NCBI RefSeq assembly: GCF_024267655.1
Contig: NZ_CP100595.1
Coordinates: 2,666,001-2,730,000 of the forward strand
Direction of reading: 5' to 3'
Source of the DNA: Arcobacter roscoffensis
Lineage (GTDB): Bacteria; Campylobacterota; Campylobacteria; Campylobacterales; Arcobacteraceae
DNA length: 64,000 bases
A program made the translations under genes and the position numbers. Positions 1 through 64,000 of the stretch are shown piece after piece; within the stretch, counting starts at the first letter, position 1; every line of letters starts with the position of its first letter. The notes beneath the pieces were generated by a model, which saw nothing but the letters and a program-made list of their open reading frames with translations, ran no database searches and was not told where the DNA came from.

Positions 1-1605
1 GAAAGTTCTGCTGCTGAGTTAGACTCTATGAAAGATTATGTAAATGAAACAAATAGAATCTTTGGTGATTCTTTAAAAGACTATATAAAAGAAGAGTCAA
101 GATATGATGAAGTTGATATAAATGATTTATCAAGTTATACATCAGCAGAAGCTAGTGGAAAGAAATGTAATCTTGTAAAATATGTTGAATTAGGTTCAAA
201 TTTAGAGTTTTTATCAGATGGTATAGAAATAGTTGATACTCCAGGACTTGATGATCCAGTTATTCAAAGAGAAGAGATTACAAAAGAGTATATTTCAGCA
301 TGTGATATGATGCTTCACCTAATGAATGTATCTCAAAGTGCAACTTTAAAAGATGTAGAATTTATTATTGATGCCCTACTTTATCAAAATATTTCAAAAC
401 TTTTAATAGTTATTACAAGAGCTGATACAGTTTCAAAAGAACAACTTCAAGAAGTTATTGAATATACAAAATCATCTATAAAAAGACAGCTAAAAGCTCA
501 AAACAAAGATTCACAGCTAGACTACATACTAAAAACTATCAAGTTTATACCAATTTCAGGAAAAATGGCTTTACTTCATAGAACAGGTAGAGAACAAGAA
601 GCTTTAGATGCTGGATTTACTATTGAAGATACTGGAATTTTAGAAATTGAAGACTACTTAAAAGAGACACTTTTTGGTTCAAACTCACAAAAAAGTGAGT
701 TAATTGTACAATCTTCTAAAACTCAATTAGCAAGAACTATAGAAAAACAAACAAATGCTTTAAATTACGAGATGAAACTTTTATCAAAATCCAAGGAAGA
801 GCTAAATAAAGAACTTGAAGATTTCAATAAGAAAAAAGCTGTAAATGAAAGAATTTTTACTGCAATGAAAGAAGATATCAACTTTTATAAAAATGATTCA
901 AAAAACTATATTGATTCCCTTGAAACATTTTTACAAAGTGAGCTTATAGATTTACAAACTGTAATAAAACAAAGAGTTATTTCAGATGTGAGATACTCTT
1001 TTGAAAAGTTTAGAAAAAAACCTGAAAACTCAAGAATTAAAGTAATTGTTGAAACAGCAATCAAAGATGGAATTATTGATGTAATTAGAGATTATAGATA
1101 TAAATTTATCAAAAAATCTCAAACTATTGGTGAACAATGTGAGCAGAAATATCATGATTTTGGTTTTTCAATAGGTCACAAAAATGATAACTTTGATGCA
1201 AGAGGATTTTTTCAAGATGACTTTAAAACAGGTTTCTTAACATCAAATAATGAAGTTTTAGTAAATCAAATAACTCAAGCTGTATCAAAAGCAAAAGAGA
1301 AAAAGCTAAATGAACTAGATAGACAAATAGAAGGTTTTATAAAAGGACAATTTAAAGCAATAGAAGAAGATATAAAATCTAAAGCAAAAAAAGTTTCTAC
1401 TTTATTAGTTGAATCATTTTTTGAAACACTAAATGCTCCATTAAAAGCCTTTGAGCAAAAGCTTGAAAATGATGAAAAAATTCTACAAAATCAAATTGAA
1501 TCATTTGAACAAAACAATGAAAATAGAGCTGAACAATCAATTGAAATTCATAAGAAGATAAAAAAACTAGATAATATTTTATCTAATGTAAAAGGACTAC
1601 ACTAA
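1..1605 (+). CDS. Dynamin-like GTPase, DLP1-like (5' end outside window)
   Basis: The reading frame is open from base 1, so the true start and the P-loop (G1) lie upstream of the window. Counting from the ATG at base 28, the G3 motif DTPG is at residues 70-73 and a G4-type TRAD at 130-133. The remaining roughly 300 residues are charged and helical, with coiled-coil character, as in the stalk of bacterial dynamin-like proteins, which bind and remodel membranes using GTP. The stop TAA shares one base with the ATG of the next gene, another dynamin-like GTPase, so the two are surely co-translated. Campylobacter jejuni has such a tandem pair (Cj0411/Cj0412, DLP1/DLP2) that forms a hetero-oligomer. 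The family call is firm; equating it with DLP1 rests on gene order. Confidence 0.85.
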   Translation, partial: ESSAAELDSMKDYVNETNRIFGDSLKDYIKEESRYDEVDINDLSSYTSAEASGKKCNLVKYVELGSNLEFLSDGIEIVDTPGLDDPVIQREEITKEYISACDMMLHLMNVSQSATLKDVEFIIDALLYQNISKLLIVITRADTVSKEQLQEVIEYTKSSIKRQLKAQNKDSQLDYILKTIKFIPISGKMALLHRTGREQEALDAGFTIEDTGILEIEDYLKETLFGSNSQKSELIVQSSKTQLARTIEKQTNALNYEMKLLSKSKEELNKELEDFNKKKAVNERIFTAMKEDINFYKNDSKNYIDSLETFLQSELIDLQTVIKQRVISDVRYSFEKFRKKPENSRIKVIVETAIKDGIIDVIRDYRYKFIKKSQTIGEQCEQKYHDFGFSIGHKNDNFDARGFFQDDFKTGFLTSNNEVLVNQITQAVSKAKEKKLNELDRQIEGFIKGQFKAIEEDIKSKAKKVSTLLVESFFETLNAPLKAFEQKLENDEKILQNQIESFEQNNENRAEQSIEIHKKIKKLDNILSNVKGLH

Positions 1606-3446
1606 TGAGTAAAGCAATAAATATATTAGATAACTTTATTAATGAATTTAAAGATACTTATACAAAAAAAGAAGTAGTTTATGAAAGTGGTTTAGTTGGT
1701 GATATAAAGAAAGTTCAAGACAAACTACTAAATGAAAAGTTTTTACCATCAAGACAACTAGAAGGTATTTTAAAAAAACAAATTAGAAGAGCAAGATACC
1801 CAATGGAAGTAGCTATTACTGGTCAATTTTCAGCAGGTAAATCAACTTTCTTAAATGCCCTACTTTCTAGAAATATCTTACCAACTGGTATTACACCTGT
1901 TACATCAAAGGTAAATTTTATTAACTATGGTGAAGAGTATAAATTAAAAATCACATATTACTCAGGTGCTCATGAATATGCTCCTATTGAAGCTATTGCT
2001 GATTTTACAGATCAAAGACAAGACGAGATGCAAGATATAAAATATCTTACACTTTATGCTCCTATGGATATTTTAAAAGAAATCTCTTTTGTTGATACAC
2101 CAGGTCTTAACTCTCAGTCTCAAAGTGATACAGATACAACAAGAAAAGTTTTAAGAGATGTAGGTGGTATTATTTGGCTTACATTAATTGATAATGCAGG
2201 AAAGAAATCAGAAGCTGACATTTTAGATGAATACATGGCTCACTTTAAAGATAAAACTTTATGTGTATTAAATCAAAAAGATAAATTTTCTCAAGAACAA
2301 ATTGAAACAACTACAAACTATGTAAAAGAAAAGTTTGCAAAATACTTTGCTCAAGTAACTCCAATTTCAGCAAAAATGGCACTTGACTCAAGAGCACATC
2401 ATAAATCAGTACTTATTGAAAACAGTGTTGAGAAAGTTTTAAAAGAGTTCAAAACTGAACTAAATGAAAATTTAGATTGTACTTCACTTGAGTTTTTTAG
2501 ACAAAGATATGATGAGTTTCAAAAACAAATAAAAGAGATTAAGTACCAAGATATTACTTCAAATATGAAGCTTTTACATGATTCAAATATTCAAGAAGTT
2601 TTAGACTTTATTGAGCATACTATAAGACCAAAAGCTCAAGAATCAAAAGAGTATGCAATTAAAAAAGATTTAAAAGGTATTTGTGATATTTTAATCAAAG
2701 AGTATCAAACTATTATTGGGGTATATGATGCCTTAAGTAATATACTAAAAGATTGTGAAAATGATGTTGTAGAAGCCTTAGATAATATTCATAAGAAATA
2801 CTCAAAAGAACTATTTACTATTTATAACTCATTAGAAACTATTATGGAAAAAATGGCTCATGAAACATATAAAAATATCAAAAGAAAAAAAGCTTACAGA
2901 TTTGAAGAGTCACAAGGTGGCTTCTTAAAATCTGAGAAAATTGAAAAAATTGAGTATGAAACATATTGGATTGATGCAGATAATATTTATAAAAATCTAT
3001 TCTACGATGATCAAAAAATAGATAAAATGTTTAAAAGGTCAATCAAACTTTTAAAAAATATAGAATTAAACACAGATGAAGCATTTAGAGAGGTTTACAG
3101 AACTATAAAAAGCGAAGTAGCTAAATGGCAAGAGCCTTATGAACTTATCAGAAAACATAGAGAAATAGCTTCTGATTTAGAGTTCTCAAACACTAGACAT
3201 TTTGCTGCTAAAGTATATGAAAATGTATTAAGATCATACCATAGAGCAATTTTAGAAAATATCTCTGCTTTAAGAAAGAAATTTGCTTATTTTAACGGTG
3301 CTTTTCATACTCTTATATTCAAACTACTCAAGCAACAATTGCTCATTTTGAACAGCAAATACAAGAATCAGAAGACCTTTATAAAAAAGAACCTACTAGA
3401 TTTGCTATTCAACATCCAAGAGAAGATCAAATACTTACAAAGTTAA
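1605..3446 (+). CDS. Dynamin-like GTPase, DLP2-like, frameshifted near the C-terminus
   Basis: This GTPase has a complete active site: P-loop GQFSAGKST at residues 73-81, DTPG at 164-167 and NQKD at 223-226. The family remodels membranes, working with the partner encoded just upstream (one-base overlap). As read, the product has 613 residues, but after about residue 567 the sequence turns into low-quality K/L-rich peptide. The adjacent frame continues with typical amphipathic helical sequence (AHFEQQIQESEDLYKKEP and onward) to a stop at 3635-3637, directly inside a terminator hairpin. The switch falls at the T4 run 3302-3305; one missing T explains it and would restore a protein of about 677 residues. 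It may be a sequencing error, a real mutation, or rarely a slippage site. Confidence 0.85.
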   Translation: MSKAINILDNFINEFKDTYTKKEVVYESGLVGDIKKVQDKLLNEKFLPSRQLEGILKKQIRRARYPMEVAITGQFSAGKSTFLNALLSRNILPTGITPVTSKVNFINYGEEYKLKITYYSGAHEYAPIEAIADFTDQRQDEMQDIKYLTLYAPMDILKEISFVDTPGLNSQSQSDTDTTRKVLRDVGGIIWLTLIDNAGKKSEADILDEYMAHFKDKTLCVLNQKDKFSQEQIETTTNYVKEKFAKYFAQVTPISAKMALDSRAHHKSVLIENSVEKVLKEFKTELNENLDCTSLEFFRQRYDEFQKQIKEIKYQDITSNMKLLHDSNIQEVLDFIEHTIRPKAQESKEYAIKKDLKGICDILIKEYQTIIGVYDALSNILKDCENDVVEALDNIHKKYSKELFTIYNSLETIMEKMAHETYKNIKRKKAYRFEESQGGFLKSEKIEKIEYETYWIDADNIYKNLFYDDQKIDKMFKRSIKLLKNIELNTDEAFREVYRTIKSEVAKWQEPYELIRKHREIASDLEFSNTRHFAAKVYENVLRSYHRAILENISALRKKFAYFNGAFHTLIFKLLKQQLLILNSKYKNQKTFIKKNLLDLLFNIQEKIKYLQS

Positions 3447-3637
3447 AAGCAAACTTTGGATTTGAAAAGATTGAAGACTTTTTAACTTCAAAAAGAAACT
3501 ATTTATATAAAATTGTGAAATACTCAAAAGAGCAGTATTTAGAAATAAATGAAGATAGAATCAAGTTTGTAAGAAATAAAGAAAATGAATATCACGAAAA
3601 AATAAATCACTTAGAAAAAATAAAAGAAGAAATCTAA
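3295..3637 (+). pseudogene. Displaced C-terminal part of the second dynamin-like GTPase
   Basis: This is the frame into which the dynamin-like protein should continue after base 3305. It is open from just after a TAA at 3292-3294 to TAA at 3635-3637 and encodes about 110 residues of charged, coiled-coil-prone sequence, as expected for the stalk tip of this family. It has no start codon context of its own. The bidirectional terminator at 3621-3647 surrounds its stop codon, which argues that this, not the stop at 3446, is the original gene end. Confidence 0.75.
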
Positions 3638-3647
3638 TCTTCTTTTA
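3621..3647. terminator. Bidirectional hairpin terminator
   Basis: A perfect 10-bp inverted repeat (TAAAAGAAGA at 3621-3630, its complement at 3638-3647) has a 7-base loop that contains the displaced stop codon of the dynamin-like gene. A/T tracts on both sides allow it to serve the convergent GNAT gene as well. Confidence 0.75.
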
Positions 3648-4151
3648 TTAAAACTTCAAAGAGTAAATTACTCTTTCCCCTCTTATCTCATCGTAAGCTG
3701 TTTTTTCAAGTTTAAAGCCAAGTGAACTTAAGGCCTTATGTGAAGATAGATTATCTTTTGCAGCAGCAGCTATGGCTCTTTTCTGTCCAAGACCTTTTAT
3801 CTGCTCTATTTGCTCTAATCCAATTTCTTTTGCATAGCCTTTACCCCAAGATTTTTCTTCTAAAATAAAGCCTATTTCATAATCTTGTTCATCCAAATAA
3901 TCACAAGATAAGATACCAGCTAAACCTATTATACTTTGCTTCTCTTTTTCTATTAATACTGAAAGTCCAGTATTTTTGTCAAAATTTCCTTTATTTTTTA
4001 AAAACTCTTTTGTTTCTTCTTTTGAAAAACCTGATGAACCAAAAGTATTTTCTACTACCTTAGTATTTGAAAATATTTTTTCATGTAAAATATCAAAATC
4101 TTCTACTCTCATAGTTCTTAAAATTAATCTTTTTGTATTTAGTATTTCCAT
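3648..4151 (-). CDS. GNAT family N-acetyltransferase (RimJ/RimL-like)
   Basis: The 167-residue length and fold signature match single-domain GNAT acetyltransferases of the RimJ/RimL/Acetyltransf_3 type, which move an acetyl group from acetyl-CoA to an amine, often a protein N-terminus or a small molecule. It opens with the typical 'LNTKRLILRTM' strand, has a central 'YEIGFILEEKSWGKGYAKE' block, which is the acetyl-CoA pyrophosphate-binding loop (core WGKGYA), and ends with the 'HKALSSLGFKLEKTAY' strand-helix unit. The substrate cannot be told from sequence. It is divergent from the YgjP-like gene and convergent with the dynamin pair. Confidence 0.85.
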   Translation of the reverse strand: MEILNTKRLILRTMRVEDFDILHEKIFSNTKVVENTFGSSGFSKEETKEFLKNKGNFDKNTGLSVLIEKEKQSIIGLAGILSCDYLDEQDYEIGFILEEKSWGKGYAKEIGLEQIEQIKGLGQKRAIAAAAKDNLSSHKALSSLGFKLEKTAYDEIRGERVIYSLKF

Positions 4152-4200
4152 TATTTCTATTTTTTCCTTTAATCTAATGAATTATAACAAATAGTTTTAA

Positions 4201-4206
4201 TATAAT
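4201..4206 (+). promoter_or_regulatory. -10 box TATAAT placed for a leaderless transcript
   Basis: TATAAT ends six bases before the ATG at 4213. Transcription would start at or next to the A of the start codon, and no ribosome binding site fits in the gap. Confidence 0.5.
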
Positions 4207-4212
4207 ACTTCA

Positions 4213-4704
4213 ATGAAATATTTACAACACTACCCAGCAAACCTACAAGAACAGATAAAAACTCTTCTTGAACAAAACAAACTTGATAAATACATAAAAT
4301 CAAAATACCCAACAGCTCATACAGTCAAATCTGACAAAGCCTTATATGAATATGTAAATGAACTAAAAAACCAATACTTCAAAAAATACCAAATCTCAAA
4401 AGTTTTATATGATGGAAAAATAAATGTAATAAATAATGCTTTAGGCATGCATACTTTTGTATCAAGAGTTCAAGGCAATAAACTAAAAGCAAAAAATGAA
4501 ATAAGAGTTGCGACTTTATTTAAAAATACACCTGAAAAATTTTTGGAAATGATTGTAGTTCATGAATTAGCTCATTTAAAACAAAAAGAGCATGATAAAG
4601 CTTTTTATAATTTATGTACATTTATGATGGAAGATTATCACCAAGTGGAGTTTGATTTAAGAGTCTATCTTTTATATATGGATAGGTTTGGGAAGCTTTA
4701 CTAA
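4213..4704 (+). CDS. YgjP-like zinc metallopeptidase/hydrolase (M48-related, DUF45)
   Basis: This 163-residue protein carries the gluzincin signature HELAH in 'VVHELAHLKQKEHDKAFY', followed by a second histidine in EHDKAF, the arrangement found in the YgjP/SprT-like DUF45 group. These are small cytosolic zinc proteins; E. coli YgjP has been reported as a UTP pyrophosphatase, though peptidase-like folds dominate the family. The substrate here is unknown. The gene stands alone, has no visible Shine-Dalgarno sequence, and may be translated from a leaderless mRNA. It ends at a strong bidirectional terminator shared with the convergent nitrite reductase gene. Confidence 0.8.
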   Translation: MKYLQHYPANLQEQIKTLLEQNKLDKYIKSKYPTAHTVKSDKALYEYVNELKNQYFKKYQISKVLYDGKINVINNALGMHTFVSRVQGNKLKAKNEIRVATLFKNTPEKFLEMIVVHELAHLKQKEHDKAFYNLCTFMMEDYHQVEFDLRVYLLYMDRFGKLY

Positions 4705-4710
4705 GAAAAT

Positions 4711-4736
4711 TAAATAGAAGGAAAACCTTCTATTTA
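4711..4736. terminator. Bidirectional hairpin terminator
   Basis: A perfect 11-bp stem (TAAATAGAAGG at 4711-4721 with its complement at 4726-4736) and an AAAA loop lie between two convergent genes; the stop of the minus-strand gene lies inside the right arm. Confidence 0.85.
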
Positions 4737-6304
4737 TCTAATTCTACTGTGTTTAAATAGTCTTTAAATGTAGCTTGACCTAAGTTATCAGTTTTATAAG
4801 CACTTACTAAATCAGAAATAAAATCAACTACTTTTGTAGCTTCTACTTTTACGCCTGCTTTATGTGCTATTCTACTTCCTTTTTCACCTTCTAAGTGACC
4901 ACCAAGAAGTACATCATAACCTTCAACTCTATTTCCATCTTCATCTCTAACTTTAGTTCCAACTAAACCTATATCAGAAATTTGTGGTTGAGAACAACCA
5001 TTTCCACATCCTGAAATAGCAATCATTACAGCTTCATTGAAATCTGGGTTTTTCTCTTCAAGTTCAACTACAACTTTTTTAGCATATTCTTTAGTTTCAG
5101 TAATACCAAACTTACAGAACTCTCTTCCTGTACATGATTGAAGTCTTGCTCTAAATACTGATGGTGCATATGGATAGCCAAGTGCATCAAATTCGTCTGC
5201 TAAATTTTGAGCAACTTCATCTTTTACACCATATACAATAAAGTTTTGAGTAGAAGTTAAAGCAATACCACCTGCATTATATTTTTTACAAATGTCAGCC
5301 ATAGCTTTGAAGTCAACACCTGCAACTCTACCTGAGTTTGTAGCAAATCCGACAAATGATTCACCTTCATTTTTAGCCTTATGAATTCCAAACTGATGTC
5401 TATCTTCCATAGGAGTAATTTTTGGTTCAACTAAACCTTCTTGTAAAGAGTATCCAAGTTTTGACTCAATTTCTGCTACAAACTTTTCTAATCCCCACTC
5501 ATTAACTAAGTGTCTAACTCTTGCTTTGTTTCTGTTATGTCTGTTTCCATTATCTCTAAAAATTTCAGCACATACAATAGCCACATCTTTAACTTGCTCA
5601 GGTTTTACATATCTATTTGCTCTATATGCAATTTGCTTAGATTTTGAAAGTCCACCTGCAAGTGTTAAGTCAAATAAAACTTCGCCATTTTCATCTTTAA
5701 ATGCAGTAAACGCTACATCTTGAATCTCATGAGCTGCTGCATGAGTAGAACATCCTGAAACACCAATTTTATATTTTCTTGGGAAGTTACAGAATCTATC
5801 TTCATTTTCATCAAAATAAGTATCAACTTCTTTTGCGATAATACTTGCATCTATAATCTCATTTGGATCAATTCCACCAAGAGGTGAAGTCATAATAGGT
5901 CTTGGTCCATCACCTGATGCCATTCTTGATGTTAAACCAACAGAATCTAATAGTTCAAAAATTGCAGGAATGTCTTTGATTTCTATAAAGTGAAACTGTA
6001 CATTTTGTCTATCTGTAAAATCAACTAAACCTTGTGCATAGTCTTGACCGATTTTAGCCATTACATCTAATTGCTCAGTTGTCATTTTTGCATCTGTTAA
6101 TTTAATTCTTTTCATAAAGTATGCTTTATCTTCTGTACCCTCAGCATTAATATGTGGATACATACCATACCATTTTAAAAGTCCAATGTATTCATCTTTT
6201 AAAGGTACACCTTCTTTTGCTTGTTTAAACATATCATCTACTACTCTTAAAGGGTTTCTTGAAGCCTTTAACTGCTCTAAAGCTGATAACTCTTTTTCTG
6301 CCAT
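4730..6304 (-). CDS. nirA: Ferredoxin-type nitrite/sulfite reductase (siroheme and 4Fe-4S)
   Basis: The 524-residue protein has the two-repeat architecture of assimilatory nitrite and sulfite reductases. The cysteine pairs for the 4Fe-4S/siroheme centre are visible: C391-x5-C397 in 'CTGREFC' and C433-x3-C437 in 'SGCGNGC'. Such enzymes carry out six-electron reduction of nitrite to ammonia or sulfite to sulfide in the cytoplasm. The N-terminal half has the ferrodoxin-like region 'GLVDFTDRQNVQFHFIEI' that contacts siroheme. It starts at ATG with an AGGAGAAT-type ribosome site and is monocistronic. Sequence alone does not separate nitrite from sulfite specificity, so the symbol is provisional; no uptake or regulatory gene for nitrate or sulfate sits next to it. 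Confidence 0.85.
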   Translation of the reverse strand: MAEKELSALEQLKASRNPLRVVDDMFKQAKEGVPLKDEYIGLLKWYGMYPHINAEGTEDKAYFMKRIKLTDAKMTTEQLDVMAKIGQDYAQGLVDFTDRQNVQFHFIEIKDIPAIFELLDSVGLTSRMASGDGPRPIMTSPLGGIDPNEIIDASIIAKEVDTYFDENEDRFCNFPRKYKIGVSGCSTHAAAHEIQDVAFTAFKDENGEVLFDLTLAGGLSKSKQIAYRANRYVKPEQVKDVAIVCAEIFRDNGNRHNRNKARVRHLVNEWGLEKFVAEIESKLGYSLQEGLVEPKITPMEDRHQFGIHKAKNEGESFVGFATNSGRVAGVDFKAMADICKKYNAGGIALTSTQNFIVYGVKDEVAQNLADEFDALGYPYAPSVFRARLQSCTGREFCKFGITETKEYAKKVVVELEEKNPDFNEAVMIAISGCGNGCSQPQISDIGLVGTKVRDEDGNRVEGYDVLLGGHLEGEKGSRIAHKAGVKVEATKVVDFISDLVSAYKTDNLGQATFKDYLNTVELDK

Positions 6305-6682
6305 ATTATTCTCCTGAATTAAATATCTATTAACTTAATATATCAAAATTTATTGTCATTATAGCTACTTTTTCTAAAAATGTCATTAATATTAATCTTG
6401 ATTAATTTAATAAAGTATATCCAAAAAGCTATTTTTATAGTATTTATAGAAAGTATTTATATATGATTAATATTGTCAAGTATGACTTTTTTAGGATTTT
6501 TATTAATACTTACGATGAAAAAGAGTTTTGCAATTTATAATTTGAATTTAAGGAAGTCTCTTTAAATAGGCTCTTGTAAGTAGTAAAGTCACTTTAAGTT
6601 TACTTTCAGCTATATTCATAGATTTATAGTTTATAATTTTACTAAATAAAGCTCTTATTTTATATTAATATGGAGATTAAAA
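6305..6682. other. 378-bp divergent intergenic region without a gene
   Basis: This region separates the nitrite/sulfite reductase gene from the oxygenase cassette. It is very AT-rich. I see a 12-bp palindrome ATTAATATTAAT at 6385-6396, and ATATTAATC at 6389-6397 recurs inverted as GATTAATAT at 6465-6473. A 16-codon frame at 6514-6564 is not convincing as a gene. A GGAG motif seven bases before the TTG at 6683 serves the cassette. No RNA gene is recognised. Confidence 0.5.
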
Positions 6683-6913
6683 TTGTCAATTGTATTTTTA
6701 GATAAATATATTGATGGTTACATGATAGAAGATCCTATCATTGAAACTATATATGACATAGTTTTTAATGTAAAAAGAAAAAACTATGACGGTGCATATA
6801 AGCTTATGCAACAACACCAAATATCTTTTGAAAACATAGTATCACGAACACAAAAATTAAAACTACATGACCTTACAGAATTTGCAGACTATGTAATAAA
6901 ATATCTTAAATAA
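6683..6913 (+). CDS. Small protein of unknown function, oxygenase cassette (paralogue 1)
   Basis: I do not recognise this 76-residue protein. It starts at TTG, supported by GGAG seven bases upstream. It has no signal peptide or membrane segment. Predicted structure is helical, with the core pattern I-IxxIVFxVKxKxYDxAxxLMxxxxIxxxxIVxRTxKLK-xxL-xxAxxI. The same pattern recurs in the 68-residue protein encoded at 7692-7898, so the two are paralogues on either side of a 2-oxoglutarate oxygenase gene. Spacing to the oxygenase ATG is 12 bases, with AAAGAAA upstream, which suggests one transcript. It could be a partner, a substrate or a regulatory subunit of the oxygenase; nothing in the sequence decides this. 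Confidence 0.65.
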   Translation: MSIVFLDKYIDGYMIEDPIIETIYDIVFNVKRKNYDGAYKLMQQHQISFENIVSRTQKLKLHDLTEFADYVIKYLK

Positions 6914-6925
6914 AAAAGAAATAAA

Positions 6926-7681
6926 ATGAAAATTGAAAAAACATTGTCTAATATATTAGATAAAAATAGTATACAAATCAGTAATAATGTGTTCTGTTCA
7001 AAGTTTCTATTTGAACTTGATTTAGAAACTAAACTTATTCCAAATAGTTATTATGATTATCCATTTTTAATAATTGATGATTTTTTATCTAAAGAAGAGT
7101 ATCTTTTAATAAATTATGACCTAATAAATAGTTTTGACTATGAAAAGGCAAAGTTAAAAACACTAGATACTTATCCAAGTAGAGAATTAAATGAAAATAT
7201 TAGAAAGACAAATATTTATAAACTAAAAAAAAGTCATTTAGAAATATACAATAAAAAATTCAAACAACATCAAGCACAAATAGAAGATTATTTTAAGTTA
7301 TGTTTAACGAGTTTTTCAAAACTACAAGTATTAGAGTATTTAAAGGATTCTTTTTACTCTATGCATAGTGATGATTCAAGTATGATTTATGAAAATAAAA
7401 AACTAATTGCATTTAAACCCGTAGCAAGAAATAGAAAACTTTCAAGCGTTCTTTTTACTACATCTTATAGTGAAGAAATACATGATAACATGAGTTTTAA
7501 AGCAGGAGAATTGGTATTTAATTTTTTATTCGATAAAAATGGTGATAATATTACTATCAAACCTAAAGCTGGTCAGATGATTATATTTCCAAGTAATCCA
7601 ATATTTTGTCATGAAGTAAAAAAAGTAGAAGATGGTAGAAGAATATCTTTAGTTCAATGGCATGATGCAATTTTAAATTAA
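6926..7681 (+). CDS. 2-oxoglutarate/Fe(II)-dependent oxygenase
   Basis: The 251-residue protein has the signature of prolyl-hydroxylase-type dioxygenases: the opening 'YPFLIIDDFLSKEEY' strand-helix, the metal site HxD in 'FYSMHSDDSS', and the distal H...R pair in 'FCHEVKKVEDGRRISLVQW', which bind Fe(II) and the 2-oxoglutarate carboxylate. 'KAGQMIIFPS' is the usual strand before the distal histidine. The family hydroxylates peptides or small molecules in the cytoplasm; the substrate is unknown. It sits between two paralogous small proteins with gaps of 12 and 10 bases, so the three genes look like one operon. The small neighbours are obvious candidates for interaction or modification. Confidence 0.75.
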   Translation: MKIEKTLSNILDKNSIQISNNVFCSKFLFELDLETKLIPNSYYDYPFLIIDDFLSKEEYLLINYDLINSFDYEKAKLKTLDTYPSRELNENIRKTNIYKLKKSHLEIYNKKFKQHQAQIEDYFKLCLTSFSKLQVLEYLKDSFYSMHSDDSSMIYENKKLIAFKPVARNRKLSSVLFTTSYSEEIHDNMSFKAGELVFNFLFDKNGDNITIKPKAGQMIIFPSNPIFCHEVKKVEDGRRISLVQWHDAILN

Positions 7682-7691
7682 AGTAGAAATT

Positions 7692-7898
7692 ATGAGTGTT
7701 AATTTTAATATAAGCCCACAAATAAAAGTTCTAATTGAACAAATTGTATTTTTGATTAAAATAAAAGGGGATTATCAAAGTGCTGCAAATATTATGTTAG
7801 AAAACAATATCGACTTAAGCACTTTAATAGGTTGTACATATAAACTAAAAGATAGAGAACTTGCTATACTAACAGATAAAATTCTATTGAGTAAGTAA
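7692..7898 (+). CDS. Small protein of unknown function, oxygenase cassette (paralogue 2)
   Basis: This 68-residue protein aligns over nearly its whole length with the 76-residue protein at 6683-6913: 'IEQIVFLIKIKGDYQSAANI' matches 'IYDIVFNVKRKNYDGAYKL', and both go on to a TxKLK motif and a final amphipathic helix. I do not recognise the family. It is soluble and helical, with no signal peptide. It starts 10 bases after the oxygenase stop. Its stop codon lies inside a bidirectional terminator, so it closes the three-gene cassette. Confidence 0.65.
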   Translation: MSVNFNISPQIKVLIEQIVFLIKIKGDYQSAANIMLENNIDLSTLIGCTYKLKDRELAILTDKILLSK

Positions 7899-7912
7899 AA
7901 ATTTACTTACTC
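7889..7912. terminator. Bidirectional hairpin terminator
   Basis: A long inverted repeat (GAGTAAGTAAA and its complement, nearly touching in the centre) overlaps both stop codons of the convergent genes at 7898 and 7907. Confidence 0.75.
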
Positions 7913-8938
7913 TCTTAACTCGCTAAGCCTTTTTAATAAGTACTCTAACTCAGCTCTTTTTTCAGTTCTTTCATGAACTTTTTCTTCAATAAAATCAACA
8001 ACATTTTTATGAAGTTTTAATTTTGAAAGTTTGTTAATATTTGTAATTCCACCTGGATTTAAAACATTCACTTCCAAAATTTTATCACCAATCATATCAA
8101 GTCCTGCAAAGAAAATACCATCAGAAGCTAATTTTTTACCCACTTTTGCACAAATTTTCTTTTGTGATTCTGTAAGTGTATATTTGTGAGCTGTTCCTCC
8201 TGTTTGGATGTTTGCTCTATGTTCACCATCTGCTGGTTTTCTATGATAAGCTCCAATTGCTTTTCCATCAAGCATAATAACTCTTACATCACCATCTTCT
8301 GCTCCATGAATATACTCTTGTAAAATTACATAGTTTTCACCTGAATCATCAATATAAAAATCAAGCAAAGAGTTAATATTTGATGTGGCATTTTTTTCTA
8401 ATACGATAACTCCTCTTCCACCTGAACCATCAAGAGGTTTTAATATCATCTTTTCTTCTTCTGATTCTTCAATGATTTTCTTTATGTATTTTTTACTTCC
8501 AGATACATGAGTTTTAGGAAGATATGTATTTGATGGGTCATGAAAAGTTGTAGTATAAAGTTTATTATTTGCTTTTCTAATACCATCAATATCATTTATT
8601 ATTAATGTCTCATTTTTCACAGAATCTAAGAAGTTGAAAACCAATGGTGAAATTGGAGGATCCTTTCTTATCATAATACAATCAAAAGCATGTAAAGCTG
8701 TAAGCTTAATATCATAAGTAATTTTTTTATAAAAAGCTGTTGCTGATTCTGGTATTTTACCTTCAATTTTAAGGTTTTTTGCAAAACCATGAACAATATT
8801 ATTTCTTACAGTTAAATCAAATGTATATAAAACAGAGACTTTATGTCCTCTTTGCATACACTCTTTTATAACTGCTAGAGTTGAACTTTTTAGAGGCTCT
8901 ATATTAGCCCAGTTTTCAATAATAAATGCAATATGCAC
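7907..8938 (-). CDS. GshB-like ATP-grasp ligase (glutathione synthetase family)
   Basis: The 343-residue protein follows prokaryotic glutathione synthetase throughout: 'IMIRKDPPIS' in the N-terminal domain, 'NDIDGIRKANNKL', the ATP-grasp lysine strand 'LKPLDGSGGRGV', 'DVRVIMLDGKAIGAYHRKP', and the metal-binding end 'GLDMIGDKILEVNVLNPGGI'. These enzymes join gamma-glutamylcysteine and glycine with ATP. Two points urge caution: the usual TSPT-type motif after the metal ligands reads LNPGG here, and no glutamate-cysteine ligase gene is in the window. Another amino acid or peptide substrate is possible. It is a single gene; the next minus-strand gene upstream has its own terminator. Confidence 0.75.
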   Translation of the reverse strand: MHIAFIIENWANIEPLKSSTLAVIKECMQRGHKVSVLYTFDLTVRNNIVHGFAKNLKIEGKIPESATAFYKKITYDIKLTALHAFDCIMIRKDPPISPLVFNFLDSVKNETLIINDIDGIRKANNKLYTTTFHDPSNTYLPKTHVSGSKKYIKKIIEESEEEKMILKPLDGSGGRGVIVLEKNATSNINSLLDFYIDDSGENYVILQEYIHGAEDGDVRVIMLDGKAIGAYHRKPADGEHRANIQTGGTAHKYTLTESQKKICAKVGKKLASDGIFFAGLDMIGDKILEVNVLNPGGITNINKLSKLKLHKNVVDFIEEKVHERTEKRAELEYLLKRLSELRE

Positions 8939-9009
8939 TTTAATATCCTTATTTTAAATTCGTAAGGATATTATACTATAAATAAAAGTTTTTTTTGCAA
9001 TATTTTTTC

Positions 9010-9037
9010 TACAAATGAGTTAAAAAACCCATTTGTA
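9010..9037 (-). terminator. Hairpin terminator of the DsrE-like gene
   Basis: Read on the minus strand, a 12-bp stem with one G-U pair and a TTTT loop follows the stop at 9045. The downstream tract is A-rich rather than U-rich, so efficiency is uncertain. Confidence 0.5.
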
Positions 9038-9044
9038 ATTTTAC

Positions 9045-9470
9045 TTAGTAGCTTAATGTAGTGTAGTTTGAGTCAAGTAATGAAGCTGCAACCTTTGGTG
9101 GTTTAGCAACTGTAATTCCATTTAATAATACATCTTCTTTTAGATTTGCATTTGGTAAATAAAGTGGGCAAACTTGAACTTGTGCACCTTTTTTCATAAT
9201 AGCTTGTAACATCATTTTTGGTGATTTATTCATTGGTTTTAAAACTGTACTTTTTTTACCTTTTACAGCTAAATCCCCAGCACTTGAACAAAGAGTCATT
9301 TTTACTTCTTTTTCTTGTTTTAAAGTCATCATTGATAAAACCATTGCCATTTGCTGTGTTTGTGCATCTTTTGATGTTAAAATTACATTTAAACCTTTTG
9401 TATCATTTGCAAATAAATTTGCACCCATTAAAAACATACTCGCTATTAAAGCAACTAATAATCTTTTCAT
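9045..9470 (-). CDS. Periplasmic DsrE/DsrF-like protein
   Basis: The 141-residue product starts with a clear Sec signal peptide (MKRLLVALIASMFLMGANLFA, cleavage probably after FA), leaving a DsrE-fold domain of about 120 residues. The alternating strand-helix pattern 'GLNVILTSKDAQTQQMAMVL', then 'EVKMTLCSSAGDLAV' and 'GAQVQVCPLYLPN', matches DsrE-family proteins, and the two cysteines in CSSAGD and VQVCPLYL are typical positions. DsrE proteins in the cytoplasm pass persulfide sulfur; exported versions are common in Campylobacterota but their function is not established. The gene is monocistronic. Confidence 0.75.
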   Translation of the reverse strand: MKRLLVALIASMFLMGANLFANDTKGLNVILTSKDAQTQQMAMVLSMMTLKQEKEVKMTLCSSAGDLAVKGKKSTVLKPMNKSPKMMLQAIMKKGAQVQVCPLYLPNANLKEDVLLNGITVAKPPKVAASLLDSNYTTLSY

Positions 9471-9655
9471 TTAAACTCCTTAAAAATTGTGATTTCATTA
9501 TATAGTCTAAAACTTATTTTATAATTAAAAATGATTTTATAAATATAATTTTAACTTATAATAAAATAGAAATATATACATTGTTTCTGATAAATAAACT
9601 AATAGAAATCCTTTTTTGACTATAATACAAATAAATTAGCTATTAAGAGTAATAA

Positions 9656-10390
9656 ATGCAACTAACACAACAACAACTAGAAGAGTTTAATGAAAATGGT
9701 TTTTTAATCATTGAAAACTTCGCAGATGAAAAACTTTGTGATGAGATTTTAGAAAAAGCAAAAGAGCACTTAATCTCAAAACAAGCTCCTATTGAAACAG
9801 AGCAAGAGTATATGCAAGTAAGTGATGAAAATATCACTGTTAGAAGACTAAGACAAGTTTATGATAGAGAAGATATTTTCAAAGAGTGGATGACAAATAA
9901 AGAAATAAGACCAGTTTTAAAACAAGTACTAAATGACACACCTGTTTTAACACTAGCCCACCATAACTCAATCATGACAAAACTTCCCCATGAAAGTACT
10001 AGAACTTATTGGCATCAAGATAGAAGATACTGGCATTTTGAGGGAGATAACTTAGTATCTGTATGGCTAAGTTTAGGTGATGAGTTCTTAGATAATGGTT
10101 TATTAGAATTTATTCCCAGAAGTCACAAAATAAAATTTTGTAAAGATTGTTTTGATGAGAACTCAAACTTTTTAGATGAACATGAAGAAAATAAAAAAAT
10201 CATTGCTAATAAAACTCATAAAAATCTAAAAAAAGGTGATGTTGTACTTTTTCACTGTAAAACACTTCACCATGCAAGTAAAAATAAAACAGATGAAGCA
10301 AAAATATCTTTTGTATATACTGTAAGAGCTCAAAGCAATAAACCTTTAAAAGATACTAGAAGTGACTTCAAGGAAGTTGTACTTGACTAA
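9656..10390 (+). CDS. Phytanoyl-CoA dioxygenase (PhyH) family protein
   Basis: The 244-residue protein shows the PhyH layout: an N-terminal 'FNENGFLIIENFADEKLCDE' segment, the metal-binding HxD in 'TYWHQDRRYWHFEGDN', and the distal histidine in 'LFHCKTLHHASKNK', followed by an arginine strand 'VYTVRAQ'. These are Fe(II)/2-oxoglutarate hydroxylases acting on small molecules or lipids; the substrate cannot be assigned. The start ATG at 9656 gives the standard N-terminus. The stop overlaps the likely TTG start of tex by 8 bases, so the pair is translationally coupled, although a shared pathway is not obvious. Confidence 0.85.
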   Translation: MQLTQQQLEEFNENGFLIIENFADEKLCDEILEKAKEHLISKQAPIETEQEYMQVSDENITVRRLRQVYDREDIFKEWMTNKEIRPVLKQVLNDTPVLTLAHHNSIMTKLPHESTRTYWHQDRRYWHFEGDNLVSVWLSLGDEFLDNGLLEFIPRSHKIKFCKDCFDENSNFLDEHEENKKIIANKTHKNLKKGDVVLFHCKTLHHASKNKTDEAKISFVYTVRAQSNKPLKDTRSDFKEVVLD

Positions 10391-12497
10391 TCAATTAACA
10401 ACTTTAATACAAGAAAAAACAAAACTTAGTTCAAAATCAATCTCAAATATAATCAACCTTCTTGAAGAAGGTTGTACTATTCCATTTATTGCACGATATA
10501 GAAAAGATTTTACAGGTGGTGCTACAGATGAAGAGTTAAGAATTTTTGAAGAAACTTACAACTATTCATTAAAACTACTAAATAGAAAAGAAGAGATTTC
10601 AAATCTTCTAAAAGAAAAAAATTTCCTTAGTGAAAAAGTAGAAAAACAAATAAAAGAAGCCATTACACTTCAAGCCTTAGAAGATATATATACACCTTTT
10701 AAAGATAAAAAATCTTCAAGAACAAGTGCTGCAATAGAAAATGGCTTAGAACCTTTAGCAAATATAATCCAATGTCTAAAATACACAAAAGAAGAGATAG
10801 AACAAAAAGCAAAACAATTTCAAAATAAAACTATAAAATCAACTAATGATGCAATACAAGGTGCAAAAGACATAATAGCCCAAAGATACGCAGATGATTT
10901 TAAATCAAAAGAGATTATTAGAAACATCATTTCAAACTGGGGAAACTTAGAAATAAAAGAAGCAAAAGAGTTTGATAAAAATGGTGTTTATTCAAGTTTT
11001 GCAGGTCAAAATGAAAAAATAAAATATATCAAATCACATAGAACTCTTGCTATTTTAAGAGCTGTAAGCGAAAAACAGCTAAGCATAAAAGTAGATATTG
11101 ATGAAAAACATATATTAGAAAATATCAAAAAATACAAAATCCCATCATGGGCAAACAGTTCAAAAGACATAGTTTTTGAAGCCTATAAAGATGGTCTTAA
11201 AAGACTTCTTCTTCCAACTTTAAAAAGAGAAGCAATAGCAAACTTAAAAGAAAAAGCAAACAAGGAAGCCATTGAGCTTTTTGGAAAAAACCTAAAAGAA
11301 CTGCTTCAAACAGCACCACTTATAAATCAAGTAATATTAGGTATGGACCCAGGATTTAAAACAGGTTGTAAGTTAGCAGTGATAGACAAAAACGGACAAT
11401 ACCTAGACTCAAATGTAATCTATCCAACAAAACCAAAAGAGGATATAAAGAACTCTTCAAAAGTAGTACTTGAACTAATAAAAAAGCATAACATCACTGC
11501 AATAGCCATAGGAAATGGAACAGCATCAAGGGAAACAGCCTCTTTTATAGCTAATCTTATAAAAGAAAATAGCTTAGATATAAACTATGCAATAGTTAGT
11601 GAAATAGGTGCAAGTGTATACTCTGCATCTAAAATAGCAATAGAAGAATACCCAAATCTTGATGTTACAATAAGAGGAGCTATCTCAATAGCCCAAAGAC
11701 TTAGAGACCCAATGGCAGCACTTGTAAAAATCGACCCAAAATCACTAGGAATAGGACAATATCAACACGATGTAAATCAAAAAGAGTTAGCTATAAAGCT
11801 AGAAAATACAACAGTTGATTTAGTAAATAAAGTAGGTGTTGATTTAAACTCAGCTTCATATAAACTACTCTCTTTTATCTCAGGTATTAGTGAAAAACTA
11901 GCAAAAAACATAGTAGAACATAGAGAAAAAATCACAAAGTTTACAAGTAAAAAAGAACTTTTAAAAGTAAAAGGTATAGGTGAAAAAGCATATATCCAAG
12001 CAGTAGGATTTTTAAGAATAAAAGATGGAAAGTCTATACTAGATAATACAGCAATTCACCCAGAAGATTATGAGCTAGTAAAAAAGCTACAAACTTCATA
12101 TAAAGTAGAAGAGATACTAGATACACAAATACAACAAATATCAAAAGAGCTAAACACAACGCCACTAAAACTAAAAGATATAATAGAAGAGCTTAAAAAA
12201 CCAGGCTTTGATATAAGAGAAAACTTCAACCAAGTACAGTTTGCAAGTGATGTATGCTCAATAGAAGAGTTAAAAGAAGGCTTTGTCTTAAGTGGAATAG
12301 TAAGAAACATCACAGACTTCGGAGCATTTGTAGATATAGGACTAAAAAATGATGCCCTACTTCATATCTCACAAATAAGCAATAAAAGAATTAATCACCC
12401 AAGTGAAGTTTTAAGTATCAATCAAAACTTAGAGAAAATAAAAGTTATAAGTGTTGATTTACAGAAACAAAGAGTTGGATTATCATTAAAAATATGA
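10383..12497 (+). CDS. tex: Tex-family RNA-binding protein
   Basis: The product is about 704 residues from a TTG start; an in-frame GTG at 10362 would add seven. I prefer TTG 10383 because AGGAAG at 10371-10376 lies six bases before it. Domains in order are the N-terminal Tex helical region ('GCTIPFIARYRKDFTGG'), a YqgF/RNaseH-like domain ('LGMDPGFKTGCKLAVID'), helix-hairpin-helix elements ('LLKVKGIGEKAYIQAVGFL'), and a C-terminal S1 RNA-binding domain ('GIVRNITDFGAFVDIGLKND'). Tex binds nucleic acid and associates with the transcription machinery; in several bacteria it affects toxin or virulence gene expression and transcription-associated stress. The gene overlaps the PhyH gene by 8 bases. 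Confidence 0.95.
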   Translation: MTNQLTTLIQEKTKLSSKSISNIINLLEEGCTIPFIARYRKDFTGGATDEELRIFEETYNYSLKLLNRKEEISNLLKEKNFLSEKVEKQIKEAITLQALEDIYTPFKDKKSSRTSAAIENGLEPLANIIQCLKYTKEEIEQKAKQFQNKTIKSTNDAIQGAKDIIAQRYADDFKSKEIIRNIISNWGNLEIKEAKEFDKNGVYSSFAGQNEKIKYIKSHRTLAILRAVSEKQLSIKVDIDEKHILENIKKYKIPSWANSSKDIVFEAYKDGLKRLLLPTLKREAIANLKEKANKEAIELFGKNLKELLQTAPLINQVILGMDPGFKTGCKLAVIDKNGQYLDSNVIYPTKPKEDIKNSSKVVLELIKKHNITAIAIGNGTASRETASFIANLIKENSLDINYAIVSEIGASVYSASKIAIEEYPNLDVTIRGAISIAQRLRDPMAALVKIDPKSLGIGQYQHDVNQKELAIKLENTTVDLVNKVGVDLNSASYKLLSFISGISEKLAKNIVEHREKITKFTSKKELLKVKGIGEKAYIQAVGFLRIKDGKSILDNTAIHPEDYELVKKLQTSYKVEEILDTQIQQISKELNTTPLKLKDIIEELKKPGFDIRENFNQVQFASDVCSIEELKEGFVLSGIVRNITDFGAFVDIGLKNDALLHISQISNKRINHPSEVLSINQNLEKIKVISVDLQKQRVGLSLKI

Positions 12498-12559
12498 GTT
12501 TTAATAATTATATTATTGATATTAATGTATTATATTAAAAATTATTTCGTTAGGAAGCC

Positions 12560-13465
12560 ATGAAAAAATTTATAAATTATATTTTAACTTTTGTAACTAT
12601 TATTGCAGGTTTAGCAACAATTGCAGGTCTTTACTTACAGTTTTATGAAACGAAACCCATTCTTGAAATAAAAACTATATCAAAAGATAATCTTACAAGA
12701 CTACCATCAATTGAAGGATTAAATGCAAAATATAATTATAAAGACAAGGAAGTTAAATCCCTATGGAAGCTTCATTATGTTATCACTAATATAGGTAATG
12801 AAATAATAATCGGTGAAGGAAGTAAAAAAAATATTATAAAAGAAAATATCTCTTTTGAATTAAATAATAAATTTAAAATCTTAGAAATAGAGAATAGAAA
12901 TAATAAGCTACCTTTTAAAATGAAAATTTCAAATAATAATATATATGTATCTTTTTTACAGTGGAAACCAAAAGAATCAATTGAAATAATTGTATACGTT
13001 GAACAATTAGAAGAAAAATCAGATCCTCAATTAATTACAAATGACAGAGAAATTATAAATTCTGAAATTACATACAATACATTAGAAATAGAGAAATTAA
13101 ATACCGAAACTTCACTATATTCAAAGTTACCACAACCTCTTCAAACAGCTATATGGTGGTTTTCAATTTTCATGTATGGGCTATTTTTACTTATAATGCC
13201 TTTAATTTGGTTAAGTGAATTATATAAAAAAATAAAGTATAAAACTTGGTTAAAATCAAATACAACATATCAAGAATGGATAGATACATTAATTCAAGAA
13301 GGTGCATTGAGTAAATATACAGAACCACTTACACTTCCTAGTAAATTATGGGAGCGTTACCCATATGATAAACCGATACTACCAGACAATGATTTCAAAA
13401 GTTTAACTTGGGGTGTATTAATATTATCTATATTCTGTTTAATACCTTTACTTTTTATGATATGA
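12560..13465 (+). CDS. Membrane protein of unknown function
   Basis: I do not recognise this 301-residue protein. It has one N-terminal membrane segment (about residues 5-27), a polar domain of about 165 residues rich in beta-strand patterns ('LHYVITNIGNEIIIGEGS', 'FLQWKPKESIEIIVYVEQLE'), then two C-terminal membrane segments (about 196-220 and 280-301) with a charged, Trp-rich loop between. The middle part looks like an Ig-like domain probably facing the periplasm. A ribosome site, TTAGGAAG, precedes the ATG. It follows tex by 62 bases with no visible terminator between, and ends at a strong convergent terminator. Confidence 0.6.
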   Translation: MKKFINYILTFVTIIAGLATIAGLYLQFYETKPILEIKTISKDNLTRLPSIEGLNAKYNYKDKEVKSLWKLHYVITNIGNEIIIGEGSKKNIIKENISFELNNKFKILEIENRNNKLPFKMKISNNNIYVSFLQWKPKESIEIIVYVEQLEEKSDPQLITNDREIINSEITYNTLEIEKLNTETSLYSKLPQPLQTAIWWFSIFMYGLFLLIMPLIWLSELYKKIKYKTWLKSNTTYQEWIDTLIQEGALSKYTEPLTLPSKLWERYPYDKPILPDNDFKSLTWGVLILSIFCLIPLLFMI

Positions 13466-13500
13466 TTCATTCCATATTTTTTTAAACTTAATATTTGAAC

Positions 13501-13532
13501 TTAAAAACTAGAGATAAATCTCTAGTTTTTAA
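13501..13532. terminator. Bidirectional hairpin terminator
   Basis: A perfect 14-bp stem (TTAAAAACTAGAGA at 13501-13514, complement at 13519-13532) with a TAAA loop has flanking A and T runs that suit both strands. It ends the long minus-strand transport operon as well as the membrane-protein gene. Confidence 0.85.
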
Positions 13533-13908
13533 ATGCAATAGCATCCACTTCAACTAAAACATTTTTAGGTAAAGTTCTTACGGCTACTGTAGCTCTTGCT
13601 GGTGCGTCATCTGCACCGAAGTATTCTGCATAGATTTCATTAAATGCTACAAAGTTATCCATATCAGATAAGTAACAAGTAGTTTTTAAAACATTGTCAA
13701 AAGAAGAATTTGCTTCTTCTAATACTGCTTTTAAATTTTCCATAACTTGTCTAGTTTGTGCTTGTACATCATCTTCTCCAACTAATTCCATAGTTTTTGG
13801 GTCTAATGGAATTTGTCCTGATAAAAATACTAGCTTTTCAAATGCTGTTGCTTGATTATATGGTCCAATTGCTGATGGAGCGTCATTAGTTGATATTATA
13901 GTTTTCAT
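13522..13908 (-). CDS. ridA: RidA family enamine/imine deaminase
   Basis: At 128 residues it has the full RidA length and motifs: 'APSAIGPYNQA' at the N-terminus, 'VFLSGQIPLDP', 'TTCYLSDMDNFVAFNEIYAEYF' and the end 'ARATVAVRTLPKNVLVEVDAIAF', including the arginine and glutamate that bind the carboxylate substrate. RidA hydrolyses 2-aminoacrylate and related enamines made by PLP enzymes, protecting them from damage. It is the last gene of a run that imports and exports amino acids, a setting that suits an amino-acid metabolism housekeeping role. Confidence 0.95.
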   Translation of the reverse strand: MKTIISTNDAPSAIGPYNQATAFEKLVFLSGQIPLDPKTMELVGEDDVQAQTRQVMENLKAVLEEANSSFDNVLKTTCYLSDMDNFVAFNEIYAEYFGADDAPARATVAVRTLPKNVLVEVDAIAFKN

Positions 13909-13946
13909 TTATTTCCTTTATAATTTAAAAAAGTATTATACAATAT

Positions 13947-14720
13947 CTATCTTTCAATTGGGAAAAACAGCTCAAAATCTCTTTTTATATGACACAGTGT
14001 TTGATGATTTGCAAGTTTAAAACCTTGGTACTCTAAAGATGCCATAACTACTGCTTTTGAATAAGCAAGTACTGTTTCATCTTCTAAGTACTCTTCTATT
14101 TTAACCCACTTTGCATCAACTATCTCTTCTGTATCTTGTATATTTATCTCAAAAGATAGTGGTTTTGCTAAACAAAGTACATACAAGTTTGATTTGTGAA
14201 ATTGATGGGGATAAAAATGTCCTAATGATATTATAGACTCAAACTCTACATGGATTCCAGTCTCTTCTAAAACCTCTCTTACACAAGCGGTAGAAATCAT
14301 CTCACAATTATCTATGTGCCCACCTGGAAGTTTAAAGCCTATAGTTGAAATTTTCTCTTTTATAACTAAAAGTTCTTTCTTATCATTTATCACAACTGCA
14401 CCTACTCCTAAAGTATGATTTGCAGATGTTGGCACTATAGCATTTTCTTTTAGTCTCTTTACGACTAAGATATAATCTTCATCACATGAATGAAAGAAAA
14501 AACCTTTTTTTGTTGTAATTGGAATAAAATCAGATCTTTTTATATCTATATATATCCAAATTAAATTTCTTTTATTTATTGTTTCTTCTATTAGAAAATC
14601 AAGATTTAACTCAAACTCTTCTTTAGAGTTTGGTAAATCTTTTGCATCAATTGTTATTCCATTATATGGATCAAGAACAGTAGTAAAACAAGCTATTTTT
14701 TCAACGCTAGAGTTATTCAT
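13947..14720 (-). CDS. Nudt6-like Nudix hydrolase with pre-Nudix domain
   Basis: The 257-residue protein carries a Nudix box 'GGHIDNCEMISTACVREVLEETGI', which fits GX5EX7REUXEEXGU, at about residues 137-160. The first 95 residues match the pre-Nudix domain of the Nudt6 group, with 'RNLIWIYIDIKRSDFIPI' and the 'KKGFFFHSCDEDYILVVKRL' block. Nudix enzymes cleave nucleoside diphosphate-X compounds; Nudt6-type substrates are poorly defined. The gene lies 30 bases after lysE and 38 bases before ridA. Its ATG sits at the edge of a perfect inverted repeat whose loop holds the ribosome site, so translation may be controlled by RNA structure. Confidence 0.85.
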   Translation of the reverse strand: MNNSSVEKIACFTTVLDPYNGITIDAKDLPNSKEEFELNLDFLIEETINKRNLIWIYIDIKRSDFIPITTKKGFFFHSCDEDYILVVKRLKENAIVPTSANHTLGVGAVVINDKKELLVIKEKISTIGFKLPGGHIDNCEMISTACVREVLEETGIHVEFESIISLGHFYPHQFHKSNLYVLCLAKPLSFEINIQDTEEIVDAKWVKIEEYLEDETVLAYSKAVVMASLEYQGFKLANHQTLCHIKRDFELFFPIER

Positions 14721-14746
14721 ATTATCACCTTTTCAATGATAATATG
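14718..14746 (-). promoter_or_regulatory. Inverted repeat enclosing the ribosome site of the Nudix gene
   Basis: CATATTATCA at 14718-14727 and TGATAATATG at 14737-14746 are perfect 10-bp inverted arms around a 9-base spacer. In the minus-strand mRNA the 3' arm includes the AUG start codon and the loop holds AAAAGGTG, a Shine-Dalgarno sequence. The same DNA reads TATTATC-N11-GATAATA, close to the TATTATT-N11-AATAATA pattern proposed for Helicobacter NikR sites. It may therefore be an RNA switch, a protein operator, or both. Confidence 0.5.
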
Positions 14747-14750
14747 ATAA

Positions 14751-15365
14751 CTAAAATGTAATTAAATCTATTAAAGAATATGCAATTACAAGCATTAAAA
14801 TACCAATAAGAATATCAAGTATTTTCCAAGTAATTGGTTTTTTAAATAAAGGTATTAAAGCTCTTGCTCCAAAACCTAAAAGTGTAAACCAAAAAGCAGA
14901 AGCACTAACAGCTCCTAGTAGAAAGTATACTTTCATACTATCTTCTACATTTGCTCCAATTCCACCTATTAGAAGAACTGTATCAAGATATGTATGAGGA
15001 TTTAAGAAAGTAAAAACTAAAAGCATAGTTATTACTTTTTTTAAAGGATTTGTTTTTATTTCATCATCAATTTTCATGCTTTCATTTTTAAAAGCAGATT
15101 TAAAAGATAAAAGTGCATAAACACTTAAAAAAACTATTCCTATTATAGCAATTGAGTTGATTAAAAGTTGATTACCTTTTATAAAAAAGCCAAGTCCTAA
15201 AACACCTGCTGAGATAAGTAAAACATCAGAGATTACACAAATTAAAACAGCTACCCATACATACTGTCTTAAAAGTCCAAGTTTTAATACATAGGCATTT
15301 TGAGCTCCTATTGCAACTATTAAAGAGATAGTTACAATAAAGCCCTTTAGATATATATCAAGCAC
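14751..15365 (-). CDS. LysE/ArgO-family amino acid exporter
   Basis: The protein has about 204 residues and six membrane segments. It starts with 'GFIVTISLIVAIGAQNAYVLKLGLLRQ', the first helix and loop that define LysE/ArgO exporters of lysine and arginine, and has the conserved 'FTFLNPHTYLDTVLLIGG' in the middle helix. I place the start at GTG 15365, which overlaps the marC stop by 8 bases; an upstream TTG at 15383 would add six residues. It is in the same run as an amino-acid importer, so import and overflow export of basic amino acids may be paired. Confidence 0.85.
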   Translation of the reverse strand: MLDIYLKGFIVTISLIVAIGAQNAYVLKLGLLRQYVWVAVLICVISDVLLISAGVLGLGFFIKGNQLLINSIAIIGIVFLSVYALLSFKSAFKNESMKIDDEIKTNPLKKVITMLLVFTFLNPHTYLDTVLLIGGIGANVEDSMKVYFLLGAVSASAFWFTLLGFGARALIPLFKKPITWKILDILIGILMLVIAYSLIDLITF

Positions 15366-15996
15366 CCCAGTAACCTTTTGCAAGGTTAACTATACCACTT
15401 ACTATAAACTGAACTGCAATAGCTCCAACTATTAAACCCATAAGTTTTGTAATAATATTTTGTCCTGTAAGACCTAAATATTTTTTGATATAAATTGAGT
15501 TTTTTAAAATAATATAAAATAAAGCTGCATTTACTAAAAAGGCTAAGGCAATTGATACTAAATCCAAAAAAGTTTCAGCTTGGTGCTTAAAAATGATAAT
15601 TGTAGTAAAAAGACCTGTACCAAAAGCAATTGGAATTCCAATAGGAATAATTGCTAATTCTTCATCATTTTTTTCTTCTTCTTTACTATTATCATTATTT
15701 TTAGGTTTTGATGGTCCACTAACCATAGAAATAGCCATAAGAATAAGAACTAATCCACCCATAACTTTAAGTGAGTTTTCATCAATCCCAAATAGTTTTA
15801 GTATAGCTTCACCAAATAGTATTACCACAAAAAATGCGATTATAATAGTAAGTGTTGATTTATACGCAACAGTTGACACTTGCGTTTTTGTAATATTTGT
15901 ACTCAATAAAGATAGTGCGATTGCACTAATCCCTATTGGGTCCATAATAGCAAAGAATGTTATTGATTGTTGTAAGAAAGTAGAAATGAATTCCAA
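15358..15996 (-). CDS. MarC family integral membrane protein
   Basis: The 212-residue protein has six membrane segments and the MarC/UPF0056 marks 'FFAIMDPIGISAIALSLL', 'LFGIDENSLKVMGGLVLILMAI' and a late 'GLIVGAIAVQFIVSGI' helix. The family is widespread but functionally unresolved, despite the historical multiple antibiotic resistance name; amino-acid or related export has been suggested for some members. Translation starts at a TTG directly after the stop codon of the upstream permease gene, and its end overlaps lysE by 8 bases. A highly charged loop at about residues 95-115 (KPKNNDNSKEEEKNDEE) is notable. Confidence 0.85.
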   Translation of the reverse strand: MEFISTFLQQSITFFAIMDPIGISAIALSLLSTNITKTQVSTVAYKSTLTIIIAFFVVILFGEAILKLFGIDENSLKVMGGLVLILMAISMVSGPSKPKNNDNSKEEEKNDEELAIIPIGIPIAFGTGLFTTIIIFKHQAETFLDLVSIALAFLVNAALFYIILKNSIYIKKYLGLTGQNIITKLMGLIVGAIAVQFIVSGIVNLAKGYWGA

Positions 15997-16962
15997 TTAA
16001 CTCATCCCGCCTTTTGCTTGCATTCTCTTCTCTAATCTATGTCCTACATAACTTAAAGTTGAAGTTATACATAAATAAAGAAGTGCTATAACTATCCATG
16101 TTTCAAAGGGAGAAAAAGTGTTAGCAACAATTTCTTTACCAACTTTAGTTAAGTCTGTAATAGCAATAACAGATACTAAAGATGAGTCTTTTATAAGTGC
16201 AATCATTTCACCAACTAATGTTGGTAAAGCTCTTTTAAAAGCTTGAGGTAAGATAATATATCTCATAGCTTGATATTTAGAAATACCAAGTGAATTAGCA
16301 GCTTCTAACTGCCCTTTATCTATTGATTGAATTGCCCCTCTTAAAATCTCCGCCATATAAGCACCAAAGAAAATACCAAGTGATAATACACCTGCTACAA
16401 ATCTATCAAGCTCAAAAATATTCGCAACTATAAAATAGAATAGGAATATTTGAACAAGTAAAGGTGTACCCCTAACAATAGTAATATAAACGGACGCAAT
16501 ATCTCTTAAAAATACAAGAGGTGATAACTTCATCATTGCTACAACAATACCAATTACAAAAGTAAGTATTGCAGCTAAAAATGAGATTTTTAGTGTTACC
16601 CAAAGTCCATTTAAAATAGGTCCTGCTTTTGTTTCAGTTTTTGAAGCAATATAATCATATTGATATACATCATTTCCAACTTCATAATCAAATAAAAAAC
16701 TACTATCTAAATTTTTAAGTTCTACTTTGTCATCACCGTCAATGTAGTACTTGCCATCTTCCAATACTAGTTTTCCATCTATAGGAGCTTCAACATTTAT
16801 TGTTTGCTCATAAGCAAAATACTTAGGAACAGAGTTCCACTTCCATACATAATTCATATTAGCTGCTGCTAAATAGAAAAAGTATCCTACTGCTAGATAA
16901 AATGCTAGGGCGATTAAATGCCCTAGATTTTTATTTTGTGTCCACGATTCTTTTCTTGCCAT
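15997..16962 (-). CDS. Polar amino acid ABC transporter permease with periplasmic insertion
   Basis: The C-terminal 215 residues are a HisM/GlnP-type permease: 'GLWVTLKISFLAAILTFVIG', the EAA loop 'EAANSLGISKYQAMRYIILPQAFKRALP', and 'ALIKDSSLVSVIAITDLTKVG'. Length is 321 residues, about 100 more than minimal family members. The extra N-terminal part has one membrane segment (about 14-34) and a charged segment (about 40-110, rich in D/E/K/Y) that should face the periplasm before the second helix. It probably interacts with the binding proteins or gates access. Only one permease gene is present, so it likely works as a homodimer with the ATPase encoded at 18690-19430. Confidence 0.9.
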   Translation of the reverse strand: MARKESWTQNKNLGHLIALAFYLAVGYFFYLAAANMNYVWKWNSVPKYFAYEQTINVEAPIDGKLVLEDGKYYIDGDDKVELKNLDSSFLFDYEVGNDVYQYDYIASKTETKAGPILNGLWVTLKISFLAAILTFVIGIVVAMMKLSPLVFLRDIASVYITIVRGTPLLVQIFLFYFIVANIFELDRFVAGVLSLGIFFGAYMAEILRGAIQSIDKGQLEAANSLGISKYQAMRYIILPQAFKRALPTLVGEMIALIKDSSLVSVIAITDLTKVGKEIVANTFSPFETWIVIALLYLCITSTLSYVGHRLEKRMQAKGGMS

Positions 16963-16965
16963 TTA

Positions 16966-17799
16966 TTATTGAACTCTTTTTAACCAGTCAGTATCTTTAA
17001 GCCACTTTTGGTTTAATTTGTTGTAGAAATCTACTACTTTGTCTTCTTTCACTTGTCTTAAGAAATTGTTTAACCAGTTTAAGAAATCTGGGTCACCTTT
17101 TCTAATAGCCCACCCTAATGGCTCATAAGTTAAAGGTGTATCAAGGTGAACTAATCTTCCTTTACCTTTATCACTCATAAATAAAATATTGTAAGGTTGG
17201 TCATAAACGATTGCATCAGCTTTTCCATTTAAAACTTCACTAGCAGCATCTGCTTCTGTTTCAAATGTAATAATCTTTGCATTTTTAAAGAATTTTCTAG
17301 TTGCAACTTCACCTGTAACTCCAAGTTTAGTAACTACTGTATACTCAGGTTTATCTAAATCTTTTGCAGATTTAATCTTCCCTTGTAACTCTTTTTTCAT
17401 CATAATTGTTTGACCTACAACAACGTATGGGTCAGCAAAATTGATTTTTAAGTTTCTTTGTTGAGTAATAGTCATACCTGACATAATAATATCACATTTA
17501 CCAGTTACAAGTGCAGCAATAATACCATCCCATGCAGTTGGCTTAAGACTTAACTTAACACCCATTTCTTTAGCCATTCTCTTAGCCATATCTACATCAT
17601 AACCTATGATTCTACCTCTTTTATCTTTCATCTCAAAAGGCATATATCCAGGCTCTAAACAAACTTGTAATTCCCCTCTTTGTAAAATCTGATTTAACGT
17701 AGATTTCTTCCATAGATTAATATCATCAGCAAATGAACTAACACTTGCAAATGCACTGATTGCAAATATTGCAACTAACAATTTTTTTATACTTTTCAT
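16966..17799 (-). CDS. Periplasmic amino acid-binding protein (paralogue B)
   Basis: The 277-residue protein has a signal peptide (MKSIKKLLVAIFAISAFASVSSFA) and the SBP family 3 fold: 'LQVCLEPGYMPFEMKDKRG' then 'IIGYDVDMAKRMAKEMGVKL' and 'GKCDIIMSGMTITQQRNLKINF'. It supplies a polar amino acid to the permease encoded 3 bases downstream. It is a close paralogue of the protein encoded at 17829-18647; both share long identical blocks such as 'YEPL' and 'DPDFLNWLNNFLRQ'. Differences lie in ligand-facing segments (AWDGIIAALVTGKCD here, AFDGIIAGLLTNKYD there; GWAIRKG versus AFAIRKG), which suggests different ligand preference through one transporter. Confidence 0.9.
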   Translation of the reverse strand: MKSIKKLLVAIFAISAFASVSSFADDINLWKKSTLNQILQRGELQVCLEPGYMPFEMKDKRGRIIGYDVDMAKRMAKEMGVKLSLKPTAWDGIIAALVTGKCDIIMSGMTITQQRNLKINFADPYVVVGQTIMMKKELQGKIKSAKDLDKPEYTVVTKLGVTGEVATRKFFKNAKIITFETEADAASEVLNGKADAIVYDQPYNILFMSDKGKGRLVHLDTPLTYEPLGWAIRKGDPDFLNWLNNFLRQVKEDKVVDFYNKLNQKWLKDTDWLKRVQ

Positions 17800-17828
17800 C
17801 TTATCTCTCTCCTTAATTTAAGATTGAC

Positions 17829-18647
17829 TTACTGTACTCTTTGAAGCCATTTTGTATCTACAAACCATTTTTGATATAGTTTTTCATGTAAATTTACTAC
17901 TTTATCCTCTTTAATTTGTCTTAGAAAGTTATTTAACCAGTTTAAAAAGTCTGGGTCACCTTTTCTAATAGCAAATGCTAAAGGCTCATAAGTTAAAGGT
18001 TTATCCATATGAACTAACTTATCTTTACCTTTACCATCCATAAACACTGTATTGTATGGTTGGTCATTTACAAATGCTGCTGCTCTTCCACTTAAAACTT
18101 CTGATACAGCTTCACTTTCTGTTTCAAATGTAACAACTTTCGCATTTTTGAAAAACTTTCTTGCAGCAATTTCTCCTGTTTGACCTAAAACAGCAGTGAT
18201 TGTGTACTTTTCATTATCTAGGTCTTTAGAAGTTTTAATCTCATTTTGATATTGTTTATTTAATAAAATAGTTTGCCCCACAACGATGTATGGGTCTGAA
18301 AAGTTAATCTTTAAGTTTCTTTGTTGAGTAATAGTCATACCTGAAATGATGATGTCATATTTATTTGTAAGTAATCCAGCAATAATTCCATCAAATGCTG
18401 TTTCTTCTATTTTTAGTTTTACACCCATTGCTTTGGCCATTGCTTTTGCAATATCAACATCATAACCTATAATTCTTCCTCTTTTATCTTTCATTTCAAA
18501 AGGCATATAACCAGGCTCTAAGGCAACAACTAGCTCACCTTTTTGAACTATCTTGTTTAATGTTGATTTTTTCCAAAGGTTTATATCATCTGCAAAAACA
18601 GATGTTGATACTACTAATAAAAATAAAGCTACAATCTTTTTTATCAT
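17829..18647 (-). CDS. Periplasmic amino acid-binding protein (paralogue A)
   Basis: This 272-residue SBP family 3 protein has a signal peptide (MIKKIVALFLLVVSTSVFA) and the same motif order as its downstream paralogue: 'LVVALEPGYMPFEMKDKRG', 'GYDVDIAKAMAKAMGVKL', 'ITQQRNLKINFSDPYIVVGQT'. The two proteins are of nearly equal length and look clearly more than half identical by eye, so they arose by tandem duplication. Gene order is ATPase, this gene, paralogue B, permease, with gaps of 42, 29 and 3 bases. The ligand is a polar amino acid by family; which one is not decided by sequence. Confidence 0.9.
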   Translation of the reverse strand: MIKKIVALFLLVVSTSVFADDINLWKKSTLNKIVQKGELVVALEPGYMPFEMKDKRGRIIGYDVDIAKAMAKAMGVKLKIEETAFDGIIAGLLTNKYDIIISGMTITQQRNLKINFSDPYIVVGQTILLNKQYQNEIKTSKDLDNEKYTITAVLGQTGEIAARKFFKNAKVVTFETESEAVSEVLSGRAAAFVNDQPYNTVFMDGKGKDKLVHMDKPLTYEPLAFAIRKGDPDFLNWLNNFLRQIKEDKVVNLHEKLYQKWFVDTKWLQRVQ

Positions 18648-18689
18648 TCTTTTTTCTTTCCTATTTTTTAATTTCTAATTTTTATATTT

Positions 18690-19430
18690 TTAGTGAACTA
18701 AGATTTCATTTAAGAACTTTTTAGCTCTTGGAGATTCTGGGTTATTGAAGAACTCATCAGGAGTATTCTCTTCTACGATTATTCCCTCATCCATAAATAC
18801 AATTCTATCACCTACTTCTTTTGCAAAACCCATTTCATGAGTTACACAAACAAGTGTAAAGTTCTCTTTTGCTAAGTCTTTCATAACAGATAATACATCC
18901 CCAATTGTCTCTGGGTCTAAGGCTGATGTAGGTTCATCAAATAATATTACTTTTGGTTTCATTGCTAAACTTCTTGCAATTGCAACTCTTTGTTTCTGTC
19001 CACCTGATAAATCAGCTGGATAAGAGTGGGCTTTGTGTTCAAGTTTTACTTTTTCAAGTAATCCCATAGCTACTTTTGAAACTTCTGCTTTAGACATGTT
19101 TTTTACAAGTGTTGGTGCAATTGTAATATTTTCTAAAATTGTTAAATGTGGAAATAAATTGAAGTGTTGGAATACCATTCCCACTTCACTTCTAATCTCT
19201 TTTAGATTCTTTTTACTAGCATGAATATCAATATCATCCACTATAATTTCACCTGAATCTATCTCTTCAAGTCCATTTATACATCTAATTAAAGTTGATT
19301 TACCAGATCCTGAAGGACCACAAACCACAACAATTTCACCTTGTTTTACATTAAAATTAATTTTTTTTAAAACATGGAAATCATCATAGTATTTATCGAT
19401 ATTTGTCATTGAAATTATATTATCACTCAT
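18690..19430 (-). CDS. Polar amino acid ABC transporter ATP-binding protein (GlnQ-like)
   Basis: The 246-residue ATPase contains Walker A 'GPSGSGKST', Q-loop '[12 protein letters not shown]', signature '[16 protein letters not shown]', Walker B '[12 protein letters not shown]' and switch histidine 'VTHEMGFA'. This is the GlnQ/HisP subgroup that energises amino-acid uptake. It is the first gene of a minus-strand run that continues through two binding proteins, permease, marC, lysE, Nudix and ridA. The 151-base region upstream separates it from the divergent EamA gene and should contain the operon promoter. Confidence 0.95.
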
Positions 19431-19549
19431 ATACTCTCTCTTTTTTGATTGAAGCTTAAATATTACTGAAAATAGTTTTAAAGTTACATTAACTGTTTAT
19501 TATATGTAAATTTTATACCATTTATATAAATAAATTGTATATAAAGTGA

Positions 19550-19555
19550 TATAAT
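19550..19555 (+). promoter_or_regulatory. -10 box TATAAT for the EamA gene
   Basis: TGATATAAT lies 27 bases upstream of the ATG at 19582, which is preceded by an AGGAG ribosome site. AT-rich sequence stands in for a -35 box, as is common in Campylobacterota. Confidence 0.5.
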
Positions 19556-19581
19556 CTCACTTTTATTTTTTAGGAGATTTT

Positions 19582-20463
19582 ATGACTAAATCAAAACTTT
19601 ATGAATATAGAGCAGATTTATTACTTTTAACAGTTGCTATTGCTTGGGGTGTAACTTTTTTAATGGTTCAAGAAGCCATAAATACTACACCTGTTTACGC
19701 TTTTTTATTTTTTAGATTTGCACTTGCTTCACTTTTAATGTTTATTATTGCTTATAAATTTTTGAAAGAAACAAATACTCAAACTGTAGTTTTTGGTATT
19801 ACTTTAGGACTTATACTTTTTTCAGCTTTTGCCACACAAACCTTTGGGCTTAGTTTTACAAAAAGTTCAATTGTAGCTTTTATTACAGGGCTTAATGTAA
19901 TATGTGTTCCTTTCTTGGCTTATTTTATATTTAAAGACCATGTAAGAAAAAATGTATTTGTCGCTTCACTTATAGCAGTTGTGGGTTTATATTTACTTAC
20001 TATGAGTGGAACGTTAACTCTTGGGATTGGTGAATTTCTTACTTTAATTTGTGCTGTATTATTTGCTTTACATATTATCTTTACTGGAAAGTTTTCAGTA
20101 AAAGTAAATGTGTTTGTTTTAGTACTAGTGCAGTTTACAACAGTTGCTATTTTATCACTTATATTTTCACTGTGTTTAGATGATAAAACATTTGATTTAC
20201 CATATGACTATAACTTTTTTAAAGCTGTAATTGTAACAGCTGTGTTTGCAACAGTTTATGCTTTTTTAATTCAAACATATATGCAACAGTTTACAACAGC
20301 TACAAAGACAGCTGTAATTTTTACAATGGAGCCTGTAAGTGCTGCTGTGTATGGATATTTTGCAGGTGGAGAGATACTTACACAAATTCAAATTTTTGGA
20401 GCAGTGTTAATTTTAGTAGCAACTTTAGTTGCAGAGTTACGATTTAGGAAAATAAACAAATAA
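19582..20463 (+). CDS. EamA/DMT-family transporter
   Basis: The 293-residue protein has ten predicted membrane segments in two EamA repeats of five. The first repeat starts 'LLLLTVAIAWGVTFLMVQEAI' and the second ends 'IFTMEPVSAAVYGYFAGGEILT', the family's conserved glutamate-proline turn, followed by the last helix and a short basic tail. DMT transporters export amino acids, metabolites or nucleotide sugars; the substrate is unknown. It is a single gene with an AGGAG ribosome site seven bases before ATG, divergent from the amino-acid ABC operon. Confidence 0.9.
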   Translation: MTKSKLYEYRADLLLLTVAIAWGVTFLMVQEAINTTPVYAFLFFRFALASLLMFIIAYKFLKETNTQTVVFGITLGLILFSAFATQTFGLSFTKSSIVAFITGLNVICVPFLAYFIFKDHVRKNVFVASLIAVVGLYLLTMSGTLTLGIGEFLTLICAVLFALHIIFTGKFSVKVNVFVLVLVQFTTVAILSLIFSLCLDDKTFDLPYDYNFFKAVIVTAVFATVYAFLIQTYMQQFTTATKTAVIFTMEPVSAAVYGYFAGGEILTQIQIFGAVLILVATLVAELRFRKINK

Positions 20464-20531
20464 TATTTATGCTCTTTTAATGCGATACTTATTTGCTACT
20501 ATCTTAAATATAAAAATTTAAGGAGTAGCAA

Positions 20532-21644
20532 GTGAGTAAGTTCTTATATATTACTGACCAAGAAGAGTATCACGAACATAGTTTTATTGGCCCTTTATTT
20601 GAAAAATATTTAAATAAACACTTTGAGATTGATATTGTTTATTTTTCAAAGTTCACAACAGAATTTGAAGTAAAAAATGAAAATAAATTAATTCTTCCAA
20701 ATAAGTTTAAAAAAAATCCAATTGAAGAGTTAGAAAAAAATGGCTACAAATTAGAGCAATATGAAGTAGTAGCTGTTAGAAATGACACAGAAATACTAAA
20801 AGATGCACTAAAATTTAGAAAAACTGGCAATTTCAAATTGGCTTTTAGACTATCTTTTCCAAAAAGAATTGCTAAAATTCAAACTGATGAAGCAAATAAA
20901 AAAGTTAACTTTTTAGATGTAATAAACAATAAAATCAAAACATTTACAGAAACTTCACTTATCAATGAATGTGATATTTTCCTTCCAACATCAATTCAAA
21001 TGAAAAATGACTATTTCAAAGATGTAAAAACAAGAACTTTTGTAATTCCATCTGCAATAGACCCTGATGTTTTAAGAGAAAATATTCAACATGAAGGCAT
21101 TGAAAAGAGATTTTTCTACGCTGGAACACTTGATAAATTAAGAGAGTTTGAGACTATACTAGATGCTTTTAGTGAGTTAAGTGATGGAACATATAAACTT
21201 ATGATTTCTACAAAAGACCCTGAGTATGCAAAAGACTTAATATCAAAATATAAAGATATAGAAGATCATATTGAAATTTATAATGCAAAAACAAAAGGTG
21301 AACTTTTAGAATTAATCGCAAAAGCTGATATAGGAATAGGACTACTTCCTGAAATTTCACTATTTAACTCATCAACACCTATGAAAGTACTTGATTATTA
21401 TTCATCAGCTGTACCATGTATTATGTCAAAAAATGAAAATAACAGCTCAATTTTTGAAGATGATAAAAGTGCTTGGTTTAGTAACTTTACTAAAAAAGAT
21501 ATAAAAGAAAAACTTGATTATATTTTAGGACTAAACAAAGATGAAGTAGCACAAGTGGGAGTAAATGGTCAAAAAAGATTACTTGATGTAAGAAACTACG
21601 AAAGAATTGCAGCTGACTTTGCCCATCAACTAAATATTTTATAA
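20532..21644 (+). CDS. GT-B fold glycosyltransferase (GT4/GT1-like)
   Basis: The 370-residue protein has the two Rossmann-like domains of GT-B enzymes. Visible landmarks are the interdomain 'TFVIPSAIDPDVL', the start of the donor domain 'RFFYAGTLDKLREFETILDAF', and the nucleotide-sugar part 'ADIGIGLLPEISLFNSSTPMKVLDYYSSAVPC', containing the glutamate-rich loop in altered form. It would transfer a sugar in the cytoplasm to a glycan or lipid acceptor. GTG is the start, with AGGAG six bases before it. The 3' end of the gene is part of a direct repeat found again at 37306-37345, which makes it the likely insertion point of the adjacent surface-protein block. Confidence 0.8.
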   Translation: MSKFLYITDQEEYHEHSFIGPLFEKYLNKHFEIDIVYFSKFTTEFEVKNENKLILPNKFKKNPIEELEKNGYKLEQYEVVAVRNDTEILKDALKFRKTGNFKLAFRLSFPKRIAKIQTDEANKKVNFLDVINNKIKTFTETSLINECDIFLPTSIQMKNDYFKDVKTRTFVIPSAIDPDVLRENIQHEGIEKRFFYAGTLDKLREFETILDAFSELSDGTYKLMISTKDPEYAKDLISKYKDIEDHIEIYNAKTKGELLELIAKADIGIGLLPEISLFNSSTPMKVLDYYSSAVPCIMSKNENNSSIFEDDKSAWFSNFTKKDIKEKLDYILGLNKDEVAQVGVNGQKRLLDVRNYERIAADFAHQLNIL

Positions 21645-21673
21645 GAAGAAGCAAGAGTTAAACTCTTACTTCT
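21631..21673 (+). repeat. Left copy of a direct repeat bracketing the surface-protein block
   Basis: This 43-base stretch includes the last codons of the glycosyltransferase gene and its terminator hairpin. It matches 37306-37345 in the same orientation at 38 of 40 aligned bases with one 3-base gap. The shared core includes TATAAGAAGAA and AGAGTTAAACTCTT. Confidence 0.7.
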
Positions 21674-21676
21674 TAT
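21641..21676. terminator. Hairpin terminator between glycosyltransferase and OMP genes
   Basis: ATAAGAAG and AAGAGTT pair with AACTCTT and CTTCTTAT around a small internal bulge (AAGC against A). It serves both convergent genes. Confidence 0.65.
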
Positions 21677-21692
21677 TCTCACTATAATATTA

Positions 21693-22286
21693 TTAAAAAT
21701 TAAATCTTATACCAAACGATACTGTATTTAATAAATCATGCTTTAAATCTGCATTATTCGTAGAAGTAGTTGAAAGTTCTGCTTTATGTCCCATATATGC
21801 TAATGTATAGTTTAAAACTAAGTCTGTGCTATTTGACATAGGATATAGTATTCCTGCATTTGCTCCTACTATATATGAGCTTGATTTTGTATCATTATTT
21901 AAAGTATTTATTGGGGCTTTATTCCATTTAAGTTCTGAGTAGCCTAATATTGCTCCTACATATGGTGTAAAGTTTTTATTTTCAAACTTATATTTTGATT
22001 GCAAATATATATTATTTAAATCTACATCATCACTTGAAACCAGTTGATAGTTTACTGACAAATCTATATTTTTACTATACTCATATCCAAACTCTAGGTT
22101 TACACTTTCAGAACTACTATCTTGTTCTTCTATTAAGCTTACTGTTCCTGCTGTATCTTTTTTATCATTATTTATATGAGTAAAACCATATTGAATAGAT
22201 GCAAATAGATTCTTTTCAGAACTATTTGCACTTAAACTTGTAACTAAAAGTGTTGAAGATATTGTGCTTATTAATATTTTTTTCAT
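21693..22286 (-). CDS. Outer-membrane beta-barrel protein
   Basis: The 197-residue protein has a signal peptide (MKKILISTISSTLLVTSLSA) and alternating amphipathic strands rich in aromatic residues, ending 'NTVSFGIRFNF', the terminal phenylalanine signature recognised by the Bam machinery. The pattern ('YGFTHINND', 'NLEFGYEYSKNIDLSVNYQ', 'YKFENKNFTPYVGAILGYSEL') is that of eight-stranded OMP_b-brl barrels. Function is unknown. It is the last gene of a minus-strand group with the giant secreted protein and a lipoprotein and may help to display or anchor them. Confidence 0.75.
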   Translation of the reverse strand: MKKILISTISSTLLVTSLSANSSEKNLFASIQYGFTHINNDKKDTAGTVSLIEEQDSSSESVNLEFGYEYSKNIDLSVNYQLVSSDDVDLNNIYLQSKYKFENKNFTPYVGAILGYSELKWNKAPINTLNNDTKSSSYIVGANAGILYPMSNSTDLVLNYTLAYMGHKAELSTTSTNNADLKHDLLNTVSFGIRFNF

Positions 22287-22295
22287 AAAATTATC

Positions 22296-22583
22296 CTACT
22301 TTCTTACTATATGTGCTTTACCACTATTTAGGCAAACTTTTTTCTCACCATTTACATTATGATAAGTTGTCACAAGTGTTCCTGCTTCATCATTTACTAT
22401 TTTATCTCCACTATACAATGTCACATAAGTATCAAAGTCATTTGAGCTTGGACTTGCTACACAAGAAACATTTATATCTACTATTGCGTTTTTAAAAGAT
22501 GAAGAACTTCCTCCACCTCCTCCACAAGCAGTGAACCCTAAGGCTACTGCTATTAGTAATACTATTGAATATATCTTTTTCAT
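22296..22583 (-). CDS. Small lipoprotein
   Basis: From the ATG at 22583, chosen because AAGGA lies just upstream (an earlier in-frame ATG at 22601 overlaps the preceding gene), the product has 95 residues. It begins with a lipoprotein signal 'MKKIYSIVLLIAVALGFTAC', with Cys20 as the lipidation site, followed by GGGGGSSSS, a flexible tether. The mature part of about 75 residues has two more cysteines and a strand-rich pattern ('YVTLYSGDKIVNDEAGTLVTTY'). No family is recognised. It sits 11 bases past the end of the giant protein gene and 9 bases before the OMP gene, so the three probably act together at the outer membrane. Confidence 0.7.
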   Translation of the reverse strand: MKKIYSIVLLIAVALGFTACGGGGGSSSSFKNAIVDINVSCVASPSSNDFDTYVTLYSGDKIVNDEAGTLVTTYHNVNGEKKVCLNSGKAHIVRK

Positions 22584-22593
22584 ACTTTTATCC

Positions 22594-25500
22594 TTACTCA
22601 ATCTCTAAGCTACCATCTAGTGGCGTTGTTGTTTTTATATATAAGTTTCCATCATCGTCTTCAGTAATTGTAACTTCATTTCCTGCTTGGAATGGTGTAT
22701 TTGAAGATACTGTATTATCTACATCATCTTGCTCACCTGTTGACAAGTTAACTCTTACGAATTTAGTTGTAGTTTCACCTGTTGTATTAGTTGATACAAC
22801 TGCTTTATATACATATCCATCTTTTTTTACTTCTGATGTTGTTTCTACATTTCCATCTTTATCTGATTCTACATTTGAACCCTCTATTGATGAACTTGCT
22901 GTTGATGTTTTACCTTCTAAAGTATTTTCTACTACATGAGTTACCGAACCATCACTATTTAGTCTAAGTTTTACTGTTCCACTATTTGTACTTGAAGATG
23001 ATTCAATATTTCCTTCACCATCTACATTTGTAGTTGAACTTTTACCTTGTGTTTTCATAGAAGCACTTTTACCATCTTTTGTTTCAATTGTTGACTGAGA
23101 AGTACCATCCGTATTTAGATATACATTTACTATCTTTTCTGCAAGTTCTATAACACTTTTTACACTTTCTTGAGAGACAATATTTTCAACAAGACCTTTT
23201 ATAGTATCTGCAAATGTTGATTGTGTTTTTGACTCTTGTCCATCTTTTGTAGTTGTTACTTCTACTTTTGTATCTGTTTGAGTTGCACTTACAAAGCTAT
23301 TATTGTTTTCTTCTTCTATTTTATTTTGAAGAACAGTTATAATAAACTCTTTTGTTTCAGTAACTTTATTTTCACCATCACCATGAGTAATTGTTGCGGT
23401 AAATGTTACTGTCTTATCTGATGAAGAATCTCTTATTACATCACCTTCTTGAGTAATAACATCTGTATTAGAACTACTCCAAATAATAGTTGAACCATTT
23501 GCACCTTTTAGAGGTAGTGGTTTTAGTAAGTTATAAACAACATTATTCTTATCAATATTTTTATCTAATATTGAAGTAAGAGTTAATAATTCTTTATCTT
23601 TTTGAACAATCTGTTCACTTGAACTTTCATTTTTAAGAACTGTTACTTTAAACTCTTTTTTAACTTCACCTATAAATACAGTGATTGTAACTTCTTTATC
23701 TTCATCATTTGGTCTTGTTATATATCCTGAGTATGGAGATATTACGGATTCATCTGAACTTGTCCACTGAATATTTTTATTTAAAAACATTGTTGAAAGA
23801 TTTAAAGAACTTGTAATTTGAGATTTTAAACTATTCTCTTTTTTTATTATATCAAATGAAATTTTTTCTAAAATCTCTTCATCTGATAAAGTATCTGCCA
23901 ATACTGTTACTAAGAACTCTTTTTTACTACTAAACTCATCTTTTTTAATAAGTGCAGTAATTAAAAGTGTTGTATTATTTTCACTTTTTGTAACAACACC
24001 ATTTGTATCAATAATCTCTTCTTTTGTGCTTGACCATGTAATCGAAGCCTCACACACACTTGCAATTGTATTAACTAATTCTAAGTTACTTGTAATTGCA
24101 TCTTGAGAATTATTATCTTTCTTAATATTATCAAATGTTAATGCTGTTTTTGTATTTTCTACACAAAGTGAAGCATTTGCAGCTTTGATATTAATATTAA
24201 AGCTTTCTTTATATTCTAAACCTTCAATATCTTTTACCACAACTGTAACTGTTGTTATTCCTGCGTTATTTCCTGTGACTGTATATTTTAACTGTGCATT
24301 TGTATCTGACAGTTTTGAAACTTCTATACTATCATTAGCTAAAAGATTTTCATTTGAACTACTTGCTATTAAACTTGTAATCTCAACATCATCCCAAATA
24401 TCAAACTCAATTGTTTTTACAATCTCATCTGCACTTTGATCATGTGAAATATCACCAATATTTGAAATAGTTGGTGCATCATTTACATTTGTAAGTGAGT
24501 ATGTAAATATTTTTGTTGTACTTTTCCCATCAATTGTTGAAGTTAAAGTAATAGTTACATTTCCATTTGCATTTTTCTTTGGAACTACTATTAGTTTTCC
24601 ATCTCTTATATAAGCTGTTGCTATATTTTCATCTGATGAAGTTACAGTGTATGTTGCAGTACTTGCATCTGAGTCTATATCAGAAGTAGCTAAAGAAATA
24701 ACTAATCCTTCCCCATCTTCAACTTGTGTTTGATTATTTAAAGTTGTTGTTATTTCAGGTGCATCATCAACTGCTGTTATACTTACATTTATAGTTTTAT
24801 CTACACTATATCCATTTCCATCTGATAGTGTTACTACAAAGAAATCTTTACCATTATAGTTTGCCCTTGGAGTATAAGTAATAGTTGTATCACTTATAGA
24901 AATAGTTCCATTACTTGGGGCTGTTTTTTGTGAAGCTACAACTGTATCTTTATCTTCATCTGTATATGTAAATGACATATCTTTTGATGTATCTTCATTT
25001 GTAGTTATTAACTCATCAATTGTAATTTTTGGATCATCATTAACATCATTTATATTAATTGTTAAAGATTGAGTATCACTTAGAGTTGAGCCACCATTAT
25101 CTGTAACTACTACATCAATACTATATGAAGATTTCATCTCATAATTTGCTGCAGTTTTAAAAGTGATTACACCTGTTTTTGAATCAATATTAAAGGCTTT
25201 AGCATCAGTTCCATCAATAGAATAAGTTAATACTTGTCCATCATTTACATCTGTTGCATCTATATCTATAACTGCTGTTTGATTTTCATCTACAGCTACT
25301 GTTGCTGTTGGATTAGAATCATTATTTGTGATAATTGGAGCAGCGTTATCTACTGTTGTAAATTTCCATATTGTTTTATTACTAATACCTTCATAGAAGT
25401 TACCATCTACATCTTTTAAAGTTGTTTTATCAATGATTACATAATAAGCAGTATTTAATTCTAGTTTTGTTTCTTTATTTATTGCAACTACTGTATTTGT

Positions 25501-28500
25501 AAGTTTGTTTTCTTCAGTAGGTTTTTCTATAGTAATCTTATCTGATGTTATAGCTATAGTTTCAACTACACTATCATCTGATGATTTATGAATTACTATA
25601 TTTCCTATATTACCTTCTACTTCTTCATTTTTTATTACTTCTTCACTAAATTCTAGTTTTAAAGCAGAGTCTAACTCAACTCCTGTAGCTCCTTTACTTG
25701 GTGTATATTTTACTACACTTGGGAAGATAGTAATTGTCTTTTGAATTGCTTTTGTATTATCATTTCCTGCTTTATCTGTAAATGTTTTTTCATTTACATT
25801 TATAGTGATTTGAGAAGTACTTTTGTCATCTATTGTAAGTTTTACTGTATATTCCTTACTATTTGATTCACTTTGAGCAAAGTCACTTAAGCTACCTGCA
25901 TTTATGCTTATATTTTCTACAGTAAAGTTATCACTCTCTTCTGAAAGAGTAAATGTTAAGTCTATTACTTCACCATTTATTGCTACAGTTTTTGATGTAG
26001 AAATTGAGATACTTGGAACTTGCGTATCTATTGAAATAGTTTTTTGACTTGCCTTTGTATTATCATTTCCTACTGCATCTTTAAACTTAGCTGCTGCTAC
26101 ATCTATTGTTCCATCTGTTATTGAGTTTTCACTTGGTGTAAATGTTGCTGTATAAACTTTACCTTCTCCTGAGAAGTTAGTTAATACTCCACCACTTACT
26201 ACTACATCAGCTACTGCAAAGTCTGTACTGTTTTCAGAAAGTGTAAATGTAACTGTAGCACTTTCACCTGCTTTTAATACTTCTTTATTTGAAGTAATTA
26301 CAATACTTGGAACTTGCGTATCTATTGAAATAGTTTTTTGACTTGCCTTTGTATTATCATTTCCTACTGCATCTTTAAACTTAGCTGCTGCTACATCTAT
26401 TGTTCCATCTGTTATTGAGTTTTCACTTGGTGTAAATGTTGCTGTATAAACTTTACCTTCTCCTGAGAAGTTAGTTAATACTCCACCACTTACTACTACA
26501 TCAGCTACTGCAAAGTCTGTACTGTTTTCAGAAAGTGTAAATGTAACTGTAGCACTTTCACCTGCTTTTAATACTTCTTTATTTGAAGTAATTACAATAC
26601 TTGGAACTTGCGTATCTATTGAAATAGTTTTTTGACTTGCCTTTGTATTACCATTTCCTACTGGATCTGTAAACTTAGCTGCTGAAACATCTATTGTTCC
26701 ATCTGTTATTGAGTTTTCACTTGGTGTAAATGTTGCTGTATAAACTTTACCTTCTCCTGAGAAGTTAGTTAATACTCCACCACTTACTACTATATCAGCT
26801 ACTGCAAAATTTGTACTGTTTTCAGAAAGTGTAAATGTAACTGTAGCACTTTCACCTGCTTTTAATACTTCTTTATTTGAAGTAATTACAATACTTGGAA
26901 CTTGAGTATCTATTGAGATAGTTTTTTGACTTGCCTTTGTATTATCATTTCCTACTGCATCTTTAAACTTAGCTGCTGCTACATCTATTGTTCCATCTGT
27001 TATTGAGTTTTCACTTGGTGTAAATGTTGCTGTATAAACTTTACCTTCTCCTGAGAAGTTAGTTAATACTCCACCACTTACTACTACATCAGCTACTGCA
27101 AAGTCTGTACTGTTTTCAGAAAGTGTAAATGTAACTGTAGCACTTTCACCTGCTTTTAATACTTCTTTATTTGAAGTAATTACAATACTTGGAACTTGAG
27201 TATCTATTGAAATAGTTTTTTGACTTGCCTTTGTATTATCATTTCCAACTGCATCTTTAAACTTAGCTGCTGCTACATCTATTGTTCCATCTGTTATTGA
27301 GTTTTCACTTGGTGTAAATGTTGCCGTATAAACTTTACCTTCTCCTGAGAAGTTAGTTAAGTTTCCACCACTTACTACTATATCAGCTACTGCAAAGTCT
27401 GTACTGTTTTCTGAAAGTGTAAATGTTACTGTTGCACTTTCACCTTTCTTCAATGCATCTTTATTTGAAGTAATTACAATACTTGGAACTATATTATCTA
27501 AAGTATATCTCTCACCTGTTGTAAAGTTATCAATTCCAGCTCCACCTATTGGTACACCATTTGAATTTTTAACACTATTGTCATCTACAAATTTAACACC
27601 CACAGAACCATTATATAAAGCTAAATCACCACCTGATACTGTTACTTCATATCCAATACTAAATCTAGTTACATTTGTAATAGTTGCTGTTGTATTTCCT
27701 ACTACTTCAAAATCTGCTATTGTGGCATCATTTTCTTGTGGGATATTAGAATCTATATAAACAAAGAATAATAGACTATCACTATTTGTAGTTTCTGAAG
27801 CTTGTTCATCTCTTTTTATACTTGTGATTTCTGGTGCATCTAGGATTGAAATTTCAAAACTATTACTTGCACTTACTGTACCATCATTAGTAGTTATACT
27901 TATTTTTGATACACCTGAGAAATCTTTATTAGGCTTATATTTACCTATATTAAATGCATTTGTTAAAGCTTGAGCACTTCCCTTGACAGTAATATTACTA
28001 TCTTCTATACCATCACCTTCTATGAACTCTAAGTTTTCTGTTCCTATAGTTACTAATCCATTTGTAACTGTAATTGTAGCTGTTTGAATATCACCATCTA
28101 CATCTATTACTTTAAAATCTTGAGGAAGAGCAGGAGCATAGAAATCTTCATAGATTACAATTTCATTTGTAGGAACTGAAATTGTTGGTGCATCATTTGT
28201 ATTATTTACTGTGATTGTAAAGTTATGTTCTACCTCATTTACTCCATCACTTAAAACAAGACTTACATTATGTTCACCTACATCTGCATTCGTTGGTGTT
28301 CCATTTAAAGAGTTTAATTTAAATTTATAAATTGCTCTTTCAGTTCTATCTGAAACATAAATTTCATTATTCCAAAATGCAATACCTTGAACACCACTAA
28401 AAGGATTAGATAAATCTTTACCAGCTACTGTTTTAACTTTACCTGTTGGGTCAATCATTCTTATTCTATGATTACCTCTATCAGATACAAAAATAGAACC

Positions 28501-31500
28501 TTCATTATTTATTCTAAGATATAATGGATTTTTTAATAGTGCATCTCTTGCATTGCCATTGTCTCCTGAGAAACCAGAAGTATTATAAGTTCCCATTACA
28601 TTAAGCCATTTACTGCTATCTGTAATATCTATTTTTTCTACAACATGATTACTTACTCTCGTGAAATAAATATAACCATTATAATAATCTATACCCCAAG
28701 GATAATATAATCCTGTCTTAAAGTCTGTTATATTTCCATCTGGTGTAACCTTTTTAATGATTCCTGCATTTGAATAAATAACTGCATACATATTTCCATC
28801 ATCATCGAAAGTCACATCTGAAACACCTGCATCATTTGAACCATCACCAAAAACTGCGTAAGTTGTGATTATATTAGTAGTTAAATCAATTTTTCTTACC
28901 CTATCATCACTCTTATCACTAATATATAAAGCATTCTTATAATATTTAACTCCCCAAATTTTGTCAAAAAGAGCATCTTTTGCTAAACCATCATCACCAA
29001 AACCATTTATTCCAATACTTTTTTCTGAACCTGCAAATATTGTTGTATTACCGTTTATATCTCTTTTATATACAACATTTTGATTTGGCGAGACATAATA
29101 TAAGTTACCTTTATCATCAAAATCCATACCATAAATATTATATACATCTTCTTCATTTCCAATATCTGAACTAACAAGAGAAGGGTTTGTATTTAAACTC
29201 AACCAAGATGGAAGAGAAGTACCATCTTTTACACTCCAAGTTAAATAATCACCTTGAGCATCACTTGCACTTAAATCATAACTATAAGATTCATCTTCAT
29301 TTACACTTGTAAGTTCTTCACTTGTTATTTTAGGAGCTTTTGGTTTTACTGTAATTGTAAAGTCATGCTCTACTTCATTTATACCATCACTTAAAATAAG
29401 TGTTATATTATGTTCCCCTACATCATTAATAGTTGGTGTTCCTGATAAACTTGGAGGTGAAATATTAAACTTTTTAATGGCATTATTTCCTGTATCTGCT
29501 ATGTATAAATTGTCATTTTCATCTAAAAAGATTCCAGAAGGAGAAGATAAGCCAGTATCTAATATAGTAATTAAATTTGTACCATCAAACTTTTTAATAG
29601 CATTATTTCCTGTATCAGCTATATATAAATTACTATTACGATCTATTGCTAAATCTAAAGGAGAATTTAAACCATCATTTACAACAGTAGTAAGCATTTG
29701 ACCATCAAACTTTTTAATAGTACTACTTCCCGTGTCTGCTATATATAAATCATAATTATCAAAAACTAACGCTGTAGGAGAAGATAATCCTTCATTTATT
29801 ATAGTATGTGTTTGATATTGAGATGAAATGTCTTTTATAGCATTATTTCCAGTGTCAGCAACTAGAATCATTCCAAAGTTGGTGGCGGCTAGTCCTGTTG
29901 GAGAAGATAGCCCGTCATTTACTAAAGGTTCAACACCTTCAACAGTCGACCATTTAATAGAGTTATTATTAGTATCTGATATATAAAATCGACCATAATC
30001 TATTAATAAACCTTGTGGTGAATTAAAATTAGGATGATTAAATAAAGTTTGAAGTTGTAAACCATCAAATTCTTTTACTTGATTGTTTCCTGAATCTAAA
30101 ATATATAGTCTATTCTCAAATATAGATATTTTAGATGGTGCATTTAGTCCACTATCTACGATAGTTGATACAGAATTTTGATTTAGTCTTAACCACGATG
30201 GAAGAGAAGTACCATCTTTCACACTCCAAGTTAAAGTATCATCTTGTTCATCTGTAGCACTAAAAATATACTTATAAGCTTCATCTTCATTTACACTTAC
30301 AACTGGCTCACTAGTTACTTTAGGAGCTTTTGCTTTTACTGTAATTGTGAAGCTATGTTCAACTTCATTTACGCCATCATCTAAAACTAAACTTATATTA
30401 TGTTCACCTAAATCTGCATTTGTTGGAGTTCCTATAAGTTTAGTAACGGCTGAATCTACTTTTCTTATTGAATGAGTAAAAGAATCTGATATATAAATAT
30501 TTCCATCATTATCAATTGCTAGTCCAGAAGGCTGATATAGTTTGGCACTTGTTGCATTTAGTCCATCTCCAGTATCACCACTTATTCCCATTATACCTGC
30601 AACTGTAGTTATAATACCAGTATTTACATCTACTTTTCTTACAACATAATTTTTTTGATCAGCTACATATATATTTCCTTTATCATCTAGTGTAATTGAA
30701 ACAGGTGTGTTAAGCTTAGCATTTGTAGCAAGGTCTCCATCTCCACTAGCTCCACTTATACCAAGAGTACCTGCAACCGTAGTGATTATACCTGTTTCAG
30801 CATCTACTTTTCTAATAGCATGATTTAAGTAATCTGCTATATAAATATTTCCAATATTGTCTATTGCTAACTTATATGGAAGACTCAGTTTGGCATTTGT
30901 AGCAAGACTACCATCTCCACTAGTTCCACTTACGCCAAAAGTACCTGCGATAGTAGAAATAGTACCAGTGTTCACAGTTACTTTTCTAATAACATGATTA
31001 TTACTATCTGCTATATAAATATTTCCAATATCATCTACAATTAATCCTGTTGGAGCTGTTAACTTAGCACTTAAAGCACTACCTCCATCTCCACTAGAAC
31101 CTCTTTCGCCAAAAGTACCAGCAACAGTATTTATAATTCCAGTATTTATATCTATTTTTCTAATAGCATGATTACCCTTGTCAGCAATATAAATATTTCC
31201 ATTACTATCTATATCTATTTCCATTGGAAAATTTAGTTTTGCATTTATAGCAAGCTCCCCATCTCCACTAGTTCCACTTATTCCAAGAGTACCTGCAATA
31301 GTAGTTATTATTCCTGTATTAGCATCGACTTTTCTGATAGCATGATTAGCAGTATCTACTACATAGATATTTCCAGAAGAATCTACCTTCACACCTTTGG
31401 GAGCAAATAGTTTTGCATTTACAGCAAGTTCACCATCTCCACTTGTTCCTGCATTACTGACACCTAGTGTTCCTGCTACAGTATTTATCTTAGATATAGT

Positions 31501-34470
31501 AGATAAACTCAACCAATTAGGAAGAGTAGTACCATCTTTTACACGCCAGTTTAAATCATCTCCATCAACATCATTTCCTTTAAGGCTATAACTATATTCA
31601 CTATCCTCATCAGCACTTATTACTGCTTCATCTTTAAATTCTGGAATATTATCATTTACATTTGAAATATCAACAGTAAGTGTTTTATCAAAAGTTAAGC
31701 CAGCAATATCTGTAGTTCTTACACAAATACTATAAGATGACTTACTTTCGTAGTCAAATACTGTATTAGCTTTTAGTTCATCTCCATTTATAGCAAAGTT
31801 TGTATCATCAACTCCACCACAAAAACTGTATGTAAATGTATCTTCTACATCGACATCTGTAGAATTAAGTAAGCCTATCGTTATATCACTTGCACTGTTT
31901 TCAACTATACTATTTGATGAAAGACTTATGTCAGTTGGCATGTCATTTACATTATTTACTGTGATTGTAAAGTTATGTTCAACTTCATTTACCCCATCAC
32001 TTAAAATAAGATTTACAGTATGTTCACCTACATCTTCATTTTTTGGTGTTCCTGTAAGTTGTATAGGAGGAGTTATTTTTCTAATGTTATATGTATAAGT
32101 TGTATCTCCCATTAAAGATGAAACTGCAGATTGAGTGTTTGTAATATAAAGGTTTCCATCTTTATCAAAAACGCTATTAATTGGAATATAAAAAGTTGCG
32201 CTTGAGAGTGCTCCATTGTTCATACCTGTTGTTGTAGGTGAACCCGAATATGTAGAAACAACTCCTAGTTGCGTAATTTTTCTAATTGTATGATTGTTTT
32301 TATCCACAACAAAAAGATTGTCATTTATATCTATAGAGATACTCCAAGGAAATTTAAACTTTGCACTTGTTGATTCCCCATCATCTGAACCAAAACTTCC
32401 TGATACCCCTGCAAATGTACTTGCAACTCCATTTTGAGTTACCTTTCTAATTATATGATAATTATATGAAGGAATATAAAGGTTATCATTACTATCTAAT
32501 GCAATGTTTTGAGGATAATAAACTCTAGTATCAGTTATTCCTGCCGTTCCATCTCCAATAAGTGTTGTTACAACACCTTCTTGTGTTATTTTTCTAATTC
32601 TATGATTGCTTCTATCTGCTACATATATGTTATCATTTTTATCTATTGCTAATCCATGAGGATAATTAAACTTTGCTAATTCTCCTGTAGCATCATTAAA
32701 GCCAGAAATACTTCCTGCAAAAACGCTTATTATACCAGATGGTGTAATCTTTTTGATTTTATGTTCAGAACTATCTGAAACATAAATATTGTCTGAACTA
32801 TCTATTGTTAAACCAACTATCTTAGTAAAAGAGCTATCACCCCCTACAAAAGTTGTAACAACTCCATTAGGTGTAATCTTTACTATTGAATCTTGAGTAT
32901 CATTCGTTGTAAAAATATTACCATTACTATCAGTAGCCATCTCAATATAAGTAGATTTTGTACTTAAATAATGTGAACTAAAAGTAGAAACAGTTGGTGC
33001 TGTATTATTAAAACTTAGCCAAGTAGGTAACGATGTATTCTCTTTCACACTCCAGTTTAAATCATCCCCTTGCCCATCAACTCCTGTAAGTGTGTAGAGA
33101 TATTCACTATCCTCATCTACACTTGTCACTGCTTCACTTGTAACTACTGGGGCTAAGCTATTTACAGTTATTTGAAAATTATGTTCAACCTCATTTGTTC
33201 CATCACTTAATATAAGGTTTACATCATGTACACCTACATCATCTTTTGTTGGAGTTCCGGTTAGTAGTTTATAAACATTTGATATCTTTCTTATTCTATT
33301 ATTTAAAATATCTGCTACATAGGTATTACCACTAGAATCAACTGCAACTGAATAAGGATTTTTAAATGAAGCAACTGTAGCATTTCCATCAGTTGAACCA
33401 CCAAGTCCACTTCCTGCTAGAGTTGTAACATTTCCATCACTTGTTATCTTTCTAATTTTATCATTTCCAAAATCTGCTACATAGACATTACCACTAGAAT
33501 CAACTGCAACTCCTGAAGGTTTATTAAATGAAGCAGTTGCTCCAACTCCATCAGCAAAAGCAGCATCTCCACTTCCTGCTAAAGTTGTAACATTTCCATT
33601 TGTGTCAATCTTTCTTATTCTATGATTTAAAGTATCTGCTACATAAACATTACCACTAGAATCAACTGCAACTCCTGAAGGGCTTTTAAATGAAGCATTT
33701 GTTCCAAGACCATCAGCAAAAGTAGCATATCCATTTCCTGCTAGAGTTGTAACAGTTCCATCTGGGCTTATTTTTCTAATTCGATTATTGCTGTAATCTG
33801 CTACATAAACATTGCCACTAGAATCAACTGCAATCCCATCAGGATTTTGAAATGAAGCATTTGCTCCAACTCCATCACGAAAAAAGCCATATCCACTTCC
33901 CGCTAAAGTTGTAACATTTCCATCTGGACTTATTTTTCTAATTTTATGATTGAAGTTATCAGATACATAAACATTACCACTAGAGTCAACTGCAAGTTGG
34001 TTAGGATAATTAAATGAAGCAGCTTCTCCAAGACCATCAGCAAAAGCAGCATTTCCACTTCCTGCTAGAGTTGTAACATTTCCATCACTTGTTATCTTTC
34101 TAATTTTATGATTAGAAGAATCAGATACATAGACATTCCCATTAGAATCAACTGCAACTCCATAAGGAAAAGAAAATGAAGCAGTTATTGCACTTCCATC
34201 AGATGAACCATTACTTCCACTTCCTGCAAAAGTTGATACTATAGTTTCATGGTTTAAAGTAAGCCAATTGGGTAAACTAGTTCCATCTTTCAGTTTCCAT
34301 GTTAATTCATCACCATCCTCATCACTTCCTATAAATTCATAACTATAAGCCGTGTTTTCATTTACACTTATTACTGGTTCACTTGTAATTGTTGGACTAG
34401 CGGCAAAAACACTTTGAGCTATGAAGAGTATCAATAATGATACAAAACTTTTTAATCTAAAAAATTCCAT
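22594..34470 (-). CDS. Giant secreted surface protein with NHL propellers and Ig/cadherin-like repeats (3958 aa)
   Basis: A Sec signal peptide (MEFFRLKSFVSLLILFIAQ...FA) is followed by repeats. Five NHL-type arrays lie at about residues 74-400, 488-800, 990-1345, 1431-1670 and 1761-2057, with motifs such as 'AVDSSGNVYVADYSNNRIRKI'. They are separated by putative-Ig linkers containing 'DVGEHNVSLVLSDGVNEVEH'. Residues about 2327-2816 are five almost identical 98-residue Ig-like domains ('PSIVITSNKEVLKAGESATV'). A related divergent domain, an SbsA-like Ig domain ('TPSKGATGVELDSALKLEFS'), cadherin/VCBS-like domains and atypical Ig repeats follow. The last 250 residues are Ser/Thr-rich with no autotransporter barrel, RTX block or LPxTG. 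It likely mediates adhesion; the secretion route is unknown. A histidine kinase and regulator are encoded just upstream. Confidence 0.85.
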   Translation of the reverse strand: MEFFRLKSFVSLLILFIAQSVFAASPTITSEPVISVNENTAYSYEFIGSDEDGDELTWKLKDGTSLPNWLTLNHETIVSTFAGSGSNGSSDGSAITASFSFPYGVAVDSNGNVYVSDSSNHKIRKITSDGNVTTLAGSGNAAFADGLGEAASFNYPNQLAVDSSGNVYVSDNFNHKIRKISPDGNVTTLAGSGYGFFRDGVGANASFQNPDGIAVDSSGNVYVADYSNNRIRKISPDGTVTTLAGNGYATFADGLGTNASFKSPSGVAVDSSGNVYVADTLNHRIRKIDTNGNVTTLAGSGDAAFADGVGATASFNKPSGVAVDSSGNVYVADFGNDKIRKITSDGNVTTLAGSGLGGSTDGNATVASFKNPYSVAVDSSGNTYVADILNNRIRKISNVYKLLTGTPTKDDVGVHDVNLILSDGTNEVEHNFQITVNSLAPVVTSEAVTSVDEDSEYLYTLTGVDGQGDDLNWSVKENTSLPTWLSFNNTAPTVSTFSSHYLSTKSTYIEMATDSNGNIFTTNDTQDSIVKITPNGVVTTFVGGDSSFTKIVGLTIDSSDNIYVSDSSEHKIKKITPSGIISVFAGSISGFNDATGELAKFNYPHGLAIDKNDNIYVADRSNHRIRKITQEGVVTTLIGDGTAGITDTRVYYPQNIALDSNDNLYIPSYNYHIIRKVTQNGVASTFAGVSGSFGSDDGESTSAKFKFPWSISIDINDNLFVVDKNNHTIRKITQLGVVSTYSGSPTTTGMNNGALSSATFYIPINSVFDKDGNLYITNTQSAVSSLMGDTTYTYNIRKITPPIQLTGTPKNEDVGEHTVNLILSDGVNEVEHNFTITVNNVNDMPTDISLSSNSIVENSASDITIGLLNSTDVDVEDTFTYSFCGGVDDTNFAINGDELKANTVFDYESKSSYSICVRTTDIAGLTFDKTLTVDISNVNDNIPEFKDEAVISADEDSEYSYSLKGNDVDGDDLNWRVKDGTTLPNWLSLSTISKINTVAGTLGVSNAGTSGDGELAVNAKLFAPKGVKVDSSGNIYVVDTANHAIRKVDANTGIITTIAGTLGISGTSGDGELAINAKLNFPMEIDIDSNGNIYIADKGNHAIRKIDINTGIINTVAGTFGERGSSGDGGSALSAKLTAPTGLIVDDIGNIYIADSNNHVIRKVTVNTGTISTIAGTFGVSGTSGDGSLATNAKLSLPYKLAIDNIGNIYIADYLNHAIRKVDAETGIITTVAGTLGISGASGDGDLATNAKLNTPVSITLDDKGNIYVADQKNYVVRKVDVNTGIITTVAGIMGISGDTGDGLNATSAKLYQPSGLAIDNDGNIYISDSFTHSIRKVDSAVTKLIGTPTNADLGEHNISLVLDDGVNEVEHSFTITVKAKAPKVTSEPVVSVNEDEAYKYIFSATDEQDDTLTWSVKDGTSLPSWLRLNQNSVSTIVDSGLNAPSKISIFENRLYILDSGNNQVKEFDGLQLQTLFNHPNFNSPQGLLIDYGRFYISDTNNNSIKWSTVEGVEPLVNDGLSSPTGLAATNFGMILVADTGNNAIKDISSQYQTHTIINEGLSSPTALVFDNYDLYIADTGSSTIKKFDGQMLTTVVNDGLNSPLDLAIDRNSNLYIADTGNNAIKKFDGTNLITILDTGLSSPSGIFLDENDNLYIADTGNNAIKKFNISPPSLSGTPTINDVGEHNITLILSDGINEVEHDFTITVKPKAPKITSEELTSVNEDESYSYDLSASDAQGDYLTWSVKDGTSLPSWLSLNTNPSLVSSDIGNEEDVYNIYGMDFDDKGNLYYVSPNQNVVYKRDINGNTTIFAGSEKSIGINGFGDDGLAKDALFDKIWGVKYYKNALYISDKSDDRVRKIDLTTNIITTYAVFGDGSNDAGVSDVTFDDDGNMYAVIYSNAGIIKKVTPDGNITDFKTGLYYPWGIDYYNGYIYFTRVSNHVVEKIDITDSSKWLNVMGTYNTSGFSGDNGNARDALLKNPLYLRINNEGSIFVSDRGNHRIRMIDPTGKVKTVAGKDLSNPFSGVQGIAFWNNEIYVSDRTERAIYKFKLNSLNGTPTNADVGEHNVSLVLSDGVNEVEHNFTITVNNTNDAPTISVPTNEIVIYEDFYAPALPQDFKVIDVDGDIQTATITVTNGLVTIGTENLEFIEGDGIEDSNITVKGSAQALTNAFNIGKYKPNKDFSGVSKISITTNDGTVSASNSFEISILDAPEITSIKRDEQASETTNSDSLLFFVYIDSNIPQENDATIADFEVVGNTTATITNVTRFSIGYEVTVSGGDLALYNGSVGVKFVDDNSVKNSNGVPIGGAGIDNFTTGERYTLDNIVPSIVITSNKDALKKGESATVTFTLSENSTDFAVADIVVSGGNLTNFSGEGKVYTATFTPSENSITDGTIDVAAAKFKDAVGNDNTKASQKTISIDTQVPSIVITSNKEVLKAGESATVTFTLSENSTDFAVADVVVSGGVLTNFSGEGKVYTATFTPSENSITDGTIDVAAAKFKDAVGNDNTKASQKTISIDTQVPSIVITSNKEVLKAGESATVTFTLSENSTNFAVADIVVSGGVLTNFSGEGKVYTATFTPSENSITDGTIDVSAAKFTDPVGNGNTKASQKTISIDTQVPSIVITSNKEVLKAGESATVTFTLSENSTDFAVADVVVSGGVLTNFSGEGKVYTATFTPSENSITDGTIDVAAAKFKDAVGNDNTKASQKTISIDTQVPSIVITSNKEVLKAGESATVTFTLSENSTDFAVADVVVSGGVLTNFSGEGKVYTATFTPSENSITDGTIDVAAAKFKDAVGNDNTKASQKTISIDTQVPSISISTSKTVAINGEVIDLTFTLSEESDNFTVENISINAGSLSDFAQSESNSKEYTVKLTIDDKSTSQITINVNEKTFTDKAGNDNTKAIQKTITIFPSVVKYTPSKGATGVELDSALKLEFSEEVIKNEEVEGNIGNIVIHKSSDDSVVETIAITSDKITIEKPTEENKLTNTVVAINKETKLELNTAYYVIIDKTTLKDVDGNFYEGISNKTIWKFTTVDNAAPIITNNDSNPTATVAVDENQTAVIDIDATDVNDGQVLTYSIDGTDAKAFNIDSKTGVITFKTAANYEMKSSYSIDVVVTDNGGSTLSDTQSLTININDVNDDPKITIDELITTNEDTSKDMSFTYTDEDKDTVVASQKTAPSNGTISISDTTITYTPRANYNGKDFFVVTLSDGNGYSVDKTINVSITAVDDAPEITTTLNNQTQVEDGEGLVISLATSDIDSDASTATYTVTSSDENIATAYIRDGKLIVVPKKNANGNVTITLTSTIDGKSTTKIFTYSLTNVNDAPTISNIGDISHDQSADEIVKTIEFDIWDDVEITSLIASSSNENLLANDSIEVSKLSDTNAQLKYTVTGNNAGITTVTVVVKDIEGLEYKESFNINIKAANASLCVENTKTALTFDNIKKDNNSQDAITSNLELVNTIASVCEASITWSSTKEEIIDTNGVVTKSENNTTLLITALIKKDEFSSKKEFLVTVLADTLSDEEILEKISFDIIKKENSLKSQITSSLNLSTMFLNKNIQWTSSDESVISPYSGYITRPNDEDKEVTITVFIGEVKKEFKVTVLKNESSSEQIVQKDKELLTLTSILDKNIDKNNVVYNLLKPLPLKGANGSTIIWSSSNTDVITQEGDVIRDSSSDKTVTFTATITHGDGENKVTETKEFIITVLQNKIEEENNNSFVSATQTDTKVEVTTTKDGQESKTQSTFADTIKGLVENIVSQESVKSVIELAEKIVNVYLNTDGTSQSTIETKDGKSASMKTQGKSSTTNVDGEGNIESSSSTNSGTVKLRLNSDGSVTHVVENTLEGKTSTASSSIEGSNVESDKDGNVETTSEVKKDGYVYKAVVSTNTTGETTTKFVRVNLSTGEQDDVDNTVSSNTPFQAGNEVTITEDDDGNLYIKTTTPLDGSLEIE
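26024..27493 (-). repeat. Five tandem 294-bp repeats within the giant gene
   Basis: The word GTATCTATTGA(A/G)AT recurs at 26024, 26318, 26612, 26906 and 27200, exactly 294 bases apart. Copies are nearly identical, including synonymous positions; the copy at 26612-26905 has the most changes. Each encodes one 98-residue Ig-like domain. Such identity points to recent duplication or ongoing gene conversion. Confidence 0.95.
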
Positions 34471-34499
34471 ACACTCTCCCTGATATGTACTTTATTCAT
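34452..34499 (-). other. Possible 15-codon upstream reading frame overlapping the giant gene start
   Basis: On the minus strand an ATG at 34499 preceded by AAGGG and GGGAG motifs opens a 15-codon frame that ends at TAA inside the giant gene, 16 bases past its ATG. It could couple or dampen translation. Evidence is only the frame and purine-rich motifs. Confidence 0.25.
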
Positions 34500-34550
34500 T
34501 TCCCTTATCTCCCTTTAGGCTAATATTTTTATTTATTAAATAATAAAAGA

Positions 34551-34570
34551 AACTTTTGGCAACTTCTGGC
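34551..34570 (-). promoter_or_regulatory. Tandem 10-bp direct repeat, candidate response-regulator site
   Basis: AACTTTTGGC at 34551-34560 is followed directly by AACTTCTGGC at 34561-34570. One mismatch and a one-helical-turn period are the arrangement bound by OmpR/PhoB-type regulators. It lies 81-100 bases upstream of the giant gene and just downstream of a response regulator gene with an OmpR-like output domain. Confidence 0.5.
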
Positions 34571-34681
34571 AATTTAGTTTAAAATAAGGTTTTAGTAATT
34601 TAATTATGTGATTTTAAAAGTAGATAACTATATGATAATTAATAGTAAACATATGAGTTTAGGTAATAATGATAGAAAAAA

Positions 34682-35347
34682 TTAATAAGACTCTAAAATA
34701 TATCCATATTTAAAAGATGATTTTATAAAGCCTTTTGTAGTTTTTTTTCTCACTCTTTTGGCTATAGTAAAAAGAGCATCTAGTGAAAACTGCTCCGTAC
34801 AATAAATATGATTATGTATATCCTCATAGGATACTGGTTGGTTGATTTTTAAGACAAGAGCATTAATAAAAGCATTTTCATTTTTTGAAAGCTCTATTTT
34901 TTGATTTGCTAAAAATAAAGCTTTTTTATCTATGTTCCATTTATAATCATCGATTAGCTTGATATATTTATCTTGTGTTAAATTTTCTACAGCTTGAAAT
35001 AACACTTGTTTTAGCTGTTCCATCTTTACTGGTTTTACTAAATAGCTCACAAGATTCAAAGGAACTACTTTTAATAAATCTTCTGTATTTGTATGTGCAG
35101 AAAATAAAATTAGTTGCGTATTTTTATCCGTCTTTCTAATCTCTTCTACAAGTTCCACTCCACTAAAATGAGGCATGTTTATATCAGTAAAAACTATACT
35201 AGGATTATGCTCTTTATAAATTCTTAATCCTTCAAGTCCATTACAAGCCTTATAAACTGTATCACAAAATAAAGATACATATTTTTCAAATCTATTTAAT
35301 AAAGAGATTTCATCTTCTACAATTAATATTGAAATATTTTTCATCAT
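34682..35347 (-). CDS. Two-component response regulator (OmpR-like)
   Basis: The 221-residue protein has a receiver domain (residues 1-120) with the acidic pair in 'ILIVEDEISLL', the phospho-acceptor aspartate in 'PSIVFTDINMPHFSG', Ser/Thr in 'LILFSAHTN' and lysine in 'YLVKPVKME'. The C-terminal 90 residues fit a winged-helix Trans_reg_C domain in divergent form ('IELSKNENAFINALVL', 'LDALFTIAKRVRKKT', 'FIKSSFKYGYIL'). It is 7 bases downstream of the histidine kinase gene. Its position directly ahead of the giant surface-protein gene suggests it controls that gene. Confidence 0.9.
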   Translation of the reverse strand: MMKNISILIVEDEISLLNRFEKYVSLFCDTVYKACNGLEGLRIYKEHNPSIVFTDINMPHFSGVELVEEIRKTDKNTQLILFSAHTNTEDLLKVVPLNLVSYLVKPVKMEQLKQVLFQAVENLTQDKYIKLIDDYKWNIDKKALFLANQKIELSKNENAFINALVLKINQPVSYEDIHNHIYCTEQFSLDALFTIAKRVRKKTTKGFIKSSFKYGYILESY

Positions 35348-35354
35348 TTACACC

Positions 35355-37199
35355 TTATATTATGATGCTAAATTTAGCACCATCTTTTGTATTTTCCACA
35401 TTTAAAGAACCATTCATGCTATTTTCTATAATACTTTTAGATATGTAAAGTCCCAATCCTGTACCTTCAAACTGATGTTTTGTTGTAAAATATGGTTCAA
35501 ATATTTTAGATATTATCTCCTCTTTGATACCATCTGCATTATCTTCTATACTTAAAACTACTTTGTTATTTAGTTTTTTAGAAATTATTTTTATAGTTTT
35601 ACTCTTTTTTTCTTTCAAAGCATATATTGCATTTGATATTATTGAAATCAAAACTTGTGTATATTCTTCTTTTAAACCAAATAGCTTATCTTCTTTACTT
35701 ACATCTACTATAATCTCTATATCATTTTTATAAAGAGTATTTCCTAATATAATCAAAGCTTTATCCACTGATTGAAAGATATAAAACTCTTTACTTGTTT
35801 TATTTGGTTTAAAATATGTCAGAAAATCTTCTACTGTTTGAGACATATGCTCTATGTTTTCATCTATATGATTCAACTCTTCTTCTAAGTCTCTATCTTT
35901 AAGTTTACCAAGAAGCTTTTTTTCTCTTAAAATAGCAGATGAAAAACTAATAGTAGATAAAGGCTGTCTCCACTGATGAGCAATATTTGCAACCATTTCT
36001 CCCATATCTGCCATCTTTGTTTTTTGATATAATAACAACTGAGACAATTGCTTTTCTTCTTGCATTACTTTAAACTTATATGAAACTAAATATGAAAGAA
36101 TCAGTGCTTCTATTAATATACCTATGCCTATACCTCGTGATGATACATAGTTGAAATCCACAATTCCCATATAAAATAAAATACCATATACACTAAAAAA
36201 TATATAGAAAACATGTGCAGCTAAAAAGATTTTTATAATTTTATTACCTTTTAAATATATAGATATACTTATCCACATAAATACAACAAGAATGTAATTT
36301 AACAATAAAGATAGAAGTTGTATGGAGTGATTAAGATTAATAAATCCATAAATAACATTTATTAAAAATACTGCAATCACACTATTTAAAAACCAATGTT
36401 CTGTTTTATATTTTGATTTAGTATCAAAAATAGTTTGAACAAAAAGAGCTAAAAAAACAGGTACTAACATCAAAGCAAAATTAAATCTAGCAGAGACCAC
36501 TCCATATATTTGAAAATAGTGTGCCAAAGAACCATACATATAAAATATCCAAACAGTAGCAGAAACTAAATATAAAGAGTAATACAAATACTCTTTATAT
36601 TGTGATGAAATGAATATAAGAAAATTATATATAGCTAAAGAAAGTAATAAACCAACAAACAAGACTCCATCAATTTTTTGATATATTAAAAATTGACTTG
36701 ATTCTTTCTGGCTTCTTATTGAAAAATTATAAAAATGATAAGCATAAGTTTTTTGATTTATATATATTATTTTTGTTTGTTTAGGATTTAATAAAAACTC
36801 ATAAATAGAATCAGCACCATTTATATTCATTTTATCTTTTGGAAAACGTTTATTCATTTCTTTAGTATTTAAAAGATTGTTTTTAGCATCTACTTCAAAA
36901 TACTTTATACTTGCATGGGCATATGCTAGTTCTTGATGTAAAAAAAGTTTTTGTGTAGTATTGGTATTATTAAAAAGTTTTATTCTAAGCCAGCTATTCG
37001 TAACCTTTACTCCTAGACTATCAGCATTTTTACCTTTTGAAAATTCAATAGATTTTAAATCTTCAAATTTTAATTTTCTAGTACTATCTATAAAATAATC
37101 TACTTCAAAATTTGTTATATTTGAGCTATTTGAATTTATAATAACTGTTGCATTTGCCATACAAACTAATACAAATAAACAATATATTATAATTCTCAT
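35355..37199 (-). CDS. 7TM-DISM sensor histidine kinase
   Basis: The 614-residue protein has a signal peptide, a periplasmic 7TMR-DISMED2 domain (about residues 20-170, 'SWLRIKLFNNTNTTQKLFLHQE'), seven membrane segments of the 7TMR-DISM type (about 175-380), a HisKA domain with phospho-acceptor 'MVANIAHQWRQPLSTISF', and an HATPase with N box 'QVLISIISNAIYAL', 'IEDNADGI' and 'GTGLGLYISKSII'. The DISMED2 fold is thought to bind carbohydrates or similar ligands outside the cell. It pairs with the response regulator encoded 7 bases later; the likely output is expression of the surface proteins downstream. Confidence 0.95.
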   Translation of the reverse strand: MRIIIYCLFVLVCMANATVIINSNSSNITNFEVDYFIDSTRKLKFEDLKSIEFSKGKNADSLGVKVTNSWLRIKLFNNTNTTQKLFLHQELAYAHASIKYFEVDAKNNLLNTKEMNKRFPKDKMNINGADSIYEFLLNPKQTKIIYINQKTYAYHFYNFSIRSQKESSQFLIYQKIDGVLFVGLLLSLAIYNFLIFISSQYKEYLYYSLYLVSATVWIFYMYGSLAHYFQIYGVVSARFNFALMLVPVFLALFVQTIFDTKSKYKTEHWFLNSVIAVFLINVIYGFINLNHSIQLLSLLLNYILVVFMWISISIYLKGNKIIKIFLAAHVFYIFFSVYGILFYMGIVDFNYVSSRGIGIGILIEALILSYLVSYKFKVMQEEKQLSQLLLYQKTKMADMGEMVANIAHQWRQPLSTISFSSAILREKKLLGKLKDRDLEEELNHIDENIEHMSQTVEDFLTYFKPNKTSKEFYIFQSVDKALIILGNTLYKNDIEIIVDVSKEDKLFGLKEEYTQVLISIISNAIYALKEKKSKTIKIISKKLNNKVVLSIEDNADGIKEEIISKIFEPYFTTKHQFEGTGLGLYISKSIIENSMNGSLNVENTKDGAKFSIII

Positions 37200-37305
37200 A
37201 CATCTCTTTTTATTTTTATTATAACATAGTTATTTGTTATTTATAAAGTTATTAATTTGATTTGGGACCTTTAGGGTTGTTGATTCATGTATTTTATACA
37301 AAATT

Positions 37306-37345
37306 TAAATATCTTATAAGAAGAAAGAGTTAAACTCTTTCTTCT
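37306..37345 (+). repeat. Right copy of the direct repeat bracketing the surface-protein block
   Basis: It matches 21631-21673 in the same orientation (38 of 40 aligned bases, one 3-base gap). The first part equals the last codons of the glycosyltransferase gene, though no glycosyltransferase is present here; the rest is the hairpin that ends the AMP-ligase gene. Confidence 0.7.
37319..37345. terminator. Hairpin terminator of the adenylating-enzyme operon
   Basis: AGAAGAAAGAG at 37319-37329 pairs perfectly with 37335-37345 around a TTAAA loop, just past the stop at 37354 on the minus strand. Confidence 0.75.
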
Positions 37346-37353
37346 AAGTTTTT

Positions 37354-38820
37354 TTAAAAGATTGTCTCTATTGCCTTTTCTTTAACAATACTTTTGACTA
37401 TTTTTCCATGTTCGTTTATAGGAAATTTATTAAAGATTACTATAGCTTGGGGTCTATATGAACCAAGGTTTTCAATTGCATAATTCATCAAATCTTTATC
37501 TGTAATATTTGAGTCAACTTTGTTAACAATAGCACAAACAGGAACATCCTGATGTATTTGATGATTTAGTGAAAAAGCAAAGGCATCAACTACCTCATCA
37601 TGTTTTAACATTACTTTCTCAATTTGTGATGGATATATATTGATACCATTTAATATCATCATATTATCACTTCTACCTAGAATTATTAAGTGACTACCTT
37701 CAGTAAGCATTCCTAAATCTCCTGGGAAGAACCATTCATCTTTAAAAGCTTTATTTGTAGATTCTGAGTCATTTATATATCCATCTACTAACATATTACT
37801 TCTAATTTTTATTTCACCTATTTTATTAGGATCTAAATCATTCCCTTCTTTATCAACAACTTTTAAATCTACCTCTTTAATAGGAAAACCAACTGTATCT
37901 TCATGTTCAAAAACTTCTTCAGCTTTACATAAACTAACTGTTCCAACTTCATTAATTCCATATCTTACATATATATTTTTTGTTATACTTTTATATATTC
38001 TTTCTCTTAAAGACATAGATACTTTTGAGCCATCTATTACAAGTGCTCTTATATAAGGAAAAACTAGACCCTCAAACTTTTCTTGATTTATTATATTTAG
38101 CAACTGTTCAATATGAAATACTGTCATATACATAACAGAGATTTTAAACTCTTTATATAATAAAAACACATCTAAAGGATACTTAGTTAATACGCAACTA
38201 GAAGCTGATAACAATGCTTGTATATATAAAACTTTTGATGAATAATAACTTATATTAACCAAAGAATGAGCTACATCATCTTTTGAATTATTTAACCAAT
38301 CTAATGAAGCTTTTGCCCTTTGAAGTTGTTGAAAATGACTTACTGGAATTATTTTACTTTTACCTGTTGTTCCTGAACCTACAATATAAATCCAAGGGCT
38401 TTTTGGATTTTTACAATAATTATCATATTCTTCACTACATTCTAATATAAAATTTTCTTGTGAGACTACAGTATATATATTTTCCTTTTTATTATCATCA
38501 GTTAAAATACTTTTTATTTTCAAGGTATCTATTAATTCATCACGTTGAGTTTGAGTAAGACTTTTTAATGATATTAGAGTTGCTCCTATCTTTGAAAGAG
38601 CAAACATAACTATTAATTCTGCATATTCGTCTTTACATTCAGAACCAATAATATCTCCTGTTAAAATATCGTTCTCATTTAAAAATATAGAAAAGTTATC
38701 TATATGTTTTTTTAATTCCTTATAGCTAATTATGCTATCTCCATAATAAACCGCTTCCTTGTTGGAATATTTTGAAGCTTGTAGTTTTACTATATCATAT
38801 AAGTTTGTCATTTCATTCAT
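37354..38820 (-). CDS. AMP-forming adenylating enzyme (acyl-CoA synthetase/NRPS-A-like), enzyme 1
   Basis: The 488-residue ANL-superfamily enzyme has the ATP loop 'VGSGTTGKS' at 148-154, 'YGINEVG' at 287-293, the ribose-binding aspartate in 'FFPGDLGML' (GD at 367-368), the hinge 'LGRSDNMMILNGINIYP' at 381-397, and a C-terminal 'GKIVKS' with the adenylation lysine. It would activate a carboxylic acid as an acyl- or aminoacyl-adenylate. The ATP loop lacks the usual KG end (GKSKIIPVSH), a trait shared with the two other adenylating enzymes in this cluster, so they form one paralogous subfamily. The start overlaps the GNAT-BKACE gene by 8 bases. The carboxylate is unknown. Confidence 0.85.
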   Translation of the reverse strand: MNEMTNLYDIVKLQASKYSNKEAVYYGDSIISYKELKKHIDNFSIFLNENDILTGDIIGSECKDEYAELIVMFALSKIGATLISLKSLTQTQRDELIDTLKIKSILTDDNKKENIYTVVSQENFILECSEEYDNYCKNPKSPWIYIVGSGTTGKSKIIPVSHFQQLQRAKASLDWLNNSKDDVAHSLVNISYYSSKVLYIQALLSASSCVLTKYPLDVFLLYKEFKISVMYMTVFHIEQLLNIINQEKFEGLVFPYIRALVIDGSKVSMSLRERIYKSITKNIYVRYGINEVGTVSLCKAEEVFEHEDTVGFPIKEVDLKVVDKEGNDLDPNKIGEIKIRSNMLVDGYINDSESTNKAFKDEWFFPGDLGMLTEGSHLIILGRSDNMMILNGINIYPSQIEKVMLKHDEVVDAFAFSLNHQIHQDVPVCAIVNKVDSNITDKDLMNYAIENLGSYRPQAIVIFNKFPINEHGKIVKSIVKEKAIETIF

Positions 38821-40186
38821 TAATTTTTAATCCTAATTTCTCTTTAACATTACTTGGCTTTGCAATTTCTCTACTTAATTGTTCAGTTATATTTACTAAT
38901 CTTTGAACTAGTAGTTTATTACTTGCTAAAATCTTTTTTTCATTATCATAATAGATATTATCTTCTATTCCTACTCTTACATTACCTCCTGCAACAATTG
39001 ATGCAATATTAATTGGTAACTGAAATTGTCCAAGTCCTCCAGCAGACCAAATTGAGTTCTTAGGTAATGATGTATAAATATGGGCTAAGTCTTTTATTGT
39101 TCCAGAAGCTGTGTTTAAATTACCGAGTAAAATATTGAAATATTTTACTCCGTCTATTATTTCATATCTTTCTAAATATTTAGCAAGATTTATCATACCT
39201 GCATCAAATATTTCCAATTCAGGTTTAATATTTTTTTCTTTCATTTTAAATGCTAATTCAGTAACAGTATCAATATCATTAATACTTGCACCAGAGATAA
39301 AATTTAATGACCCTAATGTTAGGCTTGCCATATCAGGCTTTCCTAAACCTATTATATCAAGAACCTCTGATCTTTCTTCAATTGATTGACCATTTCGCCC
39401 TGAAGTAGTTGCACAACATATTAATTCAGGTCTTTCTTTTTTTATCCTACTAATAATTTCTTCATAATATCTAGCATCATTTGTCATTACTCCATCTTTA
39501 TCTCTTGCATGAATATGAACAATTGAAGCTCCCAAATCATGAACTAATATAGCATCATTTACTATTTCTTCAATAGAAACTGGAACATACTTATTCAAAG
39601 ACTTATTAGGTACAATACCTGTTAACGCTACATTTATAATAAGTGGTTGATATGGCGTTATAGGATAAGATTCATTTTCTTTTTTATACTCTTCTTTAAA
39701 TTTCTCCTTTTTATCTTTAGCTTTCATATATTCATCTAAATTCATTTCCAAAGTGGTCCAATAATCAACATCGTTTTCTCCAAAAGAAATAAGCTTTTTA
39801 ATTTTTCCTATTTCTTTGTATTCAAAATGCTTTTTATACCAAACTATAGTTTCTTTTCTATCTGAATTTGTAATAACTGATTTTATGCCTTTTTTATACA
39901 TAACTTCTAGTCTTTTTAATTGTAGTGCTTTACCAATTCCACTACCTAAATATTCAGGTAGAACCACTAATAATGTAGTTTTTCCCTGCTTTTCATTTAA
40001 AATTTTATAACCTGATAAGCCAACTATTTTATTCTCTACTTTAGCCACATAATAACACTCAAAATCAAAATCTTCCATTTCAACAGATGGTATATGATGC
40101 ATATTCCAATATCTTAAAATATTTAAGAACTCTTTTCTTTGACAAGTATTTGCCTTTTCTATATAAAAATCCAAGTTTACTCCCAA
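38813..40186 (-). CDS. GNAT acetyltransferase fused to a BKACE (DUF849) beta-keto acid cleavage enzyme
   Basis: Residues 1-150 form a GNAT domain with the acetyl-CoA loop 'LPEYLGSGIGKALQ' at 76-89. After a Lys/Glu-rich linker (155-172), residues 180-457 form a BKACE domain: 'INVALTGIVPNKS', zinc-site 'HIHARDKDG' (H224, H226), 'ELEIFDAGM' and 'VRVGIEDN' (E408). From memory, the founding enzyme Kce uses H46, H48 and E230; the 184-residue spacing is the same here. BKACE enzymes condense a beta-keto acid with acetyl-CoA to give acetoacetate and a new CoA ester, or the reverse. Both domains use acetyl-CoA. It lies between two adenylating genes in one operon (gaps +6 and -8). I know of no characterised protein with this fusion. 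Confidence 0.8.
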   Translation of the reverse strand: MGVNLDFYIEKANTCQRKEFLNILRYWNMHHIPSVEMEDFDFECYYVAKVENKIVGLSGYKILNEKQGKTTLLVVLPEYLGSGIGKALQLKRLEVMYKKGIKSVITNSDRKETIVWYKKHFEYKEIGKIKKLISFGENDVDYWTTLEMNLDEYMKAKDKKEKFKEEYKKENESYPITPYQPLIINVALTGIVPNKSLNKYVPVSIEEIVNDAILVHDLGASIVHIHARDKDGVMTNDARYYEEIISRIKKERPELICCATTSGRNGQSIEERSEVLDIIGLGKPDMASLTLGSLNFISGASINDIDTVTELAFKMKEKNIKPELEIFDAGMINLAKYLERYEIIDGVKYFNILLGNLNTASGTIKDLAHIYTSLPKNSIWSAGGLGQFQLPINIASIVAGGNVRVGIEDNIYYDNEKKILASNKLLVQRLVNITEQLSREIAKPSNVKEKLGLKINE

Positions 40187-40192
40187 ATCATT

Positions 40193-43100
40193 TTAAACAA
40201 AATTTACTTTTTCTATTTTATCAAAAGGACTATACTCACTATAAAAAATATTCTGCGAGTCAATAACTATTAATGCATCAACTTTACTATTTAAAAGTAA
40301 AGCATTACATCTTGAAATAAAACTATTATCATAAAAATAAACTTCATCATTTCGTTCATTTAAAGTTATTGATTGAGTTACTAAATAACAGTTGTAGCCT
40401 TTTTTTACATACTCTTCATGTTTAAGTTTAGCATTAGAATAAATATTATCATCATTACCTATAAAAATTTCTATTGGAATTCTACCTTCATCACTAATAT
40501 AATTATCTAAATATTTTCCTAAACTATTTTTTGATATTTCTCCTGCACCTAAAGCTGGTGCATAATTAACTTCATTTATTATTGTTTCAGTTTTATGCCA
40601 AGGTTTAGAAATATCCTCAGTAATAATATCAACACCTGCTACATCTAATTCAAATAAATTTGCAGCTTGTATTGCAATATCAATATTATCTTTATGAATA
40701 ATACTTGTTACATCTTCATCAATACCGCCATCTTCAGTTGTTTCTATTTCTCTCAAAGCAATAAAAAGTCCTTTTTTAGGTATGGAGTTTAGATTAAATC
40801 CATTTTGTTCTAAAACACTCAAAGCATAATCATCTTTAAAGAATGAATATTTTTGTTCCCAAAAAAACCTATTACTTTCTTTTTCATTTTCCATATCTAT
40901 CAAAGTTTCTATACTGTTTACACCATCTGCATAAACTCCTATTGGTAATCTTTTCACAGCATATAAAAGTTTATTATTAGATATAAATACCCTGTGACAT
41001 ACTCCTCTTACTTGTTTCTCTACAATAACTTTTTTACTAATTGATAATGAATAGGCTTTATTAAAAGCATTAAAAAGCTGTTCTTTATTGTAAATATTTA
41101 CACTTACGCCCTCACCTCTTTCCATATCAATAGGCTTTATAACTACAGGATAAGATATTTGGCTTGCGATAGATAATGCCTGTTCGTGATTGTTTGCAAA
41201 GCCATGTATAGGAGCAGGAAGATTTGCCGTTTTTAACATATTTGCAGAAATTACTTTATTTGCTGATATGTTCTGTCCCATAGCACTATCAGAAGAGGTA
41301 CTACTTCTATCAAATTTTTTACCTTTACTTCCCCATCCAAGCTGGTAAATCCCACTTCCCAAATGAAGATATGGTATATTTTTTCTAAATACTTCTTTAA
41401 AAAAAACAACTCTATAACTACCTTGAGGCATAGTGTTTAAAATAGGTTTTAAAAGTTCCTCTGCACAACGATTTATAATAAAATCCATGTTTTCAAAAGT
41501 TAGTTCAATATTTAACATTTGGTATAAATATTTAAAAGAATTATTTAAAATATTTATATAATGCTCTAATGGTATTTGATCTATGTAACTTAATCTTAAT
41601 TGAATATTATAACTATTTTCATCTTCTTCAATTCTACATAGTTCCGAATTATCATAAACAGGTATTTGTACAATATGACAAAATCTTTCAATCAAAAGAA
41701 TCGCTCTTTGACACATAGAATATATATTATTCTCACTATTTAGATGGCATGTTTCAATATCAAAAACTTTACGAAGCCACCTATCTAATAAATCAAAACT
41801 AGTTATATCTATTTTTTCAAGTTTAACAGTAAACTTTTTAGTGTTTCTTAATAGCTTTTTATATATTTCTTCTTTTATTTCATTTAAATTAATTTTTCCT
41901 AAATCAGTTCTTGGTATTTTACTTAAAAAAACTATTTCATAGGGAGAACTAAATTTTAATTTACTGGAACAAAAGTTTAATAGCTCAGCAGTGGTTATTT
42001 TACTTGGTGAACTAACTTCAACACCGCAAATAGGAATATCTTGTAAGTTTTCATCTTTTAAAGAAATACAAAAAGCATCATTGACTAATTCATGTTCTAA
42101 AAGTCTATTTTCTATTAAAGAAGGATGGATATTTATACCATTTACAATCATCATTCGATCAGATCGACCATGATGAATAAGTTCATTAGATTCATTAATC
42201 ATTCCTATATCTCCAGGATAAAACCAACCATCATTAAAATACTTATTAGTATTAACTTCATCATTTAAATAACTACTTATCATTCCAAAACTTTTAACTC
42301 TTATATGTCCAATAGTATTAAGAGGTAATTTATTGTTATTTTCATCAACTATTTGAACTTTTACATTGTTTAGAATAGATCCTACAGTTTTCTCAGTTTT
42401 ATAAACTGCCTTAGGCTTTGCTGAGCTAATTCCACCAAGCTCATTAGTTCCATAAGTTATATATAAATTTTTACTTAAATGCTTTTTAATTCTCTTTTTC
42501 AAATCTTCACTAATTGATGAGCCACCTAAAGATAACACTTTTAAAAAAGATAGATGTTCTTTATTATTATCACTTATCTTTGCTAAGATATTTTCTATGT
42601 GATATACACTTGTGTGAAGAACGTTTATTTTATACTTTTTACAATGATTTACAAAATCAAAAACTTCATCTTCAAATATAAAATAACTTCCACCTACAAA
42701 TAAAGTAGCTAAAAATCTAATCTTTGTACTATTAAAATTCATTTTAATTAAAGATGCAACTATATCGCTTTCAGATATGCTTGTTGATTCTTTAGAAATT
42801 TCAATTCTTTTTAATTCTAAAGATTGACTTACCTCAAAAAGTTTAGGTTTTCCTGTTGTTCCTGAACCAACAATTACTTGCCAAATTGAAGATGGCTCAA
42901 CTGAATAGTCTTTTGATATTTTTTTGCAATTAATAAAATCTTCATATTTTATACTTATTAATTCAAGTTCATCAATCGTACTTAGTGTACTATCTGTTAA
43001 AAAATATTTTGCATTGCTTTGTTCAACTAATTCTTCTACTTGTTTATTATTAAATTCTTTAGGCAAACTTATAAAAGTAAGCCCCATTTGTGCAGATGAC

Positions 43101-43312
43101 AACATAGCTAGAATAGTTAAATATTCATCATTAAAACTGTGAAAAACTATATCACCTTTTATTACCCCTTTAGAATCAAGATAAAAACTTAACTTTGAAA
43201 CATCATTATATAATTGTTGATAACTTATAGAATTAGACTTATAATAAACTGCTGTTTTATTAGGTTTTTTATTTAGTTGAATTTTTATAATATCTACTAG
43301 GTTAATGGGCAT
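40193..43312 (-). CDS. Adenylation domain fused to cyanophycin-synthetase-like ATP-grasp ligase (1039 aa)
   Basis: Residues 1-485 are a complete adenylating enzyme: 'GSGTTGKPK' at 149-157, 'YGTNELGG' at 287-294, 'FYPGDIGMI' at 364-372, 'HGRSDRMMIVNGINIHP' at 381-397, and 'GKINLNE'. Residues about 495-1039 resemble the front half of cyanophycin synthetase: an N-terminal domain ending in 'GSGIYQLGWGSKGKKFDRS', then ATP-grasp from about 680 with 'PVVIKPIDMERGEGVSVNI' and metal-binding 'INEVNYAPALGAGE'. No Mur-ligase domain or carrier protein is attached. The ATP-grasp half should form an amide through an acyl phosphate, while the first half activates a carboxylate as adenylate, so the protein may make two bonds. 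It is the first gene of a three-gene operon. Confidence 0.8.
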   Translation of the reverse strand: MPINLVDIIKIQLNKKPNKTAVYYKSNSISYQQLYNDVSKLSFYLDSKGVIKGDIVFHSFNDEYLTILAMLSSAQMGLTFISLPKEFNNKQVEELVEQSNAKYFLTDSTLSTIDELELISIKYEDFINCKKISKDYSVEPSSIWQVIVGSGTTGKPKLFEVSQSLELKRIEISKESTSISESDIVASLIKMNFNSTKIRFLATLFVGGSYFIFEDEVFDFVNHCKKYKINVLHTSVYHIENILAKISDNNKEHLSFLKVLSLGGSSISEDLKKRIKKHLSKNLYITYGTNELGGISSAKPKAVYKTEKTVGSILNNVKVQIVDENNNKLPLNTIGHIRVKSFGMISSYLNDEVNTNKYFNDGWFYPGDIGMINESNELIHHGRSDRMMIVNGINIHPSLIENRLLEHELVNDAFCISLKDENLQDIPICGVEVSSPSKITTAELLNFCSSKLKFSSPYEIVFLSKIPRTDLGKINLNEIKEEIYKKLLRNTKKFTVKLEKIDITSFDLLDRWLRKVFDIETCHLNSENNIYSMCQRAILLIERFCHIVQIPVYDNSELCRIEEDENSYNIQLRLSYIDQIPLEHYINILNNSFKYLYQMLNIELTFENMDFIINRCAEELLKPILNTMPQGSYRVVFFKEVFRKNIPYLHLGSGIYQLGWGSKGKKFDRSSTSSDSAMGQNISANKVISANMLKTANLPAPIHGFANNHEQALSIASQISYPVVIKPIDMERGEGVSVNIYNKEQLFNAFNKAYSLSISKKVIVEKQVRGVCHRVFISNNKLLYAVKRLPIGVYADGVNSIETLIDMENEKESNRFFWEQKYSFFKDDYALSVLEQNGFNLNSIPKKGLFIALREIETTEDGGIDEDVTSIIHKDNIDIAIQAANLFELDVAGVDIITEDISKPWHKTETIINEVNYAPALGAGEISKNSLGKYLDNYISDEGRIPIEIFIGNDDNIYSNAKLKHEEYVKKGYNCYLVTQSITLNERNDEVYFYDNSFISRCNALLLNSKVDALIVIDSQNIFYSEYSPFDKIEKVNFV

Positions 43313-43346
43313 AAGAGAACTCTTTTTAATTATTTTATCATAAAGT

Positions 43347-43352
43347 AGTATA
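43347..43352 (+). promoter_or_regulatory. -10 box TATAAT upstream of the SDR gene
   Basis: TATAAT at 43347-43352 in the 94-base divergent region could start a transcript with a leader of about 50 bases for the SDR gene; see also the box at 43395. Confidence 0.35.
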
Positions 43353-43394
43353 ATCTACATCTAATAAGTATAAAGAAAATTAATAAATTAATTG

Positions 43395-43400
43395 TATAAT
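43395..43400 (+). promoter_or_regulatory. -10 box TATAAT placed for a leaderless SDR transcript
   Basis: TATAAT ends exactly six bases before ATG 43407, the same geometry as at 4201 for the YgjP-like gene. No ribosome site fits between. Confidence 0.45.
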
Positions 43401-43406
43401 TTAAGT

Positions 43407-44195
43407 ATGAATAAGAAAACATCAAAAAATAACAATCCCGTGGCTTTCATAACTGGTTCTAGTAAAGGTATCGGTCTAGAGATTGCAAAAAAGCTTGCAA
43501 AAAAAAACTTTAATATTATACTTAATGGAAGAACAGATTCTAAATATTTAAAAAAAGCAAGACAAGACATATTATCAGAATCAAATGTTGATGTACTTTG
43601 TTTACCTTTTGATATTTCAGATGTTTCACTGCATCAAGTAATGGTAAAAAAGATAATAGACAAATTTGGAAGAATTGATTGTCTTATTAATAATGCAGGT
43701 ATTTCAGTTGACAAAAGAGGTGATATACTAAATGTCACTACAAAATCCTTTGATAAATTAATTTCATCAAACCTAAAATCACATTTTTTCTTAACTCAAA
43801 ATATTGTAGAACATATGATAAAAAGTGATTCAAAAAACTTTAAAAGTATTATAAATATTTCATCTTCAAATGCTCAAGCAGCATCAATAAATAGAGCAGA
43901 ATATTGCATATCAAAGTCAGCAATTGAAATGATGGGTAAGTTATTTGCAGTTCGTTTAGCTAAAGAAAATATAAATGTTTATAATATACTTCCAGGGCTT
44001 ATAAAAACGGATATGACAAAACCTGTAAAAAAGAAGTATAACAAGCTTCTAAAAAAAGGTTTCTCTCCAATTAATAGATGGGGAAAACCAAAAGATATTG
44101 CAAAAGTTGTATCTTTTATAGCAAGAGGTAAAATGTCATTTGTAACAGGTGAATCAATTCATATAGATGGGGGATTACTAATCCCTAGGTATTAG
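43407..44195 (+). CDS. Short-chain dehydrogenase/reductase (FabG-like)
   Basis: The product, 262 residues from ATG 43407 (an upstream TTG at 43392 is inside a -10-like box and less likely), is a classical SDR: 'ITGSSKGIGLEIAKKL' for NAD(P)H, 'LINNAGIS', catalytic serine in 'INISSSNAQA', 'YCISKSA' with the Tyr-x3-Lys pair, and 'LPGLIKTDMTKP'. FabG-like SDRs reduce 3-ketoacyl thioesters or related ketones. The C-terminal 'VTGESIHIDGGLLIPRY' is standard. It precedes an adenylating enzyme by 16 bases and is divergent from the operon holding two more, so it probably reduces an intermediate of the same pathway, possibly a BKACE-derived keto compound. Confidence 0.85.
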   Translation: MNKKTSKNNNPVAFITGSSKGIGLEIAKKLAKKNFNIILNGRTDSKYLKKARQDILSESNVDVLCLPFDISDVSLHQVMVKKIIDKFGRIDCLINNAGISVDKRGDILNVTTKSFDKLISSNLKSHFFLTQNIVEHMIKSDSKNFKSIINISSSNAQAASINRAEYCISKSAIEMMGKLFAVRLAKENINVYNILPGLIKTDMTKPVKKKYNKLLKKGFSPINRWGKPKDIAKVVSFIARGKMSFVTGESIHIDGGLLIPRY

Positions 44196-44211
44196 TAAGT
44201 GATAAAAAATA

Positions 44212-45714
44212 ATGATAAAAAATAATATAGAAGACAATTTATCAAAATTATTTGATAAACTATTTATCAATTGCAAAGAGAGTATCTCAAATAATATTGC
44301 AATTATAAATGATGATAGAACAATTACCTATTCACAACTAGATGATATATTAAACCACGTAATAACTAATTTAAATAATTTGAAACTAGATTCAAATGAT
44401 ACAATAGCTTTAAGAATAAATAACCCTTTAATGTTATTTGTCTTTTATCTATCTTTACTAAAGATGAAAATATCTCATATTATAGTTAACCCAAATGTAA
44501 CTTATGATTTACAAGAAAAAGAACTTAATATAATTAAAACATCAGTTATAATCCAAGATTTTATAGATGATAGAGATCTTACTAAAACAGTATTTATTAA
44601 TGAACATTTAGGTTTTTCTATTTCTGAAAATGATTTTAAAGTTAAAAAAAATATTAAATCAGAATTAGATAAAAATATAGCTTTTATTTTTTATGGTTCA
44701 GGAACAACTAATAATCCAAAAAAAATACCAATAACTTGGTATTCATTCGCAGAACAAGTAAAAAGAGACTCAAGTTTTATTGATTTTAACAAAGGTGAAA
44801 AATATTACACTTGGACAGAGTTATACTATAATACCCCTAAAAGAAGACTATTTAGTATGCTCTTAGAAGGATTGACAATTTATATCCCAAGTAAAAAACC
44901 AGAGGATATTGTATCTTTTTGTTTAAAACATAATATAAATCATTTAGCTTTAACAACTTCTCAATCTAAAATCATGTTATCAAATATCTTGTCTTCAAAT
45001 AAAGAAAGTTTTTTGAATAAATTTTCAACATTAAAGTCATTAGTAGTATCTAGTTCAATTATCAATGAAAACTTAAGAAAAAATATTCTTAAATACATTA
45101 CTAAAAATCTTTATATAGGCTATGGCTGCAATGAAATAGGTGAAGTTACAATCTTAAAACCTAATGAAATAAATCAATATAAACATAGCGTTGGTAAACC
45201 ATTAGAAGGTATTGAGTTGAAAGTTTTTGATGATAACTATAATATTATAGAACATGAAGAGGTAGGTAATATCGGTATAAAATCTAATCATATGATTAAT
45301 GCTTACTATCAAAATGAATATGCAACTAGTATTTCATTTAAAAATGGTTTTTATTTTCCTTTTGACTTAGGTTTAAAAAAAGATGATTCAACATTAATAT
45401 TTCATTCTAGAAAAGATGATTTAATAATATTCTCAGGTGTAAATATTTATCCAAAAGAAATAGAAGAAGTATTAGAGAAACATCCATCAGTATTAGAAGT
45501 ATCAGTTTTTTCTCTAAAAAGTGAAGATGAAGAAGAGTATCCATTTGCAGCTGTTGTTTTAAAAACTCATAGTACAGAAGAAGATTTGATAAATTGGGCT
45601 AAAAAATATCTAGGATGGAAAGTTCCAATGAAAATATTCTTTTTTGATAAACTTCCTAAAAACACTTCAGGTAAAATATTAAAAAGAGAAATTATAAAAA
45701 CAATCTTTTCATAA
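44212..45714 (+). CDS. AMP-forming adenylating enzyme (acyl-CoA synthetase/NRPS-A-like), enzyme 3
   Basis: The 500-residue ANL enzyme has 'FYGSGTTNNPKKIPITW' as ATP loop, 'YIGYGCNEIGEVT', 'YFPFDLGLK' in which the ribose aspartate is kept but the usual Gly before it is Phe, the hinge 'HSRKDDLIIFSGVNIYP', and the adenylation lysine in 'NTSGKILKREI'. All core catalytic residues are therefore present. It is the most diverged of the three adenylating enzymes in the cluster: NN replaces GK in the ATP loop. It may activate a different acid. It follows the SDR gene on the plus strand; the start codon region holds a direct duplication of GATAAAAAATAAT. Confidence 0.8.
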   Translation: MIKNNIEDNLSKLFDKLFINCKESISNNIAIINDDRTITYSQLDDILNHVITNLNNLKLDSNDTIALRINNPLMLFVFYLSLLKMKISHIIVNPNVTYDLQEKELNIIKTSVIIQDFIDDRDLTKTVFINEHLGFSISENDFKVKKNIKSELDKNIAFIFYGSGTTNNPKKIPITWYSFAEQVKRDSSFIDFNKGEKYYTWTELYYNTPKRRLFSMLLEGLTIYIPSKKPEDIVSFCLKHNINHLALTTSQSKIMLSNILSSNKESFLNKFSTLKSLVVSSSIINENLRKNILKYITKNLYIGYGCNEIGEVTILKPNEINQYKHSVGKPLEGIELKVFDDNYNIIEHEEVGNIGIKSNHMINAYYQNEYATSISFKNGFYFPFDLGLKKDDSTLIFHSRKDDLIIFSGVNIYPKEIEEVLEKHPSVLEVSVFSLKSEDEEEYPFAAVVLKTHSTEEDLINWAKKYLGWKVPMKIFFFDKLPKNTSGKILKREIIKTIFS

Positions 45715-45754
45715 TTTCAAGAATGAAGCCTAAAAGCTCCATCCTGCTTGAAAT
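45714..45754. terminator. Probable hairpin between convergent AMP-ligase and tpsB genes
   Basis: Outer arms ATTTCAAG and CTTGAAAT enclose a second stem with two G-U pairs and a six-base loop. It overlaps the end of tpsB. No clear U-run follows on either side. Confidence 0.4.
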
Positions 45755-47424
45755 ATAATTCTACTATTTCTTTCTTTTTCAGTTGTTACATCTTTACTAT
45801 TTGCTTTCCATGCAACTTGTAATTTTGCAAAGTAGTCTTTATAATTTAAATAATATCCTAAACCAACATCTTGTAATGACTCCCTTGATACAGAAATAGA
45901 ATTATTATCATCATTTGATATAAATGCATTTGCATAGTCATAGAAGATACCAACTCTACTTGAAATACCATTTGTAGTAGGAAGTGTGTATTTTAATTCA
46001 GCATTAAAAACATAACCATTTTCAGCACTAAATTCTCCAGATGGATATAACTTAACCCCATCAGTTCCACCTAAAGACAAATCTTCTGTACCATCTAAGT
46101 TTTTATCTGATAAAGCATATTGCATATTTAATCTAGTATCTAGAGTAACTTTGGGAGTTAATTCTAAAACATTTGATAAATTTAAATTAACTTTTGAATA
46201 ATTACCTTCTGTATCAACTCCAGCCTTGTTTGTGCTCTTATCAGAAGCCTCATCAAAACTTAAATTTCCATATGTAAAGTTAAAACCTACTTCTGAAACA
46301 CTATTTAGCCCATAGGCTAAATAGTTTTTATCATAAGCCAGTCCTAAATTAATTGATTTTATACTTCTTGGATTGATTTTAGTACCTGAAAATTCATCAT
46401 TTAAATCTTTATGTGAAACATCCATTGATGCATATAAATTTTCTAATCTTGTTCTTTTAATTGGATAAGTTAAGTTTAAATTAGTAGTTTTAGAATCTCC
46501 TGTATATACATCATCTGCTACACCAGATAGTTTAACTAAAGAATAAGTCGTATGAGAATAAGAAACTTCACCTCTTAAACCATTTGGCATTAAGGGCATG
46601 CTATAAGCTAATCTTCCATTTTTTAAATCAAACCCATTTGTAGTTAATCCAGTAAAAGACAATTTATCTCCTATTTTAAAAGGAGAGTTTGCATTTAAAC
46701 CTACAATAAATCTGTTTTTACCGGTATTTTTACCACCTGTGTTATCAACTACAATATAACCATCAAATGCCTTGCTAGCTTGTGTTTGCATATCAAAATC
46801 AGAAGTTGCTACTTTCTTACCAGGCATAACATCTGCTTGTGTTACTACTACACCTGGAGTGTCATTTATAATCAGCATAACTCTTTCAAGAGTATCTGTT
46901 GATATAATATCACCCCTATTTTTTGCATCATCAAGCATTGCTTGAACAACTTCATCTTTTACTAATGAGTTATTATTTAATAAAAACTCTCCATAATTAC
47001 CTTCAATAATAGCAATTTCAAGTACATTTTTACTTGCTTTTAAATCTTGTACAGGTACATAAGCTCTTGCAACAAAATAACCTTTTGATCTATAATATCT
47101 TGTAATTTTAGCTGTAAGTTCACTAATTTGTGTGAAAGTCAAATTTTTATTAGCATAATCTTTCGTTAAGTCTTGTAACTCTTCACTTTTAATATTCTCA
47201 TTACCACTAAAACTAAAACCATTTATAAGTACTTTCTTCCCACTATCAGCCATAGGTGCTTTATATGTCTTAGTTTCAAACTGAGGAATTTCAATTTTCT
47301 CTTTTTTTATATTTGGAACTTTTGTATCTTTTTCTATATCTGAAATATTTGGTACATTAGCACCAAGTAAAATACTTGATGCTAAAAGTGATACTGATGC
47401 TATTTTTAAACTTGTGTTTTTCAT
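45730..47424 (-). CDS. Two-partner secretion outer-membrane transporter (TpsB, FhaC/ShlB type)
   Basis: The 564-residue protein has a signal peptide (ending SSILLGA), POTRA domains ('VLINGFSFSGNENIKSEELQ', 'RYYRSKGYFVARAYVPVQD') in the first 210 residues, and a 16-strand-type barrel ending 'SRIIFQAGWSF' with a C-terminal phenylalanine. The barrel holds the loop-6-like 'LRGEVSYSH' and late 'VGIFYDYANAF' (the GxxxDxG-type region). It would recognise the TPS domain of the large exoprotein encoded 18 bases upstream and carry it across the outer membrane. A start at ATG 47424 gives a normal signal peptide. Confidence 0.9.
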   Translation of the reverse strand: MKNTSLKIASVSLLASSILLGANVPNISDIEKDTKVPNIKKEKIEIPQFETKTYKAPMADSGKKVLINGFSFSGNENIKSEELQDLTKDYANKNLTFTQISELTAKITRYYRSKGYFVARAYVPVQDLKASKNVLEIAIIEGNYGEFLLNNNSLVKDEVVQAMLDDAKNRGDIISTDTLERVMLIINDTPGVVVTQADVMPGKKVATSDFDMQTQASKAFDGYIVVDNTGGKNTGKNRFIVGLNANSPFKIGDKLSFTGLTTNGFDLKNGRLAYSMPLMPNGLRGEVSYSHTTYSLVKLSGVADDVYTGDSKTTNLNLTYPIKRTRLENLYASMDVSHKDLNDEFSGTKINPRSIKSINLGLAYDKNYLAYGLNSVSEVGFNFTYGNLSFDEASDKSTNKAGVDTEGNYSKVNLNLSNVLELTPKVTLDTRLNMQYALSDKNLDGTEDLSLGGTDGVKLYPSGEFSAENGYVFNAELKYTLPTTNGISSRVGIFYDYANAFISNDDNNSISVSRESLQDVGLGYYLNYKDYFAKLQVAWKANSKDVTTEKERNSRIIFQAGWSF

Positions 47425-47442
47425 ATTTTTTATTCCTCTATC

Positions 47443-50400
47443 CTATTTTTCACTATCTTTTACTAAAAATGTTTTATTACCTACAACAAAGAATACTTGA
47501 TCTACACCTTCAGGTAAACTAACTCCTCCGTTAACTAATTCAACTATTGAGTTATTTGAAAGAGGAACTTTTACATCTGGATTTACAGGTGCATCATTAG
47601 CAACATTGTTATTTGTTTGTTTTTGTTTTATTTGAGTTAAAGTAATTAGTTCAGTAACTAACTGCTCTAATTCTGGTTTTGAAACAATATTTGTATCAAT
47701 GTTAATTTTTACCTCAGGAGCATTTGGAGGTGTAACAGCTATAAACTCTGGTGCTTTTGGAATAATAACATATTTATCATTATCTTCATTATATGTAATA
47801 TTATAATTTGAAGCTTCTACTCCATTCCCTAAATATATATCATAACTACCTGTAGCTTCACCTTCTTCTCTACTTAAAGTTCCAGTTACATCACTTAAAG
47901 AATCTGTTGAAGCTAAACCTAAACCTTTTGATGAATCAACAAATACATCTAAATCCACTTCTGGATTTCCAAAGATTTTTGACTTAGAGTCAGCTACAAT
48001 AGTAATATCTCTTAGATTAATATCTGCACTTGTACTTGCTGTTGTATTTACTATATTATAGTTCCCTGCATCTTCTCCACTTTTCCCTAGACTTGATACT
48101 GTAACTGCTTTATCTTCACCTACATTTTTATCTGTAAAATATGAACTTCCACTAAAGCTTACTGAATCCTCTCCTATTACTCCACTTGAAGAAAGTGTTG
48201 TACTCGCATTGATCCCACCATCATATATCTTATCTTGTGCTACTGCGCTTACTGTGATATCTTTTGCTGTGATTGTTGCTGTTGTATTTGCCGTATTATT
48301 TGTAATATTATAGTTCCCTGCATCTTCTCCACTTTTTCCTAGACTTGATACTGTAACTGTTTTATCTTCACCTACATTTTTATCTGTAAAATATGAACTT
48401 CCACTAAAGCTTACTGAATCCTCTCCTATTACTCCACTTGAAGAAAGTGTTGTACTTGCATTGATCCCACCATCATATACCTTATCTTGTGCTACTGCGC
48501 TTACTGTGATATCTTTTGCTGTGATTGTTGCTGTTGTATTTGCCGTATTATTTGTAATATTATAGTTCCCTGCATCTTCTCCACTTTTTCCTAGACTTGA
48601 TACTGTAACTGTTTTATCTTCACCTACATTTTTATCTGTAAAATATGAACTTCCACTAAAGCTTACTGAATCCTCTCCTATTACTCCACTTGAAGAAAGT
48701 GTTGTACTCGCATTGATCCCACCATCATATATCTTATCTTGTGCTACTGCGCTTACTGTGATATCTTTTGCTGTGATTGTTGCTGTTACATTTCCTGAAT
48801 CAGTTAAACTATAGTTACTTGAATCTTCACCATTTAATGCAAAATTTAAACTTACAGTTTTATCTTCACCTACATTTTTATCAGCAAAATTTGCATTTGA
48901 AGTAAATGACACAGAATCTTCACCTAAAACTCCTGATAAACTTCCTTCATTACTTAAGCTTGCATTAGTTGTTGCATCATATGTTTTATTAGAAGCAATA
49001 ATTCCAGATACACTTAATTCTTTTTTAGTAATTGATAATTCACCTGTTTGCTCACTATTATCTTCAAATGCATACCCTAGAGCATTTGATAATCCGCTAT
49101 TATAAGTTACATCATAATCACCAACAACTCTATATCCTGAGCTTGAAACACTACCAGACTCTGTAGTAAATGAAGCAGTTCCTGTTGCACCTAATTCATC
49201 AGCTGTATCACCATTTACAAAACCACTATATGAAGCCGAATATTCAGTTGGTACACTCTGTCCATATGTTACTTCTTGTTCTTCAGCAGATACTTTTAAA
49301 ATAGGTTGTTCTCTATAAATAGCATATGTATCTTCACCTAAAGAAGCAGTAAAGTTACTAGCACTTTCATCACTGTTGTATCTTGAATTACCCTTTGATA
49401 TAATATTAGATAAACCTAAACTTCCTTCTATACTACCTGAGAAAAGTTTAACTCTTGAATCTTCTCCAGCTGTTATAGTAGAGTTATTATTAATTACAAT
49501 GTTTCCACCAGTTTTTGTACCAGCTGAACTATCTTTACCTGCATTTAATACTATTGCATTTGAGTAGCCTAATGTAGTTTCAATATTACTATCAACTGTA
49601 ATGTCTCCAGTTTTTGTTGCAATATCAATTGTACCACTTGCAGATATTCCTTCTGTTGAAGAGATTGTTTTAATATTTAATGCTTTAGTATTTAATAAGT
49701 TCACACTGCTTGCTGAACTTACAGCTAATTCATTTAAATTATGACCAGCTGTAGGTGCTAAATTATATGTAGTATTATTTCCTATTAACTCTAAAGAATT
49801 TGCAGTAATTGTTCCAGTAGCACTAACAGTTGAATTAGCTGTTTTTGTCTCAACTAATATATCTTCTGCATTTAAATCGCCATTAATATTTACAGTTCCT
49901 GATGTATAAGATTGATTACCTTTTGTTGAAATTCCATCCAATGATATAGAACCATCTTCTCCATTATCAAATGAACCTTGATTATAAGAGTCAACAATTA
50001 AAGTATTAAGTTGATTAGTCCCTGATGTTGTACTACTAACAATACTTACATCACCTGCATTATGAGAATAATAATCGCTTAATTCATGAGTAGTTCCATC
50101 ACTAGTATTAAAGTCATCATTTCCAGTGTTTGTTGAAGTATTAATATTTAAAGTTAAGTCCTCTTTTGTAGCTGATAATCCACCATCTATTGTTACATCA
50201 CCTGCACTTGCATTTTGTTTATTGTTTGTATCACTCCATGTATCAATTTGAACACTGTTTGCAAGCTGAACATCACCAGTTAAAGATATATCAGCTTGGT
50301 TTGTGTATAAATTTCCATGAAGAGTAATCGTCTTACCATTATAAGTTTGTGTACCATTTTCATCATTATGAGTTGTATAAACACCAGGTAGTGAAATATC

Positions 50401-53400
50401 TCCTGCTTGAGCGTCTTCCCCACCAGCTGTATTTATATTTATAGATTTAGTAGATAAATTACTTTTATAATATGTATCCGAAAGTACTACATTTCCACCA
50501 TTTTTACCGACTGCTGTTGTAGAAGTATCAAATGTAGTATCACCCCAAGTATATGTTTGAAGATTTCTACCAGAAAAAATAATATCACCTGCATCTGCAA
50601 CATTACCTTGCTCTGTGTCAATTGTAAAATTACTTGTTTGAATTCTTGTATCACCAGTTGATTTAAAATCTCCATTTAAATAAATATTTCTATATAAATA
50701 GATATAGCCATCATTTGTATCTGTACTTCCCTTAGAAGTTAAAGTAAGATTTTTTAAGAAACTTCCAGCATTATTTGATAGCTCACTATTTAGTAAAATA
50801 TAATTTCCACTTGAATCACTCGAACTTGAATCTATTAATAATGAGTTTGCATCCTCACCTACACTTGATATTGTTCCATAAGTATCAATACGTCCAGAGT
50901 TACCAGTTGAAGTGCTATTTGACATATCATCAGCATTACTATCGATATTAATAGACCGCATCAATTCAATTCCACTTGAACCATAAAGATTTATACTTCC
51001 ACCATTTGTTAAAATATCACCATCTAATGTAAGTTTTGAACCTCTAACGTAATAATTTCCTGTACTCAAACTATTTCCACTGAATCCATCAGTTGATTTT
51101 GTACCAATTTGAATATTTCTACTATATGCAGTAAAATTAAAACTTTTGTTTCCATTGCTTAATTTAACTTTATCTGAATCTAAAATAATACGTGAACCAT
51201 CATCTACTATATTTAAAGCATCTCCATTTGCATAATCTACATTTATAGATTGAGCTTTATTTGAGCTTTGTAATGTAATATTAGTATCATCAAAATGATT
51301 TTCACTTAATTCATGAATACTTACATTACCACCTGAATATAAATCAACAGATAATGTATCGTTTTGGCTATCATATGAACCTTTTTCGATTTGAATATCA
51401 TAACCATCATTACCTATACCTTGATTTACATCACTTGAATAATTAGTAAAACTCACTGTTCCTGCAGTAATTTGTTTTACTGGATTTTCTGAATCATATA
51501 AGTTTTGAGCTTTGATACTTGAGTTATTACCTGAACTAATAGTTGCTGTGAAATTAGATTTTCCAGTATTTATAGAATCTTCACCAAAAATTATATCTCC
51601 ATTATATGAAACTATAGAAAGTGATTTTGAGCTACCACTATTATTTGATTTATCATAACTAGTTCCAAGGTTAGTTCCTGTACTATTATTAAAGTTTTCT
51701 CCATCTGTACTACCAGATATTGTACTTACAAGTAAGTCTTCACCCGTTGTAGTTAGATTAAAAAAGTCTCCATTTGAAGACAATACACTATGTTGACCTG
51801 CTTGATTTCCATATCCACTAAAAGTTAAAGAAGAATAATCACTATTTGCAAGATATGAACTTCCTCCATTATTGAACAATATTAAACTATTTTCACTATC
51901 TACTTCAAGAGGATTTGTTATGGTACCAATATTTGTTCCTCTAAGATAAATTGAATTTGCTCCAGAAACTTCACTTATATTATCAAATTTTGCAGAATCA
52001 GAACTTACAATATTTGTAGCATACAAAGAGAACGAGGGAGAGTAATAATTTTTTGTAAGCATTGCATTATTTTCTAATTCTATATTTGAAGCTGTTAAAG
52101 ATACAGATGTTGGGAATACAGATTTTACAGTTTCACTAAATGCATAATTGTTAGAATCATCACCTTTCGTGATTACTCCATCTGTTTGAACTAACATATT
52201 TCCATTTGTTACATTTGCTAAAACATGACCTGCACCAGTACTATTTGCATCATCCATTATATTTATACTTTGAGTACCTGTTGTAGAAGAACTAACAGTT
52301 AAATCAATACTTCTAAATATCTGCTTATTTATTTCACTTAGATATGTATTACCTAATGTATTTGTAATATTTAAAGTTCTACCATAAGAGTTTATTCTAT
52401 ATGATGAACTTTCTTCTCTATTATTTCTCCCAGCAGTTTGTGAACCTTGAATTTTTATAGGATTTAAAGATGTTCCTATCTCACCTTTTGCTATTAGTCT
52501 AACATCAGAAGGAGTTACTATATCAGCAATTGAACTATCAGTACTTCCACCTATTATTGAACCATTTGCAGAAGACAATATTAAATCATCTTGTGAACTT
52601 ATTTGGTAATAGTAATATCTATTTCCACTGTTGAAATATCTATAATAGTTATCTATATAAAGTTGTGATTTATTTAAACTATAAGTTGGACTATCAGTAG
52701 CAGCTGAGTTATCTGCAAGTGTAATATCATCATTTACTTTAATATCTATATTACCAGCACCTACATCAATAAAACTTCCTGTAGACATTGTAAACTTTTC
52801 ACCTGAAGCAGTTACAGTATCATAAGTTCCACTTACACTTCCTACATAAAAATTACCATCATTTGTAGAGATACTACCTTCTGCTCCAAAGTTTATATCA
52901 CCTGTATTATTAGAATCAATGTCTGCATTTAATACTACATTTAATCTTCCACTTGTTGAAGATATTGATTTATTAATATTAATATCTTTATTTGCTTTTA
53001 AAGTAAGAGTAGTAGCGCTTGAACCAGTTTTTTCAATAGTATCATTGATAGTAATATTACCATCATCTTCTCCAGTACTAGCACCTGTAGCAGTCGTTGT
53101 ATCAAGTGTAACATTTGTAGTATTTAAAGCTGTAGAAATAGTATCACCTGAAATAGATGTACCACTTGTACTATCAGAACCAGAAGAAGTAACTTCTATA
53201 TTAACTGGATCTATAAGCCATGTACCAGTTTTACCCTCTTTTGATTTTGTAGAAATTTTTATATCTTCATCAATATTTACTTCTTTACCTGATGTTTCAA
53301 TAAACCCACCATCAGTTGAAGTATTAGACTCAGCTTTTATTTCACCTGAAATATTTGCTGTCCCACCATGAGCAAACATTTCAACCTTACCAAATAAATC

Positions 53401-54198
53401 ATCAACTGAATTAGCTTCTACAACTCCTGTATTATTTACAACACCCTTTAACAGCTCATTTACAGCATTAGTTGTAAAGTATACTTCTCCTCCATCAGCA
53501 ATAACTGCACCAGAATTTTCTACGAGTGCATCAAGAACACCCTTGTTTACTTTTAAATTTACTAATGAATTACCATTTAAATTAACTCTATAATCACTAG
53601 CACCAACTAAATGCACTTTTCCTCTAACAGCTTTTATTGAACCTGCATTTTTTACTTCATTTGAAGCTAAAACTACAGAACCACTGTTTGATACTTCTAT
53701 TGTTCCTAAGTTAATTACAGATTCAGAAGAAGCGTTTTTAAAGTCATAATTACCTAAATTAAAATCCTCATCAGATAATTCAGCAGTAGTTGCTAAAAGT
53801 CCTGCTGTATTAACTTTTGCATTTTTGCTAAATAAAATTCCATTAGAGTTCAAAATCCAAACTTGACCATTTGCATTTAATGCTCCATCAATAACTGATT
53901 TTTCATTACCAACAACCCTATTTAAAGTTATTGATGATGCATTTGGTTGTTTGAAGTTTACAGTTTCATTTGATTTAATAGAAAAATCTTGCCAATTTAT
54001 AGTAGCTTTATTTGAGCTTTGGGTAATATCAGTAACCGCCCCATTTTGAGAAATATTTGCATTTCCTGAAGTTACTACACCCCCACTAGGTGCAGCGAAA
54101 CTAAGAGTTGCTCCTCCTAGGAATGCTGATACAATCAAAGATATTTTCCCACCTTTTAATATCCTAAACCTAGATTTATAATCTACAAGTCTTTTCAT
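47443..54198 (-). CDS. Two-partner secretion exoprotein (TpsA, filamentous haemagglutinin-like)
   Basis: The 2251-residue exoprotein has a long signal peptide (MKRLVDYKSRFRILKGGKIS, hydrophobic core, then LSFAAP) as usual for TpsA, then the haemagglutination-activity TPS domain with 'GNANISQNG', 'INWQDFSIKSNETVNF', 'LNANGQVWILNSNGILFSK' and 'AGLLATTAEL'. The middle (about 330-1640) is a Ser/Asn/Thr-rich beta-helix-like region. Then come MBG/YDG-type repeats (about 1725-2145), including three nearly identical 84-residue copies. The final 100 residues are less repetitive and end without a barrel. Transported by the downstream TpsB, it is probably an adhesin or biofilm protein. Confidence 0.9.
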   Translation of the reverse strand: MKRLVDYKSRFRILKGGKISLIVSAFLGGATLSFAAPSGGVVTSGNANISQNGAVTDITQSSNKATINWQDFSIKSNETVNFKQPNASSITLNRVVGNEKSVIDGALNANGQVWILNSNGILFSKNAKVNTAGLLATTAELSDEDFNLGNYDFKNASSESVINLGTIEVSNSGSVVLASNEVKNAGSIKAVRGKVHLVGASDYRVNLNGNSLVNLKVNKGVLDALVENSGAVIADGGEVYFTTNAVNELLKGVVNNTGVVEANSVDDLFGKVEMFAHGGTANISGEIKAESNTSTDGGFIETSGKEVNIDEDIKISTKSKEGKTGTWLIDPVNIEVTSSGSDSTSGTSISGDTISTALNTTNVTLDTTTATGASTGEDDGNITINDTIEKTGSSATTLTLKANKDININKSISSTSGRLNVVLNADIDSNNTGDINFGAEGSISTNDGNFYVGSVSGTYDTVTASGEKFTMSTGSFIDVGAGNIDIKVNDDITLADNSAATDSPTYSLNKSQLYIDNYYRYFNSGNRYYYYQISSQDDLILSSANGSIIGGSTDSSIADIVTPSDVRLIAKGEIGTSLNPIKIQGSQTAGRNNREESSSYRINSYGRTLNITNTLGNTYLSEINKQIFRSIDLTVSSSTTGTQSINIMDDANSTGAGHVLANVTNGNMLVQTDGVITKGDDSNNYAFSETVKSVFPTSVSLTASNIELENNAMLTKNYYSPSFSLYATNIVSSDSAKFDNISEVSGANSIYLRGTNIGTITNPLEVDSENSLILFNNGGSSYLANSDYSSLTFSGYGNQAGQHSVLSSNGDFFNLTTTGEDLLVSTISGSTDGENFNNSTGTNLGTSYDKSNNSGSSKSLSIVSYNGDIIFGEDSINTGKSNFTATISSGNNSSIKAQNLYDSENPVKQITAGTVSFTNYSSDVNQGIGNDGYDIQIEKGSYDSQNDTLSVDLYSGGNVSIHELSENHFDDTNITLQSSNKAQSINVDYANGDALNIVDDGSRIILDSDKVKLSNGNKSFNFTAYSRNIQIGTKSTDGFSGNSLSTGNYYVRGSKLTLDGDILTNGGSINLYGSSGIELMRSINIDSNADDMSNSTSTGNSGRIDTYGTISSVGEDANSLLIDSSSSDSSGNYILLNSELSNNAGSFLKNLTLTSKGSTDTNDGYIYLYRNIYLNGDFKSTGDTRIQTSNFTIDTEQGNVADAGDIIFSGRNLQTYTWGDTTFDTSTTAVGKNGGNVVLSDTYYKSNLSTKSININTAGGEDAQAGDISLPGVYTTHNDENGTQTYNGKTITLHGNLYTNQADISLTGDVQLANSVQIDTWSDTNNKQNASAGDVTIDGGLSATKEDLTLNINTSTNTGNDDFNTSDGTTHELSDYYSHNAGDVSIVSSTTSGTNQLNTLIVDSYNQGSFDNGEDGSISLDGISTKGNQSYTSGTVNINGDLNAEDILVETKTANSTVSATGTITANSLELIGNNTTYNLAPTAGHNLNELAVSSASSVNLLNTKALNIKTISSTEGISASGTIDIATKTGDITVDSNIETTLGYSNAIVLNAGKDSSAGTKTGGNIVINNNSTITAGEDSRVKLFSGSIEGSLGLSNIISKGNSRYNSDESASNFTASLGEDTYAIYREQPILKVSAEEQEVTYGQSVPTEYSASYSGFVNGDTADELGATGTASFTTESGSVSSSGYRVVGDYDVTYNSGLSNALGYAFEDNSEQTGELSITKKELSVSGIIASNKTYDATTNASLSNEGSLSGVLGEDSVSFTSNANFADKNVGEDKTVSLNFALNGEDSSNYSLTDSGNVTATITAKDITVSAVAQDKIYDGGINASTTLSSSGVIGEDSVSFSGSSYFTDKNVGEDKTVTVSSLGKSGEDAGNYNITNNTANTTATITAKDITVSAVAQDKVYDGGINASTTLSSSGVIGEDSVSFSGSSYFTDKNVGEDKTVTVSSLGKSGEDAGNYNITNNTANTTATITAKDITVSAVAQDKIYDGGINASTTLSSSGVIGEDSVSFSGSSYFTDKNVGEDKAVTVSSLGKSGEDAGNYNIVNTTASTSADINLRDITIVADSKSKIFGNPEVDLDVFVDSSKGLGLASTDSLSDVTGTLSREEGEATGSYDIYLGNGVEASNYNITYNEDNDKYVIIPKAPEFIAVTPPNAPEVKINIDTNIVSKPELEQLVTELITLTQIKQKQTNNNVANDAPVNPDVKVPLSNNSIVELVNGGVSLPEGVDQVFFVVGNKTFLVKDSEK
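48031..48786 (-). repeat. Three tandem 252-bp repeats within the tpsA gene
   Basis: The word TATCTTGTGC recurs at 48231, 48483 and 48735, exactly 252 bases apart. Copies differ at a handful of bases and encode 84-residue YDG-type domains (core 'QDKIYDGGINASTTLSSSGV'). A diverged fourth unit precedes them in the protein. Boundaries are approximate because the units are periodic. Confidence 0.9.
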
Positions 54199-54222
54199 AA
54201 AGAGTCCTTTTTAATATACACA

Positions 54223-54228
54223 ATTATA
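54223..54228 (-). promoter_or_regulatory. -10 box TATAAT for the tpsA-tpsB operon
   Basis: Read on the minus strand, TATAAT lies 24 bases before the tpsA ATG, followed by AAAAAGGA as a ribosome site. Confidence 0.5.
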
Positions 54229-54330
54229 TTATTTTATCTTAAAAAAGGATTTTTTACAAGTTATTTATTGTATAACTAGATTATTTTCATACTTTTTAAT
54301 AAAACTAGTTTGTTCTAAATAATAAATACA

Positions 54331-55119
54331 TTATTTCTCCCAAGAAATTAAAGCCCACTGCACAAACTCTTCTTTTTGTTTTTTTTCTATATCTAAAGTA
54401 TCATAGTAATTTTCAAGTCTTTTTATTTCATCTTCACTTAGTCCATCGATACTCCATGAAACTGACTCTATAAACTTCTCTTTTGAAGTATAAATACTAC
54501 TTCTTCCTTCGCTTTGTATGAAATTTACTGAGGCATTTATTCCCATTTGATATAAGACATTTAGTACATAAATATAATCTGGTTTTTTGATTATTTTTCG
54601 CTGCATTACATCTAGTATTTCATCTGATACAAATGAGCCACCTTTTTTATAAGAAATTATTACTTTTTTATTTGCTTTATTATTTAGTTTTGTTAAAGCT
54701 TCTTTCATATCTTTTACTTCCATTGACCTTGAAGCTATTACTAAATCTGCATTTGGTATATCATCCCATGAGTCGTACCAAGATTTATTTATAGTTTTTA
54801 TATTTGATATATTATTCTCTTTTGCATTTTGTTTTAAAATCTCAAGCATACCTGATGAATAATCCAAACAGTAAACCTCATCAAGTTTTGATGAAAGCCT
54901 CAAAGATAAGTTTCCAACACCACATCCCACATCAAGTAAGCTATTTATTCCTTCTAAATCAAGTTTTTCTAAAAACTGTTCATTATAAATCGACTTATGT
55001 ACCCTTTTATTCATAGAAGGTGCCTTTTCATCCCACGCTTCTTTTCCTTTAGCCTTAAAAGATGTAAGTTCTTTTTGTTTTACATACAATTCATTAAAAT
55101 CTATATCTTCATAATTCAT
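54331..55119 (-). CDS. Class I SAM-dependent methyltransferase
   Basis: From ATG 55119, preceded by AAAGGA five bases upstream (an earlier in-frame ATG at 55179 has no such site), the product has 262 residues. Motif I is 'INSLLDVGCGVGNLSLRL', with post-I 'EVYCLDYSSGMLEIL', and motif IV 'NADLVIASRSMEV'. The C-terminal part holds 'KKVIISYKKGGSF' and a helical cap. It would methylate a small molecule; the substrate is unknown. It is divergent from an oligopeptide/nickel ABC importer, with a palindrome in the shared region, so the two are probably controlled together and the substrate may be related to the imported compound. Confidence 0.85.
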   Translation of the reverse strand: MNYEDIDFNELYVKQKELTSFKAKGKEAWDEKAPSMNKRVHKSIYNEQFLEKLDLEGINSLLDVGCGVGNLSLRLSSKLDEVYCLDYSSGMLEILKQNAKENNISNIKTINKSWYDSWDDIPNADLVIASRSMEVKDMKEALTKLNNKANKKVIISYKKGGSFVSDEILDVMQRKIIKKPDYIYVLNVLYQMGINASVNFIQSEGRSSIYTSKEKFIESVSWSIDGLSEDEIKRLENYYDTLDIEKKQKEEFVQWALISWEK

Positions 55120-55174
55120 ATTTTTCCTTTGAAACAGAATATCAAATAATAAATTAAGAGAAAATATACTATAT

Positions 55175-55189
55175 TGCAACTAAGTTGCA
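55175..55189. promoter_or_regulatory. Perfect palindrome in the methyltransferase/ABC importer intergenic region
   Basis: TGCAACTAAGTTGCA has two perfect 7-bp arms around one central base. It sits 54 bases upstream of the binding-protein ATG and 56 upstream of the methyltransferase ATG, as expected for an operator controlling both. Confidence 0.6.
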
Positions 55190-55242
55190 GTTAATAAATA
55201 TTTAAATATGATTCCAATTATTATTATCTTAAAGGAATTAAA

Positions 55243-56736
55243 ATGAAAAAAATATTTATAATTGCATTTCTTGCAATTTTTTCTATACTAAATGCCAATA
55301 ATCTTAAAATTGTTGGTCCACTAGAAATTAAAGGTTTAGAACCAAATAAAGCAGGTTATATTTTTTCAAGACTTCAAATAGGTGAAAACCTAATCACAAT
55401 TGATGAAAAAGGTGAATTAAAACCAGCACTTGCAACAAACTGGCAAGCATCAAAAGATGGATTAACTTGGACATTTAAAATAAGAGAAGATGTTAAGTTC
55501 CATGATGACACAAAATTAGATGCAAACATTGTAGCTTTTAATCTAAATAGAGACTCTATTTTAAAAAAAAGTATTCTAAGATATTTACCAATTGAAAAAA
55601 TAGAAGCTTCAGAAAAATATGAGCTAAAAATAAAACTAAGCTCAAAAGTAAATATACTTCCTGCATATTTTGTACACTATAGCACACTAATTTTAAGTAA
55701 AAATTCATTTGATGAAAAAAAGAAAGTTACAAAATTCATAGGAACAGGTGCCTTTGAAATCACAAGTATGACAGCTCCGTTATCTATAAAAGCAAAAAGA
55801 TTTGCTCCTTGGTGGGGAAAAACAAATGAAGTAGAACAAATCACATACAATGCAGTTGGAAAAAATGAAACAAGAGCTTTAATGATAAAATCAGGAAATG
55901 CAGATATTGCATTTTCAATTCTTCCTATTTCACTTAAATCTCTTAAAAAAAGAAAAGATTTAGATATTCAAACAGTAAAGATTTTCAGAACTAGAAAACT
56001 AAAAGTAAATGCAGGAGATGAAATACTTAAAGACTTAAATGTAAGAAAAGCTGTAAGTTATGCCATAAATAGAAAAGCAATAGCAAAAGCAATTTTACAA
56101 AATGAGTCATTAGCAGCAACACAGATGTTTCCACCAGAGCTTGCTTCTTGGTACAATAAAGATATTGAACCTTTAAATTTCAATATTAAAAAAGCAAAAC
56201 AACTTCTTGCAAAAAGTAACTGGCAAGAAAAAGATGATGGTTTTGTTTATAAAGATTCAAAAAAATTACAACTTGAACTTATCACTTATCCAAACTGGCC
56301 AGAGCTTCCTATTATTTCAACTGCTATTCAAAATCAGTTAAAACAAGTGGGAATTGATTTAAAAGTCTCAGTTACAAATGCCTCTGAAGTGGTTAGAAGA
56401 CATAAAGACAACTCTTTACAACTTGCACTTATTTCAAAAAACTTTACTTTAATACCAAATCCTTTAGGTGTGATTTTACAAGCTTATGGAAAAGGTGGAA
56501 ATGACTGGGGTTCTATGAACTGGGAAAATAAAGAGATGTTTAAAAACCTTCACTCTTTATATGAAAATGAAAACCTAGCATTACAAAAGAATATTAGTAA
56601 AATTCTAAATGAAGAGTTACCAGCTATACCTGTAACATGGTCAAGCTTAACTGTTGTTTCAAGTAAAAAAATCAAAAATTTAAAAGTTGATTCTTTTGAA
56701 ATTTCTTATAACTTAACTGATATAAAATTTAAATAA
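55243..56736 (+). CDS. ABC transporter substrate-binding protein (NikA/DppA family, NikZ-like)
   Basis: The 497-residue SBP family 5 protein has a signal peptide (MKKIFIIAFLAIFSILNA) and family landmarks: 'LKPALATNWQASKDGLTWTFKIREDVKFHD', 'FIGTGAFEI', 'NVRKAVSYAINRKAIAKAIL', and a late 'LPAIPVTW'. This family binds oligopeptides, opines or nickel complexes. Order (binding protein, two permeases, ATPase) and phylum recall the Campylobacter NikZYXWV nickel importer, so a metal or metallophore ligand is plausible but not shown by sequence. The first gene of a four-gene operon; AAAGGAAT precedes the ATG. Confidence 0.85.
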   Translation: MKKIFIIAFLAIFSILNANNLKIVGPLEIKGLEPNKAGYIFSRLQIGENLITIDEKGELKPALATNWQASKDGLTWTFKIREDVKFHDDTKLDANIVAFNLNRDSILKKSILRYLPIEKIEASEKYELKIKLSSKVNILPAYFVHYSTLILSKNSFDEKKKVTKFIGTGAFEITSMTAPLSIKAKRFAPWWGKTNEVEQITYNAVGKNETRALMIKSGNADIAFSILPISLKSLKKRKDLDIQTVKIFRTRKLKVNAGDEILKDLNVRKAVSYAINRKAIAKAILQNESLAATQMFPPELASWYNKDIEPLNFNIKKAKQLLAKSNWQEKDDGFVYKDSKKLQLELITYPNWPELPIISTAIQNQLKQVGIDLKVSVTNASEVVRRHKDNSLQLALISKNFTLIPNPLGVILQAYGKGGNDWGSMNWENKEMFKNLHSLYENENLALQKNISKILNEELPAIPVTWSSLTVVSSKKIKNLKVDSFEISYNLTDIKFK

Positions 56737-56745
56737 AGGAAAAAC

Positions 56746-57693
56746 TTGGAAAAAATCTTTTTAAAAAGAGCCTTCCAAGTTGTAATAATAGCCTTAATCT
56801 CAAGTAGTATTGGATTTTTAATGATGCATTTACTACCAGGGGATATGGCTATGAGAATTGCAGCAGGAAGATATGGACCTGATGGTATAACAGCAGAAAT
56901 AGCACAAAGTGTAAGAGATGAACTTGGATTAAATAGACCCTTATATGAACAGTACTTTCTTTCTATTTACAACTTCTTAAAACTTGATTTAGGTTATTCT
57001 CTTGTTAGTGGTGAAAGTGTTGATAAAGAGCTAAAAATACAATTGGGTTATTCACTTTTATTAACACTTAGTACTTTTATAGTTTCACTGATAATTGCCG
57101 TACCTTTAGGTATTTATACAGCTACTACTAAAAATAGATTTGTAAATATAATTGTGATGTATGTATCTATAATTATTAAAGCTATTCCTCCTTTTGTTTT
57201 AGGATTGCTTCTTATTTTAGTTTTTAGTATTTGGTTTAATATTCTGCCACCAGCTGGTTTTGATAGTTGGAAGAATTTTATACTTCCATCTTTAACACTT
57301 GCTTTAGGTTTAGCAGCAGTATCAAATAGGTTGATAAATGATTCAATGAAAGATGTACAAAATTCATCATATTTTAAATATGGAAGATATAAAGGCTTAT
57401 CAAAAAGCACAACTATAAAAAGACATGGAATAAAAAATGCTTTGATTCCACTGTTATCTTTTCTAGCTTTACAATCAGTTTACTTAATTGAAGGTGTAGT
57501 TGTAGTTGAAACTATATTTGCTTTTCCAGGAATAGGTCATGCTTTAGTTCATGCAATAGTAGCAAGAGATATACCTATGATTCAAGGAACAGTTTTGATT
57601 ATGGGACTTCTATTTGTATTAATCAATCTTTTAGTGGATATTTTGTCTTATATTTTAGATCCAAGACTAAAGGAGAAAAACTATGCAAAATAG
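56746..57693 (+). CDS. Oligopeptide/nickel ABC transporter permease (DppB/NikB-like)
   Basis: The 315-residue protein has six membrane segments, the family N-terminus 'RAFQVVIIALISSSIGFLMMHLLPGD', a periplasmic domain with 'ELGLNRPLYEQYFLSIYNFLKLDLGYSL', and the EAA loop in 'YFKYGRYKGLSKSTTIKRHGIKNALIPLL'. The end 'LINLLVDILSYILDPRLK' is characteristic of DppB/NikB. It starts with TTG, with AAAGGAAAAA directly upstream, 9 bases after the binding-protein stop, and overlaps the second permease gene by 11 bases. Confidence 0.95.
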   Translation: MEKIFLKRAFQVVIIALISSSIGFLMMHLLPGDMAMRIAAGRYGPDGITAEIAQSVRDELGLNRPLYEQYFLSIYNFLKLDLGYSLVSGESVDKELKIQLGYSLLLTLSTFIVSLIIAVPLGIYTATTKNRFVNIIVMYVSIIIKAIPPFVLGLLLILVFSIWFNILPPAGFDSWKNFILPSLTLALGLAAVSNRLINDSMKDVQNSSYFKYGRYKGLSKSTTIKRHGIKNALIPLLSFLALQSVYLIEGVVVVETIFAFPGIGHALVHAIVARDIPMIQGTVLIMGLLFVLINLLVDILSYILDPRLKEKNYAK

Positions 57694-58474
57694 TAAAAAA
57701 AGCTTATATATAGGCTCGTTTATATTAATACTATTAGCCTCATTTTCAATTGTCTCACAAATGATTTACAATTATGAAAGTGATCAACAAGATTTAATGA
57801 ATACTTTTGCAAGTCCTAGTCTAAGTCATCTTTTAGGAACAGACCAATATGGAAGAGATGTGTTAATCAGAATAGCACAAGCCACACAATTGTCTTTTTT
57901 CTTAGCTTTTATTACAACAATAACAGCTTTAGTTCCAGGAGTTATATTAGGTATATTAGCTGCTTATAAAGGAGGAATTATAGATAAACTTTTAGGCTTT
58001 TTATGTGATGTATTATTAGCTCTGCCAGGTTTACTTTTAGTACTTATCTTTCTAGCATTTTCTCCTGGGAACTTACTATTTTTATATTTAGGACTAGCCC
58101 TTACTCTTTGGATAGAGTTTTTTAAAGTAAGTAGAGCCAAAACTAAATCACTTTTAGTTGAACCATATGTTGAAGCTACTAAGTCACTAGGATTTAGCTT
58201 TTCTTATATTTTAAAAAAACTTATCTTACCAAAACTACTTCCTTTAGTTTTTACTATTAGTACTTTTTCTATGAGTACTGCTATTATCGCGATTTCCTCA
58301 CTTAGTGCAATTAGCGTAGGGCTTAGACCTCCTACAGCTGAACTTGGAAGTATGATAGTTGAAGTTTTACCTTATTATGAAGAAGAGCCTTTTTTAGTAT
58401 TACTTCCTTCACTAATAATATTTTTAATAGTTTTAAGCTTACAACTTATGTCAAAAAGGAGTGAAGATGTCTAA
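57683..58474 (+). CDS. Oligopeptide/nickel ABC transporter permease (DppC/NikC-like)
   Basis: The 263-residue permease contains the DppC signature 'PSLSHLLGTDQYGRDVLIRIAQATQLSFF', six membrane segments, and the EAA region 'YVEATKSLGFSFSYILKKLILPKLLP'. It would form the heterodimeric channel with the protein encoded upstream. Its ATG lies inside the end of that gene, and its own end overlaps the ATPase gene by 14 bases, so translation of the transporter subunits is tightly coupled. Confidence 0.95.
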   Translation: MQNSKKSLYIGSFILILLASFSIVSQMIYNYESDQQDLMNTFASPSLSHLLGTDQYGRDVLIRIAQATQLSFFLAFITTITALVPGVILGILAAYKGGIIDKLLGFLCDVLLALPGLLLVLIFLAFSPGNLLFLYLGLALTLWIEFFKVSRAKTKSLLVEPYVEATKSLGFSFSYILKKLILPKLLPLVFTISTFSMSTAIIAISSLSAISVGLRPPTAELGSMIVEVLPYYEEEPFLVLLPSLIIFLIVLSLQLMSKRSEDV

Positions 58475-59861
58475 GCATATAATCATAAAAAACTTATCTG
58501 TTTCCTCAAAAGATAAAATCCTAGTTGACAATATAAACTTAGAAATAAGTACAAAGAAACCTTTGGTTCTATTAGGAGAATCAGGCTCAGGTAAATCTCT
58601 TATTATAGATGCCCTGATGGGTATATTACCAAAAGAGCTAAAAGTAAAAGGTGAGATATTTCTAAATGATATTGACTTACTAAAACTTAATAAAAAACAA
58701 AGACAAGAACTTTGGGGAAAAGAAATAGCTTTACTACCACAAGAACCGTGGAGAGCTTTAGACCCAACTATGAAAATAAAAGAACAAGTAAAAGAAGTAA
58801 GAGATTTTGTATATCAAGATAAACAAAGTACAAAACGTGTACAAAAAGAGCTAGAAGATGTAAGCCTTGAAGCATTTGAAGATTCATACCCTTTTGAACT
58901 TTCAGGAGGAATGTGCCAAAGATTAACTATTGCAATAACACATTGTCAAGAAGCTAAAGTAATTTTAGTTGATGAACCAACAAAAGGTTTAGATAAAGAG
59001 CTTTGTGACCAAGTTTGCCAAAAACTTCAAACTCATATAAAAGAGAATAAACTTTTATTTGTAATTACCCATGATTTAGAAATAGCTAAAAGCATTAAAG
59101 GTTCTCTTGGAATCATGCTTGATGGGAAATTAATTGAGTACAATACAACAAAAGAAATCTTTGAAAATCCAAAAGAAGAGTATACAAAAGAACTTATAAG
59201 TTCAGATGCAGGATTTTGGCAAATAGAAAAAACTATTCCTAAAGATAATCTTATAGTAAAAATAGATAACTTGTCTAAAAACTTTGGAGAAAATCAACTT
59301 TTCAAAAATCTCTCTTTTGAAATAAGCAAAGGAGAAATAGTTGCAATTATAGGTAAAAGTGGAAGTGGTAAAAGTTCTCTTGGAAATATAATCCTAGAAA
59401 ATATAAAAGCATCAAGCGGGAATATAATAAAAAACAATAAATATAAAAAGATTCAATTTCAAAAGATTTATCAAGATCCGCCAAGTGCTTTTTTACCTGA
59501 ACAGATTTTAAAAGATGGCTTTGATGATTTATTAAAACTTTATGATATTAGTAAAGAAAAGTTAGATGAATATTTAAAAGATTTTAATTTATCAGAAGAT
59601 TTATTACAAAGAAAGCCAGATGAAATTTCAGGAGGAGAACTACAAAGATTATCAATAATTAGAGTATTACTTTTAAATCCTATTTTTATCTTTGCTGATG
59701 AAATAAGTTCACGACTTGACCCTATTTCACAAAAAGAAGTTCTATTTTTATTAAAAAAAATAGTTGAAAGAGACTCTTTATGTGTTTTACTTGTAACACA
59801 TGATATTCAAATAGCTAAAAAACTATCAAATAAAATCATTGATATTGAAGCTTATAAATAA
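58461..59861 (+). CDS. Fused double ATPase of the oligopeptide/nickel ABC importer (DppD-DppF type)
   Basis: The 466-residue protein contains two ABC ATPases in one chain, normally two genes. Domain 1 (about 1-235) has Walker A 'GESGSGKSL', signature 'LSGGMCQRLTIAI', Walker B 'VILVDEPTKGLD' and 'ITHDLEIA'. Domain 2 (about 250-466) has 'GKSGSGKSS', 'ISGGELQRLSIIRVLL', 'FIFADEISSRLD' and 'VTHDIQIA'. All motifs look competent. Domain 2's Walker B reads ADEISSRLD rather than DEPTSALD, which is common in the DppF/NikE side. An in-frame ATG two codons further in is also possible. Both stop codons at this convergent junction lie within a terminator hairpin. Confidence 0.95.
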   Translation: MKMSKHIIIKNLSVSSKDKILVDNINLEISTKKPLVLLGESGSGKSLIIDALMGILPKELKVKGEIFLNDIDLLKLNKKQRQELWGKEIALLPQEPWRALDPTMKIKEQVKEVRDFVYQDKQSTKRVQKELEDVSLEAFEDSYPFELSGGMCQRLTIAITHCQEAKVILVDEPTKGLDKELCDQVCQKLQTHIKENKLLFVITHDLEIAKSIKGSLGIMLDGKLIEYNTTKEIFENPKEEYTKELISSDAGFWQIEKTIPKDNLIVKIDNLSKNFGENQLFKNLSFEISKGEIVAIIGKSGSGKSSLGNIILENIKASSGNIIKNNKYKKIQFQKIYQDPPSAFLPEQILKDGFDDLLKLYDISKEKLDEYLKDFNLSEDLLQRKPDEISGGELQRLSIIRVLLLNPIFIFADEISSRLDPISQKEVLFLLKKIVERDSLCVLLVTHDIQIAKKLSNKIIDIEAYK

Positions 59862-59883
59862 AGAAGATTTATCTTCTTTATTT
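59856..59883. terminator. Bidirectional hairpin terminator
   Basis: A perfect 12-bp stem (AAATAAAGAAGA at 59856-59867, complement at 59872-59883) with a TTTA loop contains the stop codons of both convergent genes. Confidence 0.85.
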
Positions 59884-60804
59884 TAAAAACTCTCTTATAT
59901 TTTCAGCCACCATTTCAAGTAGTCTAGTTCTAGCTTCAATACTTGCCCAACCAATATGAGGAGTAAGTAATAATCTTTGTTTATTTTTTACTTTTAGAAG
60001 TGGATTATCTTCAAGTATTGGTTCTTTTGAAACTACATCTATTCCTGCATAAATCTCTTTTTCATCTAAAATTTTTGCTAAATCTTTTTCATTTATGATA
60101 CCACCTCTTCCAAGGTTTAATAAAATTGCTTTATCTTTCATCTTTGACATATTTTCATAGTTTAGTAAATCTTGTGTATTTTCATTTAAAGGACAATGAA
60201 TAGAGATAATATCACTTGTACTTAAAAGCTCATCTAACTCAACTCTTTTATACTCACTATTTGAGTTTTTTCCAGAAGTTGAATAATAAACTACTTCACA
60301 ATCAAAAGCCTTCGCTTTTTTAGCAAAATTTCTTCCAATATCCCCAAGACCAATAACCCCTACTCTTTTATTATCAAGTTCATAAAAAGGTTTATCTATA
60401 TGAGTAAAGATTGGTGACTTTTGCCAGTTGCCATTATCCACATATGATTTATAATAATCAAGTTTTGTAACAAAATGAAAAATCATAGAAAAAGCAACTT
60501 GAGCAACAGAGGAACTTGAATAACCTGCTACATTTTTAACAGCTATGTTTTTTTGTTTTGCGTATTGTAAATCTACATTATTCATACCAGTTGCAGTTAT
60601 ACAAATAAGTTTCATAGATGAATCATCCATATGAGAGCTATTTATAACTACTTTATTAGTAAGAACAATATCAACATCTTTTACTCTATCTTGTGTTTGT
60701 TCTTCACTTGTCATATCATAAACTATTAGTTCACCAAACTGCTCAAATATAGATACATCTACATCATTTCCAAGTGTTGCTCTATCTAATATTGCTATTT
60801 TCAT
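59878..60804 (-). CDS. D-2-hydroxyacid dehydrogenase
   Basis: The 308-residue protein belongs to the D-isomer-specific 2-hydroxyacid dehydrogenase family (hydroxypyruvate/glyoxylate reductase-like). The NAD(P) fold is 'RVGVIGLGDIGRNFAKKAKAF'; catalytic residues are in 'LLNLGRGGIINEKDL' (Arg region), 'GIDVVSKEP' (Glu) and 'LLTPHIGWASIEAR' (His). The N-terminal 'ICITATGMNNVDLQYAKQK' and 'GYSSSSVAQVAFSMIFHFV' are typical. It reduces a 2-keto acid to the D-hydroxy acid or the reverse; the substrate is not defined. It stands alone with a palindromic operator-like site upstream. Confidence 0.9.
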   Translation of the reverse strand: MKIAILDRATLGNDVDVSIFEQFGELIVYDMTSEEQTQDRVKDVDIVLTNKVVINSSHMDDSSMKLICITATGMNNVDLQYAKQKNIAVKNVAGYSSSSVAQVAFSMIFHFVTKLDYYKSYVDNGNWQKSPIFTHIDKPFYELDNKRVGVIGLGDIGRNFAKKAKAFDCEVVYYSTSGKNSNSEYKRVELDELLSTSDIISIHCPLNENTQDLLNYENMSKMKDKAILLNLGRGGIINEKDLAKILDEKEIYAGIDVVSKEPILEDNPLLKVKNKQRLLLTPHIGWASIEARTRLLEMVAENIREFLK

Positions 60805-60841
60805 GTTTTTCCTTTATATTTTTTACAAATCCTATCTTTTT

Positions 60842-60857
60842 TTGACTAATTAGTCAA
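60842..60857. promoter_or_regulatory. 16-bp perfect palindrome upstream of the hydroxyacid dehydrogenase gene
   Basis: TTGACTAATTAGTCAA is fully self-complementary and lies 38-53 bases upstream of the ATG at 60804. The form is that of MarR- or HxlR-type operators; no such regulator gene is in the window. Confidence 0.55.
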
Positions 60858-60870
60858 GTAAATCTATATA

Positions 60871-60898
60871 AAAAAAGCTTGACACAATGCCAAGCTTT
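60871..60898 (-). terminator. Rho-independent terminator of the recQ-thyA-folA operon
   Basis: On the minus strand an 11-bp stem (AAAGCTTGGCA with TGTCAAGCTTT, one G-U pair) and a TTG loop are followed by a T run, a few bases past the folA stop. Confidence 0.85.
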
Positions 60899-60901
60899 AG
60901 A

Positions 60902-61408
60902 TTAATCTTTTTTTACCCATACCTTGAAGTTCCAAGCAGGAGAGATAATATCTCCCTTTTCATTTTTTATAGCTTCATACTCTCTTTGTTCTTGTAAATC
61001 CCATGTCGAAAAGTCTATTTCTTTAAGATAAGCATCTGCTTCTCCCTCAAAATCCACCTCAGATAAATACATCTTATCCACATAGTCAAATAGTGATTCA
61101 TATATATTTGCTCCACCTATGATAAACAGCTCTTCTTCACCTGATTCTCTTGCTTTATCGAAGGCTTCTTGCACATTGTTAAAAGTGTGAACACCCTCAT
61201 GAGAAAAATCCCCTCTTGTTAAAACAAGTGAAGTTCTATTTGGAAGTGGTTTTCCAATACTTTCAAAAGTCTTTCTTCCCATTAAGATATGATGACCTGA
61301 TGTGATAGCTTTAAAGTTTTTAAAATCTTCACTTATATGCCATAACATTTGATTATCAAGACCAATTTCCCAGTTTTTACCATATGCTACAATCATTGAA
61401 ATTTTCAT
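60902..61408 (-). CDS. folA: Dihydrofolate reductase
   Basis: The 168-residue protein has all DHFR landmarks: 'ISMIVAYGKNWEIGLDNQMLWHISEDFKNF' (Met20-loop region and the active-site acidic residue, here E27 in ISEDFKNF), 'ILMGRKTFESIGKPLPNRTSLVLTR' for NADPH, and 'ELFIIGGANIYE'. It regenerates tetrahydrofolate consumed by thymidylate synthase, encoded 9 bases upstream in the same operon. A terminator follows directly. Confidence 0.97.
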   Translation of the reverse strand: MKISMIVAYGKNWEIGLDNQMLWHISEDFKNFKAITSGHHILMGRKTFESIGKPLPNRTSLVLTRGDFSHEGVHTFNNVQEAFDKARESGEEELFIIGGANIYESLFDYVDKMYLSEVDFEGEADAYLKEIDFSTWDLQEQREYEAIKNEKGDIISPAWNFKVWVKKD

Positions 61409-61417
61409 CTTTTATCC

Positions 61418-62281
61418 TTATACTGCCATTACAGCTTTTATTGATTCGTGAGATTCATACCCAACTAGTTCAAAATCTTCCATTTTAAAATCTTCTATGT
61501 TTTTCACATCTGGATTAATTTTCATAGTTGGTTTCTCATAAGGCTCTCTACTTAACTGTAAGTTCACTTGTTCATAGTGATTAGAGTATATATGAGCATC
61601 CCCAAAAGTATGTACAAAATCCCCTACTTCTAAATCACAAACTTGTGCAATCATCATAGTAAGTAAAGCATAAGAAGCAATATTAAAAGGAACTCCTAAA
61701 AATACATCTGCACTTCTTTGGTATAACTGACAAGATAATTTTCCGTCTGCCACATAAAACTGGAAAAAAGTATGACATGGTGGTAAAGCCATTTTTTCTA
61801 ATTCACCTACATTCCAAGCTGATAGAATCATTCTTCTTGAATCAGGGTTTGTTTTGATTTGATTTATAAGTTCAGATAACTGGTCAATAGCTTTTCCATC
61901 AGTACCCATCCATGATCTCCATTGAGCACCATATACAGGTCCAAGCTCTTTAATAGTGTCAGTATTTACATATCCTAGGTCTTTACCTTGAGCATCTGCA
62001 TTTGCTGTCCATACTGTTTTTTTACCTATTAAGTTAGAAGCTTTATCTCCATAATGAATTTCAGCAAGTCTTCTCTCATCAGTACTACCCTCAATAAACC
62101 ATAAAAGCTCAGAAATAATTGCTTTTAAAAATGTCTTTTTTGTAGTTACAAGTGGGAAGCCCTCACTTAAATCAAATCTCATTTGATAACCAAATACAGA
62201 AGTAGTTCCTGTACCTGTTCTATCTTCTTTTTTAACACCCTTATCTAAAATATGTTGCAATAAATCTAAATACTGTTTCAA
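61418..62281 (-). CDS. thyA: Thymidylate synthase (ThyA)
   Basis: The 287-residue ThyA has '[20 protein letters not shown]', the catalytic cysteine in '[14 protein letters not shown]', '[20 protein letters not shown]', and '[15 protein letters not shown]'. It converts dUMP to dTMP using methylenetetrahydrofolate and yields dihydrofolate, the substrate of the DHFR encoded next. It has an insertion relative to the shortest ThyA proteins at about residues 85-110 ([18 protein letters not shown]). The start is TTG, overlapping the recQ stop as TTGA, with AAGGAAA upstream; there is no better ATG. Confidence 0.95.
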
Positions 62282-64000
62282 TTACTTTCCTTCTTAAAAT
62301 ACTCATACAAATATAAGTATTGTCTTAGTTCTTTTAAACTTTCATACTGCAAACCTTGCTCTATCCATTGTTTTATTTCACTTGGAATTTTAATAGGCTC
62401 TAATAACTCTTGTTTTTTGTTTTGTGAAAGCTTTTTATGTTCGTATAATAGTGATAAATGGCTTAATATCGAACTAATCCCTAAATCACGAATTTGTGCT
62501 ATTTCTTCTAGTGTTTTTTCATTTTCAATTAACTCCAAAGTTTCCAAATAAGTCTTTGTTAACTTCTTTGAAGGAGCTTTATTTTCTATCTCTTCTTTGT
62601 TTTCTTCTTTTATTTTTTGACAAGCTTCTAAAAAAGCATTTCCATACTTTTCAAATCTTACTTTTCCAACTCCATTTATTTCAAGGAACTCTTCTTTTGT
62701 GATAGGAAGTTTTTGACTTAACTCTTTTAAAGTTTTATCCCCAAAAATCACATAAGCAGGAACTTCATTTTCATTTGCTATTTCTCTTCGCAGAGTTTTA
62801 AACTCCTCAAAAACCTTATCATCAAAGCTTAGTTCTAAGTCTTCCTCTTCTTGTTTTACTAAAAGTCCAAGCTTATCACTATCTATGAAAAGTTTCTCTT
62901 TTCCTTTTAGTATTTTCATACCCAAATCTGAAATTTTCAAAGCTCTAAACTCACCTAATTCTAAAGCTTGTATGTCTATAAGCTTATCACAAATAGCTAT
63001 CCATTCATTTTTACTTTTTTGTGATCCAATATTATAAACACTTAACTTATCATGACCAAACTCTAAAAGCTTTTGATTTTTTGAACCTCTTAAAACATCA
63101 ACTATGTGATTTATTCCAAATCTTTGTTCACATCTAAAAATAGCTGAGAGTAGTTTTTGAGCATCCACACTTACATCAACTTGTTCAACCTCGCCTTTTG
63201 TACAGTTATCACATAAAGTTTCACAACTAGGTATTTCATCTTCAAAATATGAAGCTATGATTTTATGCCTACAATTATTTGAAACACAATATCTATACAT
63301 AAACTCTAATTTTTCTAAAGATGTAGATTTATACCCATCATCAATAGCTTCTTCGATTTGTATTTTTCTTTTTACCTCATCAGCCTTTGAATAAAGTAAA
63401 TATACATAAGACATATCGCCATCTCTTCCTGCACGACCTATTTCTTGATAGTAATTTTCCAAAGTTTTAGGCATAGAAGTATGTACTACAAATCTAATAT
63501 TTGATTTATCAATTCCCATACCAAAAGCAATAGTAGCAACAACTATATCAACTCTTTCATATACAAAATCTTCAAAAACTCTATTTTTCACATCTACACT
63601 AAGTCCTGCATGATAAGCTGCTGCTTTATAGTTTTCATCACATAAAAACTTAGCAATACCCTCAGCCTCTTTTCTAGTAAAAGTATAGATTATTCCACAC
63701 ATTCCCCTATGAGTTTTTAGGAAATTTAATATTTGTCTTTTTCCATTTGAAACTCTTGGTTCTACTTTTATATCAAGATTATCTCTTTTTGTTTTTGCTC
63801 TAAAATGTTTTGGATTATTTAGTCTTAGACTATTTGCTATATCAGCTTCTACTTTTTTTGTAGCAGTTGCAGTAAATGCACATATAGAAGTATCAGGAAA
63901 AAACTGTTTTAATCTATCAAGATTTCTATACTCAGCTCTAAACTCATGTCCCCAAGCAGATACACAGTGAGCTTCATCTATTACGAAGTAGTTTATATTT
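62278..64000 (-). CDS. recQ: ATP-dependent DNA helicase RecQ (5' end outside window)
   Basis: The frame is open to the right edge of the window, so the N-terminal helicase motifs I and Ia are missing. Visible parts are the DEAH box in '[18 protein letters not shown]', motif III '[10 protein letters not shown]', the second RecA domain with '[15 protein letters not shown]', '[20 protein letters not shown]' and arginine-rich '[11 protein letters not shown]', the four-cysteine RecQ zinc domain ('[12 protein letters not shown]', 'CETLCDNC'), a winged-helix RQC region, and a C-terminal HRDC domain ('[22 protein letters not shown]'). RecQ unwinds DNA during recombination repair. About 574 codons are in the window. 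It leads the thyA-folA operon with a 4-base overlap. Confidence 0.95.

Follow-up and report, generated by a model that had tools for sequence, protein, structure and literature searches.

A GNAT-DUF849 fusion paired with a CphA-like ATP-grasp ligase marks a candidate carrier-free biosynthetic cluster in Arcobacter roscoffensis

The assembly of amides without carrier proteins, by ATP-grasp enzymes together with amide synthetases of the ANL family, is established for E-64, cystargolide and belactosin (PMC12568646, PMC11427300). In the cyanophycin synthetase TeCphA1, the residues E215, H267, N394, S396 and R458 are involved in the recognition of primer or aspartate or in the stabilisation of an intermediate (PMC9427784). 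For the DUF849 family, a 2026 preprint reported that all beta-keto acid cleavage enzymes (BKACEs) carry a Tyr at the position where BsfD, which transfers acetyl rather than cleaving, has a Phe (PMC12871164). In the window analysed here, a stretch of 64,000 nucleotides of the A. roscoffensis genome (contig NZ_CP100595.1, positions 2,666,001 to 2,730,000), relatives of these enzymes lie together at one locus, and in the literature searched we found no published description of a cluster combining a GNAT-DUF849 fusion with an ATP-grasp. We consider it more likely than not that this cluster turns free acids, activated with CoA or AMP, into an amide or a short peptide-like metabolite, and does so without carrier proteins.

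A first-pass annotation had placed five reading frames in two divergent packed sets between 37354 and 45714, and all five were recovered there (Table 1), with domain calls in agreement: Pfam AMP-binding in P0001, P0003 and P0005, GNAT and BKACE in P0002, and SDR in P0004, the last scoring 332.8 bits against its NCBIfam model (cut-off 250). On the minus strand, the A1 and GNAT-DUF849 genes overlap by 8 bp and a gap of 6 bp separates the latter from the fused ANL-ATP-grasp gene, and at the other side the TpsB-type gene ends only 15 bp from A3. For the SDR, the ATG at 43407 is a more likely start than the TTG at 43392, and comparison with homologues suggests that the true start of GNAT-DUF849 lies four codons inside the annotated frame. 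Promoter-like matches within the cluster did not exceed chance level, a search of Rfam gave no match, and the GC content of the cluster is 0.26, versus 0.27-0.31 elsewhere in the window.

Table 1. Features of the locus, in window coordinates.
Feature	Coordinates	Strand	Basis
12-pair palindromic terminator-like stem, just past the minus-strand gene set	37319..37345	none	
Response regulator and sensor kinase, neighbours	34682..37199	-	
A1, stand-alone ANL adenylating enzyme, 488 aa (P0001)	37354..38820	-	Reading frame, Pfam AMP-binding
GNAT-DUF849 (BKACE) fusion, 457 aa (P0002)	38813..40186	-	Pfam, homologue alignment
ANL domain A2 (residues 1-485) and CphA-like ATP-grasp with N domain and degenerate Mur remnant (486-1039) (P0003)	40193..43312	-	
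Divergent intergenic region between both gene sets	43313..43406	none	
SDR reductase, FabG-like (P0004)	43407..44195	+	NCBIfam PRK12745
A3, 500 aa, the ANL adenylating enzyme that diverges most among the three (P0005)	44212..45714	+	Pfam AMP-binding, tree
TpsB-type outer-membrane pore, cluster membership uncertain	45730..47424	-	Sequence read by eye
TpsA-type giant secreted adhesin, cluster membership uncertain	47443..54198	-	

The TpsA of the TpsB/TpsA two-partner secretion pair (45730-54198) has several near-identical repeats near its C terminus and an RFRILKGGK leader, which is also found in adhesins beside ATP-grasp genes of two other genomes (G077, G098). On the other flank, a secreted protein of 3958 residues with NHL-like and cadherin/Ig-like repeats (22594-34470) adjoins the two-component system, whose two proteins have relatives (28.9% and 27.0% identity) in G077, next to that genome's adhesin and ANL-ATP-grasp gene (L033).

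To follow the conservation of the cluster, the fused protein was searched against 200 relatives, a profile of the ATP-grasp half and PF05853 against 397 class genomes, and a GNAT-DUF849 profile against 399 genomes of the order; these samples overlap, and their scope is the bacterial class and plasmid records. Only 7 of the 397 class genomes carry the CphA-like ATP-grasp family, which is thus rare, and each of the 14 sites in that sample that exceed the DUF849 cut-off has a frame of 450-501 residues, corresponding to the GNAT fusion. Altogether, 16 GNAT-DUF849 loci were found in 15 genomes. An ATP-grasp gene is the direct neighbour at 15 of these 16 loci, which are related and not phylogenetically independent. 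Twelve of the pairs lie on the same strand, from overlapping to 45 bp apart, and three are tail to tail; the exception is G380, with no ATP-grasp beside its fusion. The partner is CphA-like in G000 (the window genome), G078, G434, G444 and G445, and also, on the opposite strand, in G371, while a protein of about 330 residues with weak RimK-like Pfam matches occupies the place in G330, G371, G381 (twice), G412, G424, G469, G475, G494 and G564; the profile of the latter family retrieved no solved relative. In the tree of the fusions the two partner types are clustered, with few changes. Since two distinct ATP-grasp types occupy the same place, function rather than mere inheritance is suggested.

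The pair occurs in at least eight different surroundings, with an ornithine-cyclodeaminase-like (OCD-like) gene in G444 and G445 (in G053 this gene stands beside a lone ATP-grasp), GCS2-like genes in G381, G494 and G564, and a P450, a TauD-type oxygenase and a conserved protein of about 155 residues of no assigned family in G475 (L081) and G494 (L082). Judged by family, the P450, TauD, GCS2-like and OCD-like additions look like a natural-product set, and the GNAT-DUF849 loci resemble a family of small biosynthetic clusters in which the core stays the same and the tailoring varies. The idea that all six modules of the window form one conserved pathway did not survive this comparison, as only the pair of GNAT-DUF849 and ATP-grasp recurs; the SDR and A3 unit is absent from every other locus examined, and the stand-alone A1 was seen only at the window locus among them. 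Because neither the SDR nor A3 was found with the core elsewhere, only position assigns them to it, and together with the stand-alone A1 they may be local additions that could belong to something else.

Some further features of these loci were recorded. The ATP-grasp family of about 330 residues (L083:9283-10281; L053, L078-L085, L102, L104) is often present in several copies around GNAT-DUF849. Small OMP-like genes adjoin the RimK-type loci of G381, G469, G475, G494 and G564, and those flanking L081, L082, L083, L084, L085 and L102 belong to one family with an SGFYIGGAYS motif. Proteins of TIGR03032/DUF4915, for which no naming paper was found in the literature searched, lie near two CphA-like loci (L050:977-2437, L053:15217-16665).

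The likeness of the ATP-grasp half of P0003 to CphA, proposed earlier, was borne out, at 218.7 bits to the cyanophycin synthetase profile, far under its cut-off of 877. By profile and by fold its closest solved proteins are CphA1 and CphA2, which the AlphaFold2 model (m0ecbb90f5c30; mean pLDDT 77, pTM 0.66) matches across nearly the whole length. When 15 ATP-grasp domains were compared in TeCphA1 numbering, the catalytic K220, K261, R309, D431 and E450 were kept in all 15 and R323 in 14, the second ATP-grasp of G444 (G444b) having Lys; all six are present in the window protein. By contrast, E215, H267, N394, S396 and R458 are not kept there, being replaced by N, R, T, E and a gap, and the Mur-ligase P-loop GTNGKTT, found in CphA1 only, is gone, with GNDDNIY at the aligned place. 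Cyanophycinase was found by TIGR02069 in none of 13 genomes, with controls giving matches in 5, and the cyanophycin synthetases retrieved in the plasmid searches were ordinary ones. Since the catalytic residues are kept, the recognition residues and Mur P-loop are lost and cyanophycinase is missing, this domain probably works as an amide-forming ATP-grasp and not as a cyanophycin synthetase; cyanophycin synthesis was rejected on the changed residues and the missing cyanophycinase.

The DUF849 half of P0002 matches PF05853 with 250 bits (cut-off 24.8) and the Kce equivalog with 243.6, below its cut-off of 382. The zinc ligands of Kce, His46, His48 and Glu230, are kept as H224, H226 and E408 in P0002, and together with E143, R226 and D231 they are conserved in 15 of 15 fusions aligned. 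In the same 15, Tyr145 of Kce is replaced by Phe (F327 in P0002), and Glu14 by Val or Ile (Val in P0002); for Glu14, E143, R226 and D231 we assume the functional roles given by the Kce structures. The reaction on beta-keto acids that had been assigned to this domain is qualified by the Tyr to Phe and Glu14 to Val changes. As Phe stands where the characterised cleavage enzymes have Tyr, cleavage is not assured, and this half of P0002 may fall outside the canonical beta-keto acid cleavage enzymes. Phe also occupies this position in the uncharacterised solved DUF849 proteins 3no5, 3chv and 3fa5, and for this reason the replacement was downgraded from a proof of BsfD-like chemistry to a lead. Plasmid searches (595 records) retrieved DUF849 proteins, none of them covering 80% of P0002. 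Two unfused remote DUF849 proteins from elsewhere in the family, those of G031 and G016 (L057, L058), have Ile in place of Kce E143 and Asn in place of D231, and are probably not cleavage enzymes.

With respect to the adenylating enzymes, the ATP loop described earlier as lacking a terminal KG is indeed common to the three (GSGTTGKSK-II, GSGTTGKPK-LF, GSGTTNNPK-KI), but its Lys is present and only the Gly after it is missing. A1, A2 and A3 fall into a single group with the fused ANL domains of G077 and G078, with support of 100/99 in a tree of 22 sequences, in which long branches were flagged. This agrees with an origin of the three by duplication within one subfamily; however, A1 is the sister of the G078 domain and A2 of the G077 domain, so that the duplication behind A1 and A2 seems to predate this genome, and for a recent duplication of all three inside it the tree gives no support. 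A scan of genome contigs for wider homologues gave just one remote ANL protein. In a motif alignment the A7 Asp, the A8 hinge and the A10 Lys were present, and these enzymes are therefore likely to be active. The stretch of A1, A2 and A3 taken as the A4 region has no Asp, in an alignment that contained no NRPS domain; in NRPS adenylation domains an Asp of this region binds the alpha-amino group of the substrate. The motifs do not decide between CoA thioesters and amides as products. The ANL-ATP-grasp fusion occurs in three genomes (G000, G077 and G078), two of them with the DUF849 fusion. In G078, a protein of 1472 residues (L038:55-4473) joins one ANL domain to two successive CphA-like ATP-grasp domains.

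The lack of a carrier protein at the locus was confirmed, and since the sole PP-binding domain of the genome (395898-396098) is some 2.3 Mb distant in linear coordinates, this lack is a property of the whole genome beyond this stretch. Likewise, no transporter for small molecules was seen, although the next gene encodes the TpsB-type pore of the adhesin, to which the earlier statement that transporters are missing does not extend. Of the carrier-free amide or peptide-like pathway first proposed, the ligase-rich, carrier-free gene set with its linked, recurring core stands, but not the six-module unit. We infer the chemistry and the product from the enzyme families, as follows. In the core, GNAT-DUF849 would prepare a building block that the ATP-grasp would join to an amine via an acyl phosphate. 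In the proposed order of steps, an organic acid would be adenylated by A3 and/or A1 and handed on to CoA or straight to an amine, after which the SDR would reduce a beta-keto group. The zinc-dependent DUF849 domain would make or exchange a C-C bond with acetyl-CoA, and the GNAT domain would N-acylate an amino group, using acetyl-CoA or the acyl-CoA from its partner domain. The ATP-grasp would then activate the remaining carboxylate and couple it to an amine, possibly fed by the fused A2 domain.

Against this pathway speaks that the locus shows neither an exporter for small molecules nor a gene for resistance, and the giant adhesins next door suggest another role, in which the cluster would make a small group and attach it to a giant secreted adhesin, the neighbouring TpsA being the substrate. 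Other secreted proteins are known to have modifying enzymes of their own that act in this way. We regard such adhesin modification as unlikely and nevertheless as a serious rival, owing to an unexplained association. Of the 12 CphA-like ATP-grasp loci whose surroundings could be read, five have an autotransporter, a TPS protein or a DUF4347 giant protein no more than 5 kb away, where uniform placement would give 0.14 (P about 1e-7), a figure to be read with the protein families having been picked after the neighbours were seen, with accessory genes sharing hot spots and with several of the genomes coming from one genus. In G077 the adhesin lies 62 bp upstream of the ATP-grasp gene on the same strand; in G089 (L036:89-13050) the ATP-grasp gene is the fourth and last of a packed set with genes for a DUF4347 giant protein, an HlyD-like and an M50-peptidase-like protein; and the loci of G053, G088 and G123 lie by other giant repeat proteins. 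However, the genes downstream in G100 match those of G089 yet no adhesin is present, G434, G444 and G445 likewise show no adhesin association, the loci of G434 and G445 lying among housekeeping genes, and peptide or protein targets of a ligase are not readable from its sequence. The wider proposal that GNAT-DUF849 marks class-wide carrier-free clusters with interchangeable ATP-grasps, whose products decorate or act with giant adhesins, is equally speculative.

A further explanation is that the locus is a catabolic operon, whose BKACE would be a true one and cleave a beta-keto acid made by the SDR and ANL genes from an environmental acid, with the ATP-grasp as an incidental neighbour. In its favour, the zinc site is intact, and acid degradation often involves DUF849, SDR and acyl-CoA-ligase-like genes. 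We find this improbable, since the constant partner is the ATP-grasp rather than a gene of an acyl-CoA pathway, a CoA-transferase, thiolase or dehydrogenase was not seen nearby, and the Tyr145 and Glu14 replacements run through all fusions aligned. A storage or osmoprotectant pathway, yielding either a polymer that resembles cyanophycin or, as in N-acetylglutaminylglutamine amide (NAGGN), an N-acetylated dipeptide amide, would fit the CphA1/CphA2 matches, a weaker one to the NAGGN synthetase TIGR03103 (102.4 bits, cut-off 569) and the joint occurrence of GNAT and ATP-grasp. It is made very unlikely by the lost recognition residues and P-loop and the missing cyanophycinase, by scores far under the equivalog cut-offs and by the finding of no amidotransferase or asparagine-synthase-like partner in the 34-49 kb part of the window. 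Least probable of all is a chance assembly of accessory genes between the adhesin and two-component systems: the plus-strand genes are not conserved with the core and the stretch is low in GC, but the core pair is conserved and repeatedly relocated, so that its chance assembly is already improbable, and the fused ANL-ATP-grasp recurs in three genomes.

Under the favoured reading, a carrier-free amide or peptide-like pathway, GNAT fused to DUF849 beside an ATP-grasp would serve as a sequence hallmark for clusters that carrier-based searches miss, since carrier proteins are absent from them. The locus also contributes a ligase in which adenylating and ATP-grasp parts are fused, as well as a variant of DUF849. 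Few natural products have been described from this bacterial class, and if products are found, its small-molecule chemistry would be opened.

Compared with Kce and other BKACEs, the window fusion has the DUF849 fold family, the zinc ligands, E143, R226 and D231 in common and differs in its N-terminal GNAT domain and in the two replacements. BsfD of the flavophos phosphonate cluster (PDB 9zsc) is likewise a DUF849 member of a natural-product cluster with Phe at the Tyr position, but its chain of 299 residues has no space for a GNAT domain and it carries a phosphonate-specific loop (PMC12871164). The synthesis of N-acetylglutaminylglutamine amide (TIGR03103) also employs GNAT and ATP-grasp jointly on a peptide-like product, whereas here the GNAT is fused to DUF849 rather than to the ATP-grasp and the amidotransferase gene is absent from the locus. 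The N domain and ATP-grasp with a degenerate Mur-like tail recall CphA2 (PDB 7ta5, 8fxh/8fxi), from which, as from CphA1, the window protein departs in its changed CphA1 recognition residues, its shorter tail and the ANL domain in front, and in the missing cyanophycinase. Cystargolide and belactosin (CysC, CysD, CysF) and E-64 (Cp1B, an ATP-grasp, and Cp1D, an ANL amide synthetase) share carrier-free amide assembly with the window cluster, and the accessible parts of their reports do not mention a GNAT-DUF849 fusion (PMC11427300, PMC12568646). The window cluster differs from them in being without recognised warhead genes, in having its ANL and ATP-grasp enzymes fused, and in an ATP-grasp that is CphA-like.
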